Positions 1-64,000 of a stretch of DNA of 64,000 nucleotides are shown here, one piece after another. Source of the stretch: Phlebopus portentosus (lineage: Eukaryota; Basidiomycota; Agaricomycetes; Boletales; Boletinellaceae); contig JAYXKI010000001.1 of the NCBI GenBank assembly GCA_037892935.1, positions 2,170,001-2,234,000 on the forward strand. Direction: 5' to 3'. The first letter of the stretch is position 1. Each line of letters begins with the position of its first letter. Below the pieces are notes generated by a model. The model made no database searches and was not told the origin of the DNA. It worked only from the letters and a program-made list of their open reading frames with translations. Both the position numbers and the translations under genes were made by a program.

Positions 1-33
1 ACTATATACTACAAGAACATTAATTAAATTCAC

Positions 34-1144
34 CGAGGTTGGCACGTCTGCGTCCTCCAACGTATTTCGGATCAGGTCCCGACCACTGCGCGGAACGTGT
101 GTGTCTTGCTTTCCAAAGATCATCTAGCAGACCACCGAAGTCAGCGAGGAGGAGCATCAAGTCCGAAGATCATTCGTACGAACCACAAGCTCGCCTTTAC
201 CCTTCAAATCGCCATTCCGGACTCGAACAAGAGTATCGTCGTTCTTGCCCTTTCCGAGAGTCGCGCTATGAATGTCCGTCGCGAAGAAACAGACAGACGA
301 CAAGACTCGAGAATCAAATGCGGCCTAGGAAAAGCTCAGTCTTGCATGCGCAGTACGCAAAGTCTGAAAGCTCACGCGAAACGCCTACGAGAAGGCTCGG
401 CATACAGTCACAACGCACAGGTTTTAACCGAAGAACTTACAAGATGTCCACCCAGACACATCCCAGTTGCTACAGTAATTGCTTAGATCCTCCACTTCCA
501 CGGACATCTTGATGAAGCCGCTCACCAGCAATACGGCCATTGCAACTACTCAACGAGCACAGCAAATCAATAGAAAGTGTTGCATCCTCATCATATGCAG
601 CAAGCTCTTTTTCGATTTTATACTTGTTGCCCCTGTCGGTGCCTGCAGCGGGACAAGAACAAGTCGTGGAGCTTGACGTGATAGAGTGGAGGGCGAACCT
701 TCTGCATCGTAAGGGATCGGCTCTGGTCCCTCAAACTCATGAAAGCTAGAAGGGCAAGCTTCACGGGAAATTAGTGGACTGGGCGCTGCACCTTCAAGGT
801 CGGGCTCAAACAGATGCTCACCGACAACATATCCGTGGCTAGCGATCTGGCCTGCAAACCGTTCGACGGGTCCAGTCACCTGGTAGATCTCGCTGGGATA
901 TTATTTTGTGTTTCAATTTCCCGACCACCATGCAGGTAGGCCGGTTTGGACTTGCCTGAACACTACGACGCCTGTGAACTCATAGATAAGCTACACGTCG
1001 CTGATCAATGCATTGATTCTCTCTCTCGCCTGGAAACCGTGCTTGCGGATAGTTTGGCAGGCTGGGTGCAATAATGAATATCCTCACTGGCCTGCCACCA
1101 GAAAGCTTCGAAGGGACATCATGGTAGGTCTTGGTGATGAGCAT
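34..1144 (-). CDS. Dienelactone hydrolase family protein, 3' end beyond the window
   Basis: Alpha/beta-hydrolase of the dienelactone hydrolase (carboxymethylenebutenolidase) family, cytosolic; physiological substrate unknown. Model on the minus strand: exons 1144-1030, 971-956, 892-822, 758-699, 642-526, 469-441, 384-376, 324-184, 123-34, then a donor at 33 that leads off the window. The joined frame starts MLITKTYHDVPSKL and carries VVVFSEIYQVTGPVERFAG, ASHGYVVACPSSFHEFEGP, TGMCLGGHLAFR (nucleophile Cys in CLGG), FFATDIHS and IFGKQDTHVP (catalytic Asp). The catalytic His should lie past the edge. Introns 1 and 2 use GC-AG borders (donors gcgag at 1029, gcaag at 955); exon 2 is 16 nt and exon 7 is 9 nt. 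Uninterrupted frames across this stretch are antisense or intron artefacts. Family assignment is firm; the smallest exons are inferred from frame continuity. Confidence 0.85.
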
Positions 1145-1414
1145 GGCGGGTGGTTGAAGAGTTTTTACAGTTTGTTCGACAAATATATATCGCTCTCAAT
1201 TTTTCTATTCACACAGCGGCAAGTCCATGTGATGGCGAACAAGGCTCTTTAGCATTTGTCGCCTCGTCGCGGAGGTCTTCGTCAGTGAACGTACATTTAA
1301 TCGTAACAACACAGCGTTGATGACAGGGGTAGGGAATACCGACGTGCGAGATAATGAAACAAAAACAGATGAACGGAATGGACAAAAAATATAAAGCCGT
1401 ACATCTGCATCTAT

Positions 1415-3198
<1,784 letters not shown>

Positions 3199-3210
3199 TT
3201 TGATAGATTT

Positions 3211-3367
3211 CTACAGATACAGGTGTCAGTGAACCTTCGCATCGATGAAGTACAAGACGAGGGAAAGTCGACAATCTGACATGAGGTTCATTAGGGTGCA
3301 TATATGCACCTCAATGAGCACAGAATGATGCAGGGAGCCAGCCTAAGATACATGAGGACATACTCAC
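3211..3367 (-). promoter_or_regulatory. Probable 5'UTR intron of TEF1
   Basis: Reading the minus strand, a consensus donor (AACAA|GTGAGTATG, first intron base 3367) and acceptor (ATCTGTAG, last base 3211) lie just upstream of the TEF1 ATG. A leader intron is common in highly expressed elongation-factor genes. It includes the palindrome at 3295-3310. Inferred from splice motifs only. Confidence 0.5.
3295..3310. repeat. Perfect 16-bp palindrome in the TEF1 leader
   Basis: GGTGCATATATGCACC is its own reverse complement. After two unpaired bases on each side the symmetry resumes (CATT/AATG, 3289-3316). It falls in the inferred leader intron of TEF1, so it could be a binding site or an RNA hairpin; neither is shown. 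Confidence 0.7.
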
Positions 3368-3976
3368 TTGTTACAGACAGAAAAAGAGATACAAGGGGAT
3401 GGCAGTGGAAAGTTGAAGGGAGGCAGAAACGTTGATGAGGGTCGAGGGCACTTATACGTTTGGAAGCGGAGTTTGAAAATTTTGTTGTGAGAAATTGATA
3501 CTGTTTATAGGCGCATAACTATCATGAACTCGGAGGTCTAATTGGAGACTCGTCCCGAAAGGTATACGAATAAGTATTGATCTTGATATAGAACACTGCT
3601 TTCTACAGGTACATCGATCAGCCGTGGTATTTCTCTACAGTACTTTATTGGTCGCAATCTTATAATCAAAGGCAAAGATGAATTCATGTAAAACAACATA
3701 GTGAATGAATTGCCGGCGTGGGGTGGACGAAATTAATGATAATGTGTTTGAAAAGAACCAATGATAAAAACACAGGTTTGAGATAAAGCAGAAGCATCAC
3801 GCACAACGTGATGGTCGTTTATGGATTGAAGTCAAAAAAGGCGGACACCACCTGAGCATATGACACGCCTCAAACGTGAGGCGTTCCGGTCCATCTATTA
3901 TCGGAGGATTCATCGGTATACAAGCGCAGGTTTCAAAGACTCGATCGCAGAAAGTGGTGTCCCGAGCGAGAGGGTA
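3368..3976. other. Intergenic: TEF1 promoter and 3' flank of the kinase gene
   Basis: No coding exon could be supported. The right part is TEF1 upstream sequence and the left part is downstream of the kinase stop codon. An 8-bp-stem hairpin, ACGCCTCA-AACG-TGAGGCGT, lies at 3865-3884, about 90 bp past the kinase stop, where a 3'UTR is expected. Confidence 0.6.
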
Positions 3977-6121
3977 CTACGTCGCCATCCCCCAGCCTTT
4001 ATCTCCGCTTAGGAATCTGCATTCGAGGATTCTGTCGAAGGTAGGGCGGGCAGTAAGGTCAACGCGAAGGCAAGAGCGCACGAGTTCGGCGGCATCTCCA
4101 AGCGCACCTCCACCGTCAGCTTCTTCTCCTTCGTGTTCTTTCCCATCACCACAACGTTCGTCCAAAGCAATGGAAGCATTACAAAAAGGCGATTCAAGTC
4201 CCTCCTGTGCTTCGGCAGCGGTATTGAACGGGCATTCGCCGATGAGGAGTACGAAAGCGACTACCCCAAAAGCCCACACATCCTGCTCTTTGCCATGATA
4301 CGTCTCTCCTCTCAGTATTTCCGGACCGGCATAGTCAAGTCTAGAGAGACGTATGAGTAAAGTATAAGGAAATCATACCCATATCATAAATACGTACGTT
4401 CCGCTGAAAGTGTCCCAGCCATTTTTCTTTACAATACCAGAGCTCCCAAAGTCTATGAGAATGCAACTTCCAGGTTTTCGACCAAGTACGACATTCTCGT
4501 CTTTGATATCCCGGTGGACTAAAGAGAGTTGAGATCAAATTTGGTTGTACCGAAAGCGTGATGGGAATACTAACCAATGCCTTTAGCATGTAAGAAAGCA
4601 AGGGCATCTGCGATTTGCCCCAGAAAGCTTCTGATCATATGCGGTGGCAGTCCTTGAGGATACGTCTCAACAAGGTCGAATAAATCTGATGGCGGGGCTA
4701 AGCCATCGGGTCCTTTCGCAGGAACCGTGGATGGCATAACGAGATAATAGTAATGGTTATCTTCAAAAAAATCGAGAAGCTGGCATATGTTCGGATGGCC
4801 TTTGACAACTTTGCCTTCTATCCAAAGATCTATATCTTCTTGTGATGGAGGGTACATGCGTGACGGATCCCAAGGTCGTCTCGGCGGTAATACGTACGAT
4901 GTTGAAGATATTGACGACATTACGTAGATTTCTATGGGTATGGTGCCAAACTTTGGATGCTTCTTCCAACAGTCTGCTAATATGCGTGACTTTATAATTT
5001 GTTTGATGATTATGGGGGGCTAGACCAGACAAAATGTCAACACAGAAAATGAATATCAGAAATAATCTCACCCCCATCGTGCCATCTGCATTCATTTCCC
5101 TGGCCCGCTTTACAAGACCGTAAGCTCCCCGGCCAAGCTGTTCTTCTATGACAAATTCGGAGATGCTTCTGCCTCCAAGGAATGATTCCTTCTCTGCCGC
5201 AGGCGTGGGCGGTCTTGTCGAGATTGCGCTTAGAAAGCTGGACTGGCTACCAACGCGCTGCAGTCTTGGTGCCGAGGAATATTCATCGGATGGCGGGTCT
5301 ATCGAGACAATAGAGAGGCGTCCGGCGATGAGTGATACGCGCTGCTGGGATGAGCGACGTCTGGGCCTTGGCATGGAAGATGAACGATGCAGAGAAGTAC
5401 GTGAGTTTCCCGCTTCTCCTGTGAGGTTTGGAGAAATGCCGTCCGGAGTCATAGCCATCAGACGAGGTGACGATGAAAGAGGCGAACGTGTGAATGGTGT
5501 CTCAGTCGAGACCGGCTCCTCCGTAAATGCGCCGTCATGTGCGGCCACTCCATTCGTGCGGGATGCTATGAAGCTAGCAGGCCGACTAGACGAATTAAAT
5601 TTCGCAGCAGAAAACCCGTTCACAACAGATAAGCCAGGGGGGCGCGTTCCCTTTGGAGATTCGGGCTCAATGAAGCTGCCTCTAGCCGGAACTTCATCCT
5701 CCACATATTCCTCACAACGACCATTGGTCTTCTGCTTGTTGCTCCAGCTGTAGCCGCCACCAATAGACGTGACGCCCCAGCTGTTTCCAACACTAGCCGT
5801 GCGAATAAGCCTGTTCTTAACATCGGAAGGGGGCAACCAGTCAGAATCATCGTCGAAAGTAAAGTCAATTGGTGGGGCAACCAGCATTGAGCCTCGTAGG
5901 GTAGAGACGTTATCAGCCGAGTGGTCCAGCAGGATGCGCGGATTCCTCGAGCTTGGAAACGGTCTTGAAGTATAAGAGAGGGCAGAATCGAGGGATCGTC
6001 GTCGTTTGCGCAGGGCAGATGATGCAGTAGATTGCACTCGCAGGTGCCTTTGTGTGGGAACATTCCTGTGCGGCACGTGCGCATCGACGCTTTTGCCATT
6101 GGTGAATCTGTCCGCGGTCAT
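3977..6121 (-). CDS. PAS-kinase-type Ser/Thr protein kinase
   Basis: Protein kinase most like the catalytic part of fungal PAS kinases (Psk1/Psk2 family), which link nutrient state to glucose partitioning and translation. Exons 6121-5072, 5019-4575, 4518-4398, 4340-3977 (1980 nt, 659 aa). Residues 1-315 are Ser/Pro/Arg-rich and look disordered. The kinase domain follows: glycine loop LGRGAYGLVKRA (about 329-340), IIIKQIIKSRILADCW with the ATP-anchoring Lys, the loop KFGTIPIEIYVM typical of this family, catalytic HRDIKDENV, LIDFGSSG (DFG), DYAGPEILRGE (the APE region reads GPE) and DVWAFGVV. No PAS domain is recognisable in the N-terminal part, which is also shorter than in the yeast proteins. 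Antisense frames over the Ser/Pro-rich part are shadows. The kinase call is certain; the subfamily is likely. Confidence 0.9.
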
Positions 6122-6546
6122 CCGGTTAGGTTGGCTTCACAGGTAGCTTTAGCGCGGTGTTCGATCTCAGCGCTTTTGAGAGGTGTTTGAACGATATGAT
6201 CGGTGCGGAAAGAAAGAGAAATGTGCGAAGCGCGCGGTTCACTGCCGTCGCAGGTCCGAGTCCATCAGCACTGTCGCACCCGATATGGACGTCTCGGTTG
6301 CCTAATTCCCCTTACCTTCTTGTTTGAGCATACAGCTCGTGATTGGACATCAGTCTCGTATTCAGTACTAGGACCCACTCCCTCGGATTTACTTTCACCT
6401 GTCTCTGCTTGAGCTTCTTTTTCTTTAAACAATGACTATTGGTACGCATTCATTTCATTTCTATCTCTACCATGCTTGCACTTGCTAATGAAGATGACGA
6501 TCCTGATACACAGCTTCCCTTGGCAATCAGCCGACGACGCACAAGT
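6122..6546. other. Intergenic: kinase promoter region
   Basis: About 425 bp between the start of the kinase gene and the stop of the snurportin-like gene, both on the minus strand. It should hold the kinase promoter and 5'UTR and the snurportin 3'UTR. No RNA gene or clear coding exon seen. Confidence 0.6.
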
Positions 6547-8142
6547 CTAGAGAGAAAGTAACTTCGAGTCAGTCGGCGCACAGGTGATGCAAGAAGATCC
6601 AGACCTTTCTAATGTGTCCAATGGGCTCTCCTTGACGTCCACACTCATTCCAGTGCGCTCTTCTTGTGCCGCACCGGTTTCAACTTCCGTCTTTGCTCCC
6701 GAATCATCGTGTGCGACTCGAGGAACCCAAACACTAAGAGGACTTTCACCGCTTTCATAGGATGCCTCTCCAACATACAGCAATAACCCATCCGAGCAAA
6801 CAGGAACTTGCACTTCTTGAAGCTGATTGCGTATGTGAAGCCCAGATTGTTCTGGAGAAGAATCAATTTCCATTTCTCCCCTCGAATCAGCAGCATCTAT
6901 TAGGACAGGCAGACTCATTGAGATCACGCGGCCTTGCCGTGCTCTTCTCAGGAGTTCATTCAAAACGACTTCGAAAGGCAGGGGCGAAATATAAGGCACG
7001 GGAACAAGACTGGTAGGATAGGAAAATCTATATCGAGGTTTGGAAGTTTGTGACGGTGAATTTGCACATGCGAAGGACGATTTGTGCGGAGCAGGAGGAG
7101 GCCATGTTGGTACTTCGGCCAGTCGAGTATCTCGCCACCAGAAACTAATATATCAATACTTCTATAAGTTAATTGAACAGTGGATTTAACTTAGCTACTG
7201 ACCGGAAACTCGCCTCGCATCCCGCCACATCTTGCGACTTCCATCGTACCACATCTAGAACATGGAGAATACCGTTTGTTCTCCAGTTTTCATCCAAAAT
7301 GGAATCGAGTATTGTGTTCGGTGGCAGCGGGGAAGGGAAAGGACCAAGTATGACTTTGCCGAGTAAGCGAGAACGCAGAACGGTATTTGGAACTGCACGC
7401 CAATACGCTCAGGACAAATACATCATGAACAGAAGAATCTTCACTCACTGACGCCACTTAATCCAGCGCTTTGCATTGTAACAGCAAGGCAGCGTTTTCC
7501 AACTGGGACCGGTGCTAGTCCTACCCATGCTGTTTCCAGGTCATCCGGCAAGCCATCATGAATAGATGCTGCACCGATATCAAGTGACTCGGTCCATAAA
7601 GTATCTCCGCGCATCTCCAATAGTTCTGCATACATGCACTTGTTTGCCCATTTGCCCGGCTTCTTGCCCCGCCTCTTCCTTTTCTTTTTCTTTTTCGACT
7701 TCCCGTGCCCCATCTCTTCCTCGACAAGAGGAGAGGATGAGCGCGAATCTGGTGGAGGTTCCGCGTCGGCAGGCTGTAGCAAGCTGGCAAATTGTGCGAC
7801 ACCACCCATTGTTTGCTTGGACTTGTCAGGAGGTGCTTCATCCTCATTGTCAGAGTCGCCTAAGCTGAGACTGGAGAACTGATCAAGTTGCCGTGACGTA
7901 TCTACTTGCTGTGCACGTCTCTGTAAGAGGCAGCGTTAGTGCCTACGTGGATGCACAGGTGCTGAGGAAGAGCATACTCGCTTTTGTTCCTCAAGTGCCT
8001 AGAAGAACAAAATCAATATTCCATAAGAACCAGTACTTTACATAGAACAACTTACTTGAGTTCGCCTCACATCCTGAGATTGTCTTGTATCCACTGGTGG
8101 TATTTTGAAAAAATGTCTGCGGCGTTCAACGTATCTTTCCAT
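6547..8142 (-). CDS. Snurportin-1-like snRNP import adaptor
   Basis: Nuclear import adaptor expected to bind the trimethylguanosine cap of spliceosomal snRNPs and bring them to importin beta. Exons 8142-8056, 7998-7978 (21-nt microexon), 7920-7449, 7392-7203, 7144-6547: 1368 nt, 455 aa. It starts MERYVERRRHFFKIPPVDTR; the Arg-rich N-terminus fits an importin-binding region. The cap-binding domain shows KWANKCMYAELLEM, DLETAWVGLAPVPVGKRCLA, ILHVLDVVRWKSQDVAGCEA, SFRFWWRDTRLAEVP and DGLLLYVGEASYESGESPLS, matching the order in animal snurportin-1. A long Lys/Arg run (KSKKKKKRKRRGKKPGK) precedes the domain and could act as a nuclear signal. The gene is divergent from RPL32 across about 320 bp. 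Confidence 0.88.
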
Positions 8143-8465
8143 CGTGGTAAGTGCAATCAATGAGACGTGCCCGTCATGATCGTTTATAGAAATTACTTAG
8201 TCATCAACTAACTCAACAAAGGAACGAACGGACACGGAGAGACCAACCTTCGTCTTCACGTCCTCGAGGCAGCCAACAAGACAGTGAGTAGAATTTGTGC
8301 CTCATTCTCTGTACAAGCTGTACGGTTTGTTGTTGTGAATGCTCTCAAGATGATGTTGAGCGTTGGATGAGCACGAATTCGGATGGATGGACAGGAAAAT
8401 GCTTGGATGAAGCAACCTCTAGACTTGTGATCTGACTTCTCTCTCGCTGCTGGCAGACAATTACT
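8143..8465. promoter_or_regulatory. Shared divergent promoter of the snurportin-like gene and RPL32
   Basis: Only 323 bp separate the two divergent start codons. A leader intron for RPL32 is likely: donor ACA|GTGAGTAG at 8284 and acceptor GCTGGCAG at 8456, nine bases before the ATG. No clear TATA box. Inferred from position and splice motifs. Confidence 0.5.
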
Positions 8466-9071
8466 ATGGCTGCGTCAATTCCCATCGTCAAAAAGCGCAC
8501 CAAGCGCTTCAAGTATGCCTATTCTCTACTCTCTAGATCACCACGTTCTGAGGACTGTATTTACTCACTCAGGCGCCATCAATCGGACCGTTACAAGTCA
8601 GTGAAGGAGGCATGGAGGAAGCCGAAGGGGATCGATAACAGGGTGCGCCGAAGGTTCAAGGGTCAGATTGCTATGCCTAAGGTGCGTCCGTATATACTTC
8701 GTCACATTGAAACTGATGTATTGGTCAATGCAGATTGGTTACGGCAGCAACAAAAAGGTTAGACGGCATTCCTTCGCTACCTACTCGTGCATTCTAAGAC
8801 TAGCACTTTAGACTCGCCACCTACTTCCTAATGGTCTCAGGAAATTCGTTGTCTCGAACGTGCGGGACGTCGATATCCTCTTAATGCACAACAAAGGCTT
8901 TGCGGCCGAGATCGCCCACAATGTTAGTAGCCGAAACCGCATTGTCATTCTCGAGAGGTCAGTTCGATTACGATACACTAGTCTTCCACTTGATTGATTG
9001 GGTCTTACAGGGCGAAGGCTCTTGGTGTGAAGGTGACGAACCCTGCTGCTCGGTTGCGGTCAGAGGAGTAG
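8466..9071 (+). CDS. RPL32: 60S ribosomal protein L32 (eL32)
   Basis: Structural protein of the large ribosomal subunit. Exons 8466-8512, 8573-8681, 8735-8758 (24 nt), 8812-8957, 9011-9071: 387 nt, 128 aa, near the usual eL32 length. It starts [20 protein letters not shown] and continues with [60 protein letters not shown] and [20 protein letters not shown]. All introns are GT-AG. It is the last intact host gene before the transposon-filled part of the window. Confidence 0.97.
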
Positions 9072-9729
9072 ACTATATAATGTTCTTTCCCATGTCCTGT
9101 TCGCTGTATGCATTTTATGCACGAAGCATGCTTCATGTCAGAACAATATGCATTTGCCGTGCTCGACGCCAAAACTTTCGATTAGTAGAAACTCAAAAGC
9201 ATCGTGGAACTGAACTCTTGTTCGGCGATCACCGAGGCTTGATAAAGTTTATGTATTGTAGAAAGCGGGGTCTTTTCAGTACAGGTTTATTGTGATTGGA
9301 GAAATGGGAAAAAAAAAAAGTTCCATGAAGAAGAGAAAGAGATACCATCCGTGTCATAGAGAAAAACCCCCTAAGGTGGTTTGGAAATTCTTTGAAAAGT
9401 TCTGCAGTGTTTCTCATCTGATTGGTCAAAGACAGCTGCTTGATCTGGTGAGAGGTGGTAGAAGAAGAACATTTCATATCAAAGATCATAATAGAGAATG
9501 CATTTCAGAATGCAGTGGGTAATGGTGTCAGGTTTATGGCAGCAGGTACATTAGAGTGAAGGGCATATGCAGATGTAATATAAAGTAATATTGATGATAG
9601 TAATGTTCACTATAGCTCTAAGGTGCATGGTCTCAGCTGCATGTGACCAGGGCCATGTTAGGGGCCACTTAGATTGTGGGGTGGGTTGGCTTAGTGTAGT
9701 AATGTATGGTGTGAAGTCACTAGTATATT
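9072..9729. other. RPL32 3' flank, no gene seen
   Basis: 3'UTR and downstream sequence, with an A-run at 9308-9319 and a drop in GC content towards the first transposon remnant. No coding exon or RNA gene could be supported. Confidence 0.6.
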
Positions 9730-10857
9730 TGTTAGGACTGGAACATTTTCATTTTATTTTCTTATATCATCATCTATTTTATTTATCCTTCTTTATATGA
9801 CTAATCCTCTTTTACTAATTCTGTTCTCTTCATTATAGCTTATTCATCTTTAGTTATCTGCTATGACTAAATCTGTTCTTTCCGACTAAGATGCTCACTA
9901 ATTACTCCACTCCTTTGACATGTGACTTCTTATTAGAGTAGACCTTTCACATGCTTGAAGTCTATATAAGTAGATAGTTTGACTCTTTCGTTTTCTTATC
10001 TTTCTATTCTACTTACCTTCACTGTGACTTAGGTATCTACTCTTATATTTCTTTATTTGAATTCTACTTACCTTCACTACGACTTAGTATGTAATAGCTT
10101 AAGTATAAGTATATCTTAGACGCTTACTGGTCACAACGACTCCAGGTTTAACTTATTATTGCTTATTTGTTGTTATATTAGCCTACCTCAGATCAACCCT
10201 TCAATTTGTCCATCTAACATAATAAAAAGACCTCCTCTTGGCTTACACCTGACTCTATCATTGTTGAGCACTTGCCTGTGATGTGTTCCCTGAAGTATAT
10301 CTTTGAAGGATGATGCTGAATGAAATCTGATTAACTCTATGCAAATAACAAACCCCTATCTAGCCTGTCTAGGATCTGATTGATTCTGACATATTCTAAT
10401 ACACTCTCATTATAACAACTAATCACATCACCATGGCTCCTACTCACTACCAGACTCATTATCAGCCCCATTGTTATTTTTATATAAAGCCAAAGCAGTT
10501 CATTATTCCCTGAGAAGACATATAAGAACAAATTCACTTAGCTAACATCAACCCAAATGACATAGTTTCTGCTCAAGCCCAAAGTGGCAAGTTAGTTCTC
10601 ATTTGTATTGACAGACCTCTCCCTTTCAACCATCAATGTGGCACTCCAAATTAGCCTTTTCTGAAACAGATACTAGACATTCTCATGGGTGACACACAGA
10701 GTCTAGTTATTCACAAGCATCTCATTTATTATCTACTTTAGAGCCTTCTGTGTTACTATCAACTTCAAAGATGAGCTGAACATCTGAGGTCAGGCATGTA
10801 TGAATAATATCTCACTTCCAGTTTCACCCCCAGTCTATCAAGGTGGATCTAAGTGAC
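9730..10857 (+). mobile_element. Decayed Gypsy remnant: 5' LTR, leader and first codons of gag
   Basis: 9730-10219 matches the reverse complement of the LTRs of copies A-C: a TGTTAGGACTGGAAC start, the TATA segment CTATATAAGTAGATAG near 9962, and a CTAACA end. It is followed by the self-priming segment (taataaaaagacc, altered by G-to-A changes). The leader matches that of copy B. A broken copy of the 92-aa leader ORF starts at ATG 10433 (MAPTHYQTHYQ) and stops after about 26 codons. Similarity ends at the first gag codons (10857), where another LTR begins. AT-rich and CpG-poor, hence old. Confidence 0.8.
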
Positions 10858-12211
10858 TGTTAGGTGGATGACTCAGAGGCTAAGTTGAGGCAGTCCAATA
10901 TAACAACAAATAAGTATAAATGAGATAATCCTAGATACATCATCCAGATCAAGATAGCTAAGATAACACTTAAGTTTAGACCATTGAATGCTAAGTTGTC
11001 ATGGTGGTAAGTAGAATAGTAAGACAGGGAATTGAAAAGTCAGACTAGCTACTTATATATATAGTGCTTCTGGAAAAGGTCTACTTTATTAGGGAGTTAC
11101 ATAGTAAAGGAGTGGAGGGATTAGTGAGCATTATTACTAATAACAGAAAGTTCCAGTAAATGGATGAATAAGTACAAGCAAGAAAATAAAGGAATAAGAA
11201 AAAAATATTAAAATAAAAGATGATATAAGAAAATAAAGAGAAAATGCTCAAGTCCTTACATCACCCCCCTCTCAAGGTTGGGCATCCCAACTAAATACAT
11301 AGTCCTTCCAATGATATAAATTTATACAGTACACAAAGGTTTTGTTAGGTATCATTAGCTTTCTTGGCGCTCCAGGATGTTTATGATAGAATTCATCAAT
11401 TGATTCTTTTACATTATTTCTGATGTTAGACTCCAGTTGTCATGTCACTCCATTATAGCTAACCCACTTGATGAGGAATTGAAGCTTTCCTCAATGTAGA
11501 CATGAGTCAAGTATCTCTTTAACTTCATATTCTTTCTCTTTGTCAATGATCATGGGTGGTGGTGGAGATGTCTTTTTCTGTGACTTAAAAGATAGCTGTA
11601 CAGCAGGTTTGAGCAAGACTTTATTGAAGACTGGGTGAACCTTTTTCTACATCTTTAGTAGTCTGAGTCTATATGCACTTGCACTAACCTTCTCAACAAT
11701 CTTGAAAGGGCCAAACCACTTATCATTTATCTTCTTGGTTGGTTGGATTATCTTGATGTTTCTTCTATCTAGGAAGACTTTCTAATTGATCTTGTATTCT
11801 ACAGACCTTCCAGCATAACAATCATAAAAATACTTCATGTCTTCATTTGCTTAGATTAGGTTAGCTTGAGCAAGTTTGTATACCTTCTTGATGTGTTTGG
11901 CAAACTCCTTAGCCAACAGATTAGATGACACTGTCCTGACTCCTATAAAGTCTAATGGATGTATCTCTGTATTAATGAAGAATGGAGATAACTTCATTGC
12001 TAAGTATTTGCAATTATTGTATGTGAACTCTGCTAAGGATAATCAATCTGCCCAGTCTGATTGTTAATGATTGACGTACAATTGCAGGTACTGTTCAAGT
12101 TTCTGATTGACCCATTTAGTTTGACTGTCTGTTTGAGGGTAGTATGCCATTGATAGATTATCTTTAATGTGGAGAAGTTTGTATAGTTCTCTCATCATCT
12201 TTACATCGAAC
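10858..12211 (-). mobile_element. Decayed Gypsy remnant: 3' LTR and 3' end of pol
   Basis: A 403-bp LTR (10858-11260, TGTTAGG...CCTTACA) is followed by TCACCCCCCTCTC, the complement of the polypurine tract. 11261-12211 then matches the chromodomain-integrase end of pol of copy A (20473-21430) on the minus strand, with many CpG-to-TpG/CpA changes and stops. The match breaks at 12211, at ...CATCGAAC, where LTR-iii starts. It is a pseudogene fragment without an open frame. Confidence 0.8.
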
Positions 12212-12590
12212 TGTTGAAAGGATCCACTCAAAAACTCGCATCAAGATCGACACAATCGGCAGATCAATAGGATCAGCATTCCAAATGCGACTAGTAACAG
12301 CCTAGCAGCCACTAGAGTCAAACTACTGTTAACGCGACTAAGGCAATAGTCACGGGCATCAATGGCAATATATGGGCGCTTGAGAAGCACGCCACAAGTA
12401 CGTAACCCCGCGGACTACTTAACACTGCCGACTGGTAATTACCACCGCTGATTTACTACCGCCGATCAAACTCCCGATCTGACCCGATCAAAAAAAGTCA
12501 AGAAGCAATCAAAACTACTAGAAGTTCGAGAAGTCTAGAACACGACTACTAAAGCCTAACACCTAAAGTCTAAAGGCTAATCCAATCCAA

Positions 12591-13232
12591 ATGGAGACAT
12601 CACTGGCATTCCAGCACTGTCAGACTTGTGCCCAAGCGTACATGGTCCTTTATGAGATATACTTCACAGTATGTCATGCTATAAGCGAAACACGTGACTG
12701 CCAAATTGAAGTCCAACGTCACACGCAAGAAGCTTTACATGCCAATCCACCAAATCCTATAATACCCAAGCGACATGAGGAACTCATTGTTACAACTCGA
12801 ACCCCTTGAGCTGCAGACCCAATAACTTGGAGGATACTAGGATGGTACAAGCCAGAGCTGCATAACTCATGTCCAGCCTCTACAGTACAAGCGAACCTTT
12901 ATTTACCAAGGAATGCAAACCTGGACACCAAGCAACTACAACTGGTACTCCAACGAAGGATATGGCAATACATTCGCGATGTTAGACTCCCAGGCAAAGC
13001 ATGGCTAGTCACTCGAACACAACTGCATCCCCCAGCAGAACTCATACAGTTCATAGTATGCATTGGACCATACTCTACACCAACCCGACATCTTAATACT
13101 GATGTGCAAGTTGTGCTTACACCCTTTGGACCACAAGACGAACAGCGAAGAGTTACATATCAAGCTGCCTACATTGCACCAAGAGCTACAATCCCACCTG
13201 GTGATGGAATCAACGTCATAGTGGAGCACTGA
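12591..13232 (+). pseudogene. U3-encoded ORF of LTR-iii (LTR-ORF family member 3)
   Basis: One reading frame from ATG 12591 to TGA 13232, broken by a single in-frame TGA at 12807; about 213 codons. It carries QHCQTCAQAYMVLYEIYFTV (CxxC at residues 10/13) and, 81 residues later, LHNSCPASTVQANLYLPR with a third Cys, then LIQFIVCIGPYS. The same arrangement is seen in the proteins at 27179-28162 and 53707-54447. It has no resemblance to gag, protease, RT or integrase. The TGA could be a decayed CGA, as in neighbouring elements. Function unknown; the paired Cys could bind metal, which is speculation. Confidence 0.65.
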
Positions 13233-14013
13233 CAGTGGAGCTTTCCATACTGGAGCAGCACCTCTATTGTCTCAGTCAGCAACCCTACAGAATTCCGTCA
13301 TAGTGGAGATACATTAGAGCAAAGTGGCGCTCAGTGGAGCAGAATGACGAAGGAAGTGATGTAATGGTGGAGCAAGGTGGAGCATGGTGGAGTAAAGTGG
13401 AGAGAAGATGAGTAAGAAATAGAACGGAAAATGGATTATCTAGAAAGCATAAATAGCGTTAGAAGTAGGCCCTCTTTCCCCCATCTTTCGATCCTCTTAA
13501 CACACAGCGACAGTGTCTTACTACACTATCCATTATGTGCTTTGTACTACTACGCCTCTTGGAAATCCCAATCTGCTCTTACTCTACCTTATCTCTGAAA
13601 GCATTCCTTACCAGGACTGCAACTAGGAAGGATAGTAAGGGGACCACGTGGTACAGCTAAACGTGGGTAGATAGATCACTGTTAGGCGGCGAGACTAACG
13701 GGTGTCGATCTCGAGGTGGCCAACACAACAACAAACAACTGGCTAATGCGAGTTGCCGGGCTATATGCACGCTAGGTCGCAGTGAAGGTAAGTAGAATTC
13801 AGCAAACTAATAATACAAGAGTAGATACCTAGGTCGCAGTGAAGGTAAGTAGAATAGAAAGACAAGGAAATGAAAGAGTCAAACTATCTACTTATATTGG
13901 GGACTGGCAATCCCAAAGGTTGACGCGTGCCTTCCCACGACCCATGCCGCATTGTGCCGGCGCGTTGATCACTTGAATCCATGTCTCACTTTTCAATTTT
14001 ACCTTCGACTCGC

Positions 14014-15641
14014 TGAAACTCCTGTGGACGTTCTGATGCCGGACAGGGAGTGTATAGTTCGAGGGGCTGCCCTAGAATACCTTCAAACGGTCAGCAGAGA
14101 ATTACACCCGAGCTAAGGGCACGAAGGAGTGGAGGGAAATAGGGATAGACAATGGAAGGGCTTGGTGAGAACCGGGGATATGAGGGAAGCGCTCGAGGAG
14201 GAATTCCAAGGGTAGGCTTCTCCCGAGATCGACGGTGGCGGTGCAAAGGCAAAATCGACTCTCCGGCTCAGCTGCGAGCTCTGGACTAAAGCCGACTAAC
14301 CCAAGGCACAAGAACTAAACTAACTAGGCTACGCTAGTCGAACCACCAACCCGAACGTGACTAATCGACTGTGCTAACACACTGGTAAGCGACTGCAGCC
14401 GATCTCACTCGTAGTCTAAAGTGTCGGAACGCGGCGTAACGATTCAAAACGCGATTCGATGGACGAAGGACAATTGCTGAGTGTGTCGAAATGTGATGCG
14501 AGGGATGGAGGTGCGAAACGATGACGGAAGGGGACTGAGAGAATCGAAGGATACGTGTGGGACGATGAAACCGAACGTTTCCGATCTAAACGATGCGGAA
14601 TAGCACCGGGCTGGTCTGAGGAAGCGGAGAGTGGAAAGTCAGGAGGAAAGGGGTGATATGGTGTCCTTTCCCGACGACACTGGAGAGGGGAAGGTGTTGC
14701 GAGACCGAATGCGAGTGGCACGCAGAGTAACTGGGTTACGAGCAAAACCGGGCGAAACGGATCGAAACACGTGAGGGGGTCTTGTTTCGGGTGAGAGAAG
14801 ATAGAGAAGCCTTTATACAATGACGGCGAACTATACGAACGCACGAACGGCTCTACTGCGAAGAGAGATCACCGATCGACTGTACAGAACACGAAATGTC
14901 GTATATTAGACTATAGAGACGAGAGAGTCCACTACGAACAAGTAGACTAGAGGTCGAGAGGCTTTGAGACGATGTGAGAACTGCAAGCTAAGCTCCCCAC
15001 TCAGCTCCGACTAAGCTGTCCCTCTACTACGAGAGTCGTGCTATATTTATACTAAACGTCCAAGACTGAGCCTCCCAGCGGTCAGAGAACCTACGTCATA
15101 AAGAAAAGGGAACGCATATCGCTATCTACAAAGGAGAGGAGCGCATAGGAATGGTTTAAGGGACATATAGGTCAAAAGAAACAATACTAAGCATGTCTGG
15201 AATGAGAGCATAATGGATTAAAGAGGACGCATATAGAAAGGTCAGAATATGTGCGGAACCTTCGGAACCGGGTCTCTTTGAGCGGAACAAAGCGGAACTC
15301 GGGGAAACGACTCGGAAGGGCTCTGGCTAGCCTGACAAAGTAAGTCTGCGATGTTTAACAAAGGAGAGGGACTGAGGACGAGATTGCAGGGTCAAATCTC
15401 TTTGTCTGGAATGCGGATCCAAGGTCCGGAGACTTGTGATCGACGCGTGCAAACTCGATGCCGTGATTCTCCCGTCTTGATGGCCGATCAAAGAACGGTG
15501 CACGTGCCATCTGGACTATGGCGTTCTTGCTAAGTTCACTCGTTCGAGCAAAACCAGTCGAAACCGAGCAAAACCAGTCAGAACACCGCGGAACTGGTCG
15601 TAACGACTCCGTACGTTCCCAAGCTTCAGACTTACTCTTCA
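14014..15641. mobile_element. J1: 1.63-kb solo LTR-like element
   Basis: TGAAACTCC...ACTCTTCA ends (TG...CA), flanked by the 4-bp duplication TCGC (14010-14013, 15642-15645). A second copy, J2, sits at 29928-31538 with a different duplication, which fixes the ends. There is no extended inverted repeat, so a solo LTR is the best reading. Minus-strand frames inside (e.g. 14416-14844) resemble frames in J2 but are not consistently open, so no gene is called. Confidence 0.75.
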
Positions 15642-17442
15642 TCGCTATACAGTCATCCACAACACATAAATTGTTTCTGTAAAATGTGATATATATGTCT
15701 TCATTGTTGAAGAATACAATTCTGTAATTTTAGAAAAAAATTACTAAGAACTGGGGAAAATATAGCGAATTTTCGATCATATCTCAGAAACTAGGAATGA
15801 TCGACTAAAATTTTTTTTAGTCAGATTGAGGAAATTTATGCAAAAGTACATTTTGTGCATTTAAACAGGTGATACTGAGTATGTGGAAGGCCTGAAGCTC
15901 AGGGATTCAGTAGGACTTCCTGTGTATCCCACGACACAGAATAAGGAAAGAAATGAGCACGTGATATGTAGAAGAGCGATGTTGAACTTCTCGAGATCTT
16001 GTTCCCATCAACAAGAAGCAAGCTTTTTGGGGCAAGTTCTGATTGCATCACGTATGTAATCAATTACTAAGTGCATATAGAGAGTTTACATGGTTTTATT
16101 GAACAGATGGTATTTACAACGAAAAGCACAAGACAGCTTTGTGCAGAGCATGCCCGATCTAAGAGGCTATCAAGCCTTCAGGCTGAAAAGGAGAACCTTC
16201 AGCCCGAGAAATTAACAAGGACAGCTTCTACAGTCATCAGCAGGTTAACTGGTGAGGCACAGAAAAAGCATGAAGAACTCACAGCGACTCTTCGAAAGAG
16301 TATTGACCAAGGAAAGTGCCTCACCAACATGCAGTCAGCGCTCGAGGACCTGAAGGAGAAGAACTTATCATTGAAGAACGAGCTTGCAAGGTCCCAGAAA
16401 GCACTTACCGAACTTACGAACCGATACTAGAACTCTCAAAATCGAACCTTGGCCTCTGTTATGGACCTTCGTTGTCATCGAGCTATTATCAAGCATTTAC
16501 GAGAATCAAATTCGTCTCTTAGAAAGAAAATCAACAAATTAGAACTGTAGCTAATGAGGAAGGAACCAGAACTCACCAGAGCACAAGCCGAAAATCATGC
16601 CCTGTCCAGCCAGCTCAGTTCCTGCTCGAATCTGCTCATGCACACGTCCACCCAACTTTCTACATATGAATTCGAGCGTGTTGTTGTCAATAATCAACAA
16701 GATGTGTTGCAGAACGACCTTGACACTCTACGCAAGAAGAGTCAGCAGCGAGACAAGGACTATAGGGAGAAGATCGAGAGCTTACGGAACCGATTGCTGA
16801 GGAAGCAAAGAAAGCACAAAGCTGTTCGATTGCAGCTTTTCCGAGCTAAAAAACAGATACATCAGCTTAATTCCTTCAAACGAAATACAATGCGAACAAT
16901 TCGAAACACTCACAAAAGCCACTACAGTACTCGACTTCGTGCCCTCATATGCCGCATTTGTGCTCAAGGAGTCTCGCTGGGCAAGTGTGGACCCGTCATC
17001 TCAGAGTTCATGAAATATAACTGCGAATCACTGGGGATCAGCTCGAGTAAAGCAAAGATACGAGTACCGAGCGCACGCACTGTTTCCAGGATCATTGGTG
17101 AGGCGGGCATCACCTCAAGGCTGCAGCTTGGATGGGACTTGAAACGCACGAAAGGTTTGTCCATGATATTAAACGCTTTCCCAAAGAAATAACGACTTAT
17201 AATCCACTAAGGATTTACAACAGGTGGAGACGGAACTACAAACAAGAGTCAGAATTTTGATTCTCTTCACATCAATGTTCAGACACCAAAAGATGACTCA
17301 CCTTCGACTGTTTGCAAAGTCTGTTTTGTGGAGGCACGATTGGAAGGAAATCATCGAGCTGAAACTCAGATGAAGGGAGATGTGAACGCTCTGGAGGAGA
17401 TCATCACGCTATTCAATCAGAGTCCACTAGCTTTGAGAGACG

Positions 17443-17497
17443 GTGAGACTATACTCAGCTAGGATCTTTGTATAGGTGCTAACTCGAGTCTCTTCAG
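17443..17497 (+). repeat. Introner-like intron, copy 1
   Basis: 55-nt intron of the D1 gene. It starts GTGAGACTATACTCAGCTAG, contains the branch-like TGCTAAC, and continues CTCGAGTCTC then TTCAG. The first 26 bases are identical to those of the intron at 18137. GAGACT near the 5' end and AGTCTC near the 3' end are inverted repeats. Confidence 0.8.
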
Positions 17498-18136
17498 GAC
17501 AAGAAAGCGAGTCCCTAAATGTTCAGAATCTTGCTTTAAAGTATCATGGTTCGCATGGGGATCATGCTGAAGATCAGAAGGCAAAACATCGGTTACTGGC
17601 ATTATGGAAGGAAGAAATGACTCATCTGGCACTCGGAACGCACCATTTTTTCTCGCTGACAGAAGAGAAGAGGAATTCATTCGTTCTTGAAGGAAGGAAA
17701 AAAATGGTTGAGGAGCTGGGAGGCGAATCAGCTTGGACTTCATTGAGCGCCGAAGAACGAAACAAAAAAGACTTATCTCTTATGAACGAGTTGGCCGAGG
17801 AACTTGCTGGTGAGGCCATACGAGCTCTTTCAGAGCACGAAAGACGCATGGTGTGCCTTTTCGTGTGGGCTGGTTGTGGGATGCATAAGGAACTTAACTC
17901 TGTGAAAGGAGGCGATTCAGCAATGAGAGAGGAATGGAAAAAACACGAAATCTCACCACGAATACTTGCCAATAAGGATAATGCAGCTGTCTTGGAGCTG
18001 GCCGAAGAGAATGGTGATGACAAAGAATGCGAGGAAACACCAGCTGAGAAGCGCGCTGTGGAGGTTTCGAAGGTCAGGGGTGTGAAGCTCGGCTCATTGA
18101 TGGGAATGCTGTTGAATGATAAGGATGATAAAAAGG

Positions 18137-18204
18137 GTGAGACTATACTCAGCTAGGATCTTTATATGAGTACTCACTTGAGTCTCGCATGTTTACACAT
18201 GCAG
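18137..18204 (+). repeat. Introner-like intron, copy 2
   Basis: 68-nt intron of the same gene. Same GTGAGACTATACTCAGCTAG start and GATCTTTATA continuation, then TTGAGTCTCGCATGTTTACA followed by CATGCAG. It shares the AGTCTCGCATGTTTACACA tail with copy 3. Splicing restores frame (..DDKK-GWHHVF..). Confidence 0.8.
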
Positions 18205-18557
18205 GATGGCACCATGTATTTCGCGATTGGGCTGAGAAGCACCTAGAAATAGTGTTTACTTTTCCAGACACGTCGAATACCTGGTATTCATCATATCTTG
18301 ATGCGGCTGCAGAGATTCTTGCACATCTCAATGCATATCTTGAATTTATGGACTCAATTCGCTATTCTAAAGTCAGGCCGGCATTCAATCATCTTGAAGA
18401 AAATGTTTATTATGGACTTCAGGACTCACCAACTCTCACCGAACTCGCCTGTCTTACACTGTACCGAGAGGCCGTCTCAGTGGACTTTATTGTGTCTATT
18501 CGTGGCAACTCTATTGAAGAAGTCAATGCCCTAGAAATTGGGCCACGGTTAGAGCAG

Positions 18558-18620
18558 GTGAGACTATACTCAGCTAGGATCTATCAAACATACTTACTCG
18601 AGTCTCGCATGTTTACACAG
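18558..18620 (+). repeat. Introner-like intron, copy 3
   Basis: 63-nt intron, a multiple of three and free of stops, so it could be read through. Starts GTGAGACTATACTCAGCTAG and ends CGAGTCTCGCATGTTTACAC followed by AG. CAGGT occurs at both borders (18555-18559 and 18618-18622), as expected of a short target duplication. Confidence 0.8.
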
Positions 18621-20472
18621 GTCAAGCAACACTTGCGGAAACTGATCTGCTCACCACAGCTCATCATTTCATCACAGGCGAAGCCTCAAGAGGCGACCCT
18701 GGATGGAAATAAAGGTTGGAATCGCCCCGATTCAATCGAAGCTATTCAAACCCTTATTGCCAAAGGGAGGCTACCAAAGCTGGAGGCCCTTTTCAGGGCC
18801 TTTTTGACTGGTGCACTGTCTACCTGGGGGCGATTTTCATCAGAATTTAATGATGACGGAGCAATTGCAGCACTTACCGAAGCAGAGAAGGAGCAGGCAT
18901 GGATGCCTGCAACAAATGATGCGAATGAGGGAGCACTTGGCTCCCTCAGGCTTTTCTCCCGACATAATCCAAGTGGATCTTTGCGGCTCTTCAATTCAAT
19001 ATTCAGATATCGGCGCAACAACACAGAAGAATTTATCAAAACTGTACTCACCAGTGACGAAGACCAGAAGTTTTTGCGCACACACGCACATGCTGAGGAT
19101 TCAAGTGGTCTGGAGAGGAAACGGCGGTGTGAAGTTACTGCAGAGAAGGATCAGGAACATGCCGCAAAGAAACTGAAGACCGACCTACTGACGCAGAAGA
19201 GGAAGGAGCATGACGAGCTCATCGAATCTGTCCCTTTGGAGTGGGAATGTTCTGCTGTCGAGCGAATGACCATCTATATGATGAAAATTCAGCTTGCAAA
19301 ATTCAAAAAAATTTATCCAACCGACGTACCTGCTGAGAAGATAATGTTGAAGAAAGCCGAAAAGCAAGCAATTTTGCTTGCTTTACTCGCCAGGTACAAT
19401 GTGGAACATCCAGAGGAATAACAACTCATCGTACGTCTTTGTACTCCATACGAATTTGCTGGCGGATGATGATCTTGTTTGTCTCATACCAGTCAACATC
19501 AAACGTGTCCATATCTCTGTACAAAGGCCGAACATGCAGCCACGAGACTGTCCTCGATCAGGCCTTTGCCTCAATTCATTGTGTTCTGTATCCGCTTGCA
19601 GATGAAGAGAACGTCATTGAAGCACACTATATGCGTGATGAACTGGGTTGCTTCATGTCGCGTCGCGTATTCGGAGGTGCTTGGAGGTGTTGTCATTTAG
19701 GCTTGCGTGTATATAGAGCTGGTGTGATAAATTTGTTAATGTGCGCAGTTCAAATTAAGTGGCGTACATACCCCTGGAAATCTAGCGTCTCTGACATCTA
19801 TCTACATGCCACATACCTGCTTCATAGATCAAGAGACGCAATACATACCATTCGCTTTGGGATCTTTGTAGTAATTTGTCTGCGATTGGTTTCATTCTGC
19901 GCTCGGTTTCAGAGAGGGGTCATAGTAATGAGCTGCTGGATCATTTGGCGGGACTCGGTAATTGAATGCAATAAGCTTTTTTCTTCTCTTCAGGCCAGAT
20001 GATCGTCTCAGAACCTTAAATATGAGATTTACATATGTTGCAAGGTACCCCACAACAAGTCCGAGACGGACCACACAAGATCTCGCGGATAGACAACGTG
20101 TCAGCATGTGAGAAGTAAAAGTGAAACATTGTGATCGACGCTAATTGCTACAACAGGCAAGTTTTTAAACTCCAACAGAAAAAAAAGGGGTTCACGGCGA
20201 CCTTGGGAATTGCCAGTCCCCACTTATATAGACTTCGAGCACGTGAAGGACTTACTCTAATAAGAAGGTCACATGTCAAAGAGTGGAGTGATTAGTGAGC
20301 GTGTTAGTCGGAAGGAACGGATTTAGTCATGGCCGATGACTGAAGATGAATAAGCCACAACGGATTGAACGGAATTAGTAAAAGAGGATTAGTAACATAA
20401 AGAAAAGGAAAAGGAATATTTAAAATGAATGATGACATAAGAAAAGAAAAGGAAAATGTTCGAGTCCTTACA

Positions 20473-23400
20473 TCACCCCCCTCTCAAGGTTGGGCGTCCT
20501 GACCAACCACATAATCCTTCTGACAACGTAAACCTATACAGTGCTCGCATGCTTTGTCGAGGTATTGTTAACTTTCGCGGAGCTCCAGGATGTTTACGAT
20601 AGAATTCTTGAATTGATTCCTGTGCATTGTCCTTGACGTCGGATTCCGGCTGCCATGTCGCTTCCTCATATCCAACCCACTTGACCAAGAACTGGAGCCT
20701 TCCTCGATGTAGATGTGAGTCAAGTATTTCTTCAACCTCATACTCTTCCTGTTCGTCAACGATCACTGGCGGGGGTGGAGGCGGCTTCTTCTGTGATTCG
20801 AAAGACGGTTGAACGGTCGGTTTGAGCAGGATCTCGTTAAAGACGGGATGAACGTGTTTCCATGTCTTTGGGATCTTTAGCTTATACGCGCTCGCGCCCA
20901 CCTTTTCCATTACCTCGAATGGGCCAAACCATTTGTCGTCCATCTTCTTCGTCGGTCGGATCGTCTTAATGTTTCGACCATCCAAGAAGACCTTTTGTCC
21001 CATCTCGTATACTACTGACTTTCCGGCATGACGATCGTAGAAGCGCTTCATGTCTTCATTGGCCTGGGTCAGATTGGCCTGAGCAAGTTCGTGTATTCCT
21101 TTGACATGTTTAGCAAACTCTTCTGCCGATAGATTGGACGAAGTCGTCCCCACGCCCGTAAAGCCTGAAGGGTGTTGTCCCGTGTTGACGAAGAAGGGTG
21201 ATAGTTTGGTCGCCGAATGTTCACGATTGTTGTGCGCAAACTCTGCAAGAGCTAACCAGTCCGCCCAGTCTGATTGTCAATGATTGACGTATAGTCGAAG
21301 GTACTGTTCGAGTTCTTGATTAACTCGTTCTGTCTGTCTGTCTGTTTGAGGGTGGTATGCCGTTGACGGATTGCCTTCAATGTGAAGGAGTTTGTATAAC
21401 TCCCTCATCATCTTCGCATCGAACTGTACTCCTCGGTCATGGATGATCTTTCGAGGTAAGCCGTGCAACCGGAAGACATGGTCCCTGTAAATCCTGGCCA
21501 TTCCTTCTGCTGTCAATTTCGTCGTCGTTGGTATCGCATGGATTTGTTTGCTGAAGCGATCAACTACCACACAAATTGCGTTAAATCCATTTGACTCCGG
21601 CAACTCTCCGATCAGGTCGACCGTGACAACTTGCCATGGCGCTTCCGGCACCTCGTTAGGGTGCAAAACCTTTGTTCTTGTTGTTCTGAGGGCCTTCGTT
21701 CGCTGACAATGATCGCATCCTCGCACGTAATTCCGGACATCGACGTACATGTTAGGCCACCAGAAACCTCTGTTTGCTAGTGCAACGGTCTTGTTTGCTC
21801 CTGGGTGGCCTGCTAACGTCGAGTCGTGACACTCCCTCATCACTTCCTCCCTCACGCTCGTTGGTACGAAAACGTTTTGAAACTTCTTCGTCTTCGTCCT
21901 TGAGAGCTTAGTCGTCACCTCCTTTTTCCACAACCCATCCACGAACACTAAGTTCGTCGGTCTCTCTTCCTCCTCCAGCTCCATCTGTGCCTTTCGAATC
22001 TTTTTGATCAACACGTCTCTCGACGTCTCTACCGTTCCCCTGACCAGCCATTCATCTCTGATGAATGTGACGTCCTCATTATCCCATTTGCCCTTGTTGT
22101 AGTCTGCCTGTCTCGACAATATGTCGGCTTTGCCCAACATCTTCCCTGGCTTGTGTACTAACGTGAAGTCGAATTTAGCTAAATCGAGTCGCCAACGAGC
22201 TTGTCGACGATTCAACTTTTGAGGCAATCGGAAATATGTCAGGTTTGCATGATCGGTCCATACTTTGAAGGGTCTCTTGGCTCCTTGGAGGTATTGTCGC
22301 CATTTCTTGAGAGCTTGAACAATTGCGAGCATCTCTTTGTCATAGATCTCGTAATTTTGTTCAGCCTCCAAGAAGGTCGACGATCGATAAGCTATCACCT
22401 TCTACTTGTCATCTTGTTTCTGAAGGAGCACTCCTCCAGACGCAAAGTCCAACGCATCTGCTTCGACCCGGAAAGGACCCTCTTCATTCGGGATGGCTAG
22501 AACCGGGGGACTACTCAACCGACCTTTCAGTTCCTCGAATGCCGTCTGTTCATCCTCGCCCCACTTCCATTCCACCTTACCCGTCAGCGTCGTCAGGGGT
22601 TTAACAACGGAGCTGTAGTCCCTTACGAATCGTTGCAACCAATTCCCTAGTCCCAGGAATTGTTGCAGTTCGTGAACGTTTCACGGGATTGGCCACTCCT
22701 GAACTGCTGTTGTCTTCTTTGGGTCCATTCGAACCTCGCCATTACCGATGATGTGTCCGAGATACTTAACTGTATCAACCTCGAACTCACATTTCTGCGG
22801 CTTCAGGAACAGTCCGTTTTGACGCAGGATTTCAAAGACTCATTTGGTGCGTTGGCGATGCTCTTCCAAATCGTTTGAGAAAATGAGAATGTCGTCGAGG
22901 TAAATGATGACGATACCCTCATGGATCATTTCTCGAAAGATATCATTCATGAAACCTTGGAATGTCGCCGGCGCATTGCATAATCCGAAAAACATGACTG
23001 TTGGTTCGAATAAGCCCAAATTCGTCCTAAACGCCGTCTTCCATTCATCACCCTCGCGAATCCGAATATTGTAATATCCCCAGCGAACGTCGAGCTTCGT
23101 GATGTATTTCGCATCCTTGACCTTATCGATGAGCTCATTTATCAACGGCAACGGGTATTTGTTCTTAACCGTTCCTTCGTTAAGCTTTCGGTAATCTTGA
23201 ATTGCTCGTAAGCTCCCATCTTCCTTTTTGATAAAGAAGAATGGAGATGCCATCGGGGATTTCGACTGTCGGATACGTCCAGATGCTAGGTTCTCCTCGA
23301 TGAATTCCTTCATCGCCTCTTGTTCTTTCGGTGATAATGGATAAACCTTGCAATCGCTGGGTTTGAAGTCTGGTTTCAGGTCAATAGCGTGGTCCCACGT

Positions 23401-24336
23401 TCGGTGGTTTGGTAAGCGTTTGAACGATTCCTCACTAAAGACGTCAGCGTATTCCTCTAGGTAAGGTGGCCACTTCGCCGCTTCCTTCATCCGCACATTC
23501 CTCACAAACTCTTCGTCTATCTCCTCGTTCGATGGTGACAACTCACATTCGTCAGGGCAACGTGTGAACTTGACTGCTCCTAACTTCCAATCGATCTCAG
23601 GATTGTGCTTCATCAACCAGTCATGTCCGAGGAAGATGTTGCTCGACGCCAAGGATGTCACCGCCAGTCGAATCTCCTCCTCATGTTTCCCAAAGAACAT
23701 TTGTACAACTACGTATTCCTTGATCAACCCAGCTTCATTGCTTGTTCCATCAGCATTGAAGACTGGTCTAGGTCGAATGTACCTCTGGGTAGGGAAACCG
23801 TATCGTTTAACGAAACCTTCATCGATACAGGAACCCGTGCATCCTGAGTTGATTAGCGCATGGGCGTCAATGAAGTTTTCCTCTTCGAGTAGAGGGTTTG
23901 ACAAATCTACTTCATCGTCGCCTGCCACCTTTGGGTGTACGATGCTAACGAAGGCGTCCAACTCTTTTCCTCCTGCCCTCCGGATGAACTGGTCTGTGTC
24001 CACAATCCCCTCGCGCCATACCTCAGCCGCGCGTCTGCCTACCACATTCCACACTGCTTCAGTAACGTTCGCCTGAGCAACAATGTTCTCGCGGTAAGGT
24101 GCTTCCGCCACAACCTCATTTTTTATAGCAGTCTGATTCCGCTCCTCCTCTCTTAACTCGCCTGCTTGCACATCTGCTCTCCTGACAAATAAATTTTCAT
24201 AGACCTCGAAGTCATCGTTGTCGTCTTCAGATTCATCTGGCAGCACGTCAGTAAGGATCTTTCGAAGGGTAAAACCGTCACTGATATTCACATCTTGATT
24301 TTGTACAGCAGGACAATTATATTTTAACGAGTCCAA
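20473..24336 (-). pseudogene. Gypsy A pol: protease, RT, RNase H, integrase, chromodomain
   Basis: Minus-strand polyprotein of a chromodomain Gypsy element. Order from the right: spacer ([12 protein letters not shown]), aspartic protease with [11 protein letters not shown] (the catalytic Asp of IDSGCTG in copy C is Asn here), reverse transcriptase with [11 protein letters not shown], RNase H with VWTDHANLTYF, integrase with the H..H...C..C pattern (HDSTLAGHPG, GCDHCQR) and VDLIGELPES, HDRGVQFDAKMM, STAYHPQTD, and a C-terminal chromodomain (EEYEVEEILDSHLHRGRLQF). The stop overlaps the polypurine tract. Frame breaks: TGA at 22840, TGA near 22680, TAG near 22403, TGA near 21281. The pol frame overlaps the end of gag in another frame, as if a frameshift were used. 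Confidence 0.9.
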
Positions 24337-24377
24337 CGAAAAGAATCCTTTAGGAAACCGACCAGTCGTTCCGACGT

Positions 24378-25832
24378 TTACGCCTGGTCTTCCGGAAAAC
24401 CCTCGCCTTCCACTAGTTCTTCCAGCTCAGCAGGCACTGCTCGCACGTCGACCTCATCATCCTCTTCGAAGGAGGATTCCTTTGCTTGGCCGAGCTCTTC
24501 GAAGAGTGCCTTCCTGTCTGCCGGAACAAAAGCTGCGATGATGGCGCGTATTGCTTCACGGCCTCACAGGCATTCCCTGATGTAGTGGCCCACCTGGCCA
24601 CACTTGTAACAAGCACGTGTACGGCGCGCCTGGTTCATCATTAGGTCCATTGGCTGACCCAGGCCTCCGTACGTTATTCCTGTTGCGTCACAACGATCTT
24701 GGGGAGGAGGCATGTAGGGACGAGCTGCTTGTTGGAGCGGCATAGGCCGTCTCGGTGGTGGCGGAGGAGCTGGCCTTGTTGCCGTTGAGCTTATTGTCTT
24801 TCGTTGACGTTCGGCCATCAGGTCTCTGATCTGACGTTCAACCCTGTCGACCTTGACGGCAGCCCTCTTGAACTCTTCGTACGACGTCGGTTCATTAGGC
24901 AACCTCATGACGCCTTCGACAACCTTGGGGTTTAGAGCCCTCTTTAGGCGACTCATCAACCACTCGTCGTGCGCTTCCGTCGCTAGACCCGCATCCACTC
25001 GACAGATGTCGAATTTGTTGAAGAACTCATTGGCATTGAGGTCTCCTTGGTACATCGCATCAAGTCATTCGAAAGCCTTCTGAGACCTGGCGGGGTCATC
25101 GAACGACGTGTCCAGCTTCTTTAAGAAGGCTTCCCAGCTGTCTGTAAACTTCAAATCGCCATTTGCATCGATCGCTCCGCTGGTATAGCTTTCCGCCCAG
25201 CGAGCTGCAGCACCACTCTTCATGTACGACAGGGCAAACATAATTTTGCTCTTGTTCGTCCTGAATTCATGTTCGGATGCGTAGATATACAGGCGCAGTT
25301 CTCGTTTGAAGTCTACGTAATCATGTTCGCCATCGAAATCTCTGGGTTTGGCGACGTGGACCTTCTTTGATGTCTTCGAGCCTTGGTTCGCGCCTTCGCC
25401 TGCAGCTTGGAGAGCTAGTGCAACCGCCGTCGCGAGATCAGTCATTGTTTCCTTTGACAATGACATCTCGTGTTCTTCCTCTTCTTCTTCTTCTTTGTCT
25501 GTTGGTACGAGCGGAGCCAGTTCTCGTGGTGTAGTGAAAGACAATGGGGGTGCTGTGGATGGGGCCGACGCCCGACCTGTCAATGTTGATGGTCCTGGTA
25601 ATGAGGCCGTTGATCGTGTAGGGGTAGGGGGCACGGGTTCGTCTTCGTCACCCTCTTCTTTCGCTCTCCAATACTGCGACTTGTCCCCCCTGGTCGAATA
25701 CCACTTCTTCGCGGTTTCGTCCCACCAAGCCGTGAAGTTCTGGCCGCCCGACCTGACGATGTACTGTTTCTTTGACGCGCTCCACCTAGAGTTTGTCAGA
25801 AGCGCCGCTCGTTGCTTGTCAGTTAGCTCCAC
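24378..25832 (-). pseudogene. Gypsy A gag
   Basis: Capsid/nucleocapsid precursor. The body (VELTDKQRAALL...) includes a WSASKKQYIVRSGGQ segment, an acidic run (EEEEEEEHEMSLSKE), the capsid core (KPRDFDGEHDYVDFKRELRL, SYMKSGAAARWAESYTSG, FDDPARSQKAFE, YQGDLNANEFFNKFD) and one zinc knuckle CYKCGQVGHYIREC. Stops at 25065 (TGA where copies B and C have an Arg codon) and near 24564. No in-frame ATG precedes the body; the start may come from the leader ORF by splicing or be the internal Met before SLSKE. Confidence 0.85.
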
Positions 25833-25975
25833 TTTGATAGGCTGGGGGTGGAACAGGGATCGGGATGGTGTTCAGACGGGACCGATTTCAGATGATCGGC
25901 TCGTCTTTGAAATTGACAACTAGTTGAAAGGCACCAAGGTAGATGATAAATGAAATACTTGATGAGGATTGGACT

Positions 25976-26254
25976 CTATGCATCACCCACGAGAACGTCT
26001 GATGGGAGTTCCAAAGAAGAGTGATTCTGAGCGCCACGTTGACGATAGTGTGGATAGGGGTCTGGGACTGGACCGTCGATACGAACAGGAACTAGGCAGC
26101 CTTCTTTGTTCCGACCAAAGACTATGTCGTTCGGATCGATGTTTCCTAGGCTGATCTGATCTTGAACGTCTGCCCAAGGTACGACAAACCTCTTTGATTT
26201 TGCGTAAGGTCGTCGGCGGGGTTGATAACGAGTCTGGTAGCGAGTCGGAGCCAC
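25976..26254 (-). CDS. Leader ORF of Gypsy A (92 aa)
   Basis: A basic 92-aa frame between the 5' LTR and gag, starting MAPTRYQTRYQPRRRPYAKS and containing VVPWADVQDQISLGNIDPND. It ends near a GT...AG pair (donor GTGATG about 25989, acceptor ..CAACTAG about 25920) that could join it to the gag body, though the frame was not resolved. A broken copy survives at 10433. In copies B and C most of it is missing, between short GAGC(G)CCACG-like repeats. Function unknown. Confidence 0.5.
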   Translation of the reverse strand: MAPTRYQTRYQPRRRPYAKSKRFVVPWADVQDQISLGNIDPNDIVFGRNKEGCLVPVRIDGPVPDPYPHYRQRGAQNHSSLELPSDVLVGDA

Positions 26255-26426
26255 GGTGATATGATTGGTTCAGGAACTATCGGGACACGTCAAAGTCACT
26301 CGGACCTTAACGGGCAAGATAGGGGTTGCTCGGATAAATCCAGGATGGGCGCGGTTGTTGACCGTCAATATGTCTCCTGCGTGGAGTAGCGACGAACGAG
26401 TGGTTAACCCATGGGTTCGAGAGTAG

Positions 26427-26437
26427 GTCTTTCTATT
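26427..26437 (-). other. Self-priming site of Gypsy A
   Basis: On the minus strand the base after the 5' LTR is T, followed by AATAGAAAGAC. The reverse complement GTCTTTCTATT occurs in the LTR at 28223-28233, about 35 nt downstream of the TATA box (TATATAAG), where transcription should begin. Exact 11-nt complementarity at this place is the pattern of Tf1-type self-primed reverse transcription. Confidence 0.7.
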
Positions 26438-26580
26438 ATGTTAGGCGGCGAGACTAACGGGCGTCGATCTCGAGGCGGCCAACACAACAACAAACAACTG
26501 GCTAACGCGAGTTGCCGGGCTATATGCATGCTAGGTCGCAGTGAAGGTAAGTAGAATTCAGCAAACTAATAATACAAGAG

Positions 26581-28186
26581 TGTTAGGACCAGTGTTTTCG
26601 GACGAGGTGGTCAGTCCGAGCGTACCGGAACAAGTCCCTGCTTCCTCCTTCTGACAATGTATGATTGGAGAGTAGAGTAGCGAAGGTTAGATGTACTACT
26701 AAGAAGCGAGCTATAGGCTCAAGCTTAACCCAGCAGTAGAGCAGAGGTTCAATCAAAGGGGTACAGTTATGATTGAAAGTACAAAATAATTTTGCTGAGG
26801 GACAACACCCCGCTCAGCTGGCGCTTTAAATAAAGTTTCTACTGAATACTACCGACTACCAAATACTACCGACCATGCCTCGCTATTGGTTAGGACAATG
26901 TGTTTCAGCTGGTGTCACTACTACTCTCTTGAGTCTGTAGTACCACTGACAACTCTGGTGGTGCTACCGAAACTCCTGGTTGCACCACCGACTACTTCCT
27001 TCCCTATTAGGCAGGCCCTAACTTCCTTCCGTTCCGAAGAAGCCTTCCCCAGGCTTCTATCGATCTCCGTTCCTATCACATGTTAATCCTTAACGCCAAT
27101 CTTCCCATGAGAGACTTCTTTCATGTGCCGCGATCTCGCTTCGCCGGCGCTCCGTTACTCCGGCCGAGCTTCTGCCGTTTAATCTTCCATCATGGGGCTG
27201 ACCGTTATCTCGGGATTTGGGATCGGCAACCCCTGCCGATCATCGGAGATTAACCTTGGCGGCTGTGTAAATTTAGCCGACACCCTTCTGTGCCTTGCCG
27301 CGATATCGATGTCAGTGAATTGTAGTCCGGTACCCGTCGTTAACCTGTATCTTCTTCCCAGGTGATTCGTTCCGCGCCATTCGTCGACTGTAATAACCCC
27401 TTCTTCCGATCGTTCCCATGCTTCTAGCATTCGATCCGTTGCTTCTTCGATAAGACTTTCGACGTCCGATGGCGCACTGTAATAGATCGGCCAATCGACT
27501 TCTACTGCAGTGTTTCGACACAAGGTCTGGTGACGATGCTGATTGATCCAAGCTCTCACGCCAACCTTCAGTGCATAGATATCCCTGTCGCCAAGCCATA
27601 CAGATACCTCATGATCGTATGCGCTCATTCCGCGGTTCGGCAATGGTTGGTCAAACGTTCGTTCCGAGGGTCCGGGTTTATGCCGAATCTTGACATCGGC
27701 CCCTTCCCTAGTTACTAAGCGCTCCACGAAGTTCTTGAGGAGCCACTCCGAAAGAACCCAACTCCTTTGGTATGCCAAATAGCAGTTTGTACAAACCAGG
27801 CTTTCATGAACAAAGCGTCTGGTTGCACTATGTCGATATCGTCTCTTCTGCAGGAGTTCCACGTATCTTGCGATGTTCCATTCTTCCATGTCCACGTAGC
27901 TTCGCTCGGGTGGAGGAGTATGTCCAATATGCATTCCAGCTAGTCCTTGCTGTAAATCGTATGGGTCCTCCCTTTCGTCGCGTTCGTCCTCGTAATATCG
28001 TCGATCAGGTTCCTCTTGAATATATTCCACAGCGACCTCCCCAGGTCCTTGCTGTACTAGTGGGCGAGAATCGCCTCCACTATTCTGTCCTTGAAGCCTT
28101 TCGAAATGCTCTTGATTAGGCTGCATAATTCGGTGTGTAAAGCGTCTGATGCCACGCCGCATTGTATATCCACAATTTTCGTAACA
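26581..28186 (-). mobile_element. H: solo copy of the element E long LTR
   Basis: 1606 bp with TG...CA ends (TGTTAGGACC on plus at the left, CGTAACA at the right) and target duplication AAGAG (26576-26580 and 28187-28191), inside the 5' LTR of Gypsy A. It matches the 5' LTR of element E (46972-57622 without its insertion, about 1605 bp) along its whole length, including the 327-aa ORF, the TATA-like TATTTAA and the AGCAAAATTAT segment. So it is a solo LTR, not a complete element. Confidence 0.88.
27179..28162 (-). CDS. U3-encoded ORF of LTR H (LTR-ORF family member 1, 327 aa)
   Basis: Intact frame from ATG (28162) to stop, starting MRRGIRRFTHRIMQPNQEHF. Residues 1-90 are polar and acidic/Arg-rich (extension absent from the other family members). 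The core holds SLVCTNCYLAYQRSWVLSEW (CxxC at 124/127), AYDHEVSVWLGDRDIYALKV, HQTLCRNTAVEVDWPIYY (Cys 215), EATDRMLEAWERSEEGVITV and the tail ITVSPMMED. It lies upstream of the LTR TATA box, hence in U3. The element E copy (46996-57025) keeps the same frame on both sides of insertion F. No known domain recognised; not gag- or pol-like. Confidence 0.75.
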   Translation of the reverse strand: MRRGIRRFTHRIMQPNQEHFERLQGQNSGGDSRPLVQQGPGEVAVEYIQEEPDRRYYEDERDEREDPYDLQQGLAGMHIGHTPPPERSYVDMEEWNIARYVELLQKRRYRHSATRRFVHESLVCTNCYLAYQRSWVLSEWLLKNFVERLVTREGADVKIRHKPGPSERTFDQPLPNRGMSAYDHEVSVWLGDRDIYALKVGVRAWINQHRHQTLCRNTAVEVDWPIYYSAPSDVESLIEEATDRMLEAWERSEEGVITVDEWRGTNHLGRRYRLTTGTGLQFTDIDIAARHRRVSAKFTQPPRLISDDRQGLPIPNPEITVSPMMED

Positions 28187-28586
28187 AAGAGTAGATACCT
28201 AGGTCGCAGTGAAGGTAAGTAGAATAGAAAGACAAGGAAACGAAAGAGTCAAACTATCTACTTATATAGACTTTGAGCGCGTGAAGGACTTACTCTAATA
28301 AGAAGGTCACATGTCAAAGAGTGGAGTGATTAGTGAGCGTGTTAGTCGGAAGGAATGGATTTAGTCATGGCCGATGACTGAAGATGAATAAGCCACAACG
28401 GATTGAACGGAATTAGTAAAAGAGGATTAGTAACATAAAGAAAAGGAAAAGGAAAATTTAAAATGAATGATGACATAAGAAAAGAAAAGGAAAATGTTCG
28501 AGTCCTTACAATCACCTCTACACAACATACTGCTGCTTAGGCAAAAGGATCGAAACCGTTGTAACCCCGGACCTACACCTCTAACA

Positions 28587-29577
28587 CTTGAATGACTTCA
28601 GAACAATAGATGCTAGCACTCAGTAGATGTCTAGAAGTCTCTACTAGTATTCTCTGTTGGTAGCTATGACATTGGGGTGTTTATATAGACTGCCAGATGG
28701 CAAAACAAGAACAAAACAAGTGATCTATGACCACAAGTTGAATTGGAAACAGGAGAGAGATAAAACAGAGGAGAAAATACAGCAAGGAGCGTGAAACTGA
28801 TACAGTAATGGTCAGTGAACTGAGAGAGATAGAGAAAATATGGCAAGGAGTGGGAGCTGATATGATGAGGGTCAGAATACATACAGATGAAGAGAAAACA
28901 TGGCAAGGAGCGGGAGTCAACATAATGAGGGTCAGAATATATACAGATGAAGAGAAAACATAGCAAGGAGTAGAGACCAATGCAATGAGGGTCAGAAGTA
29001 CAGCAAGGAACTATGAAATAAACTGAAAACTGTCTATGAAGGGTCCTCCAAGAGGTGCACTTAAGTGGATGAGTGAGATATCTCTCTTCCTCATATAGCA
29101 ATGTCCAATCGGCAGAGGCTGAACAGGAGTCTGAGCTTTGGAGGCCACTTTGAAAGTGGCCAAGGAATAGAGCGCACCTTATGTAACATTGGTGAGATGA
29201 GGTATGTGACCATCTGCTAGGTCCAGACACTTTGCAATGGTCCCTAGCTGTGTGAAACATTGGCCATGAGATCTAGAGGCCTTCAGGGAACATGAGTCAA
29301 GACTTCAGAAGGTTGGCATTCACTATATCAAGCTAGAACAAATGCGGCCAGTGTGACAATGTCAAATATATACAGAAAATAGTAGCAAGGTGCCTGTGGC
29401 ACAGTATTAGCAGGTATTTGGGGTCTTGAAGTGTGACATATGTGCAGAGAAGATGAAGTAGCCTGAACTGGAAGTATATGTCGAAGTCTCAGGCAAGTCC
29501 TAAGGTACGTCAGACTGCTTGGTATAGATCATAAGGGTTATATATACTCTATGAAACTGTTGGAGTCTCCGGATGGT
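28587..29577. other. Unassigned repeat-like sequence with a 60-bp tandem array
   Basis: No LTR, TIR or gene could be recognised. 28741-29010 is a tandem array with a 60-bp period, about four units (core GTCAGAATACATACAGATGA then AGAGAAAACATGGCAAGGAG). Because 60 is divisible by three it gives a 198-codon minus-strand frame (28664-29260), which is taken as an artefact of the repeat. Confidence 0.6.
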
Positions 29578-31689
29578 TGTTAGGTGGACAGCTCAGAGGC
29601 TGAGTTGAGGTAGGCCAATACAACAACAAATAAGTATAAATAAGTTAAATCCAAGTATGTCGCTCTGGTCAAGACAGCTAAGATGAGGCTTAAGTCTAGA
29701 CCGTCAAATGCTATGTCGAAGTGAAGGTAAGTAGAATTCAGTAAACTAATAATACAAAAGTAGATACCTATGTCAAAGTGAAGGTAAGTAGAATAGAAAG
29801 ACAAGAAAACAAAAGAGTCAAACTATCTACTTATATAGACTCTGAGCATGTGAAAGGTCTACTCTAATAAGAAGTCACATGTCAAAGGAGTGGAGTGATT
29901 AGTGAGCGTGTTAGGCAGAAAGAATGGTGAAACTCCTGTGGACGTTCTGATGCTGGGCAGGGAGTATATAGTTCAAGGGGCTGTCCTAGAATATCTTTAA
30001 GCAGTCAGCAGAGAATTACACTCAGGCTAAGGGCACAAAGGAATGGAGGAATATAGGAATATACAATAGAGCAGCTTGGTGAGAACTGAGAGATATGAGG
30101 GAAGCGCTCGAGGAAGAATTCTGAGGGTGAGCTTCTCCCGAGATTGACAATAGTGGTGCAAAGGCTAAATCAACTCTCTGGCTTAGCTGCAAGCTCTGGA
30201 CTAAAGCCAACTAACCTAAGGCACAAGAACTGAACTAACTAAACTACACCAGTCAAACTACCAACCCAAACGTGACTAATTGACTGTGCTAATACACTAG
30301 TAAGCAACTGCAGCCGATCTCACTCATGGTCTAAAGTGTCGGAATGCAGCATAACGATTTGAAATGCGATATGATGGATGAAGGACAATTGCTGAGTGTG
30401 TTGAAATATGATGCAAGGAATGGAGGTGTAAAATGATAATGAAGGGGGACTGAGAGAATTGAAGGATATGCATGGGATGATGGAACTAACTGTATCTGAT
30501 CAAAATAATGCAGAATAGCACTGGGCAACAACTTGAGGAAGTAGGGAGATGAATGTCAGGAGGAAAGGGGTAATATAGTGTCCTTTCCTGATGATAATGG
30601 AGAGGAGAAGGTGTTGCGAGACTAAATGCAAGTGGCATGCTGAGTAACGAGGTTATGAGTGAAACTAGGTGAAACAGTTCAGAACACATAAGGAAATTTT
30701 TGATTCGGGTGAGAGAAGTAAGAGGAGCCTTTATACAATGACAGCGAACTATACGAATACACGAATGGCTCTGCTGCAAAGAGAGATCACCGAACAACTA
30801 TACAGAACACAAAATATTATATATTAGACTATAGAGATGAGAGAGTCCACTACAAACAAGTTGGACTTGAGGTCAAGGGACTTTGAGATGATGTGAGAAC
30901 TGCCTAGCTAAGCTCCAACTCAGCTCTCCCTCTACTATGAAAGTCATGCTATATTTATACTAAACAGCCTCCCATCGGTCAGAGAACATATGTCATAAAG
31001 AAAAGAGAATGCATATCACTATCTACAAAGGAGAGGAGCACATATGAATAGTTTAAGGGACACATAAGTTAAAAGAAACAATACTGAGCATGTCTGGAAC
31101 AAGAGCATAATGAATTAAAGGGGACGCATATAGAAAGGTCAGAACATGAGCGAATCCTTTGGAACTGGGTCTCTTTGAGCAGAACAAAGTGAAACTTGGG
31201 GAAATGACTTGGAAGGGCTTTGGCTAGCCTAACAAGGTAAGTCTGTGAGGTTTTATAAAGAAGAGAGACTGTGGATGAGGTTGCAGGGTCAAATCTCTTT
31301 GTCTGGAATGCAGATCCGAGATCCGGAGACTTATGATTGATGCATGCAAACTTGATGCCATGATTCTCCCACCTTGATAGCCAATCAAGGAATAGTGCAT
31401 GTGCTATCTGGACTATGGCGTTCTTGCTAAGTCCACTCGTTCTAGCAAAACCAGTCAAAACCGAGTGAAACCAGTTGGAACACTATGGAACTGGTCATAA
31501 TGACTCTGTACGCTCTCAAGTTACAGACTAACTCTTCAATGGGTTTAGTCATGGCTAATGACTGAAGATGAATAAGCTATGATGGAGTGAATGGGATTAG
31601 TAAAAGAGGGTTAGTAATGTAAAAGAAAGGTAAAAAATAAAACAGATGATGATATAAGAAAATAAAGAAAAAATGTTCAAGTCCTTACA
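29578..31689. mobile_element. K: decayed solo LTR of the Gypsy A family, split by J2
   Basis: 29578-29927 plus 31543-31689 make an LTR of about 0.5 kb (TGTTAGGTGG...GTCCTTACA) with the doubled AGTGAAGGTAAGTAGAAT segment and the TATA segment of copies A-C. No matching target duplication was found (ATGGT left, GCATG right), and there are many C/T and G/A changes. Confidence 0.75.
29928..31538. mobile_element. J2: second copy of the 1.6-kb solo LTR-like element
   Basis: 1611 bp, TGAAACTCC...ACTCTTCA, collinear with J1 over its length but richer in A/T by transitions. Target duplication ATGG (29924-29927, 31539-31542); removing the element restores the host LTR sequence AGAATGG-GTTTAGTC known from copy A. 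Confidence 0.8.
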
Positions 31690-32614
31690 GCATGTCTCTC
31701 ACCTTAAAAAAAGTTTTGGTGGCTTGGAGGATGTTGTGAATGAGCAACATGCAAAATTGCAGGATTATTCCTCAACCATGAAAAAGGATATCGCCGAGTT
31801 GGTGATGGTGCTGTCTGAGACTATAGAGCATGTTAAGATGCTTGAGGCTTCTTCTTTAGGAGTAAATGACTCATTTACATTTAGATGCATCTTTCCTAAT
31901 AGTCCCTCTTTCTTTTTAGAGTGATGCAGCTATGAGGTTGCTAGATGTTCGAAGGGTGTATATGAGAGCATGATTTGATCTAGCATATAGTTTTACACTC
32001 ATCCTTCCCAAGTTCTTCATAATCACAGGTTTTCTTTCTGAGCTGGGATGGGTGATGCCCATTAACTTGTAGCATATATTTTTATTCAAGCTGACCGAGC
32101 ATTACCTCCGCCACTTTGATATTAAATCAAAGGCAAATGGGACATACCTGTTTTGTCCTCACTACTCTGTTTTCCACTATCTTTTGGAAGAGGAGCATTA
32201 TTTACCCAATGGTCCAAATTTTAGCAGTCTTCTGGACACCACAATTATCAAAGATTTTCGATTGGAAGCCATACACCATTGCAGCAAAATTAGATGTTTT
32301 GATATAAATTCTATCAATGAATTTTTTAATCATGTCATGAAGTTCTTCACCCCACTCATAATCCAGAAATATAGCATGACTAAGAAGGAAATAGAATGAA
32401 TGGGCATAGAAATAGAATCTCTGAAAGCTGGGCTGGCTGAGCAATGCAGCCTTGTAGATACACTTTGTCATGGTGGTACAGTGGAAGAGGCAGCATCTTC
32501 TGTTAGTCAGCAACATTCTCAGGTGGCCTATACCATCAATGCATTTGGAGGTACAGCACAGCATCTAGGTTCCACACATGAGGATCAGCAGATCAGACCT
32601 GCGATCAAGTCAAC
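31690..32614 (+). pseudogene. Unidentified decayed coding region, left part
   Basis: Short plus-strand frames (31673-31924, 32116-32399, 32400-32645) with heptad-like Leu/Glu/Lys content, e.g. GLEDVVNEQHAKLQDYSSTM. They are split by stops and cut at 32614 by Gypsy B. The sequence resumes at 45822 after B; across the junction the frame can continue (..AIKST then LIQHLSENAGVFEKKIIKLL). It may be an old coiled-coil or transposon gene; no family recognised. Confidence 0.35.
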
Positions 32615-33075
32615 TGTTAGGCGGATGGCTCAAAGGCTGAGTTGAGGCAGGCTAACACAATAACAAACAAGTGTAGATGAGATAATCCCAAGCACGTCAC
32701 TCTGGTCAAGACAGCTAAGATGGAACTTAAGTCTAGACCATCGAACACTATATCGAAGTGAAGGTAAGTAGAATTCAATAAACTATTAATACAAGAGTAG
32801 ATACCTATATTGAAGTGAAGGTAAGTAGAATAGAAAGACAAGGAAATGAAAGAGTCAAACTATCTACTTATATAGACTTCAAGTGTGGGAAAGGTCTACT
32901 CTAATGGAAAGTCACATGACAAAGGAATGGGGTGATTAGTGAGCATGATAGAACATTGTGGAATGTTCTGACGAATGGATGAATAAGCGCATAAGAAAAA
33001 TAAAAGAAAAGGAAAAGAATATTAAAATAAGTGATGATGTAAGAAAAGAAAAGGAAAAATGTTTGAGTCCTTACA

Positions 33076-36000
33076 TCACCCCCCTTCAAGGTTGGGTGTC
33101 CCGACCAACCACACAAGCCTTCTGACAATGTGAATTTGTACAGTGCTCGCAGACTTTGTCGAGGTATCGTTAACTTCCTCGGAGATCCAGGATGTTTGCG
33201 ATAGAATTCTCGAATTGATTCCTGTGCATTATCCTTGATGTCGGATTCCAGCTGCCATGTCGCTTCCTCATATCTGACCCACTTGATCAAGAATTGGAGC
33301 CTGCCTCGATGTAGATGCGAGTTGAGTATTTCTTCAACCTCGTACTCTTCTTGTTCATCAATGATCACTAGTGGCGGTGGAGGTGGCTTCTTTTGTGATT
33401 CGAAGGACAGTTGGATGGCCAGTTTAAGCAAGATCTCATTGAAGACTGGATGAACTTTTTTCTACGTCTTCAGTAACTTGAGTCTGTATGCGCTTGCACC
33501 AACTTTTTCCACTACCTCAAAGGGACTGAACCACTTGTCATCTATCTTCTTCGTTGGTCAGATTGTCTTGATATTCCACCCATCCAAGAAGACTTTCTGT
33601 CCAGCCTCATAGTCAACAGATTTCCCAGCATGACAGTCATAGAATCGTTTCATGTCTTCGTTTGCCTGGTTTAGGTTACTTTGGGCGAGCTCATGCACCT
33701 CTTTGATATGCTTGGCAAATTCTTCCGCTGACAGGTTGGACGATGCCGTCCCAACCCCCATAAAGTCCAAGAGGTGCATTCCCGTATTAACAAAGAAGGG
33801 AGATAATCTTGTCGCCAAGTGTTCACAGTTGTTGTATGCAAACTCTGCAAGAGCTAGCCAATCTGCCCAGTCCAACTGCTGATGGTTGACGTATAGGTGA
33901 AGGTATTGCTCCAGCTCTTGATTAACTTGCTCCATCTGTCCATCGGTTTGTGGGTGATACACTGTTGATAGGTTGCCTTCAATATGAAGGAGCTTGTATA
34001 ACTTCTTTATCATCTTGGCATCAAATTGCACTCCTTGGTCGTGAATGATCTTTCGAGGTAGTCCATGTAATCAAAAGATGTGGTCTCTGTAGATCCTTGC
34101 TATGCCTTCAGCTATTAACTTTGTTGTTGTTGGGATCACATGGATTTGTTTGCTAAAGCGATCAACTACAATGCAAATCGCATTAAACCCACTCGACTCT
34201 GGCAACTCTCTGATCAGGTCGACCATGACAATCTGCCATGGTGCCTCTGGCATCTCATTAGGGTGCAAAACCTTTGCTCTTGTTGTCCTTAGGGCCTTTG
34301 TCTGCTGACAATGATCACACCCTCGCACATACACCCGCACATCTGCACTCATCCTTGGCCACCAGTACCTTCATGCTATTAACTGGATTGTCTTCGTCGC
34401 TCCTGGGTGTCCTGCCAGGGTCGAGTCATAGTGTTCCTTCATGATGATCTCTCTAATGCTTGTTGGTACGTATAGCCAATGGCCTTTCCTCCACACATCT
34501 TCTCTTTTCTCAATGTCCTTTGATCTCACTCCCTCATCCTCCTATCTCTACACTTCCATGACCTTTTTGATGAGTCCATCTCTCAATATCTGAATTGTGC
34601 CCCTGACTAGTCATTCCTTCTTGATAAAGGTCACATTTTTGTTGTCGTGCTCACCCTTGTCATAATCTGCTCGATGCGACAACAGATCAGCTTTACCCAA
34701 CATCTTCCTCAGCTTGTGAACTAGTGTGAAGTCGAATTCTGCTAAGTTGAGTCACCAACAAGCCTGTTGATGATTTAGCTTCTGCGGTGATCAGAAGTAC
34801 ATTAAATTCACGTGATCTGTCCATACTTCAAAGGGTTTGTTGGCTCCCTGAAGGTATTGTCGCCATTCCTTGAGGGCTTGGACAATGGTGAGCATTTCTT
34901 TGTTGTAGATCTCATAGTTATGCTCTGCCTCTAGGAATGTCGATGACCAATAAGCAATTACCTTCCACCTGCCATCTTGCTTCTGGAGTAGTACTCCACC
35001 AGTTGCAAAATCTGATGCATCAGCTTCCACTCGAAAAGGGTCTTCGTTGTTGGGTATTGCCAATATGGGGGGACTGCTCAAACGATGCTTCAACTCTTTG
35101 AATGCTGTCTTCTCCTCTTTGCCCCACTTTCATTCTACCTTACCCATTAGCATAGTCAAGGGTTTGACGACTGAACTGTAATTCTTAATGAAATGCTGCA
35201 ACCAATTTCCTAGTCCCAGGAATTGTTGCAGTTTGTGGACGTTCTTCAGAAATGGCCAGTCCTGTACTGCTGCTGTTTTCTTAGGATCCATTCGAACTTC
35301 ACCATTGCCAATGATGTGTCTGAGGTATTTAACTGTATCGACCTTAAACTTGCACTTCTGTGGCTTTAGGAAAAGTCCATTTTGACGAAGGATCTCAAAG
35401 ACTCATTTGGTGTGCCTGCAATGTTCCTCTTGATCATTCGAGAAGATGAGGATGTCATTGAGGTAAATGATGATGATACCCTCATGAATCAGTTCCTAAA
35501 AGATGTTGTTCATGAAGCCTTGGAATGTCACTGGTGCATTACACAATCCGAAGAACATGACTGTGGGTTCAAACAAGCCTAAGTTCGTCCAAATGCCGCC
35601 TTCTACTCATCTCTCTCGTGAATCCAGATATTGTAGTAGCCCCAACCAATGTCAAGCTTTGTGATGTACTTCGCATCCTTGACCTTGTCAATGAGCTTGT
35701 TTATCAGTGGCAATGGGTACTTGTTCTTGACCATCCCTTCATTGAGCTTTCAGTAGTCTTGGATTGCTCATAAGCTCCCATCCTCCTTCTTGATGAAAAA
35801 GAAAGGTGATGCCATCAGAGATTTTGACTGTTGGATACGTCCTGATGCTAAGTTTTCTTTGATAAATTTCTTCATCGCCTCTTGTTCTTTTGGCAATAAT
35901 GGGTAGACCTTACAGTCGCTGGGTTTGAAATCCAGCTTCAAGTCAATAGTGTGGTCCCACATCCAGTGGTTCAGCAAACATTCGAATGATTCCTCACTAA

Positions 36001-38460
36001 AGACGTCGGCATACTCTTCCAGGTAAGGTGGCCACTTCACTGCCTCCTTCATCCTCACATTCCTTATATACTCATTATCTATCTCTTTCTTTAACAATAT
36101 CAAGTTGCATTCATCTGGGCAATGCGTGAATTTGACAGATCCAACCTTCCAGTCAATCTCTAAGTTGTGTTTCTGTAACCAATCATGATCTAGGAAAATG
36201 TTACTTGACGCCAAGGATGTGACTGCCAATCAGATCTCTTCTTCGTATTTCCCAAAGAACATTCATATGACGACATATTCCTTAATTAGTCCACCTTCAT
36301 TGCTTGTGCTGTCAGCATTGAAGACTGGCCTGGGTCGGATGTATCTTTGAGTTAGAAAACTGTACCACTTCACAAAACCTTCATCAATGCAAGAGCCTGT
36401 ACATCCTGAATTGATTAAGGCATGAGCATCAATGAAGTGTTTGTTCTCAAGCCCAGAATTTGACAGATCAACTTCATCATCTCCAGTGACCTTAAGATGT
36501 ACAATACTAATGAAAGCATCCAATTCTTTACCACCTGCCCTTCTGATGAACTGTTCTGCATCTTTGATGCCTTTGCGCCATATCTCAGCTGCGGATCTGC
36601 TAACCACATTCTATACCACTTCGGTATCGTTTGCCCGAGCAACAACGTTCTCACAGTAAGGTTCTTCCGCCACAACCTCATTTTTTATAGCGGTTTGAAT
36701 CCACTCTTCCTCTCTCAACTCATCTGCTTGCGCATCTGCTCTTCTGACAAACAAATCTTCATAGACTTCGAAGTCGTCGTTGTCATCTTCAGATTCATCT
36801 GGCAGCACGTCGGTAAAGATCTTTCGAAGGGTGAAACTGTCACTGATATTCGCATCTTGATATTGTACAACAGGATGATTATATTTTAACGAGTCCAACG
36901 AAAAGAGTCCTTTAGGAGACTGACCAGTTGTTCTGATGTCTATGCCTGGTCTTCTGGAAAACCCTTGCCTTCCACTAGTTCTTCCAGCTCAGTGGGCACT
37001 GCTCAAACGTTGACCTCTTTGAAGGAGGATTCCTTCACTTGACCAAGCTCTTCAAGGAGCGCCTCTCTGTCTTCTAGAACAAAGGCTGTGATGATGGCAC
37101 GTATCACTTCATGACCTTGCAGGCATTCCCTGATATAGTGGCCCACCTGACCACACTTGTAACAAGCACGTGTATGGCACACCTGGTTCATCATCACATC
37201 TATCAGCTGACCTAAGCCTCTATATATTACTCTGGTTGTGTCACAACGATCTTGGGCAAGGGGTACAAAAGAACGAGCTGCTTGTTGAGGTGGCATAGGG
37301 TGTCTCATTAGTGGTGCTGGAGCTGGCTTTGTTGCTGTCAAGCTGATTGTCTTCCTTTGATGTTCAGCCATCAGGTCTCTGATTTGACGCTCGACTCTAT
37401 CTACCTTGATAGCAGCCTTCTTAAATTCTTCATACATTGTTGGCTCATTGGGCAATTGCATAATGCCTTCGACAACCTTTGAGTTCAATGCCCTCTTGAG
37501 ATGACTCATCAACCATTTATCATACGCCTCTGTCGCTAGTCCAGCATCCACCCAGCAGATGTCAAATTTGTTGAAGAACTCATCAGCATTGAGATCTCCC
37601 TGGTACATTGTGTCTAGTCTCTCAAAAGCTTTCTGAGACCTGGCAGGGTCATCAAACAATGTATTGAGCTTCTTCAAGAAAGCTTCCCAGTTGTCTTTGA
37701 ATGCTAATTGGCCATTCTTGTTGACCACTCCGCTTGTGTAACTTTCCGCCCAGCAGGCTGCCATACCGCTCTTCATGTATGACAAGGCGAACATAACCTT
37801 ACTCTTGCTCATCCTGAACTCTAATTCGGATGCATAGATGTAAAGATGTAGCTCTCGCTTGAAGTCCACATAATCATGTTCACTGTCGAAATCTCTCGGT
37901 TTAGCAACATGGACCTTCTTCAACACCTTCAAGCCTTGGTTCACACCTTCACCTGCAGCTTGGAGCGCTAGCGTTACTGCTGTTGCAAGGTCAGTTATTG
38001 CTTCCTTTGACAATAACATCTCATGTTCTTCCTCTTCTTCTTCTTCTTCATCTTCTTCACTTGGTATGATCAGAGCTGGTTCTCAGAGTTTGCCAAACGA
38101 CAATGAAGTTGCGATAGGGGGAGCTGATGTTAGAGCAGTTGTTGTTGACGCCCCTGGTAATAGGGCCATTGATTGCACAGGGGTAGGGGGCATGGGTTCA
38201 TCTATGTCGCCTTCTCGCTTCGCTCTTCAGTATAGGGACTTTCCATCTCTGTCGCTGTACCACTTCTTTGCTGTTTCGTCCCACCAAGTGGTAAAAGTTT
38301 GATCACCCAACTTGACGATATAATGTCCTCGCGATGCGCTCCACCTAGTGTTTGTCAGGAGGGCTGCTCACTGATCATCAGTTAGCTCCACTTTGATAGG
38401 CAGGGGGTGGAACAGGAATCGGGATGTTGTTCGGATGGGACCAACTTCAGATGATCGGCT
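33076..38460 (-). pseudogene. Gypsy B gag-pol, fragmented
   Basis: Frames collinear with copy A: chromodomain-integrase end (33076-34350), RNase H/RT pieces (34791-35770), protease region (35768-36607, [11 protein letters not shown] with Asn for the catalytic Asp), pol start (36611-36898) and gag (37003-38400) with zinc knuckle CYKCGQVGHYIREC. There are many stops and frame changes, and the TGA at 35403-35405 is at the same codon as in A and C. Not functional. Confidence 0.88.
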
Positions 38461-39077
38461 CATCTTTGAAATTGATAACTAAATGAAAGGCTCCAAGGTA
38501 GATGATAAACAAGATGCTAGTCGATGACTGGACTCTATGCGTCACCCATGAGAATGTTTGGTGCGAGTTCCAAAGAAGGATAATTTGGAGCACCACGGTG
38601 ATGTGATTGGTTAGTACTTTGGGTACTATCGAAACACGTCAGAGTCAATTAGACCTTAATGTTAGGTGGCGAGACTAACAGGCGTCGATCTCGAGGCGGC
38701 CAACACAACAACAAACAACTGGCTAACGCGAGTTGCTGGGCTATACGCACGCTATGTCGCAATGAAGGTAAGTAGAATTCAGTAAACTAATAATACAAGA
38801 GTAGATACCTATGTCGCAATGAAGGTAAGTAGAATAGAAAGACAAGGAATGAAAGAGTCAAACTATCTACTTATATAGACTTTGAGCACGAGAAAGGTCT
38901 ACTCTAATAGGAAGTCACATGACAAGGAATGGGATGATTAGTGAGCGTGATGGAATATTGTGGAATGTTCCGGCAATTGGATGAGTAAGCGCATAAGAAA
39001 AATAAAAGAAAAGGAAAAAGAATATTAAAATGAGTGATGATATAAGAAAAGAAAAGGAAAATGTTCGAGTCCTTACA

Positions 39078-42000
39078 TCACCCCCTTCTCAAGGTTGGGC
39101 GTCCCGACCAACCATATAATCCTTCTGACGACGTGAACCTATACAGTGCTCGCATGCTTTGTCGAGGTATTGTTAACTTTCGTGGGGCTCCAGGATGTTT
39201 GCGATAGAATTCTTGAATTGATTCCTGTGCATTATCCTTGACGTCGGATTCCGGCTGCCATGTCGCTTCCTCATATCCAACCCACTTGACCAAGAACTGG
39301 AGCCTTCCTCGATGTAGATGTGAGTCGAGTATTTCTTCAACCTCGTACTCTTCCTGTTTGTCAATGATCACTGGCGGGGGTGGAGGTGGCTTCTTTTGTG
39401 ATTCGAAAGATGGTTGAATGGCTGGTTTGAGCAGGATCTCGTTAAAGACGGGATGAACGTGTTTCCATGTCTTTGGGATCTTTAGCTTATACGTGCTCAC
39501 GCCCACCTTTTCCATTACCTCAAATGGGCCAAACCATTTGTCGTCCATCTTCTTCGTCGGTCGGATCGTCTTAATGTTTCGACCATCCAAGAAGACCTTT
39601 TGTCCCATCTCATATACTACCGACTTTCCAGCATGACAATCGTAAAAGCGCTTCATGTCTTCATTGGCCTGGGGCAGATTGGCCTGAGCGAGTTTGTGTA
39701 TTCCCTTGACATGTTTAGCAAACTCTTCTGCTGATAGATTGGACGAAGTCATTCCAACACCCGTAAAGCCTGAAGGGTGTTGTCCCGTGTTGACGAAGAA
39801 GGGTGATAGTTTGGTCGCTGAATGTTTGCGATTGTTGTGCGCAAACTCTGCAAGAGCTAACCAGTCCGCCCAGTCTGATTGTCGATGATTGACGTATAGT
39901 CAAAGGTACTGTTTGAGTTCTTAATTAACTCGTTCCATCTGCCCGTCTGTTTGAGGGTGGTATGCCGTTGACGGATTGCCTTTGATGTGAAGGAGTTTGT
40001 ACAATTCCCTCATCATCTTCGCATCGAACTGTACTCCTCGGTCATGGATGATCTTTTGAGGTAAGCCATGCAACCAGAAGACATGGTCCCTGTAAATCCT
40101 GGCCATTCCTTCTGCCGTCAATTTCATCATCGTTGGTATCGCATGGATTTGTTTGCTGAAGCGATCGACTACCACACAAATTGCGTTAAATCCATTTGAC
40201 TCTGGCAACTCTCCGATCAGGTCGACCGTGACAACTTGCCATGGCGCTTCCGGTACCTCGTTAGGGTGCAAAACCTTTGCCCTTGTTGTTCTGAGGGCCT
40301 TCATTCGCTGACAACGATCGCATCCTCGCACGTAATTCCTGACATCAACGTACATGTTAGGCCACCAGAAACTTCTGTTCGCTAGTGCAATGGTCTTATT
40401 TGCTCCTGGGTAGCCTGCCAACGTCAAGTCGTGACACTCCCTCATCACTTCCTCCCTCACGCTCGTCGGTACAAAAACGTTTTGAAACTTCTTCATCTTC
40501 GTCATTGAGAGCTTAACCGTCACCTCTTTTTTCCACAACCCATCTACGAACACTAAGTTCATCGGTCTCTCTTCCTCATTCAGCTCCGTTTGTGCTTTTC
40601 GAATCTTCTCGATCAACACGTCTCTTGACGTCTCTACCGCTCCTCTGACCAGCCATTCGTCTCTGATGAACGTGACGTCCTCATTATCCCATTCGCCCTT
40701 GTTGTAGTCCGCCCGACGTGACAATATGTCCGCCTTGCCCAACGTCTTCCCTGGCTTGTGTACTAACGTGAAGTCGAATTCGGCTAAATCAAGTCGCCAA
40801 CGAGCTTGTCGATGATTCAACTTTTGAGGCGATCGGAAATATGTCAAGTTTGCGTGATCGGTCCATACTTCGAAAGGTCTCTTGGCTCCTTGGAGGTATT
40901 GTCGCCATTCCTTAAGAGCTTGAATGATTGCGAGCATCTCTTTGTCATAGATCTCGTAATTTCATTTGGCCTCCAAGAAGGTCAACGATCGATAGGCTAT
41001 CACCTTCCACTTGTCGTCTTGTTTCTGAAGGAGCACTCCTCCAGACGCAAAGTCCGACGCATCTGCTTCGACCCGGAAAGGACCCTCCTCGTTCGGGATG
41101 GCTAGAACCGGGGGACTACTCAACCGACCCTTCAACTCTTCAAATGCTCATTGTTCCTTCTCTCCCCACTTCCATTCCACCTTACCCATCAGCATCGTCA
41201 GGGGTTTAACGACAGAGCTATAGTCCTTTACAAATCGTCGTAACCAATTCCCTAGTCCCAGGAATTGTTGCAGTTCGTGAACGTTTTGCGGGATTGGCCA
41301 CTCCTGAACTGCTGTTGTCTTTTTCGGGTCCATTCGAACCTCGCCATTACTGATGATGTGTCTGAGATACTTAACTGTATCAACCTCGAACTCACATTTC
41401 TGCGGCTTCAGGAAAAGTCCATTTTGATGCAGGATCTCAAAGACTCATTTGGTGCGTTGGCGATGTTCCTCCACATCATTCGAGAAAATGAGGATGTCGT
41501 CGAGGTAAATGATGACGATACCCTCATGGATCATTTCTCGAAAGATATCATTCATGAAACCTTGGAATGTCGCCGGCGCATTGCATAATCCGAAAAACAT
41601 GACCGTTGGTTCGAATAAGCCTAAATTCATCCTAAACGCCACCTTCCATTCATCGCCCTCACGAATCCGAATGTTGTAATACCCCCAGCGAACATCGAGC
41701 TTCGTGATGTATTTCGCATCCTTGACCTTATCGATGAGCTCATTTATCAATGGCAATGGGTATTTATTCTTAACCGTTCCTTCATTAAGCTTTCGATAAT
41801 CTTGGATCGCTTGTAAGCTCCCATCTTCCTTCTTGATAAAGAAGAATGGAGATGCCATCAGGGATTTCAACTGTCAGATACGTCCAGATGCTAGGTTCTC
41901 TTCGATGAACTCCTTCATCGCCTCTTGTTCTTTCAGCGACAATGGATAAACCTTGCAATCGCTGGGCTTAAAATCTGGCTTCAAATCGATAGCATGGTCC

Positions 42001-42950
42001 CACATTCGATGGTTTGGTAGGCGTTCAAACGATTCTTCACTAAAGACGTCCACGTATTCTTCCAGATAAGGTGGCCACTTTGCCGCCTCCTTCATCCGCA
42101 CATTCCTCACAAACTCTTTGTCTATTTCCTCGCTCGATAGTGACGACTCACATTCGTCAGGGCAACGTGTGAACTTGACTGTTCCCAGCCTCCAATCGAT
42201 CTCAGGATTGTGCTTCATCAACCAGTCATGTCCGAGGAAGATGTTGCTCGATGCTAAGGATGTCACTGCCAGTCGAATCTCCTCCTCATGTTTCCCAAAG
42301 AACATTCGCATGACTACATATTCCTTGATCAATCCCGCCTCATTGCTTGTTCCATCAGCATTGAAGACTGGTCTAGGCCGAATATACCTTTGGGTGGGGA
42401 AACTGTATCGTTTGACAAAACCCTCGTCGATACATGAACCCGTGCATCCTGAGTCGATTAGCGCATGAGCGTCGATGAAGTTTTCCTCTTTGAGTAGAGG
42501 GTTTGACAAATCTACTTCATCATCGCCTGCTACCTTTGGATGTACGATGCTAATGAAGGCGTCCAACTCTTTTCCTCCCACCCTCCAGACGAATTGATCT
42601 GCATCCACTATGCCCTCGCGCCATACCTCTGCTGCACGTCTGCCAACCACATCCCATACTGCTTCAGTATTGTTCGCCTGAGCAACAACGTTCTCGCAGT
42701 AAGGTGCTTCCGCCTCAACCTCATTTTTTATAGCGGTTTGATTCCGCTCTTCCACACTAAGCTCGTTTGAATCGCCTGCTTGCACATTCACTTTTCCAAC
42801 CAACAAATCTGTGTAGACGTCGAAGTCATCATTGTCCACTTCAGGTTCATCAGGTATTACATCAGTAAGGAGTTCTCGAAGGGTGAAACCGTCACTGATA
42901 TTCACATCTTGGTATTGTACAACAGGACAATTATATTTTAACGAGTCCAA
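39078..42950 (-). pseudogene. Gypsy C pol: protease to chromodomain
   Basis: Same domain order as copy A. The protease keeps [12 protein letters not shown] with the catalytic Asp; RT has [11 protein letters not shown]; integrase motifs VDLIGELPES, HDRGVQFDAKMM and STAYHPQTDGQ; chromodomain EEYEVEEILDSHLHRGRLQF near the end. Breaks: TGA at 41874 (GRI*Q, Arg in A), TGA at 41445 (shared with A and B), a stop near 41148, one near 40960 and a change of frame around 39900. The stop codon abuts the polypurine tract. Confidence 0.9.
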
Positions 42951-42991
42951 CGAAAAGAGTCCTTTAGGAAACCGACCAGTCGTTCCGATGT

Positions 42992-44443
42992 CTATGCCTG
43001 GTCCTCTGGAAAACCCTCACCGTCCACGAGTTCTTTCAGTTCAGTCGGCACTGCTCACACATCGATGTTGTCGACCTCTTTGAAGGAGGATTCCTTCACT
43101 TGGCCGAGTTCCTTGAAGAGCGCCTTTCTATCTGCTGGAACAAAGGCTGCAATGATTGCACGTATCGCTTCACGGCCTTGGGGGCATTCTCGAATGTAGT
43201 GGCCCACTTGACCACACTTATAGCAAGCGCGCGCATGACGTGCCTGATTCATCATCACCTCCATCGGCTGACCTAGGCCTCCATATGTTACTCCAGTTGC
43301 ATCACGACAATCTTGGGCGGGAGGGATGAAAGGGCGAGTCGCTTGTTGAGGTGGCACCGGACGTCTTAGTGGCAGTGGCGCTAGTTTCATCACTGTTGAG
43401 CCGACCGTCTTCCTCCTACGCTCGGCCATTAGATCCCTGATCTGACGCTTGACCCTGTCGACCTTGACCGCAGCCTTCTTGAATTCCTCATACGTTGTTG
43501 GCTCATTGGGTAGGCGCATGATACCTTCAACCACCTTCAGGTTTAGTGCTCGTTTCAAGCGACTCATCAGCCATTCATCATGAGCCTCGGTGGCCAGTCC
43601 AGCGTCAACTCGACAAATGTCAAACTTATTGAAGAACTCGTCGGCATTGAGGTCCCCTTGGTACATCACGTCGAGCCTTTCGAAGGCCTTCTGGGAACGA
43701 GCCGGATCATCAAATGAGGTGTCAAGTTTCTTTAGGAAAGCATCCCAAGTGTCCTTGAATGCTATCCTACCCTGTTCGTCGATTGTGCCACTCGTGTAGC
43801 TTTCCGCCCAGCTCGCAGCAGCACCACTCTTCATATACGACAGAGCGAACATGATCTTTGCTTTGCTCGTCCTAAACTCTGACTCCGATGCATAAACATA
43901 CAGGCGCAGCTCTCATTTGAAGTTGACATATCCGTGTTCACCGTCAAAGTCTCGGGGCTTGGTGACATGAACCTTGTTTGTCTTCGATCCTTGGCTCATT
44001 CCTTCTCCTGCCGCTTGGAGTGCTAGCGTGATTGCTGTAGCAAGGTCCATTATTGACTCTTTTGACAACGACATCTCTTGTTCTTCTTCTTCGTCTTCCT
44101 CCTCTTCGTCTGTTAGTACGAGCGGAGCTGGCTCTCATGGTTCGGTGAAAGACAACGAGGGTGCTATAGGTGGAGCTGATGTCTGACCTGTCGATGTTGA
44201 TGGCCCTGGTAATGAAGCCGTTGATCGTGTGGGGGTAGGGGGTGCAGGATCGTCTATGTCTCCCTCTTGTTTCACTCTCCAATATTGGGACTTGTCTCCT
44301 CTGGTAGAGTACCACTTCTTTGCAGCCTCGTCCCACCAAGCAATGAAGGTTTGATCGCCCGACTTGACGATATACTGTCCTCGCGACGCGCTCCACCTAG
44401 TGTTTGTCGGGAGAGCCGCCCGCTGATCGTCAGTTAGATCCAC
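42992..44443 (-). pseudogene. Gypsy C gag
   Basis: Collinear with gag of copy A: LTDDQRAALPTNTRWSASRG at the start, capsid core with SYMKSGAAASWAESYTSG and DDPARSQKAFERLD, zinc knuckle CYKCGQVGHYIREC, end GFPEDQA. TGA codons near 43915 (FK*ELRL, Arg in A) and at 43055 (IDV*AVP, Arg in A) break the frame; both are CGA-to-TGA changes. The body frame lacks an upstream ATG, as in A. Confidence 0.87.
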
Positions 44444-45821
44444 CTTGATAGGCTGGAGGTGGAATGGGGATCGGGATGGTGTTCGGACGGGACCGACTTC
44501 GGATGACCGGCTCGTCTTTGAAATTGACGACTAGTCGGAAGGCACCGAGGTAGATGATGAACGAGATGCTCGATGATGATTGGACTCTATGAGTCACCCA
44601 AGAGAATGTCTGATGCGAGTTCCACAGAAGAGTGATTTGGAGCGCTACGATTGGAGGATTGATTGATTGTTTCGGGAACTATCGGGACACGTCAAAGTCA
44701 GTCGGACCTTGACAGGCAAGATAGGGGTTGCTCGGATAAATCCGGGATGGGCGCGGTCATTGATCATCAATGTGTCTCTTGCGTGGAGTAGCGACAAACG
44801 AGTGGTTAAACCACGGGTTTGAGAGTAGGTCTTTCTATTATGTTAGGTGGCGAGACTAACAGGCGTCGATCTCGAGGTGGCCAACACAACAACAAACAAC
44901 TGGCTAACGCGAGTTGCCAGGCTATATGCACGCTATGTCGCAATGAAGGTAAGTAGAATTCAGTAAACTAATAATACAAGAGTAGATACCTATGTCGCAA
45001 TGAAGGTAAGTAAAATAGAAAGACAAGGAACGAAAGAGCCAAACTATCTACTTATATAGACTTTGAGTGCGGGAAAGGTCTACTCTAATAGGAAGTCACA
45101 TGACAAGGAATGGGATGATTAGTGAGCATGATGGAACATTGTGGAATGTTCCGGCAATTGGATGAGTAAGCGCATAAGAAAAATAAAAGAAAAGGAAAAA
45201 GAATATTAAAATGAGTGATGACATAAGAAAAGAAAAGGAAAATGTTCGAGTCCTTACACTTGATGGGCAAGATAGGGGTTTGTTGTCTGCACAGTAAGAA
45301 ACCGGGTTTTGTTCAATATCATCCTTTGAAGATATACTTCAGGGGACACGTCACAGGCGAGTGCTCGATGATAATAGAATCAGGTGTGAGCCAAAGATAG
45401 GTCTTTCTATTATGTTAGATGGATGGCTCAAAGGCTGAGTCGAGGCAGGCCAATATAACAACAAATAAGCATGAATGAGATAATCCCAAGCACGTCACTC
45501 TGGTCGAGACAGCTAAGATGGAACTTAAGTCTAGACTATTGAATGCTATATTGAAGTGAAGGTAAGTAGAATAGAAAGACAAGGAAACGAAAGAGTCAAA
45601 CTATCTACTTATATAGACTTCGAGTGCAGGAAAGGTCTACTCTAATGGGAAGTCACATGATGAAGGAATGGGGTGATTAGTGAGCATAATAGAATATCGT
45701 GGAATGTTCTGGCGAATGGATGAATAAGCGCATAAGAAAAAGAAAAGAAAAGAAAAAGAATATTAAAATAAGTGATGATGTAAGAAAAAAAAAGGAAAAA
45801 TGTTCGAGTCCTTACATCAAC

Positions 45822-46232
45822 CTTGATACAACACTTATCTGAAAATGCAGGAGTGTTTGAGAAGAAAATTATAAAGCTTCTCAAGAAGCAGCAGAGCTGT
45901 GCTCATCAGCTCAATGTTCTTCAGCAGTGCCTGTAGGTGCTTGGCAATAAGAATTTATAAAATCTAGCGTATACGAGCTTATAAAAGCAGGTGTGCTCAA
46001 GGTCAGCTATCCCCCAGTGACCTGAAAGATGCATGAGCCACTATCAAAAAGATCAGCTTATGAGATGTCAACTCATAGGAAGTTCTCAATCTCAGCAAAG
46101 CTTTTCATGCAATGGAGAAAGTCAAAATTTTTGATGCAAATGAAAATGAAGTTAGTAAAACCTTGTTCAGCATGGAGAAAGCAATCAATTCATTCATCCA
46201 AGCAGAGTTGGAGGAATGACATATCTGGATAG
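45822..46232 (+). pseudogene. Unidentified decayed coding region, right part
   Basis: Continuation of the sequence interrupted by Gypsy B. It includes a Lys/Gln-rich frame (KIIKLLKKQQSCAHQLNVLQ) that stops at about 45933 and a short frame at 46029-46232. Too degraded to name. Confidence 0.3.
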
Positions 46233-46971
46233 TGATATTCTGTTGAAATGGTTGGATTCAGTTAAGCCTGTTCAGATAAATCAGGAGCTGGAAATAATGG
46301 GTTTAAAGGTGGAGGTAGTGTGAGTTGGACTAGGGACTATCCAGCCTTGCTTTACAGTCAGAGGCCAAAAGTACTATAGACTGAATGATTGCTTACCCTC
46401 CATGGGCAGAATTATGCCCTCTTCACCTCTCCTTTGTTTTGTTTGGAGGCTGTTATTCAAAAGGATCTCCTCCCATATTTATATTTGACTTGGTCTTCTT
46501 ATGTAGGTACATTGACCCTATTTGCAGCTGTTTATATATAAAGAGCTTGCTATGTTAGGTCACTACACAATAGCTCTATTTCCCTTGCCTTGTAATATGT
46601 GTACAGTAGGAGTTGCTGTGTCATGCTTCTCTCATCTCCTATTATAAGTATTCTATTCTTCTATATGAAATCTGCCTCTGTATTTTTCCTATATGTTGGC
46701 ACATGTATGCATCAGATTGTATTCTTTGGTAGTGATGATGCATAGTAGTGATAGTTCAAGTTCCACCTGCTTTCATTTGATCAAGAGTTTGCCATAAGTT
46801 GAAATTGTTTTTTTATAGATAGTGGGCTTGTCTGTGTGAGCTGGGTACTGAGCAATAATGGACACAATGAATTATAGCTAACTGATCTGTTGCTGAAGCT
46901 TCTTGTTCTGCTCTGGCTTGAGATGCAAAGATAAATTTGAAGACATTGATGGACTTGGTTCCAAAGGCTGC
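46233..46971. other. AT-rich stretch, nothing recognised
   Basis: No open frame over 75 codons that makes sense, no LTR or RNA gene seen. It forms the left flank of element E; the five bases GCTGC (46967-46971) should recur after E's 3' LTR outside the window. Confidence 0.5.
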
Positions 46972-47264
46972 TGTTATGAAAATTGTGGATATACAATGCG
47001 GCATGGAATCAGACACTTTACACACCGAATTATGCAGCCTAATCAAGAGCACTCCAAAAGGCTTCAAGAACAGAATAGTGGAGGCGATTCTCGCCCACTA
47101 AGACAGCAAGGACCTGGGGAGGTCACTGTGGATTACATTCAAGAGGAACCCGATCGACGATATTACGAAGACGAACGAGACGAGAGGGAGGACTCATATA
47201 ATTTGCAAGAAGGCCTAGCTAGAATGTACATTGGACATACTCCTCCACCCGAGCGAAGCTACGT

Positions 47265-49434
47265 TGTAGTGCCCTGGCCAGTCCTGTGCCAGGACACTCA
47301 TACTATGGCTCTCCCCTACTTCAGATACCATATCCCTTCGCCGCCTACACCTCAGAGGACTAGGGCATACTCATACCACACTCTAGAGGCCATACGAGCA
47401 CATATCTATAGATTCTAGCCTACGCTTCCCCCTGCGGCGCCCTCCAAGAGCCCAGACGAGTCCGCCGCTGGCTCCCTGGCACCCATACACATCCGCCGAA
47501 GGCTCCTACCCAGCACCAGACACCATAGGAGATGTTCCCCAATCATTATAGGCCTTCGTTATTACGATTCCTCATACGTACAGTCTCGAGGCGGATTTGG
47601 ACACCCCTGCGGCGGCCCCCCAAGCCTCAGATTGGTCCGGCGGCCACTCAGGCGTCCTCAGGTGTCCTCGCCGAGGCCTCCTACAACTTACCAGGCAGTC
47701 CCCCAAGGCCTATGGATTTATCTAGTATCATCCCTGCTCATATGCCACTAAAGGCCACAGTTTTACAAATCCGCCGCCGATCGAGTGGCGACTTGCAGAT
47801 CCGCCGCTCCGGCGCCCTCCTTAGTTACCATGGATCGCCTACACTCTATATTGAGTGCGGCGGCGGCCTTGGACGGCCCAGAGACCCTGACTGATGCGCC
47901 CTCTATCTCATATATACGATATCAGCCTCCGAACATCGGCCCCGATGTTTCCCGACTTCCCCCCAAGCGGCGGGCGACTCTAGACCATATATGGCAGTCA
48001 GGCATGTGGTACAGCGGCGTGCCAAGCCACCGACCGCCGCCGCCAAGCCAGACTCCGCCGGCACCCATTTTATTGCAGATACACGATATATCATACTATT
48101 GGATAGCCCCCTCACGTTAGCGCTGCCATACGCCTCCTAGATGCTCCGGCGGCGGCCCTTGGCGAGCCCAGTGACTCAGGAGATGCTGTCAGACAGTAGG
48201 ACTCATCGGCGAGAGCAGTAGGGTATATATAGAGTGTATATTCATCAGTAGACGAGGACCATATACATACAGAGATACTCGAGCACATACATAGCAGAGA
48301 GCTTCCACAACATACAAGGGCCAGGGTTTGAGATTCCCTCACTCTGAGCTCCCCCTCATGTACTGAGCTCCCCCATTGACTATATACTACCCTTGACTCG
48401 TCGTTCTATTCTCCTTCGGCGCCTCTGACATTTAGTGTGTGAGTTAGGACTGGGAACCTACCTCCAAATGTCTGCCGCACTACATCGTACCTGTCGGGCA
48501 GCCTCTATTCGACCTTGGTGGCCCTCCAGCGACACAGGCCTTCCATTGTATCCCCCCTCGGCGTCTTTTCCAGTTACTCGCCGCACGTTGTCCCTTATAT
48601 TCATCGTATACGGTCCCTACCTTTCATTTACCCAGTTTACGCTACCGCGGCGGATTTGTACGAGCTCCCTCGTCCCCGGCGGCCCCCTATTCGACCTCGG
48701 CGGCCCTCCGGCGACACAGGCCTTCTGTCCTACACCCCTGCGGCGTCTTTTCCAGTTACTCGCCGCACGTTGTCCCTTATATTCATCATATACGGCCCCT
48801 ACCTTCCATTTATCCAGTTTACGCTACTGCGGCGGATTTGTACAAGCTCCCTCGTCCCCGGTGGCCCCCTATTCGACCTCGGCGGCCCTCCGGCGACCCA
48901 GGCCTCCTTTCCTATTCCCCTTCGGCGTCCTTTTCATCTGCTGGCCGCACATTGCCCCTTATATTCATCGTATATGGTCCCTTCCTTTTGTTTATCCAGC
49001 TTACGCTACCACGGCGGATTTGTACACGCTCCCTTGTCCCCGGCGGCCCCCTATTCGACCTCGGCGGCCCTCCGGCGACACAGGGCTTCCATTGTATTTC
49101 CCCTCGGCGTCTTTTTCACCTACTCGCCGCACGTTACGCCTCATATTCATTATATACAGTTCCTAGCTTCCCCCTACTGAGATTGCACTACTCCGGCGGA
49201 CTCCTGTGACCTCCCCTTCTGTCCGGCGGACCTACTACTCCATTCCTTTCATACCTTGGCGTCCCTAGGCCACTCCACGACGTCTCTGACAGTTTTGGCA
49301 CCTGCCAGGTGGTTAGTGGTTAGAGTCTGATAGCTTGAGGCTTCGTTTCTGGAGGTTTCTTCACACATTCAGCTCCCTTAGTAGGACGGACATCTGTAGC
49401 ACCTTCAGATAGAGAGACCACCCAAAATACCACA
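47265..49434 (+). repeat. Left LTR of F, with a 182-bp minisatellite
   Basis: TGTAGTGCC...ATACCACA. Units of exactly 182 bp begin with CTATTCGACCT at 48505, 48687, 48869 and 49051 (four units, the last incomplete). A TATA box, GTATATATAGAG, lies at about 48224. Pyrimidine-rich frames across it are open by composition and not called as genes. Confidence 0.85.
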
Positions 49435-49551
49435 TCTTGGAGCCCACCAGCGAGGGAGCTGTTTGTTTTTGAAGACCCTTCCCTCCCACCCTTATTTTCG
49501 CCGTTTTTCAACTTTTCAATACTCCGGCGGACTGCCAAGGCCTTCGGCGCC

Positions 49552-50895
49552 ATGACACTCCCTCAATTCATCGATCCTGATGATCTCCCATTCGCTGGAC
49601 CCTCTCCTACCATCTCAGGCTTCACTATGCCACTCCCTGGCGACAAATCTATCCCCAAAATCGACGTTTCTGGCTCCCCAACCTCTATACCTAGGTTTTT
49701 CAACACTGTCTACCTCCTTGGATGAACCGCCGGCCTCTCAGACTGCCATATCATTGCCTGGGCTCGCTTCTATGCACCGGCGAAAGAACAACCTCTCTGG
49801 AGGCACTGCGCCGAAGTGGCAGGCAATAGCTATTCTGCCTTCCGAGATGCTGCACTTAAGATGTACCCACATTCCCGACCGGTTTACACCCTCCAAGACC
49901 TCCGGCGCCTCATTTTATCGACTCAGGCATTCCCTGGCTTCACCCTAGAGTCCTACGGCGGATTTCTGCAAGACTTCCACAGAGTTTCTGGGTACTTACT
50001 GCAAAATGGCGAAATTTCGACGTTTGAAGAACAACGAATGTTTATGGAAGGAATCCCCGCCGCCTATCACAGGGAACTCAACTTCTCCCTTCGCCTGACT
50101 GACCCAGAACACGCCGCCGGCGTTCCCTGGCCAGTAGAAGCAGTGACAGACAAAATCCAGCGAATTGTCAAGGTACAACAGGTTTTAGCATATACCGAGT
50201 CCCCAGCACCCCTAGTCGAGGCCTACTATGCCAGCACAAGTCCCCCAGCCATCAGTCACATCCAGAACACCCTCGGTGTCGATGCCCATGCCAAAAACAA
50301 GCCGCCGATGCCTGCAGCACCAGCAGCCAATGGTCTATATGCCTCGCCGGCGAATGTATGGCCTCCTCAGCCAAAACTGAGCCCCTCGCAGATGCCTACC
50401 AATGCCCTGATCACTTCGCCGGCCCCATGGCATGTCCAGCGGCCTACTCTAGCCTTGCCCTCGACATTTTCGCCGGTTGCACACCAGGCCTAGCCCACAC
50501 ACTTTCTGGACATGCAAAAGTGTTCTTCAGCCCCTAATGCATTCGCCGCTGACCTTCCTGCTCCACCGCTGCCACCCCCTGCCAAATGCAAAGCCTCGGC
50601 GGATGATTCTAGCCTACAGAACATCACTACCATCCCTCTGGCGTACCCCCAAGCCCTAGCAGCCTCATGTAATGTCCTAGACCAATGGCCCATACCTGGT
50701 GTCTCTCTCATTCCGGCAACTCATGAACAGTTCTATCGGCAGCCAGTTCCCGGCGCACCTGCTCCCCATTTGGCCTCGGCGAACCTCAGGCAACCTTCTA
50801 AGCATCCCCCTAAAGGTTCCCAAGCCCCGCCGGTGGCTCAGGCCTGCAGCATTTGTGGTTTTACGATGCACCAAACAGCAAAATGCCCTACATGA
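49552..50895 (+). pseudogene. Element F gag
   Basis: One reading frame from ATG 49552 (MTLPQFIDPDDLPFAG) to 50895, interrupted by TGA at 49723 and TAG at 50491. The middle part (LWRHCAEVAGNSYSAFRDAA, TLQDLRRLILSTQAFPGF, EEQRMFMEGIPAAYHRELNF) has the look of a retrotransposon capsid. The Pro/Ala-rich tail ends in a CX2CX4HX4C zinc knuckle, CSICGFTMHQTAKC. GC-rich, Pro/Ala-biased codon use unlike the Gypsy A family. Confidence 0.7.
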
Positions 50896-51182
50896 AGCTT
50901 CCTACTCAATTCTGGCATTACTGTAGCTGACATGCGCGGCCGCCTCATGCAACCTGATGGCAGGCCTTTCACTGGCAATCACTCCGGAGGCTGCATTTAG
51001 ATCAGCTGAATCATTACTTTACTCGGAACGTGAACATGATACCTCTTGGACTGCAAATACCTATTCTACTGCTTCCAGATGACCTAGGCCTCGCTTCGGC
51101 GCCCCAGGAACTGCCTTCCAACCGCCGCCGCAAGCCTCCTAGACAATAGGGCGTCCCCCAGGACACTCCAGGCGCTGGCCAC

Positions 51183-51932
51183 ATGCCTCAGGCGAAGTTA
51201 CAGGGCCAGACGCCGCTGAACGACACCTGCGGCGCCTCTATGGTACTCGAACAGCTCCCAGACATGTCCCCCAGCCCGGCCACTGCTCCCCAAGTCAGGA
51301 AAGTTCCCTCACCCTTTGGCACCATCCTCCCCAAGCCCACGGCGGCGATTCCAGATGACCCAGATGAGCCAATTAACCTGCCGATCCAACACAGCAAAGC
51401 GTACATAAAGGCCTACTCACGTCAAGCATCTCTCACCAACGCCGCAGACACGCCGCCACCCTGGAAACCACCGGCCGGCTTCCCTAAGGTCCTAGACAAG
51501 CCCCTAGCACCAGCAGTCGTCCCCTTGCATGAGATCAATGTCCGCCTGAATGATACATTACAGGTTAATGGTGTCCTCGACTCTGGAAGTTCATTTATTG
51601 GTATCCCCCGACGAATATGGTGACAAATAAAATCGCCGGCCTGCATTTCCAACCCCACACACATCCAGACAGCCTCGCCGAACCCCAGCCAGAGCTCCCA
51701 CATCATCCCCTGTGTCAAGATTTCACTCCCTGGGTTCTCTATGCATGCGCCGGTCTACATACTCGAAAATGCACCGTTTGACCTCCTCCTTGGCCGGCCC
51801 TTCTTTGCACACACTCATGCTGTCACAGCAGACCTCGACGAACACTTCCAGACCCTCTACATCACAGATCCAGTCACCGGCGAAGTTTTCTGCTTGCCTA
51901 CAAGCCCCAGAACGCCTCCGCCGGTGCCCTAA
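51183..51932 (+). pseudogene. Element F aspartic protease
   Basis: Same frame over 51183-51932 with one TGA at 51621. It contains the active-site motif NGVLDSGSSFIGIPRRIW (DSGS) and, downstream, FDLLLGRPFFAHTHAVTAD, the usual second protease signature (LLGRPF). No RT motif follows before the right LTR. The preceding spacer (PQAKLQGQTPL...) is Pro-rich. Confidence 0.7.
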
Positions 51933-52200
51933 CAAAGGCCTAACTGATGTTGCACACTGCGGTGAACCCCCCCAGCACCGGTACTCGAATCAGGACACCC
52001 TCTGATCACTATCTCATGCCCAACACCATCCCTCACCTTCCCGCCTTAGCTCCCAGGCAACCTCATTGCTGGTACAGCCCCGGCGATCAAAGAAATGTAC
52101 GCCTTGGCGACATTTTCAATGTCTACAAGCTCCCCCGCCCCAGAATTCTCATGGCCGGCCCCTGCGGCAGCCAGAGACGCCTCCCTACACTACAATACCC

Positions 52201-52540
52201 CCAGACGCCGCCGATGCCTGCAGCGCCTCCTCTGAGTGATGCCCACTCCTCCTACATATTTTCGGCGAAACGCCCCCCCCAAGCCCCCCTCAGTGCAGTA
52301 CAGCCAATTCCTGGCCACGCTGCCAGCCCGGCCATGCACAAACACATCCCTTTAGGCTAAATGAAGCCTACCCAGACGCCGCCGATGCCTGCGGCGCCTC
52401 CTCTGAGTGATGCCCACTCCTCCTACACATTTTTGGCAAAATGCCCCCCCAACCCCCCCTCAGTGCTATACAGCCAATTCCTGGCCTCGGCGCCACTCCG
52501 GCCACACACAGACATATCCCCTTAGGCCAAGAGACGCCTC
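52201..52540 (+). repeat. 171-bp tandem duplication inside element F
   Basis: Two adjacent units starting CCAGACGCCGCCGATGCCTG at 52201 and 52372, about 171 bp each, with small differences. They lie between the protease and the right LTR in sequence without a convincing gene. Confidence 0.8.
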
Positions 52541-53650
52541 CCCATGCATCTACGCCGCCGCCGAACACTGGCACACACTGGAACAAACACCTGCGGCGAC
52601 ACCAGCCCTCCGAAGCGGCCAAAACTTGAGATTTCACAAATCCATCCACCGCCAACCCAGCCCCTTCATCCCATACCCTCCAAATTCACTCCTCTATCAC
52701 CCCCTTCTATCGGCGACCAGCCACAGCACCATACAGCCCTTATTTCAACTTCAGCCCACTGTATACAGCCTTTTTTTTAATGATTTTTTTATATAGTAAC
52801 CTGGAGATGTAGTGCCCTGGCCAGTCCTGTGCCAGGACACTCATACTATGGCTCTCCCCTACTTCAGATACCATATCCCTTCGCCGCCTACACCTCAGAG
52901 GACCAGGGCATACTCATACCACACTCTAGAGGCCATACGAGCACATATCTATAGATTCTAGCCTACGCTTCCCCCTGCGGCGCCCTCCAAGAGCCCAGAC
53001 GAGTCCGCCGCTGGCTCCCTGGCACCCATACACATCCGCCGAAGGCTCCTACCCAGCACCAGACACCATAGGAGATGTCCCCCAATCATTATAGGCCTTC
53101 GTTATTACGATTCCTCATACGTACAGTCTCGAGGCGGATTTGGACACCCCTGCGGCGGCCCCCCAAGCCTCAGATTGGTCCGGCGGCCACTCAGGCGTCC
53201 TCAGGTGTCCTCGCCGAGGCCTCCTACAACTTACCAGGCAGTCCCCCAAGGCCTATGGATTTATCTAGTATCATCCCTGCTCATATGCCACTAAAGGCCG
53301 CAGTTTTACAAATCCGCCGCCGATCGAGCGGCGACTTGCAGATCCGCCGCTCCGGCGCCCTCCTTAGTTACCATGGATCGCCTACACTCTATATTGAGTG
53401 CGGCGGCGGCCTTGGACGGCCCAGAGACCCTGACTGATGCGCCCTCTATCTCATATATGCGATATCAGCCTCCGAACATCAGCCCCGATGTTTCCCAACT
53501 TCCCCCCAAGCGGTGGGTAACTCTAGACCATATATGGCAGTCAGGCATGTGGTACAGCAGCGTGCCAAGCCACCGACCGCCGCCGCCAAGCCAGACTCCG
53601 CCGGCGCCCGTTTTATTGCAGATACACGATATATCATACTATTGGATAGC

Positions 53651-55156
53651 TGTTAGAAATTGCTTTAGTCAGCAGTATAGCGTGCACGTGACAGCATATA
53701 ATCAAAATGTTCACACGACAAGCGAGAACGCTGGAAACTACATTAAAGAGAATAGTTAACCGAGGACGAGCCAGTCAATGGCCAGAAGTCAAGGACGACT
53801 GCGAGAAATGCAAACAAGCACAGCAGATAGGATGGGACATTTATTGTACAATAATCTCATCACTCTTGATGACAGAGGTATTAGCAATGAACTTCGACAT
53901 ACGAGGAACGCATAGAGTATTTCCAGGATACGTTACTCAAGAAGGCATACAACAGCCTAATACGAATTATGTGACATTTGAACATATGGTAGCAGTATTC
54001 TCACATGACGAACGAGACTATCTAATGAACGCAGGAGTACAGATTAAATTCCCAAAGCGGAAACATAAAGAAGAATGTCAATTTATTCATATTAATATTG
54101 ACATACCATACAGAAGAGGAGCTAATGAAATAGTAAGACGTATAGCAGAAAATACGATAACTAGAGTTAAAGAATTCATTAGACTCATCGATGCAGAAGG
54201 AGTATCAGTAATGGACGAACGAGTCACAGAAATATCAATGGAACACAGGATCAAGTTCGTGATTGGTCCAATTAAGATTCCAATGCCACCGGAAGAAGGG
54301 TTCACAAGAATGACGACATATCTCCACAAGAGAAGCTTTCCGGTAGATGATAGAACGCCGGTGGGAAAAACCCCAGGACTTCCAGAAGAAGATGTAGTAC
54401 CCCACAGGCACCGAACCTCGGAAGCCATGGAGATCGACGATCACTGATAAGGAAAGTTAATCTAATCAGGAAGGTGATAAGAAGGGAAGCGATGCGTACA
54501 CATCCATAGGAGTAGTAGATGAGAGGAAAGCTTTTACAACTAGCTCAGGCGAAGTAGCAGCATCAGTCAGCCATCCGAGTCGGAAGAAGAACATAAGTCC
54601 TAACTCCAAGGAGAGAAGGCCATAGAACGGTAGGGAATAAACCAGTGGAGCTCAGAACCAGTACAGATGCCAGCAGAGTAGCTGAGGATAGTAAGTATGC
54701 ACCAGAAAGTGCTAGAGTCATTAGACCATAACAGTAGAGCTCAGACATTGAAGTACACAGCAAGAAACTAGTAGAACGAACTAGAACATACAGTACGATC
54801 GGAATTGACAAGGAACGCACGGAATTGACAAGGAAAGGGTGGAGCAAGTGGAGCACCTTGTAGAAGGCACTGGAAGGTATACATGGTCAGTAGAAAGACT
54901 GAGGTAGATAGTTATAGTAGTAGCCTAGCATAGCCACACCTGTAGAGTATAAAAGGAGGCCAAACGAGCCATCCTGAGTAGCAGTTCAATTCATCTCTCC
55001 AAACGCCCCTCAAGCGAGTTGGAGTTTTTCTCTCATACAAACACTAGTCTGATACTTGTCCTTGCCTGATTCTTTGACATCGCTTACCAATCAGCAGTGT
55101 GAGACACTTGCTTCAGTAGTAAGCCATATATTACTCTTCTTACTCTGATTCTAACA
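53651..55156 (+). mobile_element. LTR-ii: ORF-bearing solo LTR
   Basis: 1506 bp, TGTTAGAAATTGC...TTCTAACA, target duplication ATAGC (53646-53650, 55157-55161); the left LTR of F shows the empty site. Order: short leader, ORF 53707-54447, TATAAAAG at 54948-54955, then about 200 bp to the LTR end. Same plan as LTR-iii and the E/H LTR, but no nucleotide match to them apart from the TGTT...AACA ends. Confidence 0.85.
53707..54447 (+). CDS. U3-encoded ORF of LTR-ii (LTR-ORF family member 2, 246 aa)
   Basis: Intact frame, MFTRQARTLETTLKRIVNRG to EAMEIDDH. Shared with the 327-aa protein of H: DDCEKCKQAQQIGWDIYCTI (CxxC at 32/35), TFEHMVAVFSHDERDYLMNA against AYDHEVSVWLGDRDIYALKV, ECQFIHINIDIPYRR with a Cys at 124 (89 residues after the CxxC; 88 in H), and IDAEGVSVMDE against SEEGVITVDE. 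Codon use is AT-rich, unlike the surrounding F element. It lacks the 90-residue N-terminal extension. Function unknown. Confidence 0.75.
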   Translation: MFTRQARTLETTLKRIVNRGRASQWPEVKDDCEKCKQAQQIGWDIYCTIISSLLMTEVLAMNFDIRGTHRVFPGYVTQEGIQQPNTNYVTFEHMVAVFSHDERDYLMNAGVQIKFPKRKHKEECQFIHINIDIPYRRGANEIVRRIAENTITRVKEFIRLIDAEGVSVMDERVTEISMEHRIKFVIGPIKIPMPPEEGFTRMTTYLHKRSFPVDDRTPVGKTPGLPEEDVVPHRHRTSEAMEIDDH

Positions 55157-57370
55157 ATAGCCCCCTCACGTTGGCGCTGCCATACGCCTCCTAGATGCTC
55201 CGGCGGCGGCCCTTGGCGAGCCCAGTGACTCAGGAGATGCTGTCAGACAGTAGGACTCATCGGCGAGAGCAGTAGGGTATATATAGAGTGTATATTCATC
55301 AGTAGACGAGGACCATATACATACAGAGATACTCGAGCACATACATAGCAGAGAGCTTCCACAACATACAAGGGCCAGGGTTTGAGATTCCCTCACTCTG
55401 AGCTCCCCCTCATGTACTGAGCTCCCCCATTGACTATATACTACCCTTGACTCGTCGTTCTATTCTCCTTCGGCGCCTCTGACATTTAGTGTGTGAGTTA
55501 GGACTGGGAACCTACCTCCAAATGTCTGCCGCACTACATCGTACCTGTCGGGCAGCCTCTATTCGACCTTGGTGGCCCTCCAGCGACACAGGCCTTCCAT
55601 TGTATCCCCCCTCGGCGTCTTTTCCAGTTACTCGCCGCACGTTGTCCCTTATATTCATCGTATACGGCCCCTACCTTCCATTTATCCAGTTTACGCTACT
55701 GCGGCGGATTTGTACAAGCTCCCTCGTCCCCGGTGGCCCCCTATTCGACCTCGGCGGCCCTCCGGCGACCCAGGCCTCCTTTCCTATTCCCCTTCGGCGT
55801 CCTTTTCATCTGCTGGCCGCACATTGCCCCTTATATTCATCGTATATGGTCCCTTCCTTTTGTTTATCCAGCTTACGCTACCACGGCGGATTTGTACACG
55901 CTCCCTTGTCCCCGGCGGCCCCCTATTCGACCTCGGCGGCCCTCCGGCGACACAGGGCTTCCATTGTATTTCCCCTCGGCGTCTTTTTCACCTACTCGCC
56001 GCACGTTACGCCTCATATTCATTATATACAGTTCCTAGCTTCCCCCTACTGAGATTGCACTACTCCGGCGGACTCCTGTGACCTCCCCTTCTGTCCGGCG
56101 GACCTACTACTCCATTCCTTTCATACCTTGGCGTCCCTAGGCCACTCCACGACGTCTCTGACAGTTTTGGCACCTGCCAGGTGGTTAGTGGTTAGAGTCT
56201 GATAGCTTGAGGCTTCGTTTCTGGAGGTTTCTTCACACATTCAGCTCCCTTAGTAGGACGGACATCTGTAGTGCCTTCAGATAGAGAGACCACCCAAAAT
56301 ACCACAATGTGGACATGGAAGAACGAAACATCACAAGATATGTAGAACTCCTGCAGAAGAGACGATATCGACATAGTGCAACCAGACGCTTTGTTCACGA
56401 AAGCCTGGTCTGTACGAATTGTTATTTGGCATACCAAAGGAGTTGGGTTCTTTCGGAGTGGCTCCTCAAGAACTTCGTGGAACGCTTAGTAACCAGGGAA
56501 GGAGCTGATGTCAAGATACAACATAAGCCCAGACCCTCAGAACGAACGTTTGACCAACCATTGCCGAACCACGGAATGAGTGCATACGATCATGAGGTAT
56601 CCATATGGCTCGGCGACAGAGATATCTATGCACTGAAGGTTGGCATGAGAGCCTGGATCAATCAGCATCGTCACCAAACCTTGTGTCGAAATACTGCAGT
56701 AGAAGTCGATTGGCCAATCTATTACAGTGCGCCATTGGACGTCGAAAGTCTTATCAAAGAAGCAACGGATCGAATGCTAGAAGCATGGGAACGATCGGAA
56801 GAAGGGGTTATTACAGTCGACGAATGGCGTGAGACGAGTCACCTGGGAAGAAGATACAGGTTAACGTCGGGTACCGGACTACAATTCTCCGACATCGATA
56901 TCGCGGCAAGGCACAGAAGAGTATCTGCCAAATATACACAGCCACCAAGGTTAATCTCCGATGATCGGCAGGGGTTGCCGATCGCGAATCCTGAGATAAC
57001 GGTCAGCCCCATGATGGAAGACTAACGGCAGAAGCTCGGCCGGAGTAACAGAGCGCCGGCGAAGCGAGATCGCGGCACATGGAAGAAGTCTCTCGTGGGA
57101 GGATTGGCATTAAGGATTAACATGTGATAGGAATGGAGATCGATAGAAGCCTGGGGAAAGCTTCTTTGGAATGGAGACACATTAGGGCCTGCCTAATAGG
57201 GAAGGAAGTAGTCAGTGGTGCTACCAGGAGTTTCGGTAGTGCCACCAGAGTTGTCAGTGGTACCACCGACTCAAGCAAGTGGTGGTGAAACCAGCTAAAA
57301 TATGTTGTCCCAACCAATGGCGAGGCATGGTCGGTAGTAATTGGTAGTCGGTAGTATTCAGTAGAAACTT

Positions 57371-57417
57371 TATTTAAGGCGCCAGCTGAGCGGGGTGTTG
57401 TCCCTCAGCAAAATTAT
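57371..57417 (+). promoter_or_regulatory. LTR promoter and predicted RNA 5' end of element E
   Basis: TATA-like TATTTAA at 57371-57377 and, 36 nt further, AGCAAAATTAT (57407-57417), the exact reverse complement of the site just after the LTR. Spacing from the TATA box places the transcription start at or just before this 11-mer. Conserved in solo copy H. Confidence 0.65.
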
Positions 57418-57624
57418 TTTGTACTTTCAATCATAACTGTACCCCTTTGATTGAACCTCTGCTCTACTGCTGGGTCAAGCTTGAGCCTATAGCTTGCTTC
57501 TTAGTAGTACATCTAACCTTCGCTACTCTACTCTCCAATTACATATTGTCAGAAGGAGGAAGCAGGGACTTGTTCCGGTACGCTCGGACTGACCACCTCG
57601 TCCGAAAACGCTGGTCCTAACATT

Positions 57625-57635
57625 ATAATTTTGCT
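57625..57635 (+). other. Self-priming site of element E
   Basis: ATAATTTTGCT, two bases after the LTR end (57622), pairs perfectly over 11 nt with 57407-57417 and no further. This matches Tf1-type priming, in which the first 11 nt of the transcript anneal to the site after the 5' LTR. No tRNA-like primer site is evident. Confidence 0.7.
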
Positions 57636-57770
57636 CCAATCCTGGGATAATCAATCTTGCTGTTTCATAGTGCAATACCCACTATCGATCAGTAAGTATT
57701 GCTCTGCCCTGGGAGGGTTTCTTCTGTGCCTGTCAATACAGTTAGCTGATCACCAATAAGCGTATTGTCG

Positions 57771-60700
57771 ATGGCTAAAGCAGGCTTATACACTCCACCA
57801 GAGTTTTGTTAGAGTGCTCCATACATTCGAAGAAGAAGTCAATTCGGCATTTTGCACGATAAACTTCTATCGAGGTAAGAAGCACTCAAACACCCCTATC
57901 TTAGAACCCTACCGGTCGGTTATACTATCTGCCCTGGAGCTTCGAATCACCGCCGAAAGACACGAAAGAGTTGGAAGGAAGTTCTTGCTGGTGCACGCGG
58001 ACAACCTGTTGAACGGACACAGTTTCAATTGGGAGGCACTCAGAGGTCCGACGCCGGTTGAAGAAGAATTACTCGCTCTGTGTCAAGGGTATAAAGCGTT
58101 CAAATACACCCTACTCGAACATTCTCATTTCCTCCATCAAGTCCTACTACAGGTTTATCAAGGCAACTACACTACTGCAAAACAACTATGTCACTGATGG
58201 AACTGTGGCAAGTTGGTTGGTCTAGTCTCTGGTTTACACTCTGCTTCATCTGGTTTTCTTCCCTGGTATACATCGTTGCTCAACAACTCCGAGGTCGAAT
58301 CAGCCTTCTTCGAGGCTTTGGAATGCTATGGACGTGGGTGGAATGGCAAGACAACGAAGGAGGTTCCCCATTCCATCGTGCCGGTCGGAGATTTTTACTC
58401 CAAACTCAACGACTGGCAGTTCCTCAACCCGGACCTGGAGAACATATGGAATTCGCTCTGGCACATATCAGCGAATGACTCGACAGTCTACACAGACGCC
58501 TGGACCGAATGGTCAGTGCTGATGGGCAACCCAACCAAGTTGTCTCCGCCCTGCGACATGCCATCATCGATCTCGACAACCGACTTACTAGCGTTGATCG
58601 GTCCCTCAGAACTCTCACAGTTACTGTCACTTGACTCTACGATGTAGGCTCTCGGTACTCAGAGAACCTTACCATAGAAGGACAAACACTGGGGGAGTTT
58701 CTGGCACACATTCAGGGACATGTTGGAGATCAGGTGGCCGAGGCAGTCATCGCCAACATCAGGCGGTGTAGTGCGCCGCACTAACCTGTACCGGTCCAGC
58801 GGCACAGGCCTGTAAGGGCTGTACTCCCCTATGCCATACCCAGGACACCCCGCGTACTATTGTCAGCAAACCAGCCTTCGCCGCCGTTACCCATAATACA
58901 CCCTGCTCAGCGACCGCCGGACCTTCGGCGGCCTAGGAACAGCACCCACGCCGCCGCCGCCGCCGACCATACGAACCGGCGGCGACGCCTCCACTCCTAT
59001 CTTATGATCACCTTGTCCCCCCTTCGACCAAATCCTAGTTCCCCTTCTCCAGCCTCTCTCAAGAACGGTTCCGCCGAATCCGGTGACTCCGGGCTTCGGA
59101 AATGCTCGCACGGCGGCCGGACACGCTGCGGCGGATGTATATCGCGCCATCGCGGAGGTGTATGCCCGCCGCCGCGCCGGCTGGGTGAACGATAGCCGAT
59201 CTCAGGTCCATTTCGTTGGTTGTTTCATATTCTTATCATCCCACATTGTACGCCGAGCGCGGGCGCGCCCGGCGGCCGTCCGTATATTCCCCCTTTTTAG
59301 TTTTATTCGACCCCTTGGCGTTTCAGATCCATATAGAGCGCGCCCTGACCGATCCGAACGGCCCCGACATTCGACACGACGTACCAGCACTCCGCCGTTC
59401 CGATTGGGGCGCCCCTAGGTCTTGGTGGCTTGGCGGCGCATCTCGGCGGCGGCCCCCGCCGTCGCGGCGCGCCTGTCACGCCTCGCCGCCCGCCGCTTTA
59501 AGTGATATTTCTTATCAAGGACTCATAGTATATATAGAGAGCATGTATCTATCCTAAAAACCAGCAGATATACACTCTAGAACGCAGTTACCAGAGACCA
59601 ACCACGAGTAAAGAAGCCCCCTTCAAGAAACCAGTATATACAGAGAACCAGACAGCCGGATCGGGCGAACTCCCGGTCACGTGCCCTCGCCGATCCCGTC
59701 CTGACGGCGTCGGCCCCGATCTCACAGGATAGAAGCCGCTGGGCTCATTCGCCGCCCTGGTCATCTCCCTTCTGCGCAGCTGTCACTCGTCTAGTAATCG
59801 CTCCGAGGACTTCCCACTTATATCTGCATCGCCGTCCCTCTCTCTCTAGCCTCCGCCGCCGCTCGGTCCTGAGCATTTTGGGATTCCTCCTCCACGTCCC
59901 GACGCAGCCATCACTCCTCTAGTAATCAATCCCGCGGTCTTCGATTTCTCCCTGCGCCTGAGGCCCCTTTTGTCTTTCGCCGCCGCCGCTCGGTTCAGAT
60001 CGTTTGTGATTCTTCCTCAACGCCTCGACGCAGCCGTCACTCTTCTAGGCATCTGTTATACTTCCTCGACGTCTCGACGCAGCTGTCACTCTTCTTGTGC
60101 TCGCCGCTACCGTCGGCGCCGGCACCCCTTTTCGACTGAATCCGGTCTCCCATTTCTCGCCGCCTCCGCCGCCTCCGCGTCGTTCCACCGCCGACACTAC
60201 TCCCCATTCGAGTGGTGTCGAAGCTCCCTCTCCCGCATCTTCTCTGGGTCGTTCCGACGTCATCTCCCCGACTACCAGGCGGAATTGCGCTGGTACGAAC
60301 CTCCGCCGGCGCCGCACCCAGTCCGCCGCACGCAGTCTGCCGCTGCGGCCCCTTCGCCGGTTCAGTCGGACTCGGCGATCCCTATACAGCCGTCGAGGCC
60401 CGGATCGCCGCGGCGAGTTATTCGAAGGCGCGGCGGATCTGCCTAACGGCCAGATCCTTGTGCATCTGAGCTGAGTGTCGCTTCTGAAAAGCCTGTAGGT
60501 AGTCTGTAGATCTGGTAGGACCTCCCCTTTTTCCTCTCGACACCTTTGACATCGCCTCCCTGTGGTCGAACGCCGCCGCCGCCGCCTTTGTCCCTGTCTA
60601 GGAGAGTCTGATAGTCTACAGCGGGAGGGCGAACAGCGAGACGTACAGATCAACTACGCATTCGGCATTCTTCAGGCTCAAATTCTGGGAGCGGTAACAA

Positions 60701-61764
60701 TGGCCATCCAGGGCAGTCAATCAGCCCTTGCCCAACAAGTGGTCAACTCCCAGCAAGAGATTATTCGGTTGACTGGTACGGACTTCCTGCAGCTGCACAC
60801 GCAAGCTAGCTACCTGGTCGGACAGGTGGAAGCCATTCGAGCCCGAATCAGCAATGCAGAAGAAGAACTCGTGGCCCAGTCCTCGATCACAGAAGGCATT
60901 CATCGGATTCAGCAAATGATTAGGCTTTGTCAATCCTACCTGACTCAGCGAGCTAGGCGAGGAGGGGCAAGGTTGAGCCCTGACTCCCCGCTGCAAGGTA
61001 GAGGCCTAGGTCTGGCTAGCCGCTTTGCAAGTGTGAGCTCAGACTCCGATGACGACCAGATGCCTGGCCTGATCCCAGCAGGAGAACACTTTGTGGATCG
61101 GGTGGTCGAGATCATTCGCCAGAGCAGGGAACCAGGAGGAACGGACACTCGTACAGGACAACCGTCGTCGCCATTGCGACACCAAGCAAGTGAGGCTGTC
61201 AGGAGCTACGCTGCTGAAGTAGTTGCGGAAGGAGGGTTGGTAGCACCTGCTGTGCTCGCCCAAGAGGAACAAGAAGTCGAAGGAAGCATCGAAGTAGAAG
61301 AAGACCTCCTGGATTACATCTCCATGGACACCCAACCTGGAAGCCTGGACCAGCAAGCGGAAGAACTGCTGAGGGAGGTAATTCCTGAGTCGCCACAACT
61401 CTGGCCATCCAATAATGGATGGGGACCGCCTCCAGATGCTGGGGAAGCATGGGAGGCGGACAACACGCAAGAGACGGGGTATGGCATGGGAATCCGGGAG
61501 CTCATGTGGAACGAGCAAGGAGAGCTCGTCAAGGGAGCAATCCAACGGCTGGGATGGAACGGCCACTACATCGAAAGGAACCACATCCAGTACCTGCACC
61601 AGTACTCGCCGCCAGGATCGCCTACTCCAAGCGCTCGTGAGCTTGAGAAGAGAGAAGAAAGGCTCCAGGCGGCAAGTGAGTACTCCCCAGACTCTGATTA
61701 TGATTATGATCCTATCATACGTCCTAACAGCTGCCCTATACCATCGGAGTTTCTCAACATATGA
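57771..61764 (+). pseudogene. Leader ORF of element E (ORF0), broken and split by G
   Basis: A long coding region before gag. ATG 57771 opens MAKAGLYTPPEF; an extra T in the run 57804-57807 shifts the frame; it continues VLHTFEEEVNSAFCTINFYR to TGA 58195, goes on in the same frame to 58645, and shifts again to GQTLGEFLAHIQGHVGDQVA. Solo LTR G interrupts at 58767, and the frame resumes at 60625 (EGEQRDVQINYAFGI) to 61764. The second half is rich in Gln/Glu and acidic (DSDDDQM, EVEGSIEVEEDLLDYI). An acidic piece at about 61830-61953 may be a frameshifted tail. At least 650 codons; no family recognised. Confidence 0.55.
58767..60620. mobile_element. G: GC-rich solo LTR
   Basis: 1854 bp, TGTAGTGCGCC...GTCTACA, with target duplication GCGG (58763-58766, 60621-60624). 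Removing it rejoins the leader ORF in frame (..ANIRR-EGEQ..). The TGTAGTGC start, 4-bp duplication and CCGCC-rich content link it to element F. Four copies of a GACGCAGC-TCACTC-TCTAG motif occur near 59775, 59899, 60027 and 60075. Open frames inside (e.g. 59970-60446) are compositional. Confidence 0.8.
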
Positions 61765-62150
61765 GAGGGACTACCAAGGCAGGGGGTAGCAAACATGGCG
61801 ATGGTAGTATGGGTGTGAGGTAGCGATGTAGAAGAGCCAACCAGCGAGGATCAAGAGTACTTCGATGCGAACGACGACTGGGAGATGGAGGAGGAAAGTG
61901 AAGAACACGAGAGCGGCGAGAAAAGATACGAAGCTCGGGAAGAAAGGAGATAGGCCCTGGTTTAGAGCAGGAAGCTTGCCAGGAGGAAGGAAGATGCCCA
62001 AGAACTGACTAGGGAGGAAGGGTAAGGTGGCTAGTTGGAAAGCGGAGGTGGTACTCGCTGGATAACTTAGCTACTAAATCATGTATTATTGTAATGCGCT
62101 GAATGAGAAGGATACTCATAAAAATGTTGGTTGAATTTGTCTAGGTCAAT

Positions 62151-63020
62151 ATGTCAAACAAAGATATCATGAAGTATCCCTTGTTTAAGGGAAACCCTTA
62201 TGAGTCGCTTGAAAACTTTCAGAACCAAATGATCAGCCGGTTGAATGAAAAACATCCGAGCGACCAACAAAAGAGGGTCAAGATCATTTTGGAATGTCTG
62301 CAGGGACAAGCTCAGACTTGGTTTAATGGCAAATGGGCCGTGAATAGGAATCAATTAGTCTCCACCTACAAGCGAGACGCAGACAATAAGCTCGTTATTG
62401 ACCAGAAAGGTGGATGGGACGACGAAGACGACCTATGGAACGAATTAGCGCTCAACCATAACAGCATTTTTGGACTTCAGGAGGAAGCTGAGCGAAATAT
62501 TAGGACAATTTATCAGGAACGGGCATGGGTGAAGCAGTATAACAGGGCCTTCAATGATATTAGGATGAGGCTGCCAAGCCACTACGACCATCAGGCACTG
62601 ATTTATGAGTACAAGAGAGGACTCAATCAGGCGATCCTAAAGGCCCTGCTCACGAATACAGACCACCCAGAATGGGACCTGAACCAATGGAAAGAGAACG
62701 CTAGCAATCTGGAGGCCAGTCTGATAGCTGCCAAGGTAATAGGCAGTAATAGGAAATACACCCCTATGTTTAAAGATGGGCAGGTGGTATTGTACACGCC
62801 AGTGCCCCCAGAAGCTCGCCCTCCAGCTGAGTTTCTGGGTGAGCCTATGGACATTGATATGTCTAGGCGCTTTACTAGGGGGTCCCGAGGAGATGCTGGG
62901 ATATGCTGGGCATGCGGCAAAACAGGTCACTTCGCACGGGACTGCAACAACATAGGGCGAGACACACAGGGAAGCCGTAGACACCGAACCAACTACAAGA
63001 GATGGGTGCAGAAGAGATGA
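62151..63020 (+). CDS. Element E gag (289 aa)
   Basis: Structural protein of the retrotransposon particle. It starts MSNKDIMKYPLFKGNPYESL; the capsid part has LECLQGQAQTWFNGKWAVNR, GLQEEAERNIRTIYQERAWV and MRLPSHYDHQALIYEYKRGL; the C-terminus carries one zinc knuckle CWACGKTGHFARDC followed by an Arg-rich tail. The frame is uninterrupted and of ordinary size for a fungal gag. pol lies in a different frame downstream. Confidence 0.9.
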   Translation: MSNKDIMKYPLFKGNPYESLENFQNQMISRLNEKHPSDQQKRVKIILECLQGQAQTWFNGKWAVNRNQLVSTYKRDADNKLVIDQKGGWDDEDDLWNELALNHNSIFGLQEEAERNIRTIYQERAWVKQYNRAFNDIRMRLPSHYDHQALIYEYKRGLNQAILKALLTNTDHPEWDLNQWKENASNLEASLIAAKVIGSNRKYTPMFKDGQVVLYTPVPPEARPPAEFLGEPMDIDMSRRFTRGSRGDAGICWACGKTGHFARDCNNIGRDTQGSRRHRTNYKRWVQKR

Positions 63021-63160
63021 TCTGGCAAGACTGGCCGCTTCCTAAAATGCTGGGAAGTTGGGATTAGCAGCGATTCTGAGATGGAAGAACTACTGGACAA
63101 GAGAACGAAGTTACCAAGGCGTAAGGAACGGGCTTCATATGCCCTCGAGAAGGATTCTGA

Positions 63161-64000
63161 GGAGGATTTTTGAAGGGCCGCCAGTCGACATCGGACACTG
63201 GCGAAGGCTCAAAGGACACACAAGAGATAAAGCGCCGATGGACTATTGCTAGACCAAACTCCAACCATCCTACTATACCCATTGACATCATTCAGGGACA
63301 GAAAAAGGTTAATCTCTCGGCTATGATTGACTCCAGATCTGCGATCACTACTATTAGCCCCACAGTTGTACAGAGCCTTGGGCTGAGAACAGTGCCTGCA
63401 GAAGGTAATTATACCATCCGGAATGCCGATGGGTCGATTAATCATGGTGGATGGACTCAGAACGTCAGAGCAATAGTGGACATAGGGATCACAAGAGGTT
63501 TAATGGACATCGCGGTGGTGGATACACACGAAGACAAGTTTCTTATAGGGAATGATTGGCTTGAACAGCATAGGCCAACTATCGACTGGACCAAGGGGAT
63601 TCTTCGCAAAGGTGGGAAGGAAATTGCTTTCAATGGAACAGCGCAATTGCGTTCCATACAGCTAATCCTAGCCCCAAGGAAGCTCCGAAAGCGCAGAAGA
63701 TGGCGAAGAATTCCAGACTACATACCACCCGAGTGGGATGCAGATGATGAAAAAGAGGAAGCTTGGGAAACTAGGATCTATTACCACAGCGATAACGAAA
63801 TAGGACAAGAAACCGAGAAGGAAGAAGAAGAACTTACGATCATACCACCAGAAAAAGGAAAAGAAAAGGAATCAGCAGCGCCGCTTGTCACGTTTGAGGA
63901 AGTCATGCACGAGCCACCAGAACTCTCTTTTGCCAAGCAAGAAGGGAGATGGAGATTCTTTTGGTTCAGGGACAAGTGCCGAATAATAAAGGACAAGCAA
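63161..64000 (+). pseudogene. Element E pol start: aspartic protease region, continues past the window
   Basis: Open frame from 63161 to the window end. The protease signature reads SAMIDSRSAITTISP: the usual D-S/T-G is D-S-R here, so the enzyme is probably inactive unless the Arg is a later change (GGA to AGA). The second part shows DKFLIGNDWLEQHRPTIDW, as in Gypsy proteases. A Lys/Arg-rich and then Glu-rich linker follows (EWDADDEKEEAWE). RT is expected to the right. Confidence 0.75.

Follow-up and report, generated by a model that had tools for sequence, protein, structure and literature searches.

Three LTR families with reading frames of their own

The window, by which we mean the entire 64,000-nt stretch of DNA analysed, contains LTR copies of three families, here called H, ii and iii, each of which bears a reading frame inside the LTR (Table 1). 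The frames occupy LTR positions 25-1008 in H, 57-797 in ii and 399-1040 in iii, leaving 24, 56 and 398 nt, respectively, between the LTR start and the ATG. An earlier note on this DNA had drawn attention to such LTR-encoded proteins, and its observation stands: the H frame lies within a 1606-bp LTR, the two window copies taken to be intact, 327 aa long in H and 246 aa in ii, are indeed uninterrupted, and the E copy of H is split by a later insertion, as had been read, both its parts being recovered by self-blast. The frame of iii, which meets a stop in the window copy, is free of stops in at least 18 full-length genomic copies. Two details had to be amended. The TGTT start ascribed to all three families holds for H (TGTTACG), but LTR-iii begins with TGAAAGG, the TGTT seen there being a junction with the flank; and the placement of LTR-iii at 12212-28586 is right for the end near 28586, but the start is 12215.

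Table 1. Positions of the LTRs, reading frames and promoter-proximal elements of families H, ii and iii in the window
Feature	Position	Strand	Basis or remark
H-family solo LTR (1606 bp)	26581..28186	-	ends from two-LTR copies; TSD AAGAG on both sides
Intact 327-aa frame of the H U3 protein	27179..28162	-	ORF list; selection; genomic matches
TATA-like box of H (LTR 1355-1362)	26825..26832	-	read from sequence
Putative self-priming site of H (LTR 1391-1401); predicted RNA start and boundary between U3 and R	26786..26796	-	11-nt complement
Family H LTR, E copy, part 1	46972..47264	+	self-blast; interrupted by later element
Family H LTR, E copy, part 2	56309..57622	+	self-blast
Solo LTR-ii	53651..55156	+	TSD ATAGC
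Intact 246-aa frame of the ii U3 protein	53707..54447	+	ORF list; homology to H; selection
TATA box of LTR-ii	54948..54956	+	read from sequence
Putative self-priming site of LTR-ii; predicted RNA start	54983..54993	+	11-nt complement
LTR-iii, main part	12215..13678	+	final stretch at ~28511-28586, past nested insertion
U3 ORF of family iii	12591..13232	+	window copy with in-frame TGA at codon 73
TATA-like box of LTR-iii	13448..13457	+	read from sequence
Putative self-priming site of LTR-iii; predicted RNA start	13483..13494	+	12-nt complement

Copies of the LTRs and their frames were searched for in the whole genome (38.4 Mb, 23 contigs), and LTR ends were defined from copies possessing both LTRs (12 pairs compared, target-site duplications, TSDs, being read for several of them). 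For H this comparison gave an LTR of 1606 bp running from TGTTACG to CTAACA and flanked by target duplications of 5 bp; the 3′ copy is preceded by a polypurine tract. The LTRs of one H pair (L002/L001, TSD CTAGT) are 100% identical and those of another (L003/L004, TSD CTGTT) 99.94% identical, and therefore these elements moved recently; the 17.8 kb separating the latter two presumably reflect an insertion inside the element. At the protein level the H frame has at least 122 genomic matches (122 of 241 candidates scored), and among those listed 77 lack an in-frame stop and 29 same-strand pairs are spaced by 10,997-11,193 bp. LTR-ii (~1505 bp) is represented by 28 near-full-length matches, 12 of them without a stop, and by six pairs, and LTR-iii (~1.54-1.59 kb) by at least 150 matches, many of them decayed. 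The element interrupting the E copy (window 48502-49434 and 55556-56306) has LTRs of ~2.2 kb with 182-bp tandem repeats in which several frames are open; these frames are probably non-coding.

Selection on the reading frames

Synonymous and non-synonymous differences were counted by the Nei-Gojobori method on 18 fetched copies of H, 28 of ii and 30 of iii. The H set was drawn from the 122 listed matches and consists of the eight best, among which five are nearly identical, and ten more picked for divergence. Pooled over stop-free copies, pN/pS equals 0.19 for H (15 of the 18 fetched), 0.12 for ii (12 of 28) and 0.195 for iii (18 of 30, over 185 codons, the reference copy stopping early). Values of 0.12-0.195 go against the neutral expectation, the sign by which the earlier note had proposed to recognize chance similarity. 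Since the compared copy pairs are not independent, the ratios are given without a P-value. The H, ii and iii frames are under purifying selection.

It might still be argued that the frames stay open by chance, owing to base composition or biased mutation, and that no protein is produced. Mutation in these repeats is biased indeed, as TGA predominates among the stops of decayed copies, which is what CpG decay is expected to leave. However, even with broken copies included, pN/pS in the coding frame remains at 0.21 in H, 0.19 in ii and 0.24 in iii (213 codons), against 0.77-1.71 in the other sense frames of the same copies and 0.51-1.02 in the noncoding LTR portion 3′ of the frame, and third codon positions account for 55-62% of all differences, so that an accidental origin is hardly credible. 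A low ratio (0.28-0.31) is seen in one antisense frame too, as is to be expected where wobble positions are shared, and the remaining antisense frames give 0.74-1.68.

Relationship of the three proteins

The U3 proteins have in common a Cys/His pattern, C-x2-C followed by H-x2/3-C. No family that would point to a function was found for them in Pfam, PHROG or NCBIfam, and no long hydrophobic stretch is evident by eye. The H and ii proteins are homologous as judged by their sequences: the similarity is collinear, reaches a BLASTP E value of 4.5e-10 and was matched in none of 1000 shuffles. Identity between these two families is 22% for the U3 protein, 29% for gag and 56% for pol; such faster divergence of the U3 protein than of gag and pol suits a regulatory or counter-defence role.

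The proposal that all three belong to one diverged family thus holds for H and ii, while for iii the evidence is uneven. Four iii copies were compared with the others by shuffling. Against H, similarity is not significant, with 749-878 of 1000 shuffles scoring as well in semiglobal and 896-991 in local alignment, and hhalign yields an E value of 0.54; the iii frame also begins 398 nt into the LTR versus 24 and 56 nt. These points speak for an iii protein acquired independently and merely resembling the products of one ancestral U3 gene that gave rise to H and ii. The comparison of ii with iii is suggestive of the opposite, only 3, 5, 31 and 5 of 1000 shuffles in semiglobal alignment (36, 27, 103 and 96 in local) equalling the real score. 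Two structural models built separately, both of low confidence (pLDDT 45.5 and 51.1), agree in the order of helices and strands and keep the CxxC and the third Cys in register, and the proteins occupy the same LTR placement in related elements whose pol is 45-49% identical. On balance independent acquisition seems somewhat unlikely, and iii is probably homologous to H and ii, given the LTR placement, the C-x2-C/H-x2/3-C pattern, the predicted topology and the weak ii-iii signal.

Element class and position of the frames in U3

One internal region was analysed per family (L069, L070 and L071 for H, ii and iii, respectively). In each of these regions gag contains a zinc knuckle, and pol comprises reverse transcriptase, RNase H, integrase and chromodomain; together with TG...CA LTRs, a polypurine tract and target duplications of 5 bp (12 pairs; TSDs read for several) this domain set identifies Ty3/Gypsy chromoviruses and bears out the assignment to fungal Gypsy elements. 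All three LTR families flank such elements. Over ~1000 residues pol is 56% identical between H and ii, 49% between ii and iii and 45% between H and iii.

The primer site following the 5′ LTR is complementary to the element's own LTR over 11 nt in H, 11 in ii and 12 in iii, the complement starting at LTR positions 1391, 1333 and 1301, respectively, and a self-complement of this length was reached in 0 of 200 shuffles of each LTR. A TATA-like sequence lies 36 (H), 35 (ii) and 34 bp (iii) 5′ of the complementary stretch, downstream of the frame as the earlier note had placed its TATA box. Judging from this arrangement, genomic RNA would start at the self-priming stretch in all three. With the RNA start placed downstream of the frames, the whole frame falls within U3 and the putative U3/R border 3′ of it, in agreement with the U3 location suggested before. 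In having a site after the 5′ LTR that complements the element's own LTR, and a chromodomain integrase, these elements are like self-primed chromoviruses of the Tf1 type. The LTRs of Tf1 are short and without an ORF, unlike those of H, ii and iii.

Expression and possible role of the U3 gene

We favor, at a probability of about three in four, the reading that H, ii and iii are Ty3/Gypsy chromoviruses that prime themselves and have their last gene, coding for a zinc-binding accessory protein expressed from the 3′ LTR, entirely in U3. Genomic RNA would begin 3′ of the frame in the 5′ LTR and proceed through the pre-gag frame, gag and pol, the U3 gene thus forming its 3′-terminal reading frame. 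Reverse transcription would copy this single U3 into both new LTRs, doubling the gene with each jump, and the gene would be retained in every solo LTR. By the retroviral mechanism both U3s of a new copy derive from the 3′ end of the RNA, and therefore selection on the 3′ copy reaches both LTRs.

In the 5′ LTR and in solo copies of H and ii, the 24 and 56 nt before the ATG are too short to hold a promoter for the gene; as the predicted main promoter lies downstream, expression is most likely from the 3′ LTR, presumably via a subgenomic RNA. Such an RNA might arise in two ways: an acceptor-like site immediately 5′ of the polypurine tract could be used for splicing, or transcription could begin at a promoter near the internal region's 3′ end. 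In favor of splicing, H and ii share an acceptor-like box, TCTCCTTNNAGTCCGA, at identical distance 5′ of the 3′ LTR (14/16; 0 of 20000 shuffles); its AG is found in all seven 3′ copies of ii, a single base of the box 3′ of the AG differing in L016 and L024. Family iii lacks the box before its 3′ LTR, and the 9-kb intron implied, unusual for a fungus, counts against this route. The second route, an internal promoter, is hinted at in H by CACRTGAC sites (L069 positions 9206, 9249 and 9292); the number of CACGTG motifs 5′ of the H 3′ LTR is not above expectation.

The U3 product is modeled as a small alpha/beta protein with a probable C-x2-C/H-x3-C zinc site, and we read it as zinc-binding. As to function taken alone, an accessory factor, most likely the element's regulator or an anti-silencing factor, is our tentative choice, held at a little under even odds. 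A structural or membrane-associated protein, serving the particle, an envelope-like function or the nucleocapsid, would fit the company of other unusual genes in these elements, such as the small spliced frames with hydrophobic stretches 5′ of the 3′ LTR (see below), and the Cys/His pattern could bind nucleic acid; the lack of a long hydrophobic stretch evident by eye and a divergence fast relative to gag make this unlikely. That the protein limits transposition of its own element, intact solo copies acting in trans for copy-number control, might be suggested by the stop-free frames among the 122 listed H matches (77), many of which lie outside recognizable pairs. Such a limiter is distinctly improbable, given that solo copies of H and ii have no upstream promoter of their own and that the families multiplied nonetheless. 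A broader reading, in which a fungal chromovirus lineage reached retrovirus-like complexity, with a protein encoded before gag, small membrane-type products of spliced frames and a regulator in U3, and solo LTRs form a reservoir of intact genes acting in trans on element or host silencing, is rather unlikely.

Known parallels

HIV nef is a 3′-terminal accessory gene near or overlapping the 3′ LTR, and both nef and the tas/bel genes of foamy viruses extend just partly into the LTR, unlike the fungal U3 frames. Foamy viruses combine an internal promoter with tas/bel as 3′-terminal accessory genes, according to PMC7828637. These genes resemble the fungal one in their 3′-terminal position near or overlapping the 3′ LTR; they differ in belonging to unrelated hosts, and no sequence match to the fungal proteins was found.

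The closest parallel is MMTV sag. PMC4667437 describes LTRs as ordinarily non-coding, sag as lying mostly within the LTR U3, and the sag copies found as mostly solo LTRs; purifying selection is visible across sag copies. The fungal frames share with it coding within U3, persistence in solo LTRs and purifying selection, as well as, most likely, expression from the 3′ LTR. The differences are that MMTV, a betaretrovirus of vertebrates, possesses env and has several promoters for sag, and that the fungal frame lies wholly in U3. Pfam searches, run to E 10 with H and ii and to E 1 with 12 copies of iii, gave no match to any Sag family. Fungal Gypsy elements of up to >13 kb with an 'add. ORF' of unknown function are mentioned in section 5 of PMC2864245, where the text gives no LTR placement for that ORF.

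A U3-encoded accessory gene is therefore known as a kind from MMTV sag. No precedent for a fungal LTR-encoded protein was found in the open-access literature, and what appears new, on the sequence evidence, is its occurrence in a host group and element clade without such a description there. If true, LTR retrotransposons far from vertebrate retroviruses also evolved 3′-terminal accessory genes, and the annotation 'solo LTR' may conceal dozens of intact genes per fungal genome; the U3 protein can be tested as a candidate regulator or anti-silencing factor encoded by a transposon.

Further reading frames in the elements and the window

All three families have a frame 5′ of gag, of 629 aa in H (L069:586-2475) and 334 aa in iii (L071:491-1495) and split by a predicted intron in the leader of ii (L070). 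A hydrophobic stretch occurs in those of H and ii, and no significant mutual similarity was found among the three. In family ii the stretch from pol to the 3′ LTR (L070, minus strand, and likewise the 7 fetched 3′ copies) has two more frames: one of 89 aa with pN/pS 0.23, and a predicted spliced one of ~72 aa with a hydrophobic stretch near its N-terminus and pN/pS 0.17, whose intron ends GTRAGT...TTAG are kept in 7 of 7 copies with a variable intron sequence. A short antisense frame of iii (L071 ~9080-9200) is similar in plan to this small ii frame, a hydrophobic stretch at its N-terminus preceding Arg-rich residues; its GTGAGT donor is found in 10 of 10 fetched 3′ copies, and the acceptor is ambiguous. 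Family iii also carries a 332-aa frame downstream of pol and ahead of the 3′ LTR (L071:7288-8286), with no Pfam match below E 0.08. Elsewhere in the window, at 16554-19421, three frames of 212, 226 and 410 aa are unlike gag-pol and possibly represent another kind of transposon gene.
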